From Scatophagus argus (Eukaryota; Chordata; Actinopteri; Scatophagidae): DNA of 64,000 nt. The position numbers and the translations under genes were made by a program. The stretch is from contig NC_058508.1 in assembly GCF_020382885.2 (NCBI RefSeq), positions 1,356,055-1,420,054 of the forward strand. The letters run 5' to 3'. Under the pieces are notes generated by a model, which had not been told where the DNA came from, made no database searches, and saw only the letters and a program-made list of their open reading frames with translations. Below, one piece after another: positions 1 to 64,000 of the stretch. The number at the start of each line of letters is the position of its first letter. Within the stretch, counting starts at the first letter, position 1.

Positions 1-542
1 GACTTTGGACTGAGCTGTTTCTTCAAGAAAACATCAGTTTACCGTGTCTTCTGTGGTAAGCCATCTGGCTTTTTCTTCTGCCTCTCACTAATTTACCTGC
101 CTGTGACTTTAATGTTTAAAGAAAGACGCTTTTCATCCTCAATTATTATCACTTGTGTGTATTGTAGGTACCCCCCAACACGTCCCTCCGGAGTGGTACA
201 GTCATTATACCTACAGGCCCGGCCCCACCACAGTGTGGCAGATGGGAGTGGTCTTATATGAGCTGCTCCACAGAACAGTCCGATTTGATACCACAAGTTT
301 CCTCAGACATGAGCTGCCAATCAGGGATGAGCTGTCCAGAGGTAAGAAAAACGTACTCATATGCAAACACAGAGCTGTTCATTTCCATTCACCTCCTGAG
401 GAATCACTGTGGCTGTCAGCTCCAACTTTCTCATCTTTCTTTCCCTCCAGATTGCCAGGATTTCTTACAGAAGTGTTTAAACACATCCTACATGCTGCGA
501 CCTACCCTGAAGGAGCTCCAGCTTCACCCATGGCTCAGATAA
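1..542 (+). CDS. PIM-like serine/threonine kinase, 3' end of gene (last three exons, cut by window start)
   Basis: This is the C-terminal part of a PIM-family protein kinase. The exon pieces are 1-55 (starts exactly at the DFG metal-binding motif and ends at a GTAAGC donor), 168-341 (after a TTGTAG acceptor, ending at GTAAGA) and 451-542 (after CCTCCAG, ending in TAA). The second exon encodes the activation-segment end and P+1 loop (GTPQHVPPEW) and the start of the alpha-helical C-lobe. The last exon ends in LQLHPWLR, where PIM kinases end. The N-lobe lies outside the window, so I cannot tell whether this copy is whole. It is an inverted near-duplicate of the complete gene at 57949-61002; only two residue changes are visible in the shared part (R for K and R for S in the FLxHELPIxDE stretch). 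Family membership is secure; orthology to a named pim gene is not claimed. Confidence 0.88.
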
Positions 543-2225
543 ACCAACACTACACTCACACACGAGTTCATGCCAATACAATACATTCACAATACAAGAA
601 CTAATTCTGTTCTCGTTTTTCTTCACCAGGACCGTCCGCCATGCTTATACAGGTTTTCTCCGGGTGCTCCGGTTAGACCAACTGCAGTTCCTTTAGGCCC
701 CCCGGCCGTCCGCGGAGAGGAGGATCTCTCTTTGAATTGCCTTTCCCGAGGTTTCTTCCCATTTTTCATCTGGCCTCAAGGTTTTGGGGAGTTTTTCCTC
801 GTCTTCTTAGAGAGCTTGGGCCGGGTCAGGAGCTGCTTATGATTTGTGCTTATGACGAAAGCCATATCACATCATAAGGAAAAAAAAATGGATACTAATC
901 TATCAACTGGTCATTTTGTGATATTAAACTAGAATAATAATAAAAAAGAAACAACTTAGACTGTTACAGTTTCTGAGACTGATTGCAGAACAATAATCCT
1001 ATCAGATAAAACAGGCTTGTCTAAATGAATGGACAAGACCTAAAATGATGAAGTGTGCTCTCTGCTTATGACTTTACATTGCTTTATGCTTCACTCATGT
1101 TGGCATAATGAATAAAAGTTTTTAAAATGTTTTTTTAAAACCCATGGCATCATATTTACTTACTTTCTTCCTATTTACACAAACAGCTTTTTTTTCCAAA
1201 TTGCTATCACAGACCCTGCATACCAATGGTACCACCCTGAAACTGTTGAAAGTGAGCAGTCTGATGAAGTACAGTATATTTCGGTCTTCTATAAAATGTC
1301 CATATATATCAGAGAAATCCATGGGCCAACCACACTGCACCATTACATGCAAAATGCTGAAGGTAATACATGCAGACACTGCCGAGAACAGAACAGAACC
1401 GAGAACCTTCAATCCTGAGGTGTCTTTCTCTCATGACTTGGATGAGTTTCTGCCAATCCCTGTCTTGCACAAGTCGCAATATCCAACCAAAAGAAAATGA
1501 CTTGTTGCAAAGGAAAGCAACTCTCATTTAATGATGCCTCCACAGCAAGGTCCCAGTCACTCATTCTTGAAAAGCAAAAGTGATTAGAGGCTTTAAAAAA
1601 GGGCAGTAAAAAGGCTGTGTAGGGATTTTAAGTAATCATTAAGTAATTACAAATTTTAATAGTTATTTGTGACTATTTTTCTGCTGGTGCTCACTTTTTA
1701 ACAAATATGGTCTCTGAATGAAAAGAAAGTTTTAGCATTTTTATGTGTTCTCTTCCAAGACGGAAGTAATTTACTCCTTTTCCTGACCTGTTTCACTATA
1801 AAACCTAACAGTATATCTTGATAAAAGAAGTAACATAACTTCAGCTTGGAAAAACAGTTGGACTCATGAAAAAACCTCACTCAGAAATGAATTGTTGTTG
1901 TAATAGCTCAGTTGTTTTGAGTGCCTTAATATTTTGGAGCAAGTATAAGTAATGATGGAATAATTCCAGCTCATTCCAGTGACCCATTTTCTTGGAGCTG
2001 ACTTTATATCATTGCAAAAAAAAAATGTTTATTTCAGTTTATAAACCTTCATGAGGTGAATAAGTAAGCTAAAGAAAGCATGTAAACATTTGTTTTATGA
2101 TCTAGCAAAGTATAACAATTTGTTGTTGATTACATAAAATAAATATTAAAATTTGTTAACCATGATTAATAAATCACGGAAGCAGGCCTATATTTGCAAG
2201 CAAAAATGACCGTTTTTGTGTACAG
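543..2225. other. Intergenic sequence downstream of the kinase
   Basis: No gene recognised. A possible poly(A) signal (AATAAA) lies near 1110, about 570 bases after the kinase stop. Bases 640-840 are a GC-richer stretch (CCCCCCGGCCG, then GGTTTCTTCCC and GAGTTTTTCCTCGTC) of the kind common in 3' regions of dispersed fish repeats. The rest is AT-rich. An open frame at 1144-1500 is shared with the right arm, but so is its non-coding surround, so it is no evidence for a gene. Confidence 0.5.
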
Positions 2226-2471
2226 GGCGGGACGGTGGTGCAGTGGTTAGCACTGCCTCATAGCCTCATAGTGAGAGGGTTCCAGGTTCGAATCCCGGTC
2301 TGGGCCCTTCTATGTGGAGTTTGCATGTTCTCCCTGTGCCTGCGTGGGTTTTCTGCGTATTCTCCGGCTTCCTCCCACAATACCAAAAACATGCACATTA
2401 GGTTAACTGGCTACTCTACATTGTCTGTTTTTGTGTGTCACCCCTGATGGATCAGCAGTATAGAAAATGGA
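2226..2471 (+). repeat. tRNA-derived SINE-like repeat (3'-shortened copy)
   Basis: The head has box-A-like (GTGCAGTGGTTAGC) and box-B-like (GGTTCGAATCCCGG) Pol III promoter motifs. The body (TGTGGAGTTTGCATG, CCTGCGTGGGTTTTC, CGGCTTCCTCCCACA) is shared with 62054-62417 and 56079-56310. The tail AGAAAATGGAT matches the full copy, but the internal part is shorter. The 62054 copy has target-site duplications, which supports retroposition for the family. Confidence 0.75.
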
Positions 2472-3407
2472 TCCCCTGTGTCTCCTCTGTGTTAACCCTG
2501 TCACATGACCCGTGCTGCTTCAGCGGCTCTGGGAGAGGAAGTGGGAAGCGGATCACCCCCCGAGTTTTAAACACAGACTATTAACACAGGACTGCTATCA
2601 AAAGACTGGAATTTGCACATGCGGCATAAAATAAAGATTAGTTTCATGTTTGTAAGAGCCTGCATCAGGAAGTGACGTAATGAAGCAAAAGAAATGGGGA
2701 GGGATGTTGATGAAAAACAAGATTGACAGCATGCAAAACAAACAAAAAAAAAAAAAGACAAGAAAACACAGTGATCCGCATACGAGACATTAAACAAAGC
2801 TGTAAAACTGAAAACTGAGAAAAAACCCTGAAGTTTTCAAATTTAAAATTAAGACATTCAATATATGGGCAAAGGCAGGGTCAAAATGAGTTGTGGAACC
2901 ATTCAGCCAACCCCGACCTACTCAAAGAACTGACCATTTTACTATCCTACAAGCACATTTAAAAAAAAAAAAAAAAAAAAAAAAAGCCATAATAAAGTGA
3001 AAAAAATTAAGGGTATTCTGATTCTGACACAAGGCCCTCTGGCTGTGCCACAGGGGTGGGTACAGAACGTTCTGAATCAGGTTGGCCAAACTTGGGCATA
3101 CTCAAAAAATGAGACCGGCAGCAATAGATATACACAAAGTGTTGTTTTCTATCAGTTTTCTATCAGTGTTAGCCTCTCATTTCTACAGCTGTCGGCAGTG
3201 TTGCCCTATGCACAATTCATCATTTAATAAGGTCTCTTTGAAGTCTGTTGTATAGAGTGATGCACATTAAAAAACTGAATGGCTTTTGTACAAAAAATAA
3301 ACATGCATGATCCTTAATATGCTGTCGCTGGCAATCATTTTGAGCTGAATCTATGTTTCAGAAAACTCTGCAACATTTGTGTTAGGGCACAGGTAGAGCT
3401 TTTTCAA
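2472..3407. other. Intergenic, no gene recognised
   Basis: AT-rich sequence with an A run at about 2961-2984. It is conserved with the inverted arm only as part of block A. I see no coding or RNA signal. Confidence 0.5.
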
Positions 3408-3476
3408 GTTCAAGCCTTTCGCCAGGACATCCTTCTCAGACTGGGAGAGAATTCTTTCTGATAAGTTCTTGACCCA
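3408..3476 (-). mobile_element. Penelope-like element, short N-terminal coding scrap
   Basis: The minus strand reads WVKNLSERILSQSEKD followed by VLAKGLN. The longer Penelope-like remnant at 47745-48660 has almost the same stretch. Nothing else of the element is recognisable here. The scrap is repeated in inverted block A at 55159-55227. Confidence 0.6.
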
Positions 3477-3612
3477 TACTGATGCGTTTGTGCACATGCC
3501 ACATGCTTTATTTATTGTGATTAGTTCTATTTTTTGTATACCTTTTTTTTTATAATGACCATTCTCCATGTAGGCCTTGTTTTTGCGAGTGAAGCTTTGG
3601 GGGTTCCTACCG

Positions 3613-5200
3613 CAGTGTGTAAATAGGCCATAGATGTTATGGTCTGTGCCTTTCCTTCCCCCCTCATGTGTGCTGTTTTCTCCCTCCCCTTTGTTTCTTG
3701 TGGTTCCTTGCTTGTGTCTCTCTGTGTCTGTGTTCTGGGTGTGGCTCATCAGTCCTGCTGCCAATCAACTCCTGCTGCCAATCTGCCTGCTCACCTGAGA
3801 TCCATCCACTAATCATCTCCAGCTGTACAAATACCCTGGCTCTGCAGTCTACTCTCTGCCAGATCGTTCGGTCTACCTTCTGGTACTAACCTAGTTAGGA
3901 TTGAGTATACGCACAACACTTTGCATTGTTCATCCTCTGGTCTCTCTCTTTTTCATTGTGCCTATGGCTAACTAGCTAGTTATTGTTAGCTTTTTTTCCC
4001 CTGTGTGATGTTTTGCTAAAGACTTGTGTAACCCGGGTGAAAAAACCCACATATTAGTTTCCCCCTACTCTATTCTGATATCGTGAATCCATTTTGCGGC
4101 TGACGTCATCACGTTGCTACGGTCATGTGACCTAGCGTGGCCAATTGAGTGGGCATAAGTGACTAGCGACCGGTAAGTACAAGAGAAGCACACTTGTGGC
4201 GTGTTGCTGGAGGAGCCGGCCACCGAAGCCGTCGAGAGCGTTTGTACGAAGCTTGAATGTTGTTAAACTGCAAATTAGCCAGGTTTTGATGGCGAGCTAC
4301 GAATCAGAGAGTTCAATGGGATAAGCCTGAAGATTCTCCCAGGACTCAGCTGAATCGACCTTACTGCACTTTGGGCTGGCAGGAGGTTCCCTTGTGCAGC
4401 AGCCCCAACTTCTCATTTCTTTCCCCCCCTCTGCAACTTCCAAACACGGCCACTACGCTTACACTCCTCAATCCCTCAATACGCCTGGACATTCTCAAGC
4501 AGAACCCTCACACATTTTTGGGTCATTGAACTGTGTCGTGCTTCCGGGATACAGACAAAGCATTGTATCCTTCCTTTGGAAGGGTTTGCAGGATGTATTT
4601 TATATTGTGTGGAAATTGTACATTTTGTTGTGCGCACATTGGTTGTCTATCTGATTCAATGTAATTGTCTATGTTTTTTGTTGTCTTTCACAATATATGG
4701 TACCACTCACATAAAAAACTGAATCCTTTTATTTTATTCTCCTCTCCTAGAGCCGAATCTGGATTTCTGACACTGTCCCAATAACCGAATGCTGTTGTTT
4801 AGTATTCAGCTGTTGTTTAGTATTCAGCTGAACCATAAATTAAGTAATATATAGGTTACATTTGTCTTTTCCACTGCAGATCATTGCCTGCGGGTCTCCT
4901 GTGAGTCAGCCACTTCTGCCTGCCACCTGCTTCCAGCCTTGCTCTGTCTGCCTGTCTGTCTGTCTGCCTGCCCTGCATTTCCTGAGGCCTCAGAATCACC
5001 GAAGACGTCCTTTCTCTGTTGTTTCAAGAAAATAAAGCCACTTACAACTGTTTTCCAGGTCTTGCTTTTGGGTCCAGTTCTCTCTACACACTGTACAACA
5101 GCTGGGTTCTGGTCCTCCACCTAGTGGCAAGGAATTCTGGCCCACGACCTAAATTACTTGCCAGTCCCTGCCCTATACCAACTTCAGTAACCCACCTTGA
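3613..5200. repeat. Block B, copy 1: composite LTR-retrotransposon-derived repeat
   Basis: The block begins at CAGTGTGTAAATAGG and recurs at 21650-23241 (same direction) and, shortened, at 53972-55109 (inverted). Two parts resemble fish Ty3/Gypsy LTR sequence: the stretch around CTCTGCCAGATCGTTC (about 3855-3870), and AATAAAGCC followed by TTTTGGGTCC (about 5027-5075), which looks like an LTR end. A CTGT/CTGC simple repeat lies at about 4945-4975. No long coding frame is recognisable. Treated as an old, broken fossil composite; the exact family is uncertain. Confidence 0.6.
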
Positions 5201-5882
5201 TCCTCACGGCGGGGCCTTTTAAAGACGCCGCGGCATCGCTATTCTGGAGATGAAATAAATCTTCGGATTACAGTGAATATGAAATGAACATACAATATTC
5301 TCTTCTCAAGTGTACTGGATAAGTAGCATACAGTCTCACGAATATGAAACATTGAAACGAAGCAGTAGTTCTGGAGAAACTGGATCTAGGAGACATTCCA
5401 CGCTTGCCATCGCAGCTGGTTATGATTCAAAGCTGCTCATTTCATCAGGGATGGATCTCCACTGAGGTACCAAGAGAGCCCTTTCGTGGTTGCTAAGTGG
5501 AGTGAAAAAGCTCGAGATCGGGCGTGTTCAGGGTGGTATGGCCGTAAGCCGTCTCAGTCCTCACGGCGGGGCCTTTTAAAGACGCCGTGGCATCGCTATG
5601 CTGCAGATGAAATAAATCTTCGGATTACAGTGAATATGGAATGAACATACAATATTCTCTTCTCAAGTGTACTAGATAAGTAGCATACAGTCTCACGAAT
5701 ATGAAACATTGAAACGAAGCAGTAGTTCTGGAGAAAACTGGATCTAGGCGACATTCCACGCTTGCCATCGCAGCTGGTTATGATTCAAAGCTGCTTATGA
5801 TTCAAAGCTGCTCATTTCATCAGGGATGGATCTCCACTGAGGTACCAAGAGAGCCCTTTCCTGGTTGCTAAGGGGAGTGAAA
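5201..5882 (-). repeat. 5S rDNA spacer units at the left edge of cassette 1
   Basis: From TCCTCACGGCGGGGCC onward the sequence matches the spacer of the array at 12292-15006. It forms one and a half units around a deleted 5S gene (5505-5549). The first unit carries more substitutions than the inner units, as often seen at the edges of tandem arrays. Confidence 0.85.
5505..5549 (-). pseudogene. 5S rRNA pseudogene with a large internal deletion
   Basis: Only the 3' terminal GAGCTTTTT-like end and the first part of the gene (from CGAGATCGGGCGTG back to the GGCCGTAAGC start) remain. About 76 bases of the 121-base gene are gone, including the internal Pol III control region, so it cannot be a working 5S gene. 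Confidence 0.85.
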
Positions 5883-5981
5883 AAGCTTACGGCACCTGGT
5901 ATTCCCAGGCGGTCTCCCATCCAAGTACTAACCAGGCCCGACCCTGCTTAGCTTCCGAGATCGGACGAGATCGGGCGTGTT
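5883..5981 (-). pseudogene. 5S rRNA gene, 3' part, split by the LINE
   Basis: About 93 bases of the 3' part of a 5S gene, read on the minus strand, from CGCCCGATCTCG to the terminal AAGC and T run. The first 28 bases lie at 12264-12291, beyond the LINE. GCGTGT(T) occurs at both breaks (5975-5981 and 12264-12270) as the target-site duplication. The A-box/C-box control region stays with this 3' part and is cut off from the natural start site. Confidence 0.93.
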
Positions 5982-6128
5982 TTTTTTTTTATCTTTTATT
6001 TATGAAAAATATTCATTTAAAATATTTACAAATTAAAAACTAACTCAAAGAAACATTTGTTCGAGTACAACACAAAATTGGCCACAAATCACAAAACGAT
6101 AAATTCAGTAGTCTAACAGCGAAAACAT

Positions 6129-9100
6129 TCAAAAATTAAAGTACACTATTTCATTCTCTATATAAAATAAACTGTGACCCTTCAAAATTCTTGCCAAAAA
6201 AGCCACTTTCCTTCCCACCAATGCTCTTATGTATTGTTTTAGAGTTGTTGTGAAGAAATCCCATATGTTTATTGTCCTTTTTTCTTTGAGTTTTATGTTT
6301 CTTGAGTTGTATATGGCATGCTTTGCGAATTGTCCCATCAAATTTATTATATCATTGGCCTTTTGCCTAGATGTGTCTCCGAAAAGGAGGAAAAGCCTCC
6401 ATTCCTCCTGTTTGTCCCACACTGCATCTGTGGTCCTTCCGAGCAGGGCTCTCAGTCTTTCCAGGAAGGGGGTGAGTGCCGGACAGTCCAGGAACATGTG
6501 TGTTATGCTCTCCTCTTGTGCTCCGCAGACAGCACAGCCCCTGGCGAAAATCTCCTTATTAATCTGGTGTAGTATGATCCCGGGATGTGTCTTCCTGCGT
6601 CTTGAACGGAAGTCTGTGTTATGTACGTTGCCAGGGGCTATGCTCCTTCTCAGGGTGGTCCATATACGGTCTCCCTTCAGATTGGGGAAGTCCATCTCCC
6701 ACGCCCGGTTGGCTGCTGGTGCTCGGTGCTTGCCCTGGACGTACGCCCAATAGAGGGTTCTCGTCTGTGTGTCCCCCAGATTTTTGTTCGTCTGTAATAG
6801 AGAAAACTCACACACATCCTCGTTAGTTTTCCCCCCCTGCCTCTGTTCGCTCAACAGGTTTAGCCACCGCTGAGGGATGGAGACAGCCAGTTTCTCACAT
6901 ATATCCTGAATTACATTTTTCCTGTGCTTTATCTTTTTTGTTTTTAGGATGTCCAGTATCACCTCTGCTTTGAGGTCACCGGATTGACCGACAACGTCCC
7001 CCAGCCTGATCAGATCAGCTTTCTCCATTGTGGCGCAGACCACCTCTCTCCCTCCCCAGGTAACATCTGGGTTATTAAAGAGGGGTTGCGCCTTAGCTTG
7101 GAGGACGTTGTCTACCTTTGCTTCTAGCAGAGGTCTCAATTTGGCCCACGCTGTCCAGACTTTCTTCCGCCAGGGGGGGTGCCACCCCTGAGCTCAAGCG
7201 AGAGCGCCCCTGACAGAGCGCCCAGAGGCCTAAAGGCGGCCCGAGATGCAGGTCCTTGATCAGTAGATGTTTCCATAAAGCCCTGTTGTCTGATGCAATG
7301 ATTTTCTTTATTAACTTTATTCTAAGGGCATTTTTTCCTGCATTCCATACTAACTAATCTCAGACCGCCTTTGTCCTCCGGCTGAATCATGACATTGTGA
7401 GCCACCTGGTTCATTTTTGTTCCCCACAGGAAGCTTCCGATGATTGAATTAATGCTATTTTCATGCTGCGGAGATAGGGGACAGACAGCCAGCACATGGT
7501 TAACCAATGAAAAAACTAGAGAGTTAACTACAATAACTTTCCCTTTTATCCCTATCTGTCTTTGCTTCCACATGTTTATTATATTTTCCATTTTTCTTTG
7601 TATTCCCTCCCAATTCTTTTCATTTGCTTTCCTCTCATTCTTACCCATCCACACACCCAAAATTTTAATCATATCACCCGTGTCTTGAAATCCCCATTGG
7701 TTCAACGTGTTTTGCTCCACCCCACACCTCATTATTTGTGTCTTGTTTGTGTTCATTCTTGCACCCGATGCCTCGCAATACGATTTTATTTTCCCCATCA
7801 CCAAATTAACACTATCCTTATCCACCACTGTGACATTTGTGTCATCCGCGTACTGAATTATCTTACAGTGCACAGCATCACCCACCCTTACACCCCGGAT
7901 GCCCTTGTCGATTTTGATCGCTGCAGCCAGAGGCTCCGTGACTAGTGAGAAGAGCATGGCAGACAGCGGGCATCCCTGTCGGATGGACCTGCCCAGCGGG
8001 AACACACCAGTGCATGTGCCGTTTAGTTTGACACAGCTTGTGGCTCCGCCGTACAAAATCTTGATCCATTTAATATACCGCTCTCCGAACCCTAACTTTT
8101 CCATGACTCGCCATAAAAAAGTGTCACGAATTGGTCGGCGTTGCTGACGCAGAAATTTACTGAACCCCGATGCAGAGTCAAAAAGGAGCAGGCAGGCAGA
8201 TCCAAGCAAAAGTCTTTAATTAAACTAAGCTAAACAAAAAACTCACTTACTGTGGCAAAAACAAGGCATGGCATGGCAAGGCAAGGCAAGGCAAAACCAA
8301 CATAACGTTCCTGGCATGGCATGGGGGAAAAAATGCAGATCCTGGCATGGCATGAGGGGAAAACTGCAGACGCTCAGACAAAGGTGACTGGGAAGACAAG
8401 GACTAAATAGACATGACAACGAGACACAGGTGACACACATCAGGAGGGAGAAAGTAATCAGGAAAACTAAAAGCAAAGCTACAAGAAAACAGGACACACA
8501 GGGGAAGTGACGCTTTTCAAAATAAAACAGGACATGACTAAAACCTTGAACATAATACATGGAAACACATGACAAGACAAACATGAAACATGGCACATGG
8601 ACTGAAATCAAGAGACAAAGCATAACCAAAAACCACCAGGCATGACAAAAAGTGTGTTCAACGCGGTCAAAAGCCTTTTCAAAATCAATGCTTAACAGAA
8701 AACCACCGGTTGTGCACATGTGTTTTATTAGGCATTTGACAGTCAGGACAGAGTCAGCAATGTCTCTGCCCGGCACGCCATACGCCTGACTGGGACCCAC
8801 CACCTCTTCTATCACCTGCTTAAGTCTGTTTGCTAGCGTTTTTGCTAGGATTTTATAGTCGGCGTTTAATAAACTAATTGGTCTATAATTCCCTAAGTTT
8901 TTCTTTTCACCTTTTTTGAAAATTATCGTTATAATACCTTTAGAAAATTTTTTTGTTGCTTTCCCTTTTTTTTCTATTTCCCTGTATATTTGCAGCAGTA
9001 TGGGAGTCAATTGAGCTTTGAAGGCCTTGTAAAATTCAGCCGTCAGGCCGTCCCATCCTGGGCTTTTGTTATTGCTTAGACCCTCTATGGCTGTCATTAC

Positions 9101-10468
9101 TTGTTGCAAGGTAAGCTCTGAGTCACACATTTCCTTGTCTGTTATATTCAATTTTCTATTTAGGCAGGCTATGTTTTCTGCCATTTGCTTTTCATTTATA
9201 TTTTGGCTGGTGAATAGATCTTTATAAAAATCTTGTGCTGTTTGAAGCACATCTTCAATTTTATTTACAATTTTCCCCTCTTTATTGACTAGTTCCTTTA
9301 TATATGTTTTTTGCTGCTTATGCTTTTCCAAGCTCAGAAAAAAGGCTGTTGATTTTTCTCCCTCTACTAGGTATTCTGCTTTTGCCCTTACTGCTGCTCC
9401 CCTGCATTTATTTATCGTTATATTATGTAATTTAGTTTGCGCAACTAAAAATAGCGTTTTGTCTCTTTTTGGATCTTTTTCTATTTTTTCTTGTTCCCCT
9501 TGGATAATTTTTAATAATTCCTCCTCTTCTTGTTTTTCTTCCCACTTTTTCCTTTTACAGTGTTTTATTGACATTTTTTTAATTTTTTCCTTAACTCCCT
9601 CCCACCATTTCGGTATGTTATCATTCCCAATCATTTCCTCCTGTATGTTTCCCAAGAAATGCTTAACTTTGCTAACGAAATTTTCATCATTCAAAATGCT
9701 GTTGTTAAAGATCCATAATCCCCCATTCCTGGGCCTACCTGCCATTCCGATCCTTAAGTACAGGGACGAGTGGTCGCTCCATCTGTTTTGCATATATTGT
9801 GCCGAATTAAGAAGGTGAATTATCGGGGGAGATAATAGGGCCAGGTCGATGCGGGATTGCTTCAGCTCATCCCCGACCAACTGTCTCCTGGAATACTCCC
9901 TGACCTCGGGATTTAACATCCTCCAGATGTCTATAAGGTTATGTGCGGACATTAAACGAAAAAGTTCCTGTCTACTCACGTCATTTTTTAGCACGCCTTT
10001 CCTTGAAGTATCATTCCTTGTTTGGATAATATTAAAATCACCTATCACCACGCATTTGTCATTTATCCATTTGTTTAATTTTCTCTTTATAAAATCCTTC
10101 CTTTCCGTTTCGTTATTGCTGCCATAAACATTCACAATTCTTATTTCCTCCCCATCTCCCCTTAAGTCTACCGCCACCAACCTTCCTTCTTCATCTGTGT
10201 GCACACAGGACACATCGTGGGGGAGGTCCGGTTTACATAAAGTTGCCACACCTGCTTTTAGCGAGGGTCCCGGGGCATAAAAAATATTCCCTTTCCAGTA
10301 TTTCTTAATTTCTTTAAAAAGTTCGTCATTCCATCGCACTTCTTGCAAGCAATAAATATCTGCGTGCGTGTTATTTAATATGTCTTTCATTTTTTCTATA
10401 GTTTTTATTCCTCTTATATTTAGAGAGGTAATAAAAATCATCAAAATGGAGAGTGGGCTAAATCTCAT
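6129..10468 (-). pseudogene. LINE ORF2 (endonuclease-reverse transcriptase), disrupted copy
   Basis: The N-terminus is an apurinic-type endonuclease: SLNIRG, LQEVRW, VIGDFN and WSDHSS supply the catalytic Asn, Glu, Asp and His. The reverse transcriptase follows with NYRPISLLN, SIDFEKAFDR, RQGCPLSAMLF and the YADD catalytic motif. The C-terminal region carries a cysteine-rich finger (CAVCGAQEESITHMFLDC). The frame is broken by the LTR at 8122-8647 and by frameshifts between about 7140 and 7330, so no full ORF2 protein can be made. Compared with copy 2, endonuclease and RT are close, but the last ~340 residues differ at roughly a third of positions by eye. Confidence 0.9.
8122..8647 (-). mobile_element. 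Solo LTR (Ty3/Gypsy type) inside the LINE
   Basis: A 526-base unit with TGTCA...TGACA ends, flanked by 5-base AAAAG duplications (8117-8121 and 8648-8652). The other LINE has the uninterrupted site. A sister LTR lies at 53131-53653. Read on the minus strand, it has an AATTAAA poly(A)-like signal near the 3' end and ends shortly after a GACTCTGCATCGG stretch. It is a fossil with no coding part, young enough to keep clean ends. Confidence 0.88.
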
Positions 10469-10490
10469 AGCTTTATTCGTTTGCCTTTAA

Positions 10491-12011
10491 TTATTTCTTT
10501 CTTCTCATTATTCTCTCCGATTTATTGTCCCGTGATTTCTTTTTATTTTGCAATTTTTGTGCCACATCTCTCTCCAGGTCCGAGTCAGAGGAGATTTGCT
10601 TGCGACTTGGGAAGGAGGGCCCAGGCACGCTCTCCTTTTTCCTCAGTTTATCAGCGAGCAGGGATGCACTGGAGCGGCAGGTGGGTTTTATAAAGCCGTC
10701 ATCTGACATGCCGCTTTCGGCTTGAGAAATTGATTCAGGTGCCATGCTAACCATGCTACACCTAACATGCGAGTCTTTCTCATCCCTCGTCAGTCTCCGG
10801 GCAGGGTCCACAGCCCCCCCATCCACGGCTGCCGGCATCCTGACCCCTGTGCTACCTATTCCAGGCGCACCTTTTGATGTGGAGTCCAGGGCAGGGCCCT
10901 CTGCACGAGCCCCCCCCGCCCGCTCGGGAGCAGAGCCCATCTCAGGAGCTCCCTCCTCCGCTGGGAGAACGCGATGTTTTCCACCTGCCTTCAGCTCCTC
11001 TTTGCCACCCGACACAATAGTCTCGGTCTCATCTGCCTGTAACCTCGGCACAGCGGCACTGCTCTGAGCCTTTCCCTCCCGAGTCGCCTCTTCCTCTTCC
11101 ATGCTGGATTCTGCCTGCTCCTCTTCGGTAAGTTCAGTCCCATCCTCCGCCTCACTCTCTTCTCTACATATGCATTTTTCCATTTTGTTAAAACATATTT
11201 TGCACCTTGGAATTGTTTTTGTGCATTCTCTGGCATAATGCCCCTGCACCCCGCATTTATTGCAGAAGAATTCCGGGCAGTCTCTCACGATGTGTCCCGG
11301 CTGCACACATATCCTACAAACACGGACCTGTCGGTCGTGAATCACTCTAAAATACTCTGGTCCCGCCGCTGTGTTAAATTTTGCCGAATAAGGCAGAGAT
11401 TGAACCGCATCATTAAATTTGACTTTAACAAAACGTGTCCCATCCGCCACCTTAGTTCCTGGCCACATACGTCGCCTTATTTGGGATACCGCTGCCACTT
11501 TCCATGACTCTAGTTTTTCTAGAATCTCCGCGTCAGTCACATATGCCGGCAAGCCCAGGAATGAGACTACTAGCTCATCATTTGCTATTTCTTTTCCCTG
11601 CACCATTGTGTTGCCGATCTTGTAGCCATCTAAAAGTTTATTTTTTCCGGCTGAACTTCCCATTGTTATTTCATATTTATTCGGTCCAGTATTTCTGCAC
11701 GCATTAATACTGCCACACATTAGACGCGTGAATCGAATTAACTCGACCGGTGTGACTACTTCTTCTCCTTTTAATTCTACTGTTACCGTCAGTTCCCTTG
11801 CATATCCCGTCTCCTGCATTTTTTTATTATATGCTTCTGACTTACCTCCATTTTGCTGGCTGTCTGTCTCCCTCCCCGCCATCTCATCTCCGCAATATGC
11901 ACTTACCCGATTGCTTTCATCATATTCGGCTGTGTTCCTGCCGTTGTTTTGTCCGTTGTCCTGTGTCATGGTCTTTTGTTCGTTCCTGGGTCTGTTACCG
12001 GTGATGTCCAT
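10491..12011 (-). CDS. LINE ORF1 protein with CCHC zinc knuckles, copy 1
   Basis: An intact 506-residue frame, first in the LINE. Residues ~1-60 are low-complexity and polar. Residues ~60-230 form a globular RRM-like region (VELIRFTRLMCG, VVSFLGLPAYVTDAEIL). Then come CCHC knuckles: CRICVQPGHIVRDC at about 231-244, CNKCGVQGHYAREC at about 250-264 and a cysteine cluster CKICFN/CIC just after. The C-terminal half is acidic and then Ala/Pro/Gly-rich, ending in a basic tail (KLQNKKKSRDNKS, RRKK). Family knowledge: Tx1/L1-group ORF1 proteins bind the element RNA and form the retrotransposition particle. ORF2 starts 22 bases after it. The protein is near-identical to copy 2 for the first ~260 residues, then differs at scattered sites. 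Confidence 0.9.
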   Translation of the reverse strand: MDITGNRPRNEQKTMTQDNGQNNGRNTAEYDESNRVSAYCGDEMAGRETDSQQNGGKSEAYNKKMQETGYARELTVTVELKGEEVVTPVELIRFTRLMCGSINACRNTGPNKYEITMGSSAGKNKLLDGYKIGNTMVQGKEIANDELVVSFLGLPAYVTDAEILEKLESWKVAAVSQIRRRMWPGTKVADGTRFVKVKFNDAVQSLPYSAKFNTAAGPEYFRVIHDRQVRVCRICVQPGHIVRDCPEFFCNKCGVQGHYARECTKTIPRCKICFNKMEKCICREESEAEDGTELTEEEQAESSMEEEEATREGKAQSSAAVPRLQADETETIVSGGKEELKAGGKHRVLPAEEGAPEMGSAPERAGGARAEGPALDSTSKGAPGIGSTGVRMPAAVDGGAVDPARRLTRDEKDSHVRCSMVSMAPESISQAESGMSDDGFIKPTCRSSASLLADKLRKKESVPGPSFPSRKQISSDSDLERDVAQKLQNKKKSRDNKSERIMRRKK

Positions 12012-12263
12012 CCTGCTGCGTATTTACAAAAAGAAAAAACAGGAACGAAACAGAAGCGATAGCAAACAAAAAACAACTCCCCGACAGTCCACAGGACCGC
12101 GGGGAGCGAAAAAAAACACACTATTTAATAACGGGGGAAAAAAAGAAAATAAAATAATGAATAGTTTAACTCAAAAAAACCCCGAAAAAAGAACTCCTCT
12201 CTGTCCAAGTCTCAAGAAACAAAACACCCGCTCTCTCCTCCTTCCGTACCACCTGACAGACAT

Positions 12264-12291
12264 GCGTGTTCAGGGTGGTATGGCCGTAAGC
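12264..12291 (-). pseudogene. 5S rRNA gene, first 28 bases, split by the LINE
   Basis: Reads GCTTACGGCCATACC onward on the minus strand up to the GCGTGTT target duplication. The natural 5S start and the upstream TATA-like box stay intact directly upstream of the LINE 5' end. The rest of the gene is at 5883-5981. Confidence 0.92.
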
Positions 12292-12604
12292 CGTCTCAGT
12301 CCTTACGGCGGGGCCTTTTAAAGACGCCGTGGCATCGCTATGCTGCAGATGAAATAAATCTTCGGATTACAGTGAATATGGAATGAACATACAATATTCT
12401 CTTCTCAAGTGTACTAGATAAGTAGCATACAGTCTCACGAATATGAAACATTGAAACGAAGCAGTAGTTCTGGAGAAAACTGGATCTAGGCGACATTCCA
12501 CGCTTGCCATCGCAGCTGGTTATGATTCAAAGCTGCTCATTTCATCAGGGATGGATCTCCACTGAGGTACCAAGAGAGCCCTTTCCTGGTTGCTAAGGGG
12601 AGTG

Positions 12605-12609
12605 AAAAA
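12605..12609 (-). terminator. Pol III T-run terminator of 5S unit 1
   Basis: GCTTTTTCAC on the minus strand immediately follows the 5S 3' end. All intact units have the same five-T run. Confidence 0.85.
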
Positions 12610-12727
12610 GCTTACGGCACCTGGTATTCCCAGGCGGTCTCCCATCCAAGTACTAACCAGGCCCGACCCTGCTTAGCTTCCGAGATCGGACGAGATCGGG
12701 CGTGTTCAGGGTGGTATGGCCGTAAGC
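12607..12727 (-). rRNA. 5S ribosomal RNA (unit 1)
   Basis: A full 121-base vertebrate-type 5S gene starting GCTTACGGCCATACC. It keeps the internal control region (A box AGCTAAGCAGGGTCGGG; C box GGATGGGAGACCGCCTGGG) and ends at GTGCCGTAAGC plus a T run. The product is the large-subunit 5S rRNA, transcribed by Pol III with TFIIIA. Confidence 0.97.
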
Positions 12728-12750
12728 CGTCTCAGTCCTCACGGCGGGGC

Positions 12751-12758
12751 CTTTTAAA
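12751..12758 (-). promoter_or_regulatory. TATA-like box of the 5S genes (shown for unit 1)
   Basis: The minus strand reads TTTAAAAG about 24-31 bases upstream of the 5S start. The same motif lies upstream of every 5S copy here, including the split ones (about 12315 and 29478). Many animal 5S genes have such a -30 element; its role here is inferred from position. Confidence 0.7.
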
Positions 12759-13059
12759 GACGCCGTGGCATCGCTATGCTGCAGATGAAATAAATCTTCG
12801 GATTACAGTGAATATGGAATGAACATACAATATTCTCTTCTCAAGTGTACTAGATAAGTAGCATACAGTCTCACGAATATGAAACATTGAAACGAAGCAG
12901 TAGTTCTGGAGAAAACTGGAACTAGGCGACATTCCACGCTTGCCATCGCAGCTGGTTATGATTCAAAGCTGCTTATGATTCAAAGCTGCTCATTTCATCA
13001 GGGATGGATCTCCACTGAGGTACCAAGAGAGCCCTTTCCTGGTTGCTAAGGGGAGTGAA

Positions 13060-13180
13060 AAAGCTTACGGCACCTGGTATTCCCAGGCGGTCTCCCATCC
13101 AAGTACTAACCAGGCCCGACCCTGCTTAGCTTCCGAGATCGGACGAGATCGGGCGTGTTCAGGGTGGTATGGCCGTAAGC
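13060..13180 (-). rRNA. 5S ribosomal RNA (unit 2)
   Basis: Same sequence as unit 1 by eye, with the internal promoter and T-run end intact. The downstream spacer is the long type (17-base motif doubled). Confidence 0.97.
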
Positions 13181-13495
13181 CGTCTCAGTCCTCACGGCGG
13201 GGCCTTTTAAAGACGCCGTGGCATCGCTATGCTGCAGATGAAATAAATCTTCGGATTACAGTGAATATGGAATGAACATACAATATTCTCTTCTCAAGTG
13301 TACTAGATAAGTAGCATACAGTCTCACGAATATGAAACATTGAAACGAAGCAGTAGTTCTGGAGAAAACTGGATCTAGGCGACATTCCACGCTTGCCATC
13401 GCAGCTGGTTATGATTCAAAGCTGCTCATTTCATCAGGGATGGATCTCCACTGAGGTACCAAGAGAGCCCTTTCCTGGTTGCTAAGGGGAGTGAA

Positions 13496-13616
13496 AAAGC
13501 TTACGGCACCTGGTATTCCCAGGCGGTCTCCCATCCAAGTACTAACCAGGCCCGACCCTGCTTAGCTTCCGAGATCGGACGAGATCGGGCGTGTTCAGGG
13601 TGGTATGGCCGTAAGC
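13496..13616 (-). rRNA. 5S ribosomal RNA (unit 3)
   Basis: Full-length, same sequence as unit 1 by eye. It is followed by the short 436-base spacer class with a single 17-base motif. Confidence 0.97.
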
Positions 13617-13948
13617 CGTCTCAGTCCTCACGGCGGGGCCTTTTAAAGACGCCGTGGCATCGCTATGCTGGAGATGAAATAAATCTTCGGATTACAGTGA
13701 ATATGGAATGAACATACAATATTCTCTTCTCAAGTGTACTGGATAAGTAGCATACAGTCTCACGAATATGAAACATTGAAACGAAGCAGTAGTTCTGGAG
13801 AAAACTGGATCTAGGCGACATTCCACGCTTGCCATCGTAGCTGGTTATGATTCAAAGCTGCTTATGATTCAAAGCTGCTCATTTCATCAGGGATGGATCT
13901 CCACTGAGGTACCAAGAGAGCCCTTTCCTGGTTGCTAAGGGGAGTGAA

Positions 13949-14069
13949 AAAGCTTACGGCACCTGGTATTCCCAGGCGGTCTCCCATCCAAGTACTAACC
14001 AGGCCCGACCCTGCTTAGCTTCCGAGATCGGACGAGATCGGGCGTGTTCAGGGTGGTATGGCCGTAAGC
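13949..14069 (-). rRNA. 5S ribosomal RNA (unit 4)
   Basis: Full-length, internal promoter and T-run end intact. The spacer has a T substitution in CATCGTAGCTGG that is also seen below unit 6. Confidence 0.97.
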
Positions 14070-14401
14070 CGTCTCAGTCCTCACGGCGGGGCCTTTTAAA
14101 GACGCCGTGGCATCGCTATGCTGGAGATGAAATAAATCTTCGGATTACAGTGAATATGGAATGAACATACAATATTCTCTTCTCAAGTGTACTGGATAAG
14201 TAGCATACAGTCTCACGAATATGAAACATTGAAACGAAGCAGTAGTTCTGGAGAAAACTGGATCTAGGCGACATTCCACGCTTGCCATCGCAGCTGGTTA
14301 TGATTCAAAGCTGCTTATGATTCAAAGCTGCTCATTTCATCAGGGATGGATCTCCACTGAGGTACCAAGAGAGCCCTTTCCTGGTTGCTAAGGGGAGTGA
14401 A

Positions 14402-14522
14402 AAAGCTTACGGCACCTGGTATTCCCAGGCGGTCTCCCATCCAAGTACTAACCAGGCCCGACCCTGCTTAGCTTCCGAGATCGGACGAGATCGGGCGTGT
14501 TCAGGGTGGTATGGCCGTAAGC
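14402..14522 (-). rRNA. 5S ribosomal RNA (unit 5)
   Basis: Full-length and intact. The spacer upstream has CTCATGGCGGGG in place of CTCACGGCGGGG. Confidence 0.97.
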
Positions 14523-14854
14523 CGTCTCAGTCCTCATGGCGGGGCCTTTTAAAGACGCCGTGGCATCGCTATGCTGCTGATGAAATAAATCTTCGGATTA
14601 CAGTGAATATGGAATGAACATACAATATTCTCTTCTCAAGTGTACTGGATAAGTAGCATACAGTCTCACGAATATGAAACATTGAAACGAAGCAGTAGTT
14701 CTGGAGAAAACTGGATCTAGGCGACATTCCACGCTTGCCATCGTAGCTGGTTATGATTCAAAGCTGCTTATGATTCAAAGCTGCTCATTTCATCAGGGAT
14801 GGATCTCCACTGAGGTACCAAGAGAGCCCTTTCCTGGTTGCTAAGGGGAGTGAA

Positions 14855-14975
14855 AAAGCTTACGGCACCTGGTATTCCCAGGCGGTCTCCCATCCAAGTA
14901 CTAACCAGGCCCGACCCTGCTTAGCTTCCGAGATCGGACGAGATCGGGCGTGTTCAGGGTGGTATGGCCGTAAGC
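14855..14975 (-). rRNA. 5S ribosomal RNA (unit 6, array edge)
   Basis: Full-length. Only about 31 bases of upstream spacer remain before the junction with block D at TTTAAA, but these still include the TATA-like box. Confidence 0.96.
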
Positions 14976-15006
14976 CGTCTCAGTCCTCACGGCGGGGCCT
15001 TTTAAA

Positions 15007-15989
15007 TTTATAGTGAATGTTGGGATCTCATGCCATGTGCTGAGATTCATGATAGAGAGACCCCCACAAGACTGAAGATTTCTTTTTTTCCCTTTCTTTG
15101 AATGAGTGCCAAAACCTCACTCTCCATACCTAGGTGTGAGGTTTAGTTTAAGTTGGGTGAGAGCCACTGGGGGTCCCCATTCCCTTTTAGTCAAGTCATC
15201 CAGGTAATAAAAGCATCCTTGCTGCACACCTCCAGGCTTTTTCCCTGTGCGCCGTCGCTACAGTGACAGCTACTCCAGGCTCTTGTTGGTGTCCTGGTCA
15301 CCAAAGGGAGCACATAAGAAAGCTTAATTATTTTACTCTCTTTTATCTCAATATTTAGGCCACAAGTCTTTAACTTTAAACCCATTTACACTGACCATTC
15401 CCCATCTATCCCATATCTCATGTTGTTAACTGCTTTCCTGCCTGCACAACATCCACCACCCGCCCTGGGTGAGGGATCCCTCCTCTATTGTTCATCCTGG
15501 GGTTTCTTCCATTTTTCCTTGTTAAAGGTTTATCTGGGAGTTTTTCCTTCGTTGATGTGAGGGTCGAAGGGCAGAGGATGTTGCTATGATGTTATGTAAA
15601 GCTCTTTGAGACAAACTGCTTGTAAAAATGGGCTATATGTAGCGGGTACCGCCGAGACGGCACCATAAGAACAGATAAATATCCTGAAATTCAGGAGAAT
15701 AAAGATGAGGCAGGGCAGCAGCGTATTTGCGCTCTCTGCAGTTATTTTATTAAACATTTCCCTGAATAGGTACATTTTCCCTTTAAGAATCATCTTTACA
15801 TGCAATGTATACTTTATGTCTAATGTCATGTAACATATGTATTTCAATTTCCATGTCAAACAAATACCCATTAGAAACTAAATCTCCATATACAGAATAC
15901 ATGTTTACATCAATACTAAATACAAAATCCATGCTAAATAATTATCCATTTAAATTGATTTGAATGCATTTCCAAACTTTCATTACCGG
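15007..15989. other. Block D proximal part, no gene recognised
   Basis: About 15500-15650 resembles the 3' portion of a dispersed fish retroelement (GGTTTCTTCCATTTTTCC, GGGAGTTTTTCCTTCG, AAGCTCTTTGAGACAAAC). The rest is unassigned. Small frames here are short and not compelling. Confidence 0.45.
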
Positions 15990-17559
15990 TAACAGTTTAG
16001 CACTTACTGTGCATAGAGTCTGGAGGCTGCCACAAGACTGGACTGGTTGTAGTGGTTGTTACTGGAGCGTTACTGACCGCTGTTCTTGTCTTGGATCCCT
16101 CCAGTGGGTCTTTTTGAATCACCTTTGCCACAGTCTGAACACTACCTAGGGCTGTCTTTCTTGGTATAGTGACTGAATGTTTTGCGCTATTCTTTACTGG
16201 GATAGTAACATAGGGTCTCTTTGAACTCTGCACTTTCAGTAGGCCCTCTCCTACCATTAACTCTGACAAGTGCGCATCATCTTCATTAGGTTCAAATAAA
16301 AGAAGATCAGGTCGATCGATAGCAGATGGAACCTGGCATTTTATCCAAGCTACTTGTCCAGCTGGAATAATCGTATCATGAGTGCCAGTCCGCAGCCGTC
16401 CATGATGCGCAGATGTTTTGCCAGCTTGAATAAAGGTCTCTAGTGACTCAGCTTTCTCAGTAGGCATTGACATTGCATCAGCAAGGAGAGTGATAAAAGC
16501 TGAGACGAGTTCTGCTGGTCGACTTCGGACCACTTCCTCCAGCACATTGAATCCAAGTAGTGGCTGGCCAAGTGGAACACTGCAGACAAGGAAAGGTACT
16601 GTTATGGGTTCACTGAAGCTGCCATTTCCACTCAAGCTGACTGTGATGAGGACCCAGCCATCAAAAGGAAGAATGTCTCCATTCACAGCCTGGACCTCTA
16701 GCTCTTCCTTGTCATCAAATATTTCACTGAGCGGTCTGACTGGTGTGTCTGGTAGTATTACTCTTTCCAGCTTCACTCAATCATGCTCACTTGAACTCCC
16801 GTGTCCAGCAATGCTTTGACTATCAAGCCGTTTAAGTTACACTGCACAAGGGCTTTGGCTCCTATGAACTTGGCCAGACGCCTACTCATTTGTGTGGGCA
16901 TGGAAAGAGGGGATTGGGCAAATGTTTGCTCATAGGTGTCTTTCTGCTTTTGTTTCATTACAGCTCACTGAGTCTTTTTGATGTTAGAGTCACACATGTC
17001 ACACTCAGCAGTGTGGGGTGGGCTCAGTTGGGACTGTGAGGGAGGCCCAGTCACTGCTTGTCCCGTGGCAGGGACTGGTTCCACATCAACTTTGGTTCTC
17101 TTGTCTTGTGCTGCGGCGGCTTCAAGTTGTGTGCTATGTATATTTACATATTTCTGACGCACAGCTGTCCCCAGACGTCTTTGTCTCTTGTTCTCAGTGT
17201 TTGTTATCTTCATCATTTGTTTTAGGATTGTCTCATCAGACGCGTTGCTGTCTGAGAGCAGGGGTTTCAGCTCTCGACATATGTCATCATGCTTGCGGCC
17301 AAGACCCTGATATATTGTGTGGAGAAAAATGTCTTGAACTGTGCTTGTATTGTATTTCACATCTTTGTCAGTGTATTTGGAAGCGAACAAAATCTTTTGT
17401 TTGAGGCCGATAACTCGCTACAAGAACTGTTGTTGTGTCTCATTGTCATTCTGTTTTGTGCACATGAGCTCTTGGAAAAGTTCTGTGTTACTGCACCCAC
17501 CTAGATGAGACTGTAGAAATCCTTTGAGTTCATCTTTTCATGTTATGGTGAATAGGATG
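15990..17559 (-). mobile_element. LTR-retrotransposon-like gag/protease fossil (copy in D1)
   Basis: On the minus strand a gag-like part (IYQGLGRKHDDICREL, RQRRLGT) is followed by an aspartyl-protease-like part with the hallmark LLDTGVQVSMI. The segment PLGQPLLGFNVLEE fits the second half of a retropepsin fold. No reverse transcriptase follows. It is broken, with about two or three breaks. The family is probably Ty3/Gypsy-like but cannot be fixed. Copies lie at 30904-32473 and, inverted, within 43083-46277; all come from block duplication, not separate insertions. Confidence 0.7.
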
Positions 17560-17985
17560 TGTTGTGCGACTTAGTAGGAGCAATTTGGTTATTGGCAAAC
17601 AGTCAATGATTATGGGAAATAATCATTAAAGTAAAATCAGTGTATGCTTAATACACGTAAATATCGGGGCACCACCCTGTCACCAGGGACCAATAGCCAA
17701 ATTAATAAATGGGAAATAACAGTCTCTTAAAATTGTGAAGGATGAATCCGAGCACTGGCTGTCATGAATTCAGCTGTTATCACAAGTACATACACAATAA
17801 CCACAGACAACGACAGGTTAAAATATAACAGGATTTATTAACCAGCAACAACCATCCATAGATAAGTATCACTTTGTAATAAACACTATTATAATCTAAG
17901 TTTTATCAACACACATTAACTATTAACTAGGGATAACACAGGTACAGCAGCAAGAGTATATTTATATATAGGTGTGCATATATAC

Positions 17986-17987
17986 AG

Positions 17988-18024
<37 letters not shown>

Positions 18025-18043
18025 TGTGTGAGAGAGAGAGAGA
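17986..18043. repeat. (TG)n/(AG)n microsatellite
   Basis: A TG run followed by GGTGTGTGTG and an AG run. The copy in D2 (about 32904-32956) has a different repeat number, as expected for microsatellite drift after duplication. Confidence 0.95.
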
Positions 18044-18056
18044 TGACAACAAACAA

Positions 18057-18250
18057 GGTGGAGGCTAACAAGCTAGCCAGGTAGCGGCTAACAAGCTAGT
18101 GGCTAAAAACAAACAAGATGGCGGTTAGCAAGGTAGCGGCTAACGAGATAGCAGCTAACAACAACAAGCTAGTGGCTGACTACAATTAAGATGGCGGATG
18201 GCCACATGAGTGGGAAAACTACAACCAGAATGGCGAGTGGGGAAACTACA
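18057..18250. repeat. Degenerate minisatellite of GCTAACAAGCTAG / AAGATGGCGG motifs
   Basis: Imperfect repeats of a ~20-30-base motif (GGCTAACAAGCTAG, GGTAGCGGCTAAC, AAGATGGCGG). The D2 copy is one short motif unit shorter. No coding meaning is seen. Confidence 0.7.
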
Positions 18251-18539
18251 ACCAAAATGGTGGAGGACTACATGAGGAGGGGTCAGCACACCAGGATGAA
18301 CCACCACATAAAGGATGACTCAGCAAACAAAACAACTAGTCACACGCCAGTGATGACTCAGCAAAACCCAAAATGACTATAGAAGAATACGCCGGCCGTA
18401 TTATTCAGAGCCAAGTCGGTGATAACCCACATAATGTTGCTTGTATGGTCACAGAAGAGAACGGGCGAAGCCTTTGAGCGCCACGTACCCTTTTGTTACG
18501 GCTCGTGATCGCGTGCTTGGACTTTTGCCTCACCGTTCA

Positions 18540-18780
18540 GGAAAGGAAAAGGAAAGGAAAGGAAAGTGACATATCTTGTCATTGGAGGGAACTCACTCCA
18601 ACGAAATTTGTTCTCTGCATTTAACCCACCCAAGTGACGTGCACACACACACAGCAAACCCGGGGCAGTGGGCGACCGCGTGCAGCGCCCGGGGAGCAGT
18701 GGGGGTTAGGTACCTTGCTCAAGGGTACCTCAGCCATGGACACCGGGACGGGGAATCGAACCAGCAAAACAAGAATGAGA
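18540..18780. repeat. (GGAAA)n tract and dispersed-repeat fragment
   Basis: A short GGAAA repeat (18540-18567) is followed by a GC-rich segment (GCATTTAACCCACCC, CGGGGCAGTGGGCGACC, CTTGCTCAAGGGTACC) of a type dispersed in many fish genomes. I cannot name the family. Confidence 0.5.
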
Positions 18781-18879
18781 GGAAAGATAGAAATGAAAAT
18801 ACAAGAAACACAACCCAAATAAAGAATCCACTCCAATTCTTTGGAGCCTCGCGTATCACCACCACCAAGAGCGGAGTCA

Positions 18880-19560
18880 GTAAACCGGAGCTTATCTGCT
18901 CAGCTATTGGTCCTTTAACTGGTGACGCGCGGTCTCGCTGAAGTGGCGGAAATGGCCGATTGGAAACAAAATCAATGAATGCAGCACTTAAAAGTTACAA
19001 AGCATGTGTAAACAAACTCTATTTTACGCTATCTCTGCCCAGACATAAGCCTCTTACTTTGCGTAGCTCCGATCTTTCGGAGTTTGAAATAATGATCCGC
19101 TTAAACGTTCGCAGCGTCGTCCTCGGCGGGATGCTGGCGGTCCGTTATCTCAGATGATGCGGAGTGTTGATCTCTCGGCGGCAGCGGAGAAAATCACCGG
19201 TGACAAAGTTAACAACCTTTGTTTTCGTCCTTAACAAAGTCGGCGCGCGGCTCGTTAACGTGCGATCAGCTGATTGCCCAGCGATCCACGTCGGATGAGG
19301 AAAAAAAAAGAAAAGTTACAGACAATTACAGCAGTCTGTTTCTCGGCCTGCGAGTTGCAGAACTGTGACCCGGGATCTAAAATGATGTTAATCAAACGTC
19401 TGATTTTTGCTCCCTTTTGGCGGTTTGGACATTTGGAGAGCCTGGAGAAGCTCTCACTGTCACAGCACGCACGGGAAAAAAGCCAAGGCTGATGGTCGCA
19501 GTGACCTTTTATTACCTGAGTGACGTCACCTCGGACCCCCGTGGAGATGGCTGGCACACA
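18880..19560. promoter_or_regulatory. CpG-rich, promoter-like stretch within the LTR-like insertion
   Basis: Unlike the AT-rich surroundings, this segment is dense in CpG (GGTGACGCGCGGTCTCG, CGTCGTCCTCGGCGGGATG, AGTCGGCGCGCGGCTCG). It has no long reading frame. Within an LTR such a stretch would be the U3 promoter; that reading is inference. Confidence 0.4.
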
Positions 19561-19725
19561 GCCAATGTCCGTGCCGGTTCTGAGTTTAAACTCAGGAATT
19601 TATGACTTAGGTGCACGTCATGAGTGGGGTCCCTAACAGTTAGTCACTCTAACTCAGGCTTTATGGGTTACATGTAGGCCGCTCTATTGTTCTCCAGAGC
19701 GCATGGCCAGAGATCCCAACAGATG

Positions 19726-20502
19726 GGTTGTCCAGATGATCAAAATAATTTGATTCAGAACCTTGCAGTTTCTTTTGCTGATTAGCAGGGAAAAAAAGGA
19801 GTGAATTTAGAGCAAGTTTCTTCCTCTTGGGTGCAGAGAATAGAAACCCTGAGAGTAGAGAGAAGGTAATGTATAGGAGCCATAGAGCCACATGGCTGGA
19901 GAGTTTCTTTTTGCTCAACTCAAAAAGAATATTTAATGAACGACCATTAATCAACTACCTAAATCTTTAAACACTAAATGAATATCTGTCTCCAAGGTTC
20001 AGGTATTGCTTGGATCATGCAACAATCATGTTGTCTGCACTCATTCCTGTTCCCAGTAGAACTGCACAAGTTCTTCCCTTTAGTTAAAGAGACTGAATAT
20101 TTTGACATGCTCAGCTTGTTTTCGTTTTTGACATGTGTTGAATAAATCCTTGGCTAGACTCATTTACTTTGCATAAATTTGAAGTCCTTTGTGAAATGCC
20201 CATGTAGTTGCCCAGTGCTGATAATGTATTACACTAAACCAAATAATGGTTGGTGTATGAGGTTCTCTGCCTTTTCCTTCACAATCAGAGGCTGAACACA
20301 AAACACAGGAAAAGATTCAAATCCATACTTTGAGTATTTGCACAAAATTCATTAAACAGGGGGCTTACATAATTGTCACTTTAAATGACCAGACACCAAT
20401 GTTTCTATGAATTGTGAACAGTTGAACCATGAGTCAGATAATGAAGGATAAGCACAGCACTCGTAACAATCTAAATATACAAATATACATACAAATATAA
20501 AA
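19726..20502. other. Block D central part, no gene recognised
   Basis: AT-rich sequence without recognisable coding or RNA features. It is present in all three D copies. Confidence 0.45.
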
Positions 20503-20812
20503 GTGCTTCGAGAGGCTTGTTATGAGTCACATCAAGACCCTGTTGCCGGCCTCACTGGACCCGCTGCAGTTTGCATATCGTCCCAACTGCTCTACAGACG
20601 ATGGCTTTGCCACCACTGTCTTGTTGTCTATACTTTTATTGTACTGTTGTATTTCGGACTCATGCTTTTTTTTTTATCTCTATACTCAATATTTGTACTC
20701 CTTTTTTAAGCACCATGTAGTATCCTGGAGGAACGTTGTGTCATGGCTGTATGCACTACACACACAGTTGTAATGACAATAAAAAAAATCTCCTTGACCT
20801 TGACCTTGAACA
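20503..20812 (+). mobile_element. L2-like LINE, 5'-truncated scrap (D1)
   Basis: Encodes part of a reverse transcriptase ([20 protein letters not shown]) and then a 3' UTR ending in a CTTGAC-repeat tail, as in CR1/L2-group LINEs. About 100 bases after the RT part, present in D2, are absent here. It is far too short to be active. Confidence 0.75.
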
Positions 20813-21649
20813 ACTCTTGCTCAAAAAGTTTCTGGAGGCCATTCTTTGCTCCCCTCAGCCAGCAGAGTTCAAAATTACCTGCACAAATTCATCCACCCCA
20901 CACAAATGAACTGAAATGAACAAATACAAAATCAAAGCTGCATATAAGATGTGATATGTAGCACAAGCCTATCTACTAGAAAGAGCCCACATAACCACAA
21001 AGTAGCCACACATACAGTACAGCCCAGTCCATCTCCTCCTGAGTTTCTTTTTTTGTGTGATTTCCTATCTATTTGGACCTAAAAAAAACATCATACAATT
21101 TTGATTTTTTTGAATATATTTATCATTTTAATTTCACATCATGTCCACTGTGGAGTACAACAGGACGATTTCCGTGTGAAAATAGAAGTGAATTCAGAAT
21201 ATAAAAAATGAACAGATTATGTCTTTAGAGTGATATTAACTAAAGAACACATTTACTTTGATCAAAAACAGTAAAATTCTGCATCACTTTTCTGTTGCTT
21301 GTTGCTTGTAGCTTGCAAGGACAAAAAAAACAATTGTATTTAATTCAACAGTGAACTATAGAATAAGACATAAGAACATAAGCAGTTTTCAGTTAAGCAT
21401 TTTTTTTTCCTCTGCATATTTTAGCAGTCATGTTGAAAGGCAGGAAACCCAGGTAGCACAGGTGTGAATCTATTATGATGGATGAAAAAAAAACACAAAT
21501 AAATTCAAGTTAATAAAAGGAGTACCAGTTAATTTTTTAGACATCAATTTGGATTAATGCAGTAATTTCATTGTCATGGATGTGATATTACTCCCTATTG
21601 ACCAAAATCATGAGCATATAGAAAACTTACATATATTTAACAGCAGTTA
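20813..21649. other. Block D distal part, no gene recognised
   Basis: AT-rich and without identifiable features. Its last bases touch block B copy 2 at 21650. The same sequence, inverted, lies just right of the N gap. Confidence 0.45.
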
Positions 21650-23241
21650 CAGTGTGTAAATAGGCCATAGATGTTATGGTCTGTGCCTTTCCTTCCCCCC
21701 TCATGTGTGCTGTTTTCTCCCTCCCCTTTGTTTCTTGTGGTTCCTTGCTTGTGTCTCTCTGTGTCTGTGTTCTGGGTGTGGCTCATCAGTCCTGCTGCCA
21801 ATCAACTCCTGCTGCCAATCTGCCTGCTCACCTGAGATCCATCCACTAATCATCTCCAGCTGTACAAATACCCTGGCTCTGCAGTCTACTCTCTGCCAGA
21901 TCGTTCGGTCTACCTTCTGGTACTAACCTAGTTAGGATTGAGTATACGCACAACGCTTTGCATTGTTCATCCTCTGGTCTCTCTCTTTTTCATTGTGCCT
22001 ATGGCTAACTAGCTAGTTATTGTTAGCTTTTTTTCCCCTGTGTGATGTTTTGCTAAAGACTTGTGTAACCCGGGTGAAAAAACCCACATATTAGTTTCCC
22101 CCTACTCTATTCTGATATCGTGAATCCATTTTGCGGCTGACGTCATCACGTTGCTACGGTCATGTGACCTAGCGTGGCCAATTGAGTGGGCATAAGTGAC
22201 TAGCGACCGGTAAGTACAAGAGAAGCACACTTGTCGCGTGTTGCTGGAGGAGCCGGCCACCGAAGCCGTCGAGAGCGTTTGTACGAAGCTTGAATGTTGT
22301 TAAACTGCAAATTAGCCAGGTTTTGATGGCGAGCTAGGAATCAGAGAGTTCAATGGGATAAGCCTGAAGATTCTCCCAGGACTCAGCTGAATCAACCTTA
22401 CTGCACTTTGGGCTGGCAGGAGGTTCCCTTGTGCAGCAGCCCCAACTTCTCATTTCTTCCCCCCCCCTCTGCAACTTCCAAACACGGCCACTACACTTAC
22501 ACTCCTCAATCCCTCAATACGCCTGGACATTCTCAAGCAGAACCCTCACGCATTTTTGGGTCATTGAACTGTGTCGTGCTTCCGGGATACAGACAAAGCA
22601 TTGTATCCTTCCTTTGGAAGGGTTTGCAGGATGTATTTTATATTGTGTGGAAATTGTACATTTTGTTGTGCGCACATTGGTTGTCTATCTGATTCAATGT
22701 AATTGTCTATGTTTTTTGTTGTCTTTCACAATATATGGTAGCACTCACTTAAAAAACTGAATCCTTTTATTTTATTCTCCTCTCCTAGAGCCGAATCTGG
22801 ATTTCTGACACTGGCCCAATAATCGAATGCTGTTGTTTAGTATTCAGCTGTTGTTTAGTATTCAGCTGAACCATAAATTAAGTAATATATAGGTTACACT
22901 TGTCTTTTCCGCTGCAGATCATTGCCTGTGGGTCTCCTGTGAGTCAGCCACTTCTGCCTGCCACCTGCTTCCAGCCTTGCTCTGTCTGCCTGTCTGTCTG
23001 CCTGCCTGTCCTGCATTTCCTGAGGCCTCAGAATCACCGAAGACGTCCTTTCTCTGTTGTTTCAAGAAAATAAAGCCACTTACAACTGTTTTCCAGGTCT
23101 TGCTTTTGGGTCCAGTTCTCTCTACACACTGTACAACAGCTGGGTTCTGGTCCTCCACCTAGTGGCAAGGAAAAATTCTGGCCCACGACCTAAATTACTT
23201 GCCAGTCCCTGCCCTATACCAACTTCAGTAACCCACCTTGA
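21650..23241. repeat. Block B, copy 2
   Basis: Near-identical to 3613-5200, starting at the same CAGTGTGTAAATAGG and ending at the same ACTTCAGTAACCCACC junction with 5S spacer. The shared junction shows that B and the 5S cassette were duplicated together. Broken retroelement composite, no coding function seen. Confidence 0.8.
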
Positions 23242-23548
23242 TCCTCACGGCGGGGCCTTTTAAAGACGCCGTGGCATCGCTATGCTGGAGATGAAATAAA
23301 TCTTCGGATTACAGTGAATATGGAATGAACATACAATATTCTCTTCTCAAGTGTACTGGATAAGTAGCATACAGTCTCACGAATATGAAACATTGAAACG
23401 AAGCAGTAGTTCTGGAGAAAACTGGATCTAGGCGACATTCCACGCTTGCCATCGCAGCTGGTTATGATTCAAAGCTGCTCATTTCATCAGGGATGGATCT
23501 CCACTGAGGTACCAAGAGAGCCCTTTCCTGGTTGCTAAGGGGAGTGAA
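23242..23548 (-). repeat. 5S spacer, left edge of cassette 2
   Basis: One short-class spacer (single 17-base motif) between block B and the split 5S gene. Unlike cassette 1 there is no extra deleted 5S unit here. Confidence 0.9.
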
Positions 23549-23648
23549 AAAGCTTACGGCACCTGGTATTCCCAGGCGGTCTCCCATCCAAGTACTAACC
23601 AGGCCCGACCCTGCTTAGCTTCCGAGATCGGACGAGATCGGGCGTGTT
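23549..23648 (-). pseudogene. 5S rRNA gene, 3' part, split by LINE copy 2
   Basis: The same 3' part of 5S as at 5883-5981, broken at the same base. GCGTGTT (23642-23648) is repeated at 29427-29433. The first 28 bases of the gene are at 29427-29454. Confidence 0.93.
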
Positions 23649-23833
23649 TTTTTTTTTTTTTATCTTTTATTTATCAAAAGTATTCATTTAAAATATTTAC
23701 AAATGTTTTAAAACAGAGTCAAACAAAAGAACAAAACCATTTGTTTCCTTCTTAACCAAAAATTAGCCACAAAACACAACACAATGATAGCATACATAAA
23801 TGAATGATTATAAATCTATGCAAACACATGCAT

Positions 23834-26800
23834 TCAAAAGTTGAAGTACACTGTGTCTTTTTCCAAATAAAATAAAAGGTGGCCGTTCAAAATTTTTTTC
23901 AGATCGTCCGTTTTTCTTCCCACCAGTGCTCTTATGTATCGTTTTAAAGTTGATGTGAAAAAGTCCCATATGTCCATTGTTCTTTTTTCCTTAAGCTTTG
24001 TGTTTCTTCTGATGTATATGGCATGTTTTGCGAACTGTCCCATCAGATTTATTGTTGCATTGGCTTTGTATCTTGTTGTGTCTCCAAAAAGGAGAAAAAG
24101 CCTCCATTCCTCTTCTTTGTCCCACACTGCACCTGTCGTCTCTGCAAGCAGAGTTCTCAGCTTCTTCAGGAACGGGACTAGCGCTGGACAGTCCAGGAAC
24201 ATGTGTAGCATTGTCTCCTCTTTTCCTCCACATACAGAACAACCTCTAGAAAAGACCTCTTTGTTTATTTGGTGTAGTACGACACCAGGATGTGTCTTCC
24301 TGTGTCTTACGCGGAAATCCGTGTTGTGCACGTTTCCAGGGGCTATGTTCCTCTTCAAAGTTGCCCAGATGCGCTCTCCCTTTATGGTGGGGAAGGCCGT
24401 CTTCCACGCCTTATTCGCCGCTGGTTCTCTTTGGCTGCCTCGGATAAACATGTGATAGAGGGTTTTCGTCTGGGCTTCTGTCAATCTTGCTTGTGTCTGT
24501 AGGAAAGAGAACTCACATACATTCTCATTAGCTTCCCTCCCCCGCCCTCCCATCAGCCTTAGCCACCGCTGTGGGATCGAGGTGGCCAGTTTGCTACAAA
24601 TGCTCCGAATAGCAGCTTTCTTATGTTTTATTTGTTTTCTCTTCAGTGTGTTTAGGATCTCTGCGATTTCGAGACCTCCGGCTTGGTCGACAACGTCCCC
24701 TAGCCTGATCAAGCCAGCTCTCTCCATAGTGGCGCAGACCACCTCTCTCCCTCCCCAGGTAATATCTGGGTTGTTAAAGAGGGGTTGCGCCCTTGCCTGA
24801 TGGACGTTGTCCACCTTTGCCTCCAACAGAGGTCTCAATTTGGCCCACGCCGTCATGATTTCCTCCACCATGGGGTCAGCCACCCCAGAGCTCTTGTGAG
24901 AGCGCCCCTGGCAGAGTGCCCAGAGGCCCAAAGGCGGTCCGAGATGCAAGTCTCTAATAAGAGCATTTTTCCAAATATTATTGTTTTCATGAGCTATGAT
25001 TTTCTTTATTAATTTTATTCTGAGAGCATATTTTCTGCATTTTATACTAGTTAATCCTAGACCGCCTTTGTCCTCTGGCTGGATCATGACTGCGTGGGCC
25101 ACCTGATTCATTTTTGTTCCCCACAGGAAGCTTCCGATGGCCAAATTCATGTTTTTTTCCTGCTGCGGAGATAGGGGACAGACAGCCAGCACATGGTTCA
25201 CCAATGAAAAAACTAGAGAGTTAACTATAATGACTTTCCCTTTTATCCCTATCTGTCTTTGCTTCCACATGTTTATTATATTTTCCATTTTTCTTTGTAT
25301 TTCTTCCCAATTCTTTTCATTTGCTTTCTTCTCGTTCTTACCCATCCACACACCCAAAATTTTAGTCATATCACCCGTGTCTTGAAATCCCCATTGGTTT
25401 AACGTGTTCCGCTCCATCCCACACCTCATTATTTGTGTCTTGTTTGTGTTCATTTTTGCACCTGATGCCTCGCAATATGATTTTATTTTCCCCATCACCA
25501 GATTAACACTGTCCTTGTCCACCACTGTGATGTTTGTGTCATCCGCGTACTGAACTATCTTACAGTACGCAGCATCACCCACCCTTACACCCCGGATGCC
25601 CTTGTCGATTTTGATCGCTGCAGCCAGAGGCTCCGTGACTAGTGAGAAGAGCATGGCAGACAGCGGGCATCCCTGTCGGATAGACCTGCCCAGCGGGAAC
25701 ACACCAGTGCATGTGCCGTTTAGTTTGACACAGCTTGTGGCTCCGCCGTACAAAATCTTGATCCATTTAATATACCGCTCTCCGAACCCTAACTTTTCCA
25801 TGACTCGCCATAAAAAAGTGTGTTCTACGCGGTCAAAAGCCTTTTCAAAATCAATGCTTAACAGAAAACCACCGGTTGTGCACATGTGTTTTATTAGGCA
25901 TTTGACAGTCAGGACAGAGTCAGCAATGTCTCTGCCTGGTACGCCATACGCCTGGCTGGGACCCACCACCTCCTCTATCACCTGCCTAAGTCTGTTTGCT
26001 AATGTTTTTGCTAGGATTTTATAATCGGTGTTTAATAAACTAATTGGTCTATAATTCCTTAAGTTTTCCTTTTCACCTTTTTTGAAAATTATTGTTATAA
26101 TGCCTTTTGAAAAATTTTTTGTTGCTTTCCCTTTTCTTTCCATTTCCCTGTATATTTCCAGCAGGATGGGAGTCAGTTGAGTTTTGAAGGCCTTGTAAAA
26201 TTCAGCCGTCAGGCCGTCCCATCCTGGGCTTTTGTTTTTGCTTAGACCCTCTATGGCTGTCATTAGCTGTTGCAAGGTAAGCTCTGAGTCACACATTTCT
26301 TTGTCTGTTATATCTAGTTTTCTGTTTAGGCAGGCTATGTTTTTTGCCATTTGCGTTTCATTTATACTTTGGCTAGTGAACAGATCTTTGTAAAAATCCT
26401 GTGCTGTTTGAAGCACCTCTTCAATTTTGTTTACAATTTTCCCCTCTTTATTAATTAGTTCCTTTATATATGATTTTTGCTGCTTATGCTTTTCTAAGCC
26501 TAGAAAAAAGGCTGTTGATTTTTCTCCTTCTATGAGGTATTCTGCTTTTGCCCTTACTGCTGCTCCCCTGCATTTATTTATTGTTATATTATGTAATTTT
26601 GCTTGCGCAACTAAAAATAGCGTTTTGTCTCTTTTTGGATCTTTTTCTATTTTTTCTTGTTCCCCTTGGACAATTTTTAATAATTCCTCCTCTTCCTGCT
26701 TTTCTTCCCACTTTTTCCTTTTACAGTGTCTTATTGACATTTTTTTGATTTTTTCTTTAACTCCCTCCCACCACTTCAGTATATTATCATTCCCAATCAT

Positions 26801-27634
26801 TTCCTCCTGTATGTTTCTCAAGAAATGTTTAACTTTGTTGATGAAATTTTCATCCTTCAAAATGCTGTTATTGAAGATCCATAATCCCCCATTCCTGGGC
26901 CTACCCGCCATTCCTAACCGTAAATGCAGGGACGAGTGGTCGCTCCATCTGTTTTGTATATATTTTGCCGAATTTAAAAGGTGAACTATCGGGGGGGATA
27001 ATAACGCCAGGTCGATGCGCGATTGTTTCAGCTCATCCCCGACTAACTGTCTTCTAGAATACTCCCTGGCTTCAGGATTTAACATCCTCCAGATGTCTAT
27101 GAGATTATGTGTGGACATTAAACGAAAAAGTTCCTGTCTACTCACGTCATTTTTTAGCACGCCTTTCCTTGAAGTATCGCTCCTTGTTTGGATAATATTA
27201 AAGTCACCTATCACAACGCATTTGTTATTTATCCATTTATTCAATTTTCTCTTTATAAAATCCTTCCTTTCCGTTTCGTTATTGCTGCCATAAACATTCA
27301 CAATTCTTATTTTCTCCCCGTCTCCCCTTAAGTCTACCGCCACCAACCTTCCTTCTTCATCTGTGTGCACACAGGACACATCATGAGGGAGGCCCGGTTT
27401 ACATAGAATTGCCACACCTGCTTTTAGCGAGGGTCCTGGGGCATAAAAAATATTCCCTTTCCAGTATTTCTTGATTTCTTCAAAAAGTTCGTTATTCCAT
27501 CGTACTTCTTGTAAGCAATAGATGTCTGCGTGCATGTTATTTAATATGTCTTTCATTTTTTCTATCGTTTTTATTCCCCTTATATTTAGAGAGGTAATAA
27601 AAATCATCAAAATGAAGAGTGGGCTAAATCTCAT
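23834..27634 (-). CDS. LINE ORF2: endonuclease-reverse transcriptase
   Basis: An intact 1266-residue frame. Endonuclease, residues ~10-240: SLNIRG (Asn), LQEVRW (Glu), VIGDFN near 145, and WSDHSS (Asp-His). A lysine/glutamate-rich linker follows at ~290-360. Reverse transcriptase, residues ~470-770: SPGWDGLTAEFY, NYRPISLLN, SIDFEKAFDR, RQGCPLSAMLF, and catalytic YADD near 695. The C-terminal domain has a cysteine/histidine finger (CSVCGGKEETMLHMFLDC) near 1130. By family knowledge it nicks the 5S target and reverse-transcribes the element RNA there. It starts 22 bases after the ORF1 stop, so translation probably relies on reinitiation. All key catalytic residues I can check are present. Confidence 0.95.
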   Translation of the reverse strand: MRFSPLFILMIFITSLNIRGIKTIEKMKDILNNMHADIYCLQEVRWNNELFEEIKKYWKGNIFYAPGPSLKAGVAILCKPGLPHDVSCVHTDEEGRLVAVDLRGDGEKIRIVNVYGSNNETERKDFIKRKLNKWINNKCVVIGDFNIIQTRSDTSRKGVLKNDVSRQELFRLMSTHNLIDIWRMLNPEAREYSRRQLVGDELKQSRIDLALLSPPIVHLLNSAKYIQNRWSDHSSLHLRLGMAGRPRNGGLWIFNNSILKDENFINKVKHFLRNIQEEMIGNDNILKWWEGVKEKIKKMSIRHCKRKKWEEKQEEEELLKIVQGEQEKIEKDPKRDKTLFLVAQAKLHNITINKCRGAAVRAKAEYLIEGEKSTAFFLGLEKHKQQKSYIKELINKEGKIVNKIEEVLQTAQDFYKDLFTSQSINETQMAKNIACLNRKLDITDKEMCDSELTLQQLMTAIEGLSKNKSPGWDGLTAEFYKAFKTQLTPILLEIYREMERKGKATKNFSKGIITIIFKKGEKENLRNYRPISLLNTDYKILAKTLANRLRQVIEEVVGPSQAYGVPGRDIADSVLTVKCLIKHMCTTGGFLLSIDFEKAFDRVEHTFLWRVMEKLGFGERYIKWIKILYGGATSCVKLNGTCTGVFPLGRSIRQGCPLSAMLFSLVTEPLAAAIKIDKGIRGVRVGDAAYCKIVQYADDTNITVVDKDSVNLVMGKIKSYCEASGAKMNTNKTQIMRCGMERNTLNQWGFQDTGDMTKILGVWMGKNEKKANEKNWEEIQRKMENIINMWKQRQIGIKGKVIIVNSLVFSLVNHVLAVCPLSPQQEKNMNLAIGSFLWGTKMNQVAHAVMIQPEDKGGLGLTSIKCRKYALRIKLIKKIIAHENNNIWKNALIRDLHLGPPLGLWALCQGRSHKSSGVADPMVEEIMTAWAKLRPLLEAKVDNVHQARAQPLFNNPDITWGGREVVCATMERAGLIRLGDVVDQAGGLEIAEILNTLKRKQIKHKKAAIRSICSKLATSIPQRWLRLMGGRGREANENVCEFSFLQTQARLTEAQTKTLYHMFIRGSQREPAANKAWKTAFPTIKGERIWATLKRNIAPGNVHNTDFRVRHRKTHPGVVLHQINKEVFSRGCSVCGGKEETMLHMFLDCPALVPFLKKLRTLLAETTGAVWDKEEEWRLFLLFGDTTRYKANATINLMGQFAKHAIYIRRNTKLKEKRTMDIWDFFTSTLKRYIRALVGRKTDDLKKILNGHLLFYLEKDTVYFNF

Positions 27635-27656
27635 TGCTTTATTCGTTTACTTTTGA

Positions 27657-29177
27657 TTATTTCTTTCTTCTCATTATTCTTTCCGATTTGTTGTCCCGTG
27701 ATTTCTTTTTATTTTGCAATTTTTGTGCCACATCTCTCTCCAGGTCCGAGTCAGAGGAGATTTGTTTGCGACTTGGGAAGGAGGGCCCAGGCACGCTCTC
27801 CTTTTTCCTCAATTTATCGGCAAGCAGGGATGCGCTGGAGCGGCAGGTGGGTTTTTTAAAGCCGTCATCTGACATGCCGCTTTCGGCTTGAGAAAATGAT
27901 TCAGGTGTCATGTCAACCATGCTACACCTAACATGCGAATCTTCCTCATACTTTGTCAGTCTCCGGGCAGGGTCCACAGCCCCCCCATCCACGGCTGCCG
28001 GCATCCTGACCCCTGTGCTACCTATTCCAGGCGCACTTTCTGATGTGGGGTCCAGGGCAGGGCCCTCTGCACGAGCCCCCCCCGCCCGCTCGGGAGCAGA
28101 GCCCGTCTCAGGAGCTCCCTCCTCCGCTGGGAGAACGCAATGTTTTCCACCTGCTTTCAGCCCCTCTTTGCCACCCGACACAATAGTCTCGGTTCCAACT
28201 GCCTGTAACCTTGGCATGGTGGCACTGCTTTGAGCCTTCCCCTCCTGAGTCGCCTCTTCCTCTTCCATGCTGGATTCTGCCTGCTCCTCTTCGGTGAGTT
28301 CAGTTACATCCTCTGCCTCACTCTCTTCCCTGCATATGCATTTTTCTATTTTGTTAAAACATATTTTGCACCTTGGAAATTGTTTTGTGCATTCTCTGGC
28401 ATAATGTCCCTGCACCCCGCATTTATTGCAGAAAAATTCCGGGCAGTCTCTCACGATGTGTCCCGGCTGCACACATATCCTGCAAACACGGACCTGCCGG
28501 TCGTGAATCACTCGGAAATACTCCGGTCCTGCCGCTGTATTAAATTTTGCCGAATAAGGCAGAGATTGAACCGCATCATTAAATTTGACTTTGACAAATC
28601 GTGTCCCATCCGCCACCTTAGTTCCTGGCCACATACGTCGCCTTATTTGGGATACCGCTGCCACTTTCCATGACTCTAGTTTTTCTAGAATCTCCGCGTC
28701 AGTTACATATGCCGGCAAGCCCAGGAATGAGACTACTAGCTCATCATTTGCTATCTCTTTTCCCTGCACCATTGTGTTGCCGATCTTGTAGCCATCTAAA
28801 AGTTTATTTTTTCCGGCTGAACTTCCCATTGTTATTTCATATTTATTCGGTCCAGTATTTCTGCACGCATTAATACTGCCACACATTAAACGCGTGAATC
28901 GAATTAACTCGACCGGTGTGACTACTTCTTCTCCTTTTAATTCTACTGTTACCGTCAGTTCCCTTGCATATCCCGTCTCCTGCATTTTTTTATTATATGC
29001 TTCCGACTTACCTCCATTTTGCTGGCTGTCTGTCTCCCTCCCCGCCATCTCATCTCCGCAATATGCACTTACCCGATTGCTTTCATCATATTCGGCTGTG
29101 TTCCTGCCGTTGTTTTGTCCGTTGTCCTGTGTCATGGTCTTTTGTTCGTTCCTGGGTCTGTTACCGGTGATGTCCAT
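27657..29177 (-). CDS. LINE ORF1 protein with CCHC zinc knuckles, copy 2
   Basis: An intact 506-residue frame, same length as copy 1. An RRM-like globular part (~60-230) is followed by CCHC knuckles (CRICVQPGHIVRDC, CNKCGVQGHYAREC) and a third Cys cluster (CKICFNKIEKCIC). An acidic segment (ELTEEEQAESSMEEEEA), a Pro/Ala/Gly-rich segment and a basic tail complete it. Its expected role is element RNA binding and particle assembly. Differences from copy 1 begin at the third knuckle (KQFPRC versus KTIPRC) and rise toward the C-terminus. The first ATG of the frame directly follows a stop-containing 5' UTR, so this start is favoured. Confidence 0.92.
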   Translation of the reverse strand: MDITGNRPRNEQKTMTQDNGQNNGRNTAEYDESNRVSAYCGDEMAGRETDSQQNGGKSEAYNKKMQETGYARELTVTVELKGEEVVTPVELIRFTRLMCGSINACRNTGPNKYEITMGSSAGKNKLLDGYKIGNTMVQGKEIANDELVVSFLGLPAYVTDAEILEKLESWKVAAVSQIRRRMWPGTKVADGTRFVKVKFNDAVQSLPYSAKFNTAAGPEYFRVIHDRQVRVCRICVQPGHIVRDCPEFFCNKCGVQGHYARECTKQFPRCKICFNKIEKCICREESEAEDVTELTEEEQAESSMEEEEATQEGKAQSSATMPRLQAVGTETIVSGGKEGLKAGGKHCVLPAEEGAPETGSAPERAGGARAEGPALDPTSESAPGIGSTGVRMPAAVDGGAVDPARRLTKYEEDSHVRCSMVDMTPESFSQAESGMSDDGFKKPTCRSSASLLADKLRKKESVPGPSFPSRKQISSDSDLERDVAQKLQNKKKSRDNKSERIMRRKK

Positions 29178-29426
29178 CCTGCTGCGTATTTACAAAAAGA
29201 AAAACAAGAACGAAACAGAAGCGATAGCAAACAAAAAACAACTCCCCGACAGTCCACAGGACCGCGGGGAGCGAAAAAAACACACTATTTAATAACGGGG
29301 AAAAAAAAGAAAATAAAATAATGAATAGTTTAACTCAAAAAACCCCGAAAAAAGAACTCCTCTCTGTCCAAGTCTCAAGAAACAAAACACCCGCTCTCTC
29401 CTCCTTCCGTACCACCTGACAGACAT

Positions 29427-29454
29427 GCGTGTTCAGGGTGGTATGGCCGTAAGC
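29427..29454 (-). pseudogene. 5S rRNA gene, first 28 bases, split by LINE copy 2
   Basis: Natural 5S start plus GCGTGTT target duplication, directly upstream of the LINE 5' end. The TATA-like box about 24-31 bases upstream (near 29478) is intact. Confidence 0.92.
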
Positions 29455-29920
29455 CGTCTCAGTCCTCACGGCGGGGCCTTTTAAAGACGCCGTGGCATCG
29501 CTATGCTGCAGATGAAATAAATCTTCGGATTACAGTGAATATGGAATGAACATACAATATTCTCTTCTCAAGTGTACTAGATAAGTAGCATACAGTCTCA
29601 CGAATATGAAACATTGAAACGAAGCAGTAGTTCTGGAGAAAACTGGATCTAGGCGACATTCCACGCTTGCCATCGCAGCTGGTTATGATTCAAAGCTGCT
29701 CATTTCATCAGGGATGGATCTCCACTGAGGTACCAAGAGAGCCCTTTCCTGGTTGCTAAGGGGAGTGAAAAAGCTTACGGCACCTGGTATTCCCAGGCGG
29801 TCTCCCATCCAAGTACTAACCAGGCCCGACCCTGCTTAGCTTCCGAGATCGGACGAGATCGGGCTGTTCAGGGTGGTATGGCCGTAAGCCGCCTCAGTCC
29901 TCACGGCGGGGCCTTTTAAA
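29455..29920 (-). repeat. 5S spacer and array edge, cassette 2
   Basis: A single short-class spacer unit around the 5S gene at 29770-29889, ending at the same CCTTTTAAA/TTTATAGTG junction with block D as in cassette 1. Cassette 2 thus has two 5S positions where cassette 1 has eight. Confidence 0.92.
29770..29889 (-). rRNA. 5S ribosomal RNA, one-base-deleted copy at array edge
   Basis: Full 5S sequence except that ATCGGGCGTGTTC reads ATCGGGCTGTTC, a one-base loss near the LINE target site. The internal control region and T-run are intact, so it may still be transcribed. The missing base lies in the helix I/loop A to helix II region and could impair folding. It could equally be called a pseudogene. 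Confidence 0.75.
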
Positions 29921-30903
29921 TTTATAGTGAATGTTGGGATCTCATGCCATGTGCTGAGATTCATGATAGAGAGACCCCCACAAGACTGAAGATTTCTTTT
30001 TTTCCCTTTCTTTGAATGAGTGCCAAAACCTCACTCTCCATACCTAGGTGTGAGGTTTAGTTTAAGTTGGGTGAGAGCCACTGGGGGTCCCCATTCCCTT
30101 TTAGTTAAGTCATCCAGGTAATAAAAGCATCCTTGCTGCACACCTCCAGGCTTTTTCCCTGTGCACCGTCGCTACAGTGACAGCTACTCCAGGCTCTTGT
30201 TGGTGTCCTGGTCACCAAAGGGAGCACATTAGAAAGCTTAATTATTTTACTCTCTTTTATCTCAATATTTAGGCCACAAGTCTTTAACTTTAACCCCATC
30301 TACACTGACCATTCCCCATCTATCCCATATCTCATGTTGTTAACTGCTTTCCTGCCTGCATAACATCCACCACCCGCCCTGGGTGAGGGATCCCTCCTCT
30401 ATTGTTCATCCTGGGGTTTCTTCCATTTTTCCTTGTTAAAGGTTTATCTGGGAGTTTTTCCTTCGTTGATGTGAGGGTCGAAGGGCAGAGGATGTTGCTA
30501 TGATGTTTTGTAAAGCTCTTTGAGAGAAACTGCTTGTAAAAATGGGCTATATGTAGCGGGTACCGCCGAGACGGCACCATAAGAACAGATAAATATCCTG
30601 AAATTCAGGAGAATAAAGATGAGGCAGGGCAACAGCGTATTTGTGCTCTCTGCAGTTATTTTATTAAACATTTCCCTGAATAGGTACATGTTCCCTTTAA
30701 GAATCATCTTTACATGCAATGTATACTTTATGTCTAATGTCATGTAACATATGTATTTCAATTTCCATGTCAAACAAATACCCATTAGAAACTAAATCTC
30801 CATATACAGAATACATGTTTACATCAATACTAAATACAAAATCCATGCTAAATAATTATCCATTTAAATTGATTTGAATGCATTTGCAAACTTTCATTAT
30901 CGG

Positions 30904-32473
30904 TAACAGTTTAGCACTTACTGTGCATAGAGTCTGGAGGCTGCCACAAGACTGGACTGGTTGTAGTGGTTGTTACTGGAGCGTTACTGACCGCTGTTCT
31001 TGTCTTGGATCCCTCCAGTGGGTCTTTTTGAATCACCTTTGCCACAGTCTGAACACTACCTAGGGCTGTCTTTCTTGGTATAGTGACTGAATGTTTTGCG
31101 CTATTCTTTACTGGGATAGTAACATAGGGTCTCTTTGAACTCTGCACTTTCAGTAGGCCCTCTCCTACCATTAACTCTGACAAGTGCGCATCATCTTCAT
31201 TAGGTTCAAATAAAAGAAGATCAGGTCGATCGATAGCAGATGGAACCTGGCATTTTATCCAAGCTACTTGTCCAGCTGGAATAATCGTATCATGAGTGCC
31301 AGTCCGCAGCCGTCCATGATGCGCATATGTTTTGCCAGCTTGAATAAAGGTCTCTAGTGACTCAGCTTTCTCAGTAGGCATTGACATTGCATCAGCAAGG
31401 AGAGTGATAAAAGCTGAGACGAGTTCTGCTGGTCGACTTCGGACCACTTCCTCCAGCACATTGAATCCAAGTAGTGGCTGGCCAAGTGGAACACTGCAGA
31501 CAAGGAAAGGTACTGTTATGGGTTCACTGAAGCTGCCATTTCCACTCAAGCTGACTGTGATGAGGACCCAGCCATCAAAAGGAAGAATGTCTCCATTCAC
31601 AGCCTGGACCTCTAGCTCTTCCTTGTCATCAAATATTTCACTGAGCGGTCTGACTGGTGTGTCTGGTAGTATTACTCTTTCCAGCTTCACTCAATCATGC
31701 TCACTTGAACTCCCGTGTCCAGCAATGCTTTGACTATCAAGCCGTTTAAGTTACACTGCACAAGGGCTTTGGCTCCTATGAACTTGGCCAGACGCCTACT
31801 CATTTGTGTGGGCAGGGAAAGAGGGGATTGGGCAAATGTTTGCTCATAGGTGTCTTTCTGCTTTTGTTTCATTACAGCTCACTGAGTCTTTTTGATGTTA
31901 GAGTCACACATGTCACACTCAGCAGTGTGGGGTGGGCTCAGTTGGGACTGTGAGGGAGGCCCAGTCACTGCTTGTCCCGTGGCAGGGACTGGTTCCACAT
32001 CAACTTTGGTTCTCTTGTCTTGTGCTGCGGCGGCTTCAAGTTGTGTGCTATGTATATTTACATATTTCTGACGCACAACTGTCCCCAGACGTCTTTGTCT
32101 CTTGTTCTCAGTGTTTGTTATCTTCATCATTTGTTTTAGGATTGTCTCATCAGACGCGTTGCTGTCTGAGAGCAGGGGTTTCAGCTCTCGACATATGTCA
32201 TCATGCTTGCGGCCAAGACCCTGATATATTGTGTGGAGAAAAATGTCTTGAACTGTGCTTGTATTGTATTTCACATCTTTGTCAGTGTATTTGGAAGCGA
32301 ACAAAATCTTTTGTTTGAGGCCGATAACTCGCTACAAGAACTGTTGTGGCGTCTCATTGTCATTCTGTTTTGTGCACATGAGCTCTTGGAAAAGTTCTGT
32401 GTTACTGCACCCACCTAGATGAGACTGTAGAAATCCTTTGAGTTCATCTTTTCATGTTATGGTGAATAGGATG
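30904..32473 (-). mobile_element. gag/protease fossil (copy in D2)
   Basis: The same fossil as at 15990-17559, with the same LLDTGVQVSMI protease motif and only a few base differences. It arrived by duplication of block D. Broken, about two or three breaks. Confidence 0.7.
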
Positions 32474-32901
32474 TGTTGTGCGACTTAGTAGGAGCAATTT
32501 GGTTATTGGCAAACAGCCAATGATTATGGGAAATAATCATTAAAGTAAAATCAGTGTATGCTTAATACACGTAAATATCGGGGCACCACCCTGTCACCAG
32601 GGACCAATAGCCAAATTAATAAATGGGAAATAACAGTCTCTTAAAATTGTGAAGGATGAATCCGAGCACTGGCTGTCATGAATTCAGCTGTTATCACAAG
32701 TACATACACAATAACCACAGACAACGACAGGTTAAAATATAACAGGATTTATTAACCAGCAACAACCATCCATAGATAAGTATCACTTTGTAATAAACAC
32801 TATTATAATCTAAGTTTTATCAACACACATTAACTATTAACTAGGAATAACACAGGTACAGCAGCAAGAGTATATTTATATATAGGTGTGCATATATACA
32901 G

Positions 32902-32936
<35 letters not shown>

Positions 32937-34635
32937 TGTGTGAGAGAGAGAGAGAGATGACAACAAACAAGGTGGAGGCTAACAAGCTAGCCAGGTAGCG
33001 GCTAACAAGCTAGTGGCTAAAAACAAACAAGATGGCGGTTAGCAAGGTAGCGGCTAACGAGATAGCAGCTAACAACAAGCTAGTGGCTGACTACAATTAA
33101 GATGGCGGATGGCCACATGAGTGGGAAAACTACAACCAGAATGGCGAGTGGGGAAACTACAACCAAAATGGTGGAGGACTACATGAGGAGGGGTCAGCAC
33201 ACCAGGATGAACCACCACATAAAGGATGACTCAGCAAACAAAACAACTAGTCACACGCCAGTGATGACTCAGCAAAACCCAAAATGACTATAGAAGAATA
33301 CGCCGGCCGTATTATTCAGAGCCAAGTCGGTGATAACCCACATAATGTTGCTTGTATGGTCACAGAAGAGAACAACGGGCGAAGCCTTTGAGCGCCACGT
33401 ACCCTTTTGTTACGGCTCGTGATCGCGTGCTTGGACTTTCGCCTCACCGTTCAGGAAAGGAAAAGGAAAGGAAAGGAAAGTGACATATCTTGTCATTGGA
33501 GGGAACTCACTCCAACGAAATTTGTTCTCTGCATTTAACCCACCCAAGTGACGTGCACACACACACAGCAAACCCGGGGCAGTGGGCGACCGCGTGCAGC
33601 GCCCGGGGAGCAGTGGGGGTTAGGTACCTTGCTCAAGGGTACCTCAGCCATGGACACCGGGACGGGGAATCGAACCAGCAAAACAAGAATGAGAGGAAAG
33701 ATAGAAATGAAAATACAAGAAACACAACCCAAATAAAGAATCCACTCCAATTCTTTGGAGCCTCGCGTATCACCACCACCAAGAGCGGAGTCAGTAAACC
33801 GGAGCTTATCTGCTCAGCTATTGGTCCTTTAACTGGTGACGCGCGGTCTCGCTGAAGTGGCGGAAATGGCCGATTGGAAACAAAATCAATGAATGCAGCA
33901 CTTAAAAGTTACAAAGCATGTGTAAACAAACTCTATTTTACGCTATCTCTGCCCAGACATAAGCCTCTTACTTTGCGTAGCTCCGATCTTTCGGAGTTTG
34001 AAATAATGATCCGCTTAAACGTTCGCAGCGTCGTCCTCGGCGGGATGCTGGCGGTCCGTTATCTCAGATGATGCGGAGTGTTGATCTCTCGGCGGCAGCG
34101 GAGAAAATCACCGGTGACAAAGTTAACAACCTTTGTTTTCGTCCTTAACAAAGTCGGCGCGCGGCTCGTTAACGTGCGATCAGCTGATTGCCCAGCGATC
34201 CACGTCGGATGAGGAAAAATAAAGAAAAGTTACAGACAATTACAGCAGTCTGTTTCTCGGCCTGCGAGTTGCAGAACTGTGACCCGGGATCTAAAATGAT
34301 GTTACTCAAACGTCTGATTTTTGCTCCCTTTTGGCGGTTTGGACATTTGGAGAGCCTGGAGAAGCTCTCACTGTCACAGCACGCACGGGAAAAAAGCCAA
34401 GGCTGATGGTCGCAGTGACCTTTTATTACCTGAGTGACGTCACCTCGGACCCCCGTGGAGATGGCTGGCACACAGCCAATGTCCGTGCCGGTTCTGAGTT
34501 TAAACTCAGGAATTTATGACTTAGGTGCACGTCATGAGTGGGGTCCCTAACAGTTAGTCACTCTAACTCAGGCTTTATGGGTTACATGTAGGCCGCTCTA
34601 TTGTTCTCCAGAGCGCATGGCCAGAGATCCCAACA
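32474..34635. mobile_element. Long LTR-like insertion (copy in D2)
   Basis: Same ends (TGTTGTGCGAC...GATCCCAACA) and same flanking GATG as 17560-19721, and the same length. The shared insertion point shows that it entered before D1 and D2 separated. Non-coding. Confidence 0.65.
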
Positions 34636-35417
34636 GATGGGTTGTCCAGATGATCAAAATAATTTGATTCAGAACCTTGCAGTTTCTTTTGCTGATTAGC
34701 AGGGAAAAAAAGGAGTGAATTTAGAGCAAGTTTCTTCCTCTTGGGTGCAGAGAATAGAAACCCTGAGAGTAGAGAGAAGGTAATGTATAGGAGCCATAGA
34801 GCCACATGGCTGGAGAGTTTCTTTTTGCTCAACTCAAAAAGAATATTTAATGAACGACCATTAATCAACTACCTAAATCTTTAAACACTAAATGAATATC
34901 TGTCTCCAAGGTTCAGGTATTGCTTGGATCATGCAACAATCATGTTGTCTGCACTCATTCCTGTTCCCAGTAGAACTGCACAAGTTCTTCCCTTTAGTTA
35001 AAGAGACTGAATATTTTGACATGCTCAGCTTGTTTTCGTTTTTGACATGTGTTGAATAAATCCTTGGCTAGACTCATTTACTTTGCATAAATTTGAAGTC
35101 CTTTGTGAAATGCCCATGTAGTTGCCCAGTGCTGATAATGTATTACACTAAACCAAATAATGGTTGGTGTATGAGGTTCTCTGCCTTTTCCTTCACAATC
35201 AGAGGCTGAACACAAAACACAGGAAAAGATTCAAATCCATACTTTGAGTATTTGCACAAAATTCATTAAACAGGGGGCTTACATAATTGTCACTTTAAAT
35301 GACCAGACACCAATGTTTCTATGAATTGTGAACAGTTGAACCATGAGTCAGATAATGAAGGATAAGCACAGCACTCGTAACAATCTAAATATACAAATAT
35401 ACATACAAATATAAAAG

Positions 35418-35818
35418 TGCTTCGAGAGGCTTGTTATGAGTCACATCAAGACCCTGTTGCCGGCCTCACTGGACCCGCTGCAGTTTGCATATCGTCCCAA
35501 CTGCTCTACAGACGATGGCTTAGCCACCACCCTCCATCTGTCCATCACCCACCTGCACAATAAGGACATATGTGCTAATGCTGTTCATAGACTTCAGTTC
35601 AGAATTCATCACAGTGCGTTTATTGTCTTGTTGTCTATACTTTTATTGTACTGTTGTATTTCGGACTCATGCTTTTTTTTTATCTCTATACTCAATATTT
35701 GTACTCCTTTTTTAAGCACCATGTAGTATCCTGGAGGAACGTTGTGTCATGGCTGTATGCACTACACACACAGTTGTAATGACAATAAAAAAAAATCTCC
35801 TTGACCTTGACCTTGAAC
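35418..35818 (+). mobile_element. L2-like LINE scrap (D2, fuller copy)
   Basis: RT segment [16 protein letters not shown] continuing through a thymidine-rich 3' UTR to the CTTGAC-repeat tail. It keeps the ~100 bases missing from D1, so D1 carries a deletion. Confidence 0.75.
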
Positions 35819-36349
35819 AACTCTTGCTCAAAAAGTTTCTGGAGGCCATTCTTTGCTCCCCTCAGCCAGCAGAGTTCAAAATTACCTGCACAAATTCATC
35901 CACCCCACACAAATGAACTGAAATGAACAAATACGAAATCAAAGCTGCATATAAGATGTGATATGTAGCACAAGCCTATCTACTAGAAAGAGCCCACATA
36001 ACCACAAAGTAGCCACACATACAGTACAGCCCAGTGCATCTCCTCCTGAGAACTGAAGAAAAAAAAGTGTCTTACAGTTTCTTTTTTTGTGTGATTTCCT
36101 ATCTATTTGGACCTAAAAAAAAAACATCATACAATTTTGATTTTTTTGAATATATTTATCATTTTAATTTCACATCATGTCCACTGTGGAGTACAACAGG
36201 ACGATTTCCGTGTGAAAATAGAAGTGAATTCAGAATATAAAAAATGAACAGATTATGTCTTTAGAGTGATATTAACTAAAGAACACATTTACTTTGATCA
36301 AAAACAGTAAAATTCTGTATCACTTTTCTGTTGCTTGTTGCTTGTAGCT

Positions 36350-36362
36350 NNNNNNNNNNNNN
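36350..36362. other. Assembly gap (13 N) at the centre of a palindrome
   Basis: The sequence left of the Ns is block D read forward. The sequence right of them is block D read backward, starting at the counterpart of base 21626 in D1. The true spacer between the two arms is unknown. Confidence 0.98.
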
Positions 36363-37198
36363 TTTTCTATATGCTCATGATTTTGGTCAATAGGGAGTAA
36401 TATCACATCCATGACAATGAAATTACTGCATTAATCCAAATTGATGTGTAAAAAATTAACTGGTACTCCTTTTATTAACTTGAATTTATTTGTGTTTTTT
36501 TTTTCTTCATCCATCATAATAGATTCACACCTGTGCTACCTGGGTTTCCTGCCTTTCAACATGACTGCTAAAAATGCAGAGGAAAAAGAAATGCAGAACT
36601 GCTTATGTTCTTATGTCTTATTCTATAGTTCACTGTTGAATTAAATACAATTGGTTTTTTGTCCTTGGCAAGCTACAAGCAACAAGCAACAGAAAAGTGA
36701 TACAGAATTTTACTGTTTTGATCAAAGTAAATGTGTTCTTTGGTTAATATCACTCTAAAGACATAATCTGTTCATTTTTTATATTCTGAATTCACTTTAT
36801 TTCACACGGAAAACGTCCTGTTGTACTCCACAGTGGACATGATGTGAAATTAAAATGCTAAATATATTCAAAAAAATCAAAATTGTATGATGTTTTTTTT
36901 TTAGGTCCAAATAGATAGGAAATCACACAAAAAAGAAACTGTAAGACACTTTTTTTTCTTCAGTTCTCAGGAGGAGATGCACTGGGCTGTACTGTATGTG
37001 TGGCTACTTTGTGGTTATGTGGGCTCTTTCTAGTAGATAGGCTTGTGCTACATATCACATCTTATAGCAGCTTTGATTTCGTATTTGTTCATTTCAGTTC
37101 ATTTGTGTGGGGTGGATGAATTTGCAGGTAATTTTTTGAACTCTGCTGGCTGAGGGGAGCAAAGAATGGCCTCCAGAAACTTTTTGAGCAAGAGTTGT

Positions 37199-37333
37199 TC
37201 AAGGTCAAGGTCAAGGAGATTTTTTTTTATTGTCATTACAACCGTGTGTGTAGTGCATACAGCCATGACACAACGTTCCTCCAGGATACTACATGGTGCT
37301 TAAAAAAGGAGTACAAATATTGAGTATAGAGAT
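37199..37333 (-). mobile_element. L2-like LINE scrap, 3' tail side (D')
   Basis: The GTCAAGGTCAAGG tail and 3' UTR of the same LINE scrap as at 35418-35818, cut by the Gypsy insertion. The remaining part resumes at 42038. Confidence 0.75.
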
Positions 37334-37613
37334 TGTTATGACCGGCTCAAAGTCACAACACATTAAGGTAAAATGATACTAGATCTGATGCAAGAAAAGC
37401 ATATTTATTTACAACAAAAGATGGTTAACACAAACAAAGGCTGGGATCCTGTGCCAGGGAGATGAGAGAGAGAGAGGGCGGAGAAAAGAGCCACTTATAT
37501 AGGCCACACCCACAGCTTGATGCAGGTGCCCTGCATCTTCTCTCAGGAAACTGCACCTAGACACAGACAGACACACATACAAGGGACAGCAAAATATACA
37601 ATGGCACGTAACA
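37334..37613 (-). repeat. 3' LTR of the Gmr1-like Gypsy element
   Basis: Starts TGTTATGACCGG and ends GGCACGTAACA on the plus strand, pairing with 41752-42032. The purine-rich tract AAGGGAGGGGG lies just inside it on the minus strand. Confidence 0.92.
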
Positions 37614-40600
37614 CCCCCTCCCTTAAGATGACAGCCCTGCTGTCAGCATCAACCTCCTAGGTTACACGAGAGAGGGCATCAGCAACAACACTATCGCACC
37701 CCTTCTTGTGCCGAATCTCTATATTAAAGTTCTGGGCCATAAGAGCCCACCGCATGAGCCGTTGGTTGTGGTTGTACATACGGCTTAGAAAGACTAGAGG
37801 GTTGTGATCAGTAAAGACCAACACCGGCTGTGGTGTTGAGCCAACGTAAGCCTCAAAATGTTGGAGGGCCCAAAGCATGGCTAAAGCCTCTTTTTCAATA
37901 GTGCTATACCTACGTTGGGCTGCAGAGAACTTCTTAGAAAAATAACAAACAGGGTGATCGATACCCGAGGAATCCTCCTGCAGCAGTACAGCACAGCACC
38001 AGTTCGCTTGCATCAACCTCCAACTTAAATGGAACTGCAAAATTAGGAGCCGACAACACTGGAGAAGAGCTGAGAAAAGCTTTCACGGACTGAAAAGCCA
38101 GCTCACAATTGGTGTCCCACAATAGATCCTTGGTGGGGCTAAGGAGATCAGTCAAAGGAGACACAATGGCAGCAAAATTACGGCAGAACCCTCTATAATA
38201 ACCAGCTAGCCCAAGGAAGCGACGCAGTTCCCGCTTAGTGGTGGGAACAGGGAACTCAGCAATAGCTGTTGTTTTGGCATCTACTGGCCGCACTTGTCCC
38301 TGACCAACCTTGTTGCCAAGATAAGTGATGGTGGCCTTGGCAAACTCACATTTTGCTAGATTCAGGGTGAGGGATGCATCCTGCAGGCACTGAAACACAA
38401 CAGACAAGGTTTCCACGTGGGATTGCCAGTCAGCAGAATAGACCACCACATCATCAAGATAGGCTTCACAGTTTGCCACACCAGACAGCACTATTTGCAT
38501 AAGGCGCTGAAAGGTGGCAGGGGCATTGCGCATACCAAATGCCATGACCGTGTACTGCATGAAACTATCTGGTGTCACAAATGCAGAAATCTCAGATGCA
38601 CGTGGCGTTAAAGGTACCTGCCAGTAGCCCTTTAACAGGTCCAGCTTGGTGACGTAGCGAGCAGCTCCAACTCTATCGATGCAATCTTCTATGCGAGGAA
38701 GAGGAAAAGAGTCTGGTTTAGTTACAGCATTAGGTTTCCGGAAATCAGTACAAAAGCGTGATGTTCCATCAGACTTTGGCACTAATAAACATGGAGAGCT
38801 CCAGGCACTGGAGCTGGGAACAGCCAGGTCATGCTGTTGCAAGTACTCAACCTCTTTTTGCATTTGAGCTCTTTTGGTGGGATTCACACGGTAGGCATGC
38901 TGCTTAATAGGAGGGCAGTCACCAACGTCAATGTCATGCTGTAACACTGTGGTTTGGGTCGGTACATCTGAGAACAGCATGTGATTACTTTCAATTAACT
39001 TGAGGATGTCACTCTTATCTGTCCCAGAAAGATGACACAAGTAATTCTCCAAATCACTCAACACTTGGGACAGCCGAGCACACAGAACAGGATCATCTTG
39101 CATCACTAGATCATCATCCTGAGGAGAATAACATGGCAGTACTGCTGTTAAAGCTACAGGCAACACCTTAGCTGGAGGGGAATGGGTAGGTTCATTGAGC
39201 CGGGCACAGTAGGGCTTGAGCATGTTCACATGACATACACGAGTTTTTCGTCTCCTATCAGGAGTACGGATAACATAATCTGTTTCACTCAGTTTCTTTT
39301 CAATTACATAAGGGCCAGTAAACTTGGCCTGAAGCACTGAACCAGGAATAGGAAGAAAAACCAGCACAGGATCTTCAGGTTTAAAACTGCGTCTAACAGC
39401 ACTCTTATCAAAGTGAGCCTTCATTTTAGATTGGGAGCCAGACAGTGATTCTTTCGCTACCTCACAGGCATGATGAAGACGTTCTCTGAAAGAACTGACA
39501 TAGTCCAGCACGTTTTGGACAGGAGAAGTAACCCCCGTCAGCTGCTCACGCAACAACTTCAACGGTCCACGAACTGTGTGGCCAAATACCAATTCTGCAG
39601 GACTGAAACCCAGTGACTCCTGAACCGTCTCTCGAACAGCAAAAAGCAGGAATGGTATACCTTCATCCCATTTACAAAAAAAACAAATCCTCTCAGAGTT
39701 TCCAGAGCCAGAACTAGCAGGCCTTGAAGCAAAAACAGAAGAACCAGGACCATTGCTGCTAGCCTTAAAGCGAAGAGGACGAGTAAAAGCATGGTTCTTA
39801 GCCTCAAGATGTTTATCATTAAAGACCCCTTTGTGAGCCAGAACATATTCGTCAGCAAGTACAGCGGCGTCCCCAACTTTGGACACACGCTGCTCACTCA
39901 AATAGGTTGCAACTGCCTCAGGAACACAGTTTTTAAATTCTTCCAGGAGTACCAACTCGCGAAGTCGCTCTCTAGTTTCAGCTTTTTGAGATGTGCACCA
40001 CCTATCGAACAGAATTTCCTTCTCTCTGGCAAATTCTACAAAAGTCTGCTTGTCAATCTTACGAAAACCTCTAAATCGCTGCCTATAGGCCTCTGGGACC
40101 AGCTCGTAAGCCCGCAAAATGGCTGCTTTAACAATTTCATAATCAGCGCTTTGGGTGAGTGTTAACGAAGAATAGACCTCCTGTGCTTTACCTGATAAAA
40201 CACACTGCAGCAACAGCGTCCATACATCTTTAGGCCATTCAAATGTGGTGGCTACACGTTCAAAATGGGAAAAGTATTTTTCCACTTCTTTTTCAGAAAA
40301 ATGAGGAACTAAACTAATGTTCCTCCCAACATCAAACCGAGGAGAAGCAGTAGACGCATGAGAACTGGCACTCTGAGACTGCGTCTCACTTGACCTCAGC
40401 TCCAGTTCCTTCATTTTCTCCTCATGTACCAGCCGCAACCTCTCCATTTCCATTTTCCTCCCCTCTTCTCTATCTTTTGCCTCAATTTCTAGTTGTTTAA
40501 TTTTGAACTGTAACTCCAACTCATGTAAACGTACAGACTGCGTTTGCAACTGCACAGCCTCTGTCTTACTAGTAGAAACCTCAAAAGGGTGACTTAAGTC

Positions 40601-41751
40601 TGAATCTTCAGACTCACTCGAAAGCACTCCCTGTTTAGCAAGAGCAGTGACAACTCTAGCTCTGAGCTCATCCTTCTTAAGAGAAGCTGATGCAGTTTCA
40701 ATGCAGTAATGCTCCGCAATGGACATGAGCTGTGCCTTACTGCAGTAAGAAAGCTGCTCTGGTGTAGGAGCTTCTTTAAACTTCTCTAGATCGAACTCCA
40801 TAATGAAATGCCACACTAACTTTACGCAAAGACAAATTACCACTGAGAGGCCCAACTTAGTGCACCCCAACTAACACTACCACACAGAGCAAGTGCTACA
40901 AACACCAAGCACACTAAACAACTACAAACATCCCAGCATAACACAATTTTACATTTCCACAAAGAATCAAAGTATTAAATAACAGAAAGCACAGTTAATG
41001 TCACCGTCGGACTACACCAGGCCACAAATAAGCAAAAAAACTGACAAAAAACACACTAGGCTGAATTGTAGCAGTTACTCAACAACTATTTCTTGCCACA
41101 CAGTATAGAAATAGTATTACTGCCACCCTTACATGAGCCAGCACCACTCAAGCACTAAAGTCTACTGTTCTTCTCCACTGAGAAGAAAATGGAGTCATCC
41201 CTGCAAAAACCATGTGACTAAACAAAGCCCACACATGCATGTATGAGTATCAGGGTCACAAATTCTCCAAAAGACCACAACTACAGCCTAGCAGTTGACA
41301 AAATCTACTGCGCAAATCAAAAAAAATTGCTCTAACTCCCCACACTACACCCAGCACACGGTGTGTGTGAAAACAAAGGCCAGCACATGCCACCACATGC
41401 TATCACTATTTGGAAGTTGGTGTTCCTAACTAACCTACTCTAGAGCTTACCTGGTTCCCTCTCTAACTAAGACTGTTAATCTGACTTACTAAGACTCAAC
41501 TAGTCTTCGTCGGCTTTCCTGGGCACGCCGGGGGCCACCCCAGGGTTACCGCTCCAAAACAATAAAGTGGCGATGGTCACTCCAACACCCGCCGGCTGAC
41601 TTAACCAGGCAAGCTCTCCAAAAAAAAACCTACCTCATGTGGCAACACAAGCATGGACCTCCTAACTGACCAACAAAATGGAAAACGTGAGTCTGGAGGA
41701 ACAAAAACAAACTCACCTACTTCAAACTAAACTTTAGACGAGCCCCCATTA

Positions 41752-42032
41752 TGTTATGACCGGCTCAAAGTCACAACACATTAAGGTAAAATGATACTAG
41801 ATCTGATGCAAGAACAGCATATTTATTTACAACAAAAGATGGTTAACACAAACAAAGGCTGGGATCCTGTGCCAGGGAGATGAGAGAGAGAAAGGGCGGA
41901 GAAAAGAGCCACTTATATAGGCCACACCCACAGCTTGATGCAGGTGCCCTGCATCTTCTCTCAGGAAACTGCACCTAGAACACAGACAGACACACATACA
42001 AGGGACAGCAAAATATACAATGGCACGTAACA
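41752..42032 (-). repeat. 5' LTR of the Gmr1-like Gypsy element
   Basis: A 281-base LTR with the same ends as 37334-37613 and about three differences, followed on the outside by the GAGAT duplication. Confidence 0.92.
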
Positions 42033-42037
42033 GAGAT

Positions 42038-42302
42038 AAAAAAAAAACAGCATGAGTCCGAAATACAACAGTACAATAAAAGTATAGACAACAAGACAAT
42101 AAACGCACTGTGATGAATTCTGAACTGAAGTCTATGAACAGCATTAGCACATGTGTCCTTATTGTCCAGGTGGGTGACGGGCAGATGGAGGGTGGTGGCA
42201 AAGCCGTCGTCTGTAGAGCAGTTGGGACGATATGCAAACTGCAGCCTGTCCAGTGAGGCCGGCAACAGGGTCTTGATGTGACTCATAACAAGCCTCTCGA
42301 AG
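42038..42302 (-). mobile_element. L2-like LINE scrap, RT side (D')
   Basis: Encodes [16 protein letters not shown] on the minus strand. It continues the LINE scrap interrupted by the Gypsy element. Confidence 0.75.
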
Positions 42303-43082
42303 CACTTTTATATTTGTATGTATATTTGTATATTTAGATTGTTACGAGTGCTGTGCTTATCCTTCATTATCTGACTCATGGTTCAACTGTTCACAATTCA
42401 TAGAAACATTGGTGTCTGGTCATTTATAGTGACAATTATGTAAGCCCCCTGTTTAATGAATTTTGTGTAAATACTCAAAGTATGGATTTGAATCTTTTCC
42501 TGTGTTTTGTGTTCAGCCTCTGATTGTGAAGGAAAAGGCAGAGAACCTCATACACCAACCATTATTTGGTTTAGTGTAATACATTATCAGCACTGGCCAA
42601 CTACATGGGCATTTCACAAAGGACTTCAAATTTATGCAAAGTAAATGAGTCTAGCCAAGGATTTATTCAACACATGTCAAAAAGGAAAACAAGCTGAGCA
42701 TGTCAAAATATTCAGTCTCTTTAACTAAAGGGAAGAACTTGTGCAGTTCTACTGGGAACAGGAATGAGTGCAGACAACAATCATACTGACCCCAAGCAAT
42801 ACCTGAACCTTGGAGACAGATATTCATTTAGTGTTTAAAGATTTAGGTAGTAGATTAATGGTCGTTCATTAAATATTCTTTTTGAGTTGAGCAAAAAGAA
42901 ACTCTCCAGCCATGTGGCTCTATGGCTCCTATACATTACCTTCTCTCTACTCTCAGGGTTTCTATTCTCTGCACCCAAGAGGAAGAAACTTGCTCTAAAA
43001 TCACTCCTTTTTTTCCCTGCTAATCAGCAAAGAAACTGCAAGGTTCTGAATCAAATTATTTTGATCATCTGGACAACCCACC

Positions 43083-44922
43083 CTATTCACCATAACATGA
43101 AAAGATGAACTCAAAGGATTTCTACAGTCTCATCTAGGTGGGTGCAGTAACACAGAACTCCAAGAGCTCATGTGCACAAAACAGAATGACAATGAGACAC
43201 CACAACAGTTCTTGTAGCGAGTTATCGGCCTCAAACAAAAGATTTTGTTCGCTTCCAAATACACTGACAAAGATGTGAAATACAATACAAGCACAGTTCA
43301 AGACATTTTTCTCCACACAATATATCAGGGTCTTGGCCACAAGCATGATGACATATGTCGAGAGCTGAAACCCCTGCTCTCAGACAGCAACGCGTCTGAT
43401 GAGACAATCCTAAAACAAAAGATGAAGATAACAAACACTGAGAACAAGAGACAAAGACGTCTGGGGACAGTTGTGCGTCAGAAATATGGAAATATACATA
43501 GCACACAACTTGAAGCCGCCGCAGCACAAGACAAGAGAACCAAAGTTGATGTGGAACCAGTCCCTGCCACGGGACAAGCGCTCATTGTTATGCGGATGAC
43601 ACGCAATTGTACTTATCAATGAAACCAGATGAAACAAATCAGCTAGTCAAGCTTCAGGCATGTCTTAAAGACATAAAAACCTGGATGACCAGCAACTTCC
43701 TACTTCTCAATTCAGACAAAACCAAAGTTATTGTTCTGGGCCCCGAACACCTTAGAAACAAATTATGCAGTGATATTGCATTGATAGATGGCTTAGCCGT
43801 GGCCTCAAGCTCCACTGTAAGAAATCTAGGAGTTATCTTTGACCAGGACATGTCCTTTAACTCGCACATTGCAAATATTTCAAAGACTGCATTCTTTCAC
43901 CTCCGAAATATCGCAAAGATTAGGCACATCCTGAGTCAGAAAGATGCAGAAAAATTAGTCCATGCATTCATTACATCTAGACTGGATTACTGTAACTCCC
44001 TTCTATCAGGCTGCCCCAGTAAATCCATAAAGACTCTCCAGCTAATCCAGAACGCTGCAGCACGACTACTGACAAGAACCAGCATGAGAGACCATATTTC
44101 TCCTGTTCTGGCTTCTCTACATTGGCTACCTGTAAAATTCAGGATAGATTTTAAAATTCTCCTCCTCACTTATAAAGCCCTGAACGGTCAGGCACCATCC
44201 TATCTTAAAGAGTTAATAGTACCCTATTATCCCACCAGAACTTTGCGTTCCCAAAATGCAGGGCTACTTGTGGTTCCTAGAGTCCTCAAAAGTAGACTGG
44301 GAACCAGAGCCTTTAGTTATCAAGCTCCTCTGCTATGGAACCATCTTAAGGTTTCGGTCCGGGAGGCGGACACCATCTCTATATTTAAGAGTAGACTAAA
44401 AACTTTCCTCTTTGATAAAGCTTATAGTTAGGGCTGGCCTAGGCCGGCCCCTAGTTATGCTGCTATAGGCTTAGACTGCCGGGGGCCCTCCCATGACGCA
44501 CTGAGCTCTTTCTTCCTCTCCCTCTCCTTCTGCACACATTCATGTCCCATTAATGCATATTACTAACTCAACTTCTTCCCTGGAGTCCCTGTGCTTTCTT
44601 GTCCCGCAGATTCCTAGTGATCATGACTGGACCTCCTGCTGCGGTCCTGCTGTCGTCCTGCTCAAAACCTACTGCAATTACTACTGTTTAGTCATAATCT
44701 GATTTAAATCTGTTAAGACTCAGTACAGCTACTACCATTATTGTCACTACCATTGTTATCAAAATCACCATAATACCTTCTGTATACTTCATTGTCATTA
44801 TCATTATCTACATTTCGATACTTCTGGTATTATTACTGCTGCTATGCATCTCTGCTTGTGTGCTCCTTCTCTCACACCCCACCCCCTCTGCCTCTCTCCC
44901 TTGCTCTCTCTGTCGCTCTCCT

Positions 44923-44968
<46 letters not shown>

Positions 44969-46277
44969 ACCGGTCAAGGCAGATGGCCGCCCATCTTGAG
45001 CCGGGGTCTGCTCCGAGGTTTCTGCCTTCTAAAAGGCAGTTTTTCCTCGCCACTGTCGCCAAGTGCTTGCTCAAGGGGGAATGTTGGGCTCTCTCTATTT
45101 TACAATTTAATTAAAGAGTTTGGTCTAGACCTGCTCTAATTGGAAAGTGTCATGAGATAACTTTTGTTGTGAATTGGCGCTATATAAATAAACTGAATTG
45201 AATTGAATTGAATTGACTGGGCCTCCCTCACAGTCCCAACTGAGCCCACCCCACACTGCTGAGTGTGACATGTGTGACTCTAACATCAAAAAGACTCAGT
45301 GAGCTGTAATGAAACAAAAGCAGAAAGACACCTATGAGCAAACATTTGCCCAATCCCCTCTTTCCCTGCCCACACAAATGAGTAGGCGTCTGGCCAAGTT
45401 CATAGGAGCCAAAGCCCTTGTACAGTGTAACTTAAACAGCTTGATAGTCAAAGCATTGCTGGACACGGGAGTTCAAGTGAGCATGATTGAGTGAAGCTGG
45501 AAAGAGTAATACTACCAGACACACCAGTCAGACCGCTCAGTGAAATATTTGATGACAAGGAAGAGCTAGAGGTCCAGGCTGTGAATGGAGACATTCTTCC
45601 TTTTGATGGCTGGGTCCTCATCACAGTCAGCTTGAGTGGAAATGCCAGCTTCAGTGAACCCATAACAGTACCTTTCCTTGTCTGCAGTGTTCCACTTGGC
45701 CAGCCACTACTTGGATTCAATGTGCTGGAGGAAGTGGTCCGAAGTCGACCAGCAGAACTCGTCTCAGCTTTTATCGCTCTCCTTGCTGATGCAATGTCAA
45801 TGCCTACTGAGAAAGCTGAGTCACTAGAGACCTTTATTCAAGCTGGCAAAACATCTGCGCATCATGGACGGCTGCGGACTGGCACTCATGATACGATTAT
45901 TCCAGCTGGACAAGTAGCTTGGATAAAATGCCAGGTTCCATCTGCTATCGATCAACCAGATCTTCTTTTATTTGAACCTAATGAAGATGATGCGCACTTG
46001 TCAGAGTTAATGGTAGGAGAGGGCCTACTGAAAGTGCAGAGTTCAAAGAGACCCTATGTTACTATCCCAGTAAAGAATAGCGCAAAACATTCAGTCACTA
46101 TACCAAGAAAGACAGCCCTAGGTAGTGTTCAGACTGTGGCAAAGGTGATTCAAAAAGACCCACTGGAGGGATCCAAGACAAGAACAGCGGTCAGTAACGC
46201 TCCAGTAACAACCACTACAACCAGTCCAGTCTTGTGGCAGCCTCCAGACTCTATGCACAGTAAGTGCTAAACTGTTA
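43083..46277 (+). mobile_element. gag/protease fossil (inverted copy, interrupted by a LINE)
   Basis: The same fossil as in D1 and D2, here on the plus strand: gag-like part at about 43083-43579 and protease-like part with LLDTGVQVSMI at about 45220-46277. An L2-like LINE (43580-45217) sits between. Broken; about three breaks besides the LINE. Confidence 0.7.
43580..45217 (+). mobile_element. L2-like LINE, 5'-truncated, inserted in the gag/protease fossil
   Basis: The insertion begins at the catalytic YADDTQLY of the reverse transcriptase. It runs open to 44431 through the C-terminal segment (LHWLPVKFRIDFKILLLTYK, SRLKTFLFDKAY). A 3' UTR with a CT-repeat (about 44922-44961) and a TTGAA-repeat tail (45196-45217) follow. 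It is absent from D1 and D2, where the host site is continuous. About five host bases were lost at the site. The same family occurs at 61938-62941. Its 5' truncation rules out autonomous activity. Confidence 0.88.
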
Positions 46278-47262
46278 CCGGTAATGAAAGTTTGGAAATG
46301 CATTCAAATCAATTTAAATGGATAATTATTTAGCATGGATTTTGTATTTAGTATTGATGTAAACATGTATTCTGTATATGGAGATTTAGTTTCTAATGGG
46401 TATTTGTTTGACATGGAAATTGAAATACATATGTTACATGACATTAGACATAAAGTATACATTGCATGTAAAGATGATTCTTAAAGGGAAAATGTACCTA
46501 TTCAGGGAAATGTTTAATAAAATAACTGCAGAGAGTGCAAATACGCTGTTGCCCTTCCTCATCTTTATTTCAGGATATTTATCTGTTCTTATGGTGCCGT
46601 CTCGGTGGTACCCGCTACATATAGCCCATTTTTACAAGCAGTTTGTCTCAAAGAGCTTTACATAACATCATGGCAACATCCTCTGCCCTTCGACCCTCAC
46701 ATCAACGAAGGAAAAACTCCCAGATAAACCTTTAACAAGGAAAAATGGAAGAAACCTCAGGATGAGCAATAGAGGAGGGATCCCTCACCCAGGGCGGGCA
46801 GATGTGCAATGGATTTTGTGCAGGCAAGCAGTTAACAACATGAGACATGGGATAGATGGGGAATGGACAGTGTAGATGGGGTTAAAGTTAAAGACTTGTG
46901 GCCTAAATATTGAGATAAAAGAGAGTAAAATAATTAAGCTTTGTTATGTGCTCCCTTTGGTAACCAGGACACCAACAAGAGCCTGGAGTAGCTGTCACTG
47001 TAGCGACGGCGCACAGGGAAAAAGCCTGGAGGTGTGCAGCAAGGATGCTTTTATTACCTGGATGACATGACTAAAAGGGAATGGGGACCCCCAGTGGCTC
47101 TCACCCAACTTAAACTAAACCTCACACCTAGGTATGGAGAGTGAGGTTTTGGCACTCATTCAAACAAAGGGTTGTAAAACCCTATCTTCAATCTTGTGGG
47201 GATCTCTCTATCATGAATCTCAGCACATGGCATGAGATCCCAACATTCACTATAAATTTAAA

Positions 47263-47744
47263 GATTAGATCAGATGCAACTCCCTCTGTAGAAATGTCTC
47301 TCCCGCAGTCCCTCTTTCAATTGATCCGCAGCCTTCCAGTTCTTTGCTAAGTCTTTTAGCTGTCATGTTTCCAGTAGTTATTTATTTGTTGTTTTGGACC
47401 AGGTTCCTTCAACAGTGCAATTCAAAAGGCACACTGCTGGACCACAATGAACAGCAGAGCCAATGACTTTTCCCAGGATTTTTGTAACATTTTCCCAAAA
47501 GGGATGTACTTTAGCACAAACCATTATCATATTATAGAAAGTGCCTTTATCATGGTTGTAGTGTCAAAAAAGATTAGTCAAATACTCTCATTATATACAG
47601 AAATGTAGTATGCAGTATAAAGAAATGTATGTAACTTAAAGTTGAGCAAACGTCTTAAGTTCTAATATCTTTGGATATCCATCAATTTTCAGTGGTCTCC
47701 CATGGAACATCAGAGTAAGCTTAATAACCTTAGTAAGTAGAGAT
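47263..47744. other. Unassigned sequence between inverted D and Penelope-like remains
   Basis: No coding or RNA feature recognised. It is the natural continuation of block D on the side where no 5S array is present. Confidence 0.4.
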
Positions 47745-48660
47745 TAACCTTAAAATTGATCAGGTAGGATCTCTCCAGTTATTCGTAAGTGGCGGGATCA
47801 TTAAGAAGAGTAGTGACTTTGCAATGCCAACCGTGTTAAGTACAACTGTGCATCTGCCTTTGTCCGCAGGGAAAATTGTGATGTTCTTGTCCCTTTTGAG
47901 GGATGCTAGTGCTTTTGGTTGTTCCTTATAGCTGTTTGTGTTGCCGTAATGAGGTCTACTACTGGAATCTGTTCTGGTGAGGTGGCAAAGTCACAACATC
48001 CTTCTCAGATTGGGAGAGAATTCTGTCTGATAAGTTCTTGACCCATTTCTCTTGGGAGTCTGGTGTGGTCATGTTGGGGTCCCTGTTGGATTTGGGTAGT
48101 CTGGTTTCAATTCTGGTCTGTCTGGCTTGTAGGGTTTGGAACTTCTGTTTCTGGCGTTCCTTACTCTTGCTGTGTTGGATGGTCTGTCCCTTCTCCACGA
48201 ACTTGGAAACCTCTTCCAAAACTTCATCAGGATGAAGGGAGGTAAATTTGTTAAGTAGCTGGTAGTAGCTGTTGAGTAGCTTAACATTCAGGGCCTCGAT
48301 GGTGAAGTGAACTTGTCTTATTCGTTCATTGAGGAGTTAGTTCTGGGCCTCCTGAAGGATGCATGCAGCTCTCTGGCCTTTCACCGTGGATCCAAGGTGT
48401 AGGCTGTGGGGGACAATCCTGTGTTGTCTGCACCTTAAGTTGAACCATAGGTGGTTCCTGGAATCCGCTAGTTTTCTGGAGGTCCTCTCATACTCCTGCA
48501 CCAGGCGAAGGCTGTTTCTAGGTACTTTCAGCCCCCTTTTGTTTAGGAATACAATACCCACAGAGGTTAAATACTCTGCACTCCCCACCAAAATTCAGAA
48601 CTGAAGAAGCTTTTTGGATGAGAGGCAAAACATCTTCAAGAACCCCGACAAGTCCAGATG
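47745..48660 (-). mobile_element. Penelope-like element, N-terminal remnant
   Basis: Minus-strand frames give, in order, LGSTVKGQRAACILQEAQ, then EEVSKFVEKGQTIQHSKS, WVKNLSDRILSQSEKD and a final part resembling the pre-RT region (KRDKNITIFPADKG-like). This N-terminal part is typical of Penelope-like retroelements upstream of the RT. It is broken by several frame changes and ends before the RT core. At its upstream edge (48601-48632, plus strand) is a degenerate hammerhead-like stretch. It is a different copy from 50447-52324. Confidence 0.72.
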
Positions 48661-50446
48661 CCCTAGGAATTTATTGCATGTATGTTTTTCTCTCTCTCTC
48701 TCTCTTTTCCTCTCTATCCTGTCTACTTCTTCTTCTCCTTCTTTACCCAGTCAACTATCAGCAGGATGCTTCTCCCTTGTGACCTGGGTCCTGCTCAAGG
48801 TTTCTTCCTGTCAAAACAGAGTTTTTCCTTGCCACTCACAATAGAAAAAGTAATCAAAATTATATTTCATGGAGATTCACTAAGGTTTATGAGGTATGTT
48901 CATCCACCCCTCCTGGAGGCAGACTGAAAGGACACTCAACAACCCATTCATCTGCAAGCAAACTATGTCCAACACAACATACTCAAACTATTGTGGTTAA
49001 CTTGCTTTCTGTAACACAGTGATGCTTTTATTCTGAGCACCAGGTGTCACATTCAAACTCATTCCAGCCTGAAATTTGGAGTTTTCAGTTCAGTTGAACT
49101 GGCTCGTGTGGCCCACCTCCATGTCTTTATGAAAACTCCACACAGAAAGATCTCTGCTGACTGGTGGTCTTATAATAAAACCCTCTCTGCTGTGAAGAGA
49201 AAGTGCTAAGCAATGACCCACAATGCCCCCTTGTACCAGTATCACTGAGCAGTCTAGTTGCTGCAGTCTCTGGACTGTGTTGTCAGAAAGAAGCTCAGAG
49301 ACTGCAGATTTCAGGGAGGGTCTGTTGGCAGATGGGCAAGGCCTGACACAAATCAACAAACTCAGTCAAGCACACATGCACACACACACCCCATCTAAAC
49401 TTGGTGTAAACATGTTGTTTTTGCCAAGCTTTACTGTGTGGGTGTTTGTGTGATTGCTTGTGTATGATGTTGTGTGTACAGTAGCAGATGGTGATGATGT
49501 GCTTACCTGTGCATATGTAGATAACTGGTTGATTAGGAAGATGAATCAAACAGTAAATGATGAAATATGAGTTCTGCAAACTCTCAACACCTCTCTCATT
49601 AAAATATCACCTTCTTAGATAGAAGATATCAAGTTGACAATGTGGCTGTGAACTCTCTGTCTGCCTGTCTGTCTGATGGTGGACTTTCTTGTTTGCCTGC
49701 CCATTAGCATAATAGTCTCTCAGCTGTGCTGTCTATTTTCTTCTGTATGTATTATGTATGACTTTGTATATAAGACTTGTCTTATATTCACAGACACACA
49801 GACATGCACACACACGCACACAATCTGTTTGTTAATATTGCCATCTGCTGGAAGAAGACAAAAAACATCAAGAGATCAAGTGAGATGAGCCATTTTTTAT
49901 GTGGTGGAAGCAGTACACCATGTGTTTCTGGTGTAGTGGGATGAAACTGGTGCGCTTGTCAAAAGACCAGAGGTGGAAGTATAGTATCTTCATAACTGTA
50001 AAACATCTCAATCACATCGTAGTCACAATTAGAACCAGCTTTATTTGCCAAGTGGGGGTGGATCATGTGATGATCTTAGCTCATGATAGGGGGACATTGT
50101 TCATTTGAGTACAGACAGGTAAGGAACACAGTTCTGAATACATGTGGCTGCTGAATGTTTTTCCCATAACCTTCAGCCTTGGATACTATGTGTCTGTAAG
50201 ACATTTGTGTAATAAATTATTAAACATTTGCAAGAACAAATGTTAGAAAAATATCTATTGTTTTGGTAAAGCATGTGCTCTGCTAGCAAGCAGTTAACAA
50301 CTATAGAGTTAGCTCTGTTTACTAATTGACACTGTGACTTGTAGTTATTGTGGTTGTAAAGCTGTCTTCCATGCAGTGCAGAAAATGCTTTGTATCTTTT
50401 GTAATTATTGTGCCTTTACATTGTCATGTGTGTAATTCATACTTTT
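48661..50446. other. Unassigned region, no gene recognised
   Basis: Contains a CT-rich tract near 48690-48720 and a retroelement-like 3' segment (GGTTTCTTCCTGTC, AGAGTTTTTCCTTGCC) near 48790-48840. CA/TG-rich tracts lie near 49370-49460 and 49790-49830. Frames longer than 60 codons here are weak and unrecognised. Confidence 0.4.
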
Positions 50447-50503
50447 TTATCTCAAGGAAATTCAATCGAATGCAACTGGACTTAGTTATTTGTCTTTGAA
50501 GAT

Positions 50504-50534
50504 GTTTCACCTGTCATCCAAGAGGCTTCGTCAG
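50504..50534 (-). ncRNA. Hammerhead ribozyme core (left Penelope repeat)
   Basis: On the minus strand: CTGACGA, then a hairpin GCCTCT-TGGATG-ACAGGT (one mismatch in the stem), then GAAAC. This matches the CUGANGA...GAAA core. It lies in sense relative to the element's coding strand, downstream of the coding region. Stem I/III pairing and the cleavage site were not resolved. Confidence 0.65.
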
Positions 50535-50716
50535 TTCATGCTCGCTTGACTAGGCTGGGACTAGTCCAACTAGCTGGTGTGGAGATCCAGGTATTTAACC
50601 TCTGTGGAGGCATTCACATGGCCAGTGGTGTCATAGGCTCGTTTAGTGCCCCATTGTGCCAAACGACAGTCGTTGAGAGACAGTCGTTGGGGATGGTGAG
50701 GTTGGTTTCGACTTCG

Positions 50717-51977
50717 TTAATGCTCTATTGTGTTATAACGACAGTCGTTAGAGTCACATGGGGTCCTTTGTGAATGGCAGTTGTTCTTAGAAGCTAAGTT
50801 GTTGAATCTCCTGGGAAGGGATGAAAGGGCAGCATTGTAAATTGGAGATAGGTGGTGTCGCAGACCTCCTCCTCTGTTGAGAGATGGTTTTTCTAATTTC
50901 ACATAGATGGCTTCCTTTACTCCTCTTTCAAACCATCTATCCTCTCTGTCCAAGATGTGAACATTGTTGTCCTCAAAGGAGTGAGCTTTCTCCTTCAGGT
51001 GTAGGTAGACGGCAGAATCTAGGCCTGAGGAGTTGGGCCTCCTGTAGTGGTTGTTTAGTCTCCCCAATGTAGCGGTCTTTGCATTCCTCATTGCATTGGA
51101 CAGCATACACCAGATTGCTTTTCTGAGTGTGTGGTGTTCTGTCTTTGGGATGTACCAGTCTCTGTCTGAGTGTGTTACTGGGTTTGAAATACACAGGGAT
51201 ACGGTGCTTGCTGAAGATCCTCCTGAGTTTTTCTGATACCCCAGATACATATGGGATGACTATGTTATTTCTTTTGTCCTGTTTTTCCTCCTCAACCACC
51301 TTGGTGGTGTTCTTCCTGGAACCAGCTGCAGTTTTCACAAAGGTCCAACTGGGATAACCACACGTTTTGAGGGCATCCCTCAGGTGTTTATGTTCTTCCC
51401 CTTGGGCCTCCGAGCTGGTGGGTACCTTATCAGCTCTGTGTTGCAGGGTTCTGATAACACCAAGTTTGTGTTCCAAAGGGTGTTGTGAGTCGAAAAGGAG
51501 ATATTGGTCTGTGTGTGTGGGTTTCCTGTAAACCCAAATGTGGAGGCTCCTGTCCTTTTCTATGTGGACGTCACAATCTAAGAAGGGCAAACTATTATCT
51601 TTGACATCTTCTCTGGTGAACTTGATGTTCCTGTCCACTGAGTTGATATGTTCAGTAAAGGCTTGCACTTCTTGCATTTTGATTTTGACCCACGTGTCAT
51701 CCACATATCTGAACCAGTGGCTCGGTGTTGCTCCTTCAAAGGAGTTCAGGGCCTTGCGTTCCACTTCCTCCATGTATAAATTGGCCACAATGGGAGATAC
51801 TGGTGAACCCATGGCACAGCCATGTTTCTGTCTGTAAAATTTGCCATTGAACTGGAAATATGTGGTGTTTAGGCACAAATCCAGAAGTTGGCATATGTGT
51901 TCTGGTCTGAGTTTTGTTCTGTCCTGGAGGGAGTCGTCCTGTGTAAGTCGCTCTCTTACTGTTTCCAAAGCTTCCAT
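50717..51977 (-). pseudogene. Penelope-like RT/GIY-YIG endonuclease, truncated
   Basis: The first frame (51977-50973) starts inside the RT: HGCAMGSPVSPIVANLYME, WFRYVDDTWV with the catalytic aspartates, and YRKPTHTDQYL. It then runs through a thumb/linker into the GIY-YIG start (LVYAVQCNEECKDRYIGET). The rest of the endonuclease (LNNHYRRPNSSGLDSAVYLH and downstream) continues in another frame, reaching about 50717, so a frameshift lies near 51060. The N-terminal third is missing. The RT is related to telomerase; the endonuclease would nick target DNA. Confidence 0.88.
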
Positions 51978-52236
51978 GGTTGGTATACAAGTGAACAGAG
52001 AAGAACAAAACTCACTTACTCACTAAAACTCGTTATAACACAATAGAGCATTAACAAAGTCGAAACCAACCTCACCATCCCCAACGACTGTCTCTCAACG
52101 ACTGTCGTTTGGCACAATGGGGCACTAAACGAGCCTATGACACCACTGGCCATGTGAATGCCTCCACAGAGGTTAAATACCTGGATCTCCACACCAGCTA
52201 GTTGGACTAGTCCCAGCCTAGTCAAGCGAGCATGAA

Positions 52237-52267
52237 CTGATGAAGCCTCTTGGATGAGAGGTGAAAC
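52237..52267 (+). ncRNA. Hammerhead ribozyme core (right Penelope repeat)
   Basis: On the plus strand: CTGATGA, hairpin stem GCCTCT/AGAGGT with TGGATG loop, then GAAAC, the canonical hammerhead core with stem II fully paired. Because the terminal repeats are inverted, this motif is antisense to the element's coding region. Confidence 0.7.
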
Positions 52268-52324
52268 GTTTTCAAAGACAAATAACTAAGTCCAGTTGTA
52301 TTCGATTGAATTTCCTTGAGATAA

Positions 52325-52569
52325 CCATGACCTGGATGAATGAGAATATTCACAGGCATTCTGCTGAGTTTAGTTTTAGAGTAATGTAGTCTGTGCATGA
52401 CTTTAAATTGGATTAATCAATATCTAGAGTTGATAGAACACTTGGAAATACTGGACAGGCCTTCTTCCCACAATTCCTCTGACAATGGAACACCCAGTTC
52501 CTCTGTCCATGCATCCCTGAGGTGATTGGTACTCGGTGGCTTCTCAAAGGCAGCAACAAAGCAAGAATT
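52325..52569. other. Unassigned short stretch before the Gypsy fossil
   Basis: No recognised feature. It may be part of another degraded repeat. Confidence 0.35.
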
Positions 52570-53975
52570 GGAGTCGTGTTTTTGAGTCCTGCTTTTGTGG
52601 AGTACCAGTTGTAAGAGTACGAACTTGACAACCATGGACTCAGCCGACCTAAATTTGTTACAATCATCCATTCGAGCCCAGAAGGAACGGGTTTCTCATG
52701 CCCCTGCTCTCCACCTTGCCAAGCCTGAGCGTTTTTCCAGAGATTGTGGGAATTGTCCGGTCTTGCCCCTGCGTTTGGAACCGAGCGCTCCAAGGTGGCA
52801 TTCATTATAACCCATCTCTCTGTCAGAGCCGAGGCCTGGGCTAAGGTTGAGTGGGCTCGAGACTTTCTGGGTTTGTCAATCATTGAAACTGTTCTCTTGT
52901 ACTCTGAGCAAGATTTTTGAGCAAACCACCCCTGGCCATGAGGCAGCCAGCACATGCGCTAATGGGTCTACAACAAGGCAAACAGCGTGTTATTGACTAT
53001 GTCATGAGTTCCACACCTTGGCTGCTGACAGCGGCTGGAATGCATCTTTCCTACTTGACACCTTTTTCCATGGACTTGCTGACCCGATTAAGGACCTGTT
53101 GGCTCCTGAGGATCCTTTTGATTTGGACGCTGTCAGGATTGGACGGCGTCACTGACGCAGAGAAAGGCTGAACCCCGATGCAGAGTCAAAAAGGCGCAGG
53201 CAGGCAGGTCCAAGCAATAGTCTTTATTTTAAGATAACAAAATCCAACTCAAAAAGCACACACTTACTGTGTCCTAGGATCTTTGAATAACTGTGGCTAA
53301 ACCCCTGGCAAAAACAAGGCAAGGCAAGGCAAGGCAAAACTAAACAAAAGTTCCTGGCTTGACATGGGTAAAAAACGCAGACGCACTGACAAAGGGGACT
53401 GGGAAGACAAGGACTAAATAGACACCACAACGAGACACAGGTGACACACATCAGGAGGGAGAAAACAATCAGGAAAACCAAAGCAAAGCAAAGCAAAACA
53501 GGACACACAGGGGAAGTGATGCTTTTCAAAATAAAAGCGGACATGACAAAAACCTTAAACATAATACTTGGAAACACATGACAAGACAAACATGAAACAT
53601 GGCACATGGACTGAAATCAAAAGACAAAGCATAACCAAAAACCAGGCATGACAGACACTGCTATTGCTCTGGCAATTCATATAGACACTCGCCTTGCCTA
53701 GTGCACCATAACCACAACTGTGGATAAAGAAAATTTATTACCCCTACAAACCCAGCAGCTGAAAGTTGGTGCAGCGCTTTTTGGGATTTGCAAATTTCTA
53801 CAGACGGTTCATCCGTAACTTTAGTTCTGTGGCCACTCCTCTGCATGCTTTAACCTCCCCCCATGTCAAGTTTCAGTGGACACCCCAAGCAGATCTGGCT
53901 TTTCGCAAGCTTCAGGAAAGTTTCACCACAGCCCCCATCTTCTCTCCCTGACCCACGCCTGCAGTTTTTTGCTGA
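52570..53975 (+). mobile_element. Ty3/Gypsy fossil, gag and pol scraps
   Basis: It begins with an LTR-end-like stretch (TTTTTGAGTCCTGC, matching 63800) and a leader. A gag-like part follows from about 52633 (MDSADLNLLQSS; later DYVMSS and LDA/DTAIALAIHIDTRL). A short RT/RNase H boundary part lies at about 53766-53970 ([31 protein letters not shown]). A younger solo LTR (53131-53653) sits in the gag part. Old, and broken many times over (more than four breaks). Confidence 0.75.
53131..53653 (-). mobile_element. Solo LTR (Ty3/Gypsy type) inside the Gypsy fossil
   Basis: A 523-base unit, TGTCAGGATTGG...GGCATGACA, flanked by GACGC/GACAC (one mismatch). It is of the same family as the LTR at 8122-8647, sharing ACCCCGATGCAGAGTC and GGGAAGACAAGGAC. 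A fossil with no coding part. Confidence 0.85.
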
Positions 53976-55109
53976 AGTTGGTATAGGGCAGGGACTGGCA
54001 AGTAATTTAGGCCGTGGGCCAAAATTTTTCCTTGCCACTAGGTGGAGGACCAGAACCCGGCTGTTGTACAGTGTGCAGAGAGAACTGGACCCAAAAGCAA
54101 GACCTAGAAAACAGTTCGGTTGTAAGTGGCTTTATTTTCTTGAAACAACAGAGAAAGGACGTCTTCGGTGATTCTGAGGCTTCAGGAAATGCAGGACAGG
54201 CAGGCAGACAGACAGGCAGACAGAGCAAGGCTGGAAGCAGGTGGCAGGCAGAAGTGGCTGACTCACAGGAGACCCACAGGCAATGATCTGCAGCGGAAAA
54301 GACAAGTGTAACCTATATATTACTTAATTTATGGTTCAGCTGAATACTAAACAACAGCTGAATACTAAACAACAGCATTCGATTATTGGGCCAGTGTCAG
54401 AAATCCAGATTCGGCTCTAGGAGAGGAGAATAAAATAAAAGGATTCAGTTTTTTAAGTGAGTGCTACCATATATTGTGAAAGACAACAAAAAACATAGAC
54501 AATTACATTGAATCAGATAGACAACCAATGTGCGCACAACAAAATGTACAATTTCCACACAATATAAAATACATCCTGCAAACCCTTCCAAAGGAAGGAT
54601 ACAATGCTTTGTCTGTATCCCGGAAGCACGACACAGTTCAATGACCCAAAAATGCGTGAGGGTTCTGCTTGAGAATGTCCAGGCGTATTGAGGGATTGAG
54701 GAGTGTAAGTGTAGTGGCCGTGTTTGGAAGTTGCAGAGGGGGGGGGAAGAAATGAGAAGTTGGGGCTGCTGCACAAGGGAACCTCCTACCAGCCCAAAGT
54801 GCAGTAAGGTTGATTCAGCTGAGTCCTGGGAGAATCTTCAGGCTTATCCCATTGAACTCTCTGATTCCTAGCTCGCCATCAAAACCTGGCTAATTTGCAG
54901 TTTAACAACATTCAAGCTTCGTACAAACGCTCTCGACGGCTTCGGTGGCCGGCTCCTCCAGCAACACGCGACAAGTGTGCTTCTCTTGTACTTACCGGTC
55001 GCTAGTCACTTATGCCCACTCAATTGGCCACGCTAGGTCACATGACCGTAGCAACGTGATGACGTCAGCCGCAAAATGGATTCACGATATCAGAATAGAG
55101 TAGGGGGAA
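53972..55109. repeat. Inverted block B (B'), shortened
   Basis: Reverse complement of about 4065-5187. Its inner end meets Gypsy pol sequence where copies 1 and 2 meet 5S spacer. At the outer end the first ~450 bases of B and ~90 bases of block A are missing, with an ATTA-type microhomology at the join. Broken retroelement composite. Confidence 0.85.
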
Positions 55110-55158
55110 AATAATCACAATAAATAAAGCATGTGGCATGTGCACAAACGCATCAGTA

Positions 55159-55227
55159 TGGGTCAAGAACTTATCAGAAAGAATTCTCTCCCAGTCTGAG
55201 AAGGATGTCCTGGCGAAAGGCTTGAAC
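55159..55227 (+). mobile_element. Penelope-like N-terminal scrap (inverted copy)
   Basis: Same WVKNLSERILSQSEKD fragment as at 3408-3476, carried with block A. Confidence 0.6.
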
Positions 55228-56078
55228 TTGAAAAAGCTCTACCTGTGCCCTAACACAAATGTTGCAGAGTTTTCTGAAACATAGATTCAGCTCAAAATGA
55301 TTGCCAGTGACGGCATATTAAGGATCATGCATGTTTATGTTTTGTACAAAAGCCATTCAGTTTTTTAATGTGCATCACTCTATACAACAGACTTCAGAGA
55401 CCTTATTAAATGATGCATTGTGCATAGGGCAACACTGCCGACAGCTGTAGAAATGAGAGGCTAACACTGATAGAAAACTGATAGAAAACAACACTTTGTG
55501 TATATCTGTTGCTGCCGGTCTCATTTTTTGAGTATGCCCAAGTTTGGCCAACCTGATTCAGATCAGAACCTGATTCGTTCTGTACCCACCCCTGTGGCAC
55601 AGCCAGAGGGCCTTGTGTCAGAATCAGAATACCCTTAATTTTTTTCACTTTATTATGGCTTTTTTTTTTTTTTTTTAAATGTGCTTGTAGGATAGTAAAA
55701 TGGTCAGTTCTTTGAGTAGGTCGGGGTTGGCTGAATAGTGCCACAACTCATTTTGCCCCTTCCTTTGCCCATATATTGAATGTCTTAATTTTAAATTTGA
55801 AAACTTCAGGGTTTTTTTTTCAGTTTTCAGTTTTACAGCTTTGTTTAATGTCTCGTATGCGGCTCACTGTGTTTTCTTGTCTTTTTTTTTTGTTTGTTTT
55901 GCATGCTGTCAATCTTATTTTTCATCAACATCCCTACCCATTTCTTTTGCTTCATTACGTCACTTCCTGATGCAGGATCTTACAAACATGAAACTAATCT
56001 TTATTTTATGCCGCATGTGCAAATTCCAGCAGCACGGGTCATGTGACAGGGTTAACACAGAGGAGACACAGGGGATCC

Positions 56079-56310
56079 ATTTTATACTGCTGATCCATCA
56101 GGGGTGACACACAAAAACAGACAATGTAGAGTAGCCAATTAACCCAATGTGCATGTTTTTGGTATTGTGGGAGGAAGCCAGAGTACCCAGAGAAAACCCA
56201 CGCAGGCACAGGGAGAACATGCAAACTCCACATAGAAGGGCCCAGACCGGGATTCGAACCTGGAACCCTCTTACTATGAGGTGACAGTGCTAACCACTGC
56301 ACCACCGGCC
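56079..56310 (-). repeat. tRNA-derived SINE-like repeat (inverted arm copy)
   Basis: Counterpart of 2226-2471 on the opposite strand, with the same box-B-like GGTTCGAATCCCGG. The head is slightly shortened. Confidence 0.75.
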
Positions 56311-57948
56311 TGCTTCCGTGATTTATTAATCATGGTTAACAAATTTTAATCGTTTAATCGTCAACAACAAATCGTTATACTTTGCTAGATCATAAAACAA
56401 ATGTTTACATGCTTTCTTTAGCTTACTTATTCACCTCATGATGGTTTATAAACTGAAATAAACATTTTTTTTTGCAATGATATAAAGTCAGCTCCAAGAA
56501 AATGGGTCACTGGAATGAGCTGGAATTATTCCATCATTACTTATACTTGCTCCAAAATATTAAGGCACTCAAAACAACTGAGCTATTACAACAGCAATTC
56601 ATTTCTGAGTGAGGTTTTTTTCATGAGTCCAACTGTTTTTCCAAGCTGAAGTTATGTTACTTCTTTTATCAAGATATACTGTTAGGTTTTATAGTGAAAC
56701 AGGTCAGGAAAAGGAGTAAATTACTTCCGTCTTGGAAGAGAACGCATATAAAAATGCTAAAACTTTCTTTTCATTCAGAGACCATATTTGTTAAAAAGTG
56801 AGCACCAGCAGAAAAATAGTCACAAATAACTATTAAAATTTGTAATTACTTAATGATTACTTAAAATCCCTACACAGCCTTTTTACTGCCCCGAAAAGCC
56901 TCTAATCACTTTTGCTTTTCAAGAATGAGTGACTGGGACCTTGCTGTGGAGGCATCATTAAATGAGAGTTGCTTTCCTTTGCAACAAGTCATTTTCTTTT
57001 GGTTGGATATTGCGACTTGTGCAAGACAGGGATTGGCAGAAACTCATCCAAGTCATGAGAGAAAGACACCTCAGGATTGAAGGTTCTCGGTTCTGTTCTG
57101 TTCTCGGCAGTGTCTGCATGTATTACCTTCAGCATTTTGCATGTAATGGTGCAGTGTGGTTGGCCCATGGATTTCTCTGATATATATGGACATTTTATAG
57201 AAGACCGAAATATACTGTACTTCATCAGACTGCTCACTTTCAACAGTTTCAGGGTGGTACCATTGGTATGCAGGGTCTGTGATAGCAATTTGGAAAAAAA
57301 AGCTGTTTGTGTAAATAGGAAGAAAGTAAGTAAATATGATGCCATGGGTTTTAAAAAAACATTTTAAAAACTTTTATTCATTATGCCAACATGAGTGAAG
57401 CATAAAGCAATGTAAAGTCATAAGCAGAGAGCACACTTCATCATTTTAGGTCTTGTCCATTCATTTAGACAAGCCTGTTTTATCTGATAGGATTATTGTT
57501 CTGCAATCAGTCTCAGAAACTGCAACAGTCTAAGTTGTTTCTTTTTTATTCTTATATTATATATATTATATTATTTTATATTATCACAAAATGACCAGTT
57601 GATAGATTAGTATCCATTTTTTTTTCCTTATGATGTGATATGGCTTTCGCCATAAGCACAAATCATAAGCAGCTCCTGACCCGGCCCAAGCTCTCTAAGA
57701 AGACGAGGAAAAACTCCCCAAAACCTTGAGGCCAGATGAAAAATGGGAAGAAACCTCGGGAAAGGCAATTCAAAGAGAGATCCTCCTCTCCGCGGACGGC
57801 CGGGGGGCCTAAAGGAACTGTAGTTGGTCTAACCGGAGCACCCGGAGAAAACCTGACGGTCCTGGTGAAGAAAAACTAGAACAGAATTAGTTCTTGTATT
57901 GTGAATGTATTGTATTGGCATGAACTCGTGTGTGAGTGTAGTGTTGGT

Positions 57949-60900
57949 TTATCTGAGCCATGGGTGAAGCTGGAGCTCCTTCAGGGTAGGTCGCAGCATG
58001 TAGGATGTGTTTAAACACTTCTGTAAGAAATCCTGGCAATCTGGAGGGAAAGAAAGATGAGAAAGTTGGAGCTGACAGCCACAGTGATTCCTCAGGAGGT
58101 GAATGGAAATGAACAGCTCTGTGTTTGCATATGAGTACGTTTTTCTTACCTCTGGACAGCTCATCGCTGATTGGCAGCTCATGTTTGAGGAAACTTGTGG
58201 TATCAAATCGGACTGTTCTGTGGAGCAGCTCATATAAGACCACTCCCATCTGCCACACTGTGGTGGGGCCGGGCCTGTAGGTATAATGACTGTACCACTC
58301 CGGAGGGACGTGTTGGGGGGTACCTACAATACACACAAGTGATAATAATTGAGGATGAAAAGCGTCTTTCTTTAAACATTAAAGTCACAGGCAGGTAAAT
58401 TAGTGAGAGGCAGAAGAAAAAGCCAGATGGCTTACCACAGAAGACACGGTAAACTGATGTTTTCTTGAAGAAACAGCTCAGTCCAAAGTCAATGACACGA
58501 ACGCGCGGCACATCTGAGCTGGTCTCAATCAGGATGTTTTCCGGTTTGATATCCCGATGAAAGATGCGCTTATCCTCGAGTTCATTTGCAGCATCAACCA
58601 ACTGTTTAAGTATGATCTGGAAGAGAGGGACACAAATAGAAAAGTGAGGGATCGGAGTGGGGAGACGGACTGTGAGGAGGTTCAACAGTTTGTGTCATGG
58701 CTGTGGGGTTTGGGTTAACTTTGGCTTAACTGCTGTGATTCAAAGCTGACAACAAACAACAGCAGGACAAAACTTTTGATCAGCAACATTTCAAACCCAC
58801 AGACACCCAAAAAATGTCCATCAGAGATGGTCATAATTTCAGTTTGTTTTGTCATCCAAACCAGATTGCTCCCAACCTGTCTGAGAGCCTACACAGGTTG
58901 CTTCTTACTCCATCAGAGACATGGAGCCTCCTACAACATAAAGCTGTAAGAACATGTAGGACTTTGGTTTTAGGTTCTTCCTTGTGTTTCCACTGTGGAA
59001 AACCAGAATATTTTCCACAGACGTGATGGAAAAGGTGACATGGTTTTAGATACCGAGACAAATGGGCAGCACAGTCCGCTGTGGCACAAAGAGGTGCTAA
59101 TAAGAAACACAAGGAGAACCTGTGGCAATAGCTATATGTTACAGTATGTTACAGGTAAGTCACAAGTCATTAAGTTCTTGTTTGAAACACACACACACAC
59201 ACACATACACGCTCGAGCAGCTTACCTTTGCCTTGTCCTCCTGTAAGTGGCCTCTGTTTGTCCTGATGTAATTTAAAAGGTCCATACATGGCATTGGTCT
59301 TTCCAGCACCAGGATGAGCTCCTGGTCCAGATCATACCAGTCCAGGAGTGACACGGGTGCTGATTCCTCCATTAATCCAGTTCTTCCAGCTTGGAGTTTT
59401 AACATCACAGCCACCTCAGCTGAGAGTTCTTTCCCATTTCGTCTCTGAAACGTTGAAGCAAAAACAGTGTAAGAGAAGGAGAAGCTCCACAGGTTTAGAG
59501 AAAAGCGTGATTCATCAAACACACATTCACTGGGCTGAGTGCAGCGTCCTGTTTGGTGTTGCTCACTTACCTCTTTGCACAACACTTTGTCTTTTGCTAT
59601 CTGTTTGATGGCAACCTACAAGACACAAATGGCACTTTGGTTAGCACTTCCTGATCAGACTGTGTGTGTGTACATATGAGTGAGTGTGTGTATGAGTGAA
59701 TGTGTGTAAATGTATGTTTCACAATGTGTGTATCATACTCACAGGTAAATGATCTTCTTTGCGGTAGCCAGCAAACACACATCCACAGCCTCCTTCACCG
59801 AGATGATTCTCCTGCTGGTATTTGGCCTCAAATTCAGCTAAACAGACAAACACATGTTTTGTTTAGTTGCCAGGAGCATCAGTTACACATTAAAAAAGCT
59901 CTAAAATGAATCCTTTCTAGAGTGATTCTGAAAAAGATGGGCCGCCGTGTGGAACAAAGGAAACAAAATGTGACAACTTGCTCATCCTTTCTGGCATATA
60001 CTCCACTGAAAACAGTTTGAAAACTAGATATTTATGAGCAGTGACTTTTGTGCATACATGTTTATAATGAATTTGATGCCAGGAGCACAGTTCAAACATG
60101 CTGCTATAGGGGCTACAAAAGGCTGGGGCAAAAACTCAAAACCACCTGTACATAACATTACACTGTGTTTCCAAATCAGGGCATCAGTGTGACCATTAAT
60201 GTGACTGTTTTGTGTTGCACATTAACATGAAGTCAAAGCTTATGTTAATTACTACTTACCTCTTCGGGAATCTATCAAATCCTTCATGGTTGGCCGGCCC
60301 TTCCTTCTCTTTGCGCAGGGTTCTTCTTCATCAGCGGCAGCCTTCCTCTTTCCAGTCCTCTTGCTCACATCCTCCACTGTTGTACCGCACCTACTGGACT
60401 GTGTGCTGCTGCTCCCTTCAAAGGACAAGAGAAAAAGAGGACCACCAGGTTAATGACCAGTCACTAATGGAGAAAATAAGTCCATCTTTGTCATTCAGTG
60501 ACTTCCAAAATAACAAACTAATTTTCTTTTCCAACATCTCTTAGTTAAAGAAATATTTCGTCATTTCAGGAAATACGCATCCCAACACATGCTTGAGCTG
60601 TTATTAGGTTAGCATAAAGACTCCTGAGGCAAAGGGAAAACAGTTCGCCTGCTCCCTTCCAAACTGAAAATAGCCGCATCAAAACCCTCTAAAGCTGAGA
60701 CATTAAAAATCATTTTTCATTATGGTCTCATGGTCTTTCTCTGTGAATGTAGGTTTGGTTTTGTTTGTTCAGGTTTGACATTTAACTAATGATGTTGAAC
60801 GCTAACTTCACATGATTCGCTTACCATTGCCAGTGTCCGCAGACGAGGCCGATCCTGATTCCTTCTCAGCCTGGTTGTAGTTCAGTCTTCTCCTCTTTGT

Positions 60901-61002
60901 CTTTGAGAGTCCATCTTCACCTTCTCTGACTTTTCTCTTCAAGTTCTTCTTGAGCGATTCCTTCTTAGTGTCGCTCAGGGGTTCAGAGTTGTTATTTGAC
61001 AT
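57949..61002 (-). CDS. PIM-like serine/threonine protein kinase, complete, eight exons
   Basis: Exons (minus strand): 61002-60825, 60415-60260, 59837-59743, 59615-59571, 59444-59226, 58616-58436, 58323-58150, 58040-57949. All joints have GT-AG and consistent phases, giving 1140 nt and 379 residues. Residues 1-111 are a basic, disordered extension with two nuclear-localisation-like clusters (KTKRRRLN, KRRKGRP). The kinase domain follows: Gly-rich loop LGEGGCGCVF (124-133), VAIK Lys147, helix-C Glu168, the PIM-type hinge LERPMPC (205-211) with its extra proline, HRDIKPEN with Asp253, DFG at 274-276, P+1 loop TPQHVPPEW (293-301). It ends in HPWLR. PIM kinases are constitutively active Ser/Thr kinases of survival and growth signalling, and fish carry large pim-like expansions. 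Catalytic residues are all present. The start is the only ATG in the first-exon frame with correct phase; upstream promoter elements are not obvious. Confidence 0.92.
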
Positions 61003-61726
61003 GATGATATTACAGAAATTTCAAATCTGATAACTTCCAGTAACAAGTGAATGTGGATCCAACACGTGTGTGCGTGTGTGAGCTCTCTCAGCGATCAAAG
61101 GAACGTGTTCTAGCAAACAGAACCCGGAATGTGCTTTGATGATATGAACTGGCTGGTGTTCCAGAATATGCAAATTAGAGTGTACAGTAACTTGTATGAG
61201 AGATGTCAAGGTAAATTATCTTTATTATTGTTTTCATATTTCTTTAGTTTTACCCCCCCAAAAAACGTAGCCAATGAGAACAGAGTTTCCATGAGTTTTT
61301 AGGTCACTCACGAGAGGTGCAAAAACTCCAAGGTTTTCCATATCCAAAGTGTCATACATCATCTGAACTGCACAGAAGGGCCATCTGAGCAGAGTGGAGG
61401 GCTGAGTCGTTCTTAACTGGCCAGTTAGCTAACGCCCAATAAACCACACATTCTTTGTGCAATTTTTGGGTTATGATAGTGAAAACGACTGATCTGTAAG
61501 GTCAATGATATCCTGTGGTGCCTTCTGTGATGCACGGAGAATAGTTTGCATTTTCAAATAGACTGCAGCCAGATTGTGTTGTAACCGCTCTGTTAATCCT
61601 TCAGCGTTACTGAGACAGTTTCACTTTTCGAAGTTCGAAGTCATCATGTCTAAGTCGTTTTGCACTACTTGGTCACTGTATGTGAGGACGCAGAGCAGTG
61701 ACATGCTTCTCTGTAGTACAGGTGCA
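61003..61726. other. Upstream region of the kinase gene
   Basis: The 5' flank of the kinase should hold its promoter, but I see no clear TATA box or CpG island. The first ~80 bases are probably 5' UTR. The remainder is unassigned. Confidence 0.4.
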
Positions 61727-61937
61727 TCACAGGAAACAGTTTTGGCTCATTTTCTGTTCACTCTCTATACTTTGGGTACAACACTCCAACCTGCCACCTG
61801 CAGAAGATCTCAGACGACTCTGCAATCGTCTGCCTCATCATGGACGGAGACGACCGAGAGTACCGAGAACTCATACAGGGAGTTGTGGACTGGTGCCAGG
61901 GGAACCACCTCCACATCAACGTTCAACAAGCAGAGAT
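61727..61937 (+). mobile_element. LINE reverse transcriptase scrap (CR1/L2 group)
   Basis: Encodes FLFTLYT, then (one frame over) KISDDSAIVCLIMDGDDREY and DWCQGNHLHINV, the RT catalytic SDD region of a common fish LINE type. It is frameshifted and truncated at both ends. Confidence 0.7.
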
Positions 61938-62941
61938 GCATAGCAACAGCAATAATACAGAAATATTGGAACTGTAGATAATGATAATGAAGTATGCAGG
62001 CGGTACTATGATGAGTATGATAGCAATATTTGTAACAATAATAATGGTAGTAGGGCAGCACGGTGGTGCAGTGGTTAGCACTGTCGCCTCATAGCAAGAG
62101 GGTTCCAGGTTCGAATCCCGGTCTGGGCCCTTCTATGTGGAGTTTGGATGTTCTCCCTGTGCCTGCGTGGGTTTTCTCCGGGTACTCCGGCTTCCTCCCA
62201 CAATACCAAACACATGCACATTAGGTTAATTGGCTACTCTAAATTGCCCCTAGGTGTGAGTGTGAGAGTGTTTGGTTGTTTGTCTTTGTGTGTTGGCCCT
62301 GCGATTGACTGGCGACCAGTCCAGGGTGAACCCCGCCTCTCGCCCGTAGTCAGCTGGGATAGGCTCCAGCTCCCCCGCGACCCTGAGGGATAAGCGGTAT
62401 AGAAAATGGATGGATGGATAATGGTAGTAGCTGTACAGAGTAGCAACAGAATTAAAATAGATTATGACTAAACAGCAGTAATTGCAGTAGGTTTCGATCA
62501 GGACCGCAGCAGGAGGTCCAACCACGATCCATGGGAACCTGTGAGACGAGAAAGCACAAGGACTCCAGGGAAGAAGTTGAGTTAGTAATATGCATTAATG
62601 GGACATGAATGTGTGCAGAAGGAGAGGGAGAGGAAGAAAGAGCTCAGTGCGTCATGGGAGGGCCCGCGGCAGTCTAAGCCTATAGCAGCATAACTAGGGG
62701 CCGGCCTAGGCCAGCCCTAACTATAAGCTTTATCAAAGAGGAAAGTTTTTAGTCTACTCTTAAATATAGAGAGGGTGTCCGCCTCCCGGACCGAAACCGG
62801 AAGATGGTTCCATAGTAGAGGAGCTTGATAACTAAAGGCTCTGGTTCCCAATCTACTTTTGAGGACTCTAGGAACCACAAGTAGCCCTGCATTTTGGGAA
62901 CGCAAAGCTCTGGTGGGATAATAGGGTACTATTAACTCTTT
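61938..62941 (-). mobile_element. L2-like LINE, 3' part, with SINE inserted
   Basis: Same family as 43580-45217. Coding end at 62905-62717 (NAGLLVVPRVLKSRLGTRAF, SRLKTFLFDKAY) and then the 3' UTR, which continues past the SINE at 62054-62417 to about 61938. The terminal TTGAA tail is not present. Confidence 0.82.
62054..62417 (+). repeat. tRNA-derived SINE-like repeat, full copy with target duplication
   Basis: Starts GGCAGCACGGTGGTGCAG, carries box-B-like GGTTCGAATCCCGG, and ends in a GGATGGATGG tail. It is flanked by the 13-base duplication ATAATGGTAGTAG (62041-62053 and 62418-62430). The host LINE 3' UTR continues on both sides. Confidence 0.88.
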
Positions 62942-63480
62942 AAGATAAGAACTTTATTGATCCCGCAGGAAATTGTTGTGCCGGGGTTGAAATACAAAGA
63001 AGCATAAAAGTAATTAGTAATTTCCCCACACAATATAATAATATATACAAAAATAACAGAGTACTATATAAAAACATAACAGAGTATGTAGTATATACAT
63101 GAGAAATAGATAACGGCAGATAAGGTGCAGAATGGCAACGGGTAAGGTGCGGATACAAAATTAAAGTGTTAACTGTAGTGCAGGATTAATTGTTATTGTC
63201 CTGTGTGGAGAAAGGGGATGAGTTGAAGAGTTTGATTGCCACAGGGGGGAAGGACTTCCTGTGGCGTTCTGTGGAGCACCTCGGTGGTCTCAGTCTGCGA
63301 CTAAAGGTGCTCCAGAGGGATAAAGGGCAAAACATCTGCAGCATTGTCCTGCAGACACTAAAAGACCTGAGTCTCCTCAGGAGGAAAAGGCGACTCTGCC
63401 CTTTCTTGTAGAGGACATTGGTGTTCACTGTCCAGTCCAGTTTATTGTCTATGTCTGGAAGGGTTATGGACTCCTGTCAG
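62942..63480 (-). mobile_element. Second LINE 3' fragment (different family)
   Basis: The minus strand encodes a C-terminal piece (KKGQSRLFLLRRLRSFSVC) and a 3' UTR ending GCGGGATCAATAAAGTTC, an ending seen in common fish LINEs. It abuts the L2-like LINE at 62941, where the other's coding sequence is cut. Confidence 0.72.
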
Positions 63481-63584
63481 CAACATTGTCGACCCTGACC
63501 TCATTCGAGACTTTGATGTCGTCATCCAGATCAGCCTGGGATGTCAGGTGCCGACCCTAGAGGAGGGGGGTATTGATACATCTC

Positions 63585-63840
63585 GTCATAAGATCATGTC
63601 TTTTTATTTTTCTTTCATTCATGTTTCATGTTTCCTGTTTTATTGTGAAAATTTACCTCTTGTTTTGTTTCAGACCGCTTCAACTCCTGCCTCTGTTTGT
63701 TTGATTTTTTTGCCATGTGAACTGATTATCATATACCGAATCCCTTTTTGCAAGTCAACTGTGTTTGTTTGAAACCCAAACTATTTCTTGGAGTTGTGCT
63801 TTTGAGTCCTGCTTTTATGGAGTACCAGTTGTAACACCTT
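63585..63840 (+). mobile_element. Gypsy LTR-like fragment
   Basis: The stretch TTTTGAGTCCTGCTTTTATG and GGAGTACCAGTTGTAA matches the LTR end and leader at about 52570-52610. It is a short, old and broken fossil, identified mainly by that match. Confidence 0.5.
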
Positions 63841-64000
63841 CAGCTTTAATTCAAGGGGTTTGACAAAAGTGTGGCATTAATCACTTAGGAATTACAGCCC
63901 ATTTTGGTGGCTCAAATGATGGGCCAAATTTATATAATTACAGATATAAGGATTGTTTTTAATACTGCAGTCAATGACTGACTAAAGTCAGGAACCCATG
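63841..64000. other. Unassigned window edge
   Basis: No feature recognised. Confidence 0.4.

Follow-up and report, generated by a model that had tools for sequence, protein, structure and literature searches.

LINE B, a 5,778-bp element splitting a 5S rRNA gene of Scatophagus argus, is very probably an autonomous non-LTR retrotransposon of the Mutsu type, which inserts site-specifically into 5S genes by target priming. Its family is characterized by sense insertion at a fixed base, with a target-site duplication and a poly(A) end, by motifs of an endonuclease and a reverse transcriptase, and by purifying selection across copies. The specificity for one 5S base is decided by the junctions in the host genome (570.7 Mb in 48 contigs); the two copies in the window, the whole stretch of 64,000 nucleotides analysed here (C16:1356055-1420054), are weak evidence on their own.

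Structure of the elements and their target site

The window contains two elements of the family, LINE A and LINE B, with the following features.

23649..29426, minus strand: LINE B, full length, flanked by 5S junctions, with poly(A) and a target-site duplication
29427..29454, minus strand: 5S gene bases 1-28, upstream of LINE B
23551..23648, minus strand: 5S gene bases 22-119, downstream of LINE B (Rfam and junction reading)
23642..23648, minus strand: target-site duplication of LINE B, 3' copy
29427..29433, minus strand: target-site duplication of LINE B, 5' copy
27657..29177, minus strand: ORF1 of LINE B (506 aa), carrying two CCHC zinc knuckles at residues 232 and 250
23834..27634, minus strand: ORF2 of LINE B (1,266 aa), coding for an APE-type endonuclease, a reverse transcriptase with YADD and a CCHC motif at the C-terminus
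5982..12263, minus strand: LINE A, at the same 5S site in another unit, ORF1 open, ORF2 broken
10491-12011, minus strand: LINE A ORF1, open
8125-8646: 522-bp insert in LINE A, breaking ORF2
12264..12291, minus strand: 5S gene bases 1-28, upstream of LINE A
5884..5981, minus strand: 5S gene bases 22-119, downstream of LINE A (Rfam and junction reading)
12609..14975, minus strand: six unbroken tandem 5S genes, the empty target (Rfam)

LINE B and the 5S rRNA gene that it splits both lie on the minus strand and thus in sense. The broken genes were detected by Rfam at 23551-23664 (LINE B) and 5894-5992 (LINE A). On each side of LINE B stands GCGTGTT (plus strand), which reads AACACGC in the gene and corresponds to 5S bases 22-28. 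The 3' end of LINE B is a poly(A) running into 5S bases 22-23, and because of this overlap 5 bp of the duplication are certain and 7 bp are the maximum. The original prediction of a 5S gene broken after base ~28, by an element in gene sense with GCGTGTT on both sides, was confirmed in coordinates and anatomy for LINE B and for LINE A, whose duplication lies at 5975-5981 and 12264-12270.

The APE domain of LINE B ORF2 comprises residues 15-233. ORF1 and ORF2 of LINE B are both open over the lengths given above, in agreement with the predicted intactness of the two frames. In LINE A, further frame breaks accompany the 522-bp insert in ORF2. Among the copies found, only LINE B has an ORF2 that is open from end to end, and judged by its reading frames the earlier suggestion that it may be a source copy is reasonable.

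Distribution and junctions of copies in the host genome

A genome-wide ORF2 search, which scored 37 of 2,109 first-look candidates and may have missed weak copies, listed 43 matches. Among these, 21 with identities of 52-100% were all located in the 5S clusters of contigs C16 and C11, and the other 22 (25-36% identity) lay on various contigs. The 26 ORF1 matches listed were distributed over C16 and C11 (24 matches), C15 (one, adjoining a 5S gene) and C19 (one); the degraded C19 fragment showed neither element ends nor, over the 1.5 kb read, a 5S gene. No relatives of ORF2 were obtained in scans of the public collections viral_contigs and genome_contigs.

At ten loci on three chromosomes, at least one element end falls within a 5S gene, and the orientation is always sense.

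Window: LINE A; LINE B
C11: 18.9-39.8 kb; 48.5-50.9 kb (runs into N)
C16: 47.2-50.1, 51.4, 71-81, 92-111 and 121-125 kb
C15: 23.08 Mb

For copies split by later inserts, the two ends were assigned to one element on the basis of their collinearity. The original prediction had proposed tabulating the insertion base throughout the genome. In the resulting table, eight of nine 5' junctions are located after 5S base 28 (A, B, C11 39.8, C16 47, 51, 71 and 121, and C15) and six of seven 3' junctions at base 22 (A, B, C11 18.9, C11 48.5, C16 50.1 and 81.4). The exceptions are the two ends of one old copy, C16 92-111 kb, joined after base 32 at C16 92 and near base 32 at C16 111.5, without a clear duplication. 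Copies lying mostly outside 5S genes, or at scattered positions within them, had been named as evidence against target specificity; they were sought genome-wide and not found. The joint of poly(A) and 5S sequence occurred at three places genome-wide with at most one mismatch, all of them copies of the LINE A/B family, and the reversed pattern, used as a control, had no occurrence in the genome.

That the elements merely accumulate in 5S arrays, with no base specificity, would agree with the concentration of copies in a few 5S clusters. Its probability is negligible, since the 5S gene accounts for 119 of about 453 bases per unit and yet all nine 5' and all seven 3' junctions are intragenic, eight of the former and six of the latter each falling on one base.

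All nine 5' ends start with one element end, GTCAGGTGGTACGGAAG or variants of it by 1-2 bases. Five distinct 5' junction signatures were recognized among them.

ATGTCT: A, B
ATGTTTGCTT with a common base change: C11 39.8, C16 47, C16 51, C15
ATGCGTCTCT: C16 71
ATGCTTTGCT: C16 121
GTGCAC: C16 92

The four copies of the ATGTTTGCTT group probably represent one event spread by duplication. As four 5' junctions share this signature and LINE A and LINE B share another, the loci stand for about five independent events, not ten. Under a uniform model, the chance that four of five signatures fall on one of 119 bases is about 3e-6.

Other LINEs of the host genome served as controls. In two families with three and ten near-identical copies, respectively, the 3' flanks were unrelated in 13 of 13 copies, and the 5' flanks, compared for the three-copy family, were likewise unrelated. 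Rfam and tRNA scans for targets at 16 loci (15 other LINEs and L028, a member of the LINE A/B family) returned nothing.

Divergence and selection among copies

The flanks of LINE A and LINE B are duplicated and 98.6-99.1% identical (3613-5512 vs 21650-23554; 14495-20616 vs 29427-35530). Within the elements, the first ~0.75 kb are about 99% identical; further in, they are mostly 4-10% different, with one 200-bp window at 0.5%, and most of the last 1.4 kb differs by about 19-31%. The dN/dS between the two is 0.19 in ORF1 and 0.23 in ORF2. This internal divergence and these ratios, set against the near-identical flanks, indicate that the separation of the two as coding elements long predates that of their flanks. 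LINE A and LINE B are not two clean independent insertions but parts of a recently duplicated block with a common 5' end. The original prediction had argued for target specificity from two hits at one base; the conclusion stands by virtue of the genome-wide junctions, and the argument itself is weakened by the duplicated block and the common 5' end. The C11 18.9-39.8 kb copy most resembles LINE A over LINE positions 1518-5776, and LINE B over positions 734-1512. The LINE copies are mosaics, which presumably arose via gene conversion.

Compared with LINE B, the copies had dN/dS ratios of 0.10-0.27 in 15 of 16 comparisons, which all share LINE B and hence are not independent, the oldest being near saturation. 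The outlying ratio of 0.55 was obtained for ORF1 of the C16 121-125 copy, over 153 codons. The low ratios indicate that the copies diverged as living, coding elements.

These data bear on the alternative of a single founder insertion that was passively copied along with 5S array duplication and interchromosomal exchange, the fixed base then reflecting common descent. Passive copying did occur for some copies: the surroundings of LINE A and LINE B are duplicated at about 99% and the two share their 5' end, the C15 and C16 51.4 kb copies contain a common foreign insert (97.9% over 986 bp), and four copies have one 5' signature and base change in common. As an account of the whole family it is nevertheless highly improbable, given five different 5' signatures, a difference of about 25% between the 3' ends of LINE A and LINE B with flanks differing by about 1%, and dN/dS ratios that require living, coding lineages. 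Repeated insertion at one 5S base by a site-specific element remains the preferred reading.

5S rRNA genes on C24

A search with a 5S pattern (at most three mismatches) located 47 sites, 22 of them on C24. Five C24 5S genes were read and match the gene in the window through base 39. No copy on C24 was listed by the 3'-end, ORF2, joint or ORF1 searches. With about five events, and sites counted by hand, the chance of missing C24 is 0.08-0.09, which is not significant. Zebrafish 5S types are reported to differ in their retrotransposon target site (PMC5513064, excerpt); compared with that account, the target site in the present host is the same, or nearly so, in both 5S classes. It is conceivable, if rather doubtful, that target choice goes beyond the 5S sequence and that integration is guided by the chromatin of one 5S class (C16, C11, C15), by its position or by its expression in the germline. 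Collapsed arrays or selection could explain the absence from C24 and are simpler reasons. Two 5S classes with a common target, and copies found in one of them, make the contributions of sequence and chromatin testable.

Proposed mechanism of insertion

By analogy with established LINE biochemistry, the ORF2 endonuclease would select the target and nick the non-coding strand of the 5S gene at 5'-GGGCGTGTT^CAGGG-3', separating base 22 from base 21. Base pairing of the GTGTT terminus thus released with the poly(A) of the element's RNA may then prime reverse transcription. Subsequent cleavage of the coding strand after base 28 would produce a 7-base stagger and, from it, the AACACGC duplication. 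After insertion, the Pol III promoter within the 5S gene lies downstream of the element, and consequently no normal 5S rRNA can be produced from the split gene. The dozens of 5S genes in the genome explain why the element is tolerated. With two open frames and a fixed insertion base, LINE B lends itself to biochemical study of how APE-type endonucleases achieve site-specific insertion.

An inverted 5S-like stretch at the 5' end of the LINE (TCAGGTGGTACGG, compared with the reverse complement of the early 5S gene) was considered as a pairing element and rejected by shuffles: 2,072 of 20,000 attained its score when compared with the whole 5S gene, and 1,165 of 20,000 when compared with bases 1-28. 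Among 5,698 other windows of the LINE, none reached the score of this stretch against bases 1-28.

Relation to known LINEs and other 5S-associated elements

The ORF2 of LINE B combines an APE-type endonuclease with a reverse transcriptase nearest to the L1 group, as expected of the Tx1 clade, of which the element is a candidate member. Its nearest solved structure is human L1 ORF2p (E 1e-86 over residues 11-866, with the catalytic motifs aligned). Against full-length human L1 ORF2p the match scores 291-295 bits and ends at residue 877, and an L1-like family of the same host genome reaches 594 bits over the full length. Two other host families (C9 and C13), with a mutual identity of 40%, score 301 and 324 bits. 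An R2-like affiliation is contradicted by the APE domain, the match to R2 being through the reverse transcriptase alone (E about 3e-10). Like human L1, the element encodes an APE endonuclease and a reverse transcriptase; unlike it, L1 is dispersed.

An element of another APE-type clade might have gained the same target independently, being 5S-specific but neither Mutsu nor Tx1. Jockey-like LINEs that interrupt the 5S arrays of Tribolium freemani (PMC11202950) lend this some weight, as association with 5S genes has arisen repeatedly. Such an origin is nonetheless unlikely in view of the proximity of ORF2 to L1 ORF2p among solved structures, of the assignment of most target-specific LINEs with an APE-type endonuclease to the Tx1 and R1 clades (PMC4640811, excerpt), and of Mutsu having the same target and layout (PMC11202950).

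Relationship to Mutsu accounts best for these features. The 5S target of the zebrafish Mutsu LINEs, named in the original prediction, is stated in excerpts of PMC3706591 and PMC11202950, the latter giving a layout of two ORFs in about 5.5 kb. LINE B inserts at a fixed 5S base and contains two ORFs with UTRs in 5,778 bp; compared by description, the two agree in 5S insertion, in the number of ORFs and approximately in length (5.8 vs about 5.5 kb), and differ in host, which is here other than zebrafish. The element is very probably another member of the Mutsu-like LINEs, and the phenomenon is known from zebrafish and not new; the 5S-LINE pattern is here extended to another genome.

Keno and Dewa of zebrafish, described in parts of PMC3706591 and PMC4640811, are likewise target-specific LINEs of multicopy RNA genes, Keno being APE-type, but have other targets, namely U2 snRNA genes and a tRNA-Leu spacer, respectively. 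The Jockey-like LINE of Tribolium and the Dada-5S elements of fish, described in excerpts of PMC11202950 and PMC8869645, also have 5S genes or arrays as their home, but the former belongs to another LINE lineage and the latter are DNA transposons.

Rearranged copies of the LINE

The broken ORF2 of LINE A, the copy at 5982-12263 (-), carries an insert:
8125-8646, 522-bp insert in ORF2, with a 9-bp duplication AAAAAGTGT

Relatives of this insert were located at 53131-53653 (81%) and at about 89.7-90.2 kb of C16, the chromosome to which the window belongs. Foreign sequence also interrupts two copies elsewhere, L052 (C15, 23.08 Mb) and L053 (C16, 51.4 kb), in both cases after residue 169 of ORF1 and with 97.9% identity between the two over 986 bp. 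Since the same sequence cuts both copies at the same residue, a single insertion was copied between chromosomes. A further copy on C16 (50.1 kb; about 2330-2480 of locus L035) represents an internal deletion, in which LINE position 3136 abuts the final AAATAAAAGA and poly(A), followed by 5S base 22; the loss occurred either after insertion or in a shortened RNA.

Among five aligned 5' ends, the initial ~40 bases of the LINE (29387-29426 in LINE B) are conserved, and the remaining 5' UTR is not. This short start is possibly a promoter or RNA element.

5S rRNA genes and their surroundings

The 5S genes of the window are surrounded by recent block duplications, with both pairs in the range of 98.6-99.1%:
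14495-20616 and 29427-35530, duplicated block pair
3613-5512 and 21650-23554, duplicated block pair

Additional pieces matching these blocks lie at 45214-47262 and on C11 at 54848-60000. At 5501-5548, a 5S remnant joins the 3' end of the gene directly to bases 1-37. The 5S gene at 29772-29889, upstream of LINE B, lacks a single base, C26, exactly within the target site (bases 22-28). This loss could be the scar of cutting without insertion, or its position may reflect chance, as the site occupies 7 of 119 positions.

A second class of 5S genes on C24 (L050 and L051) has different spacers, is found in either orientation and shares the target sequence; genome searches with the 3' end, ORF2, the poly(A)-5S joint and ORF1 found no LINE copy at these genes. 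An old, degraded relative of the LINE (L054; C19, 21.389 Mb; 58% in part of ORF1) had no 5S gene within the 1.5 kb read, a stretch including neither element end.

Another reverse transcriptase ORF in the window

A further ORF lies elsewhere in the window:
37934-40870, 978-aa ORF with a SCAN domain and an integrase C-terminal domain preceding the reverse transcriptase

This domain order, the Gmr1-like one, is unusual for an LTR element.
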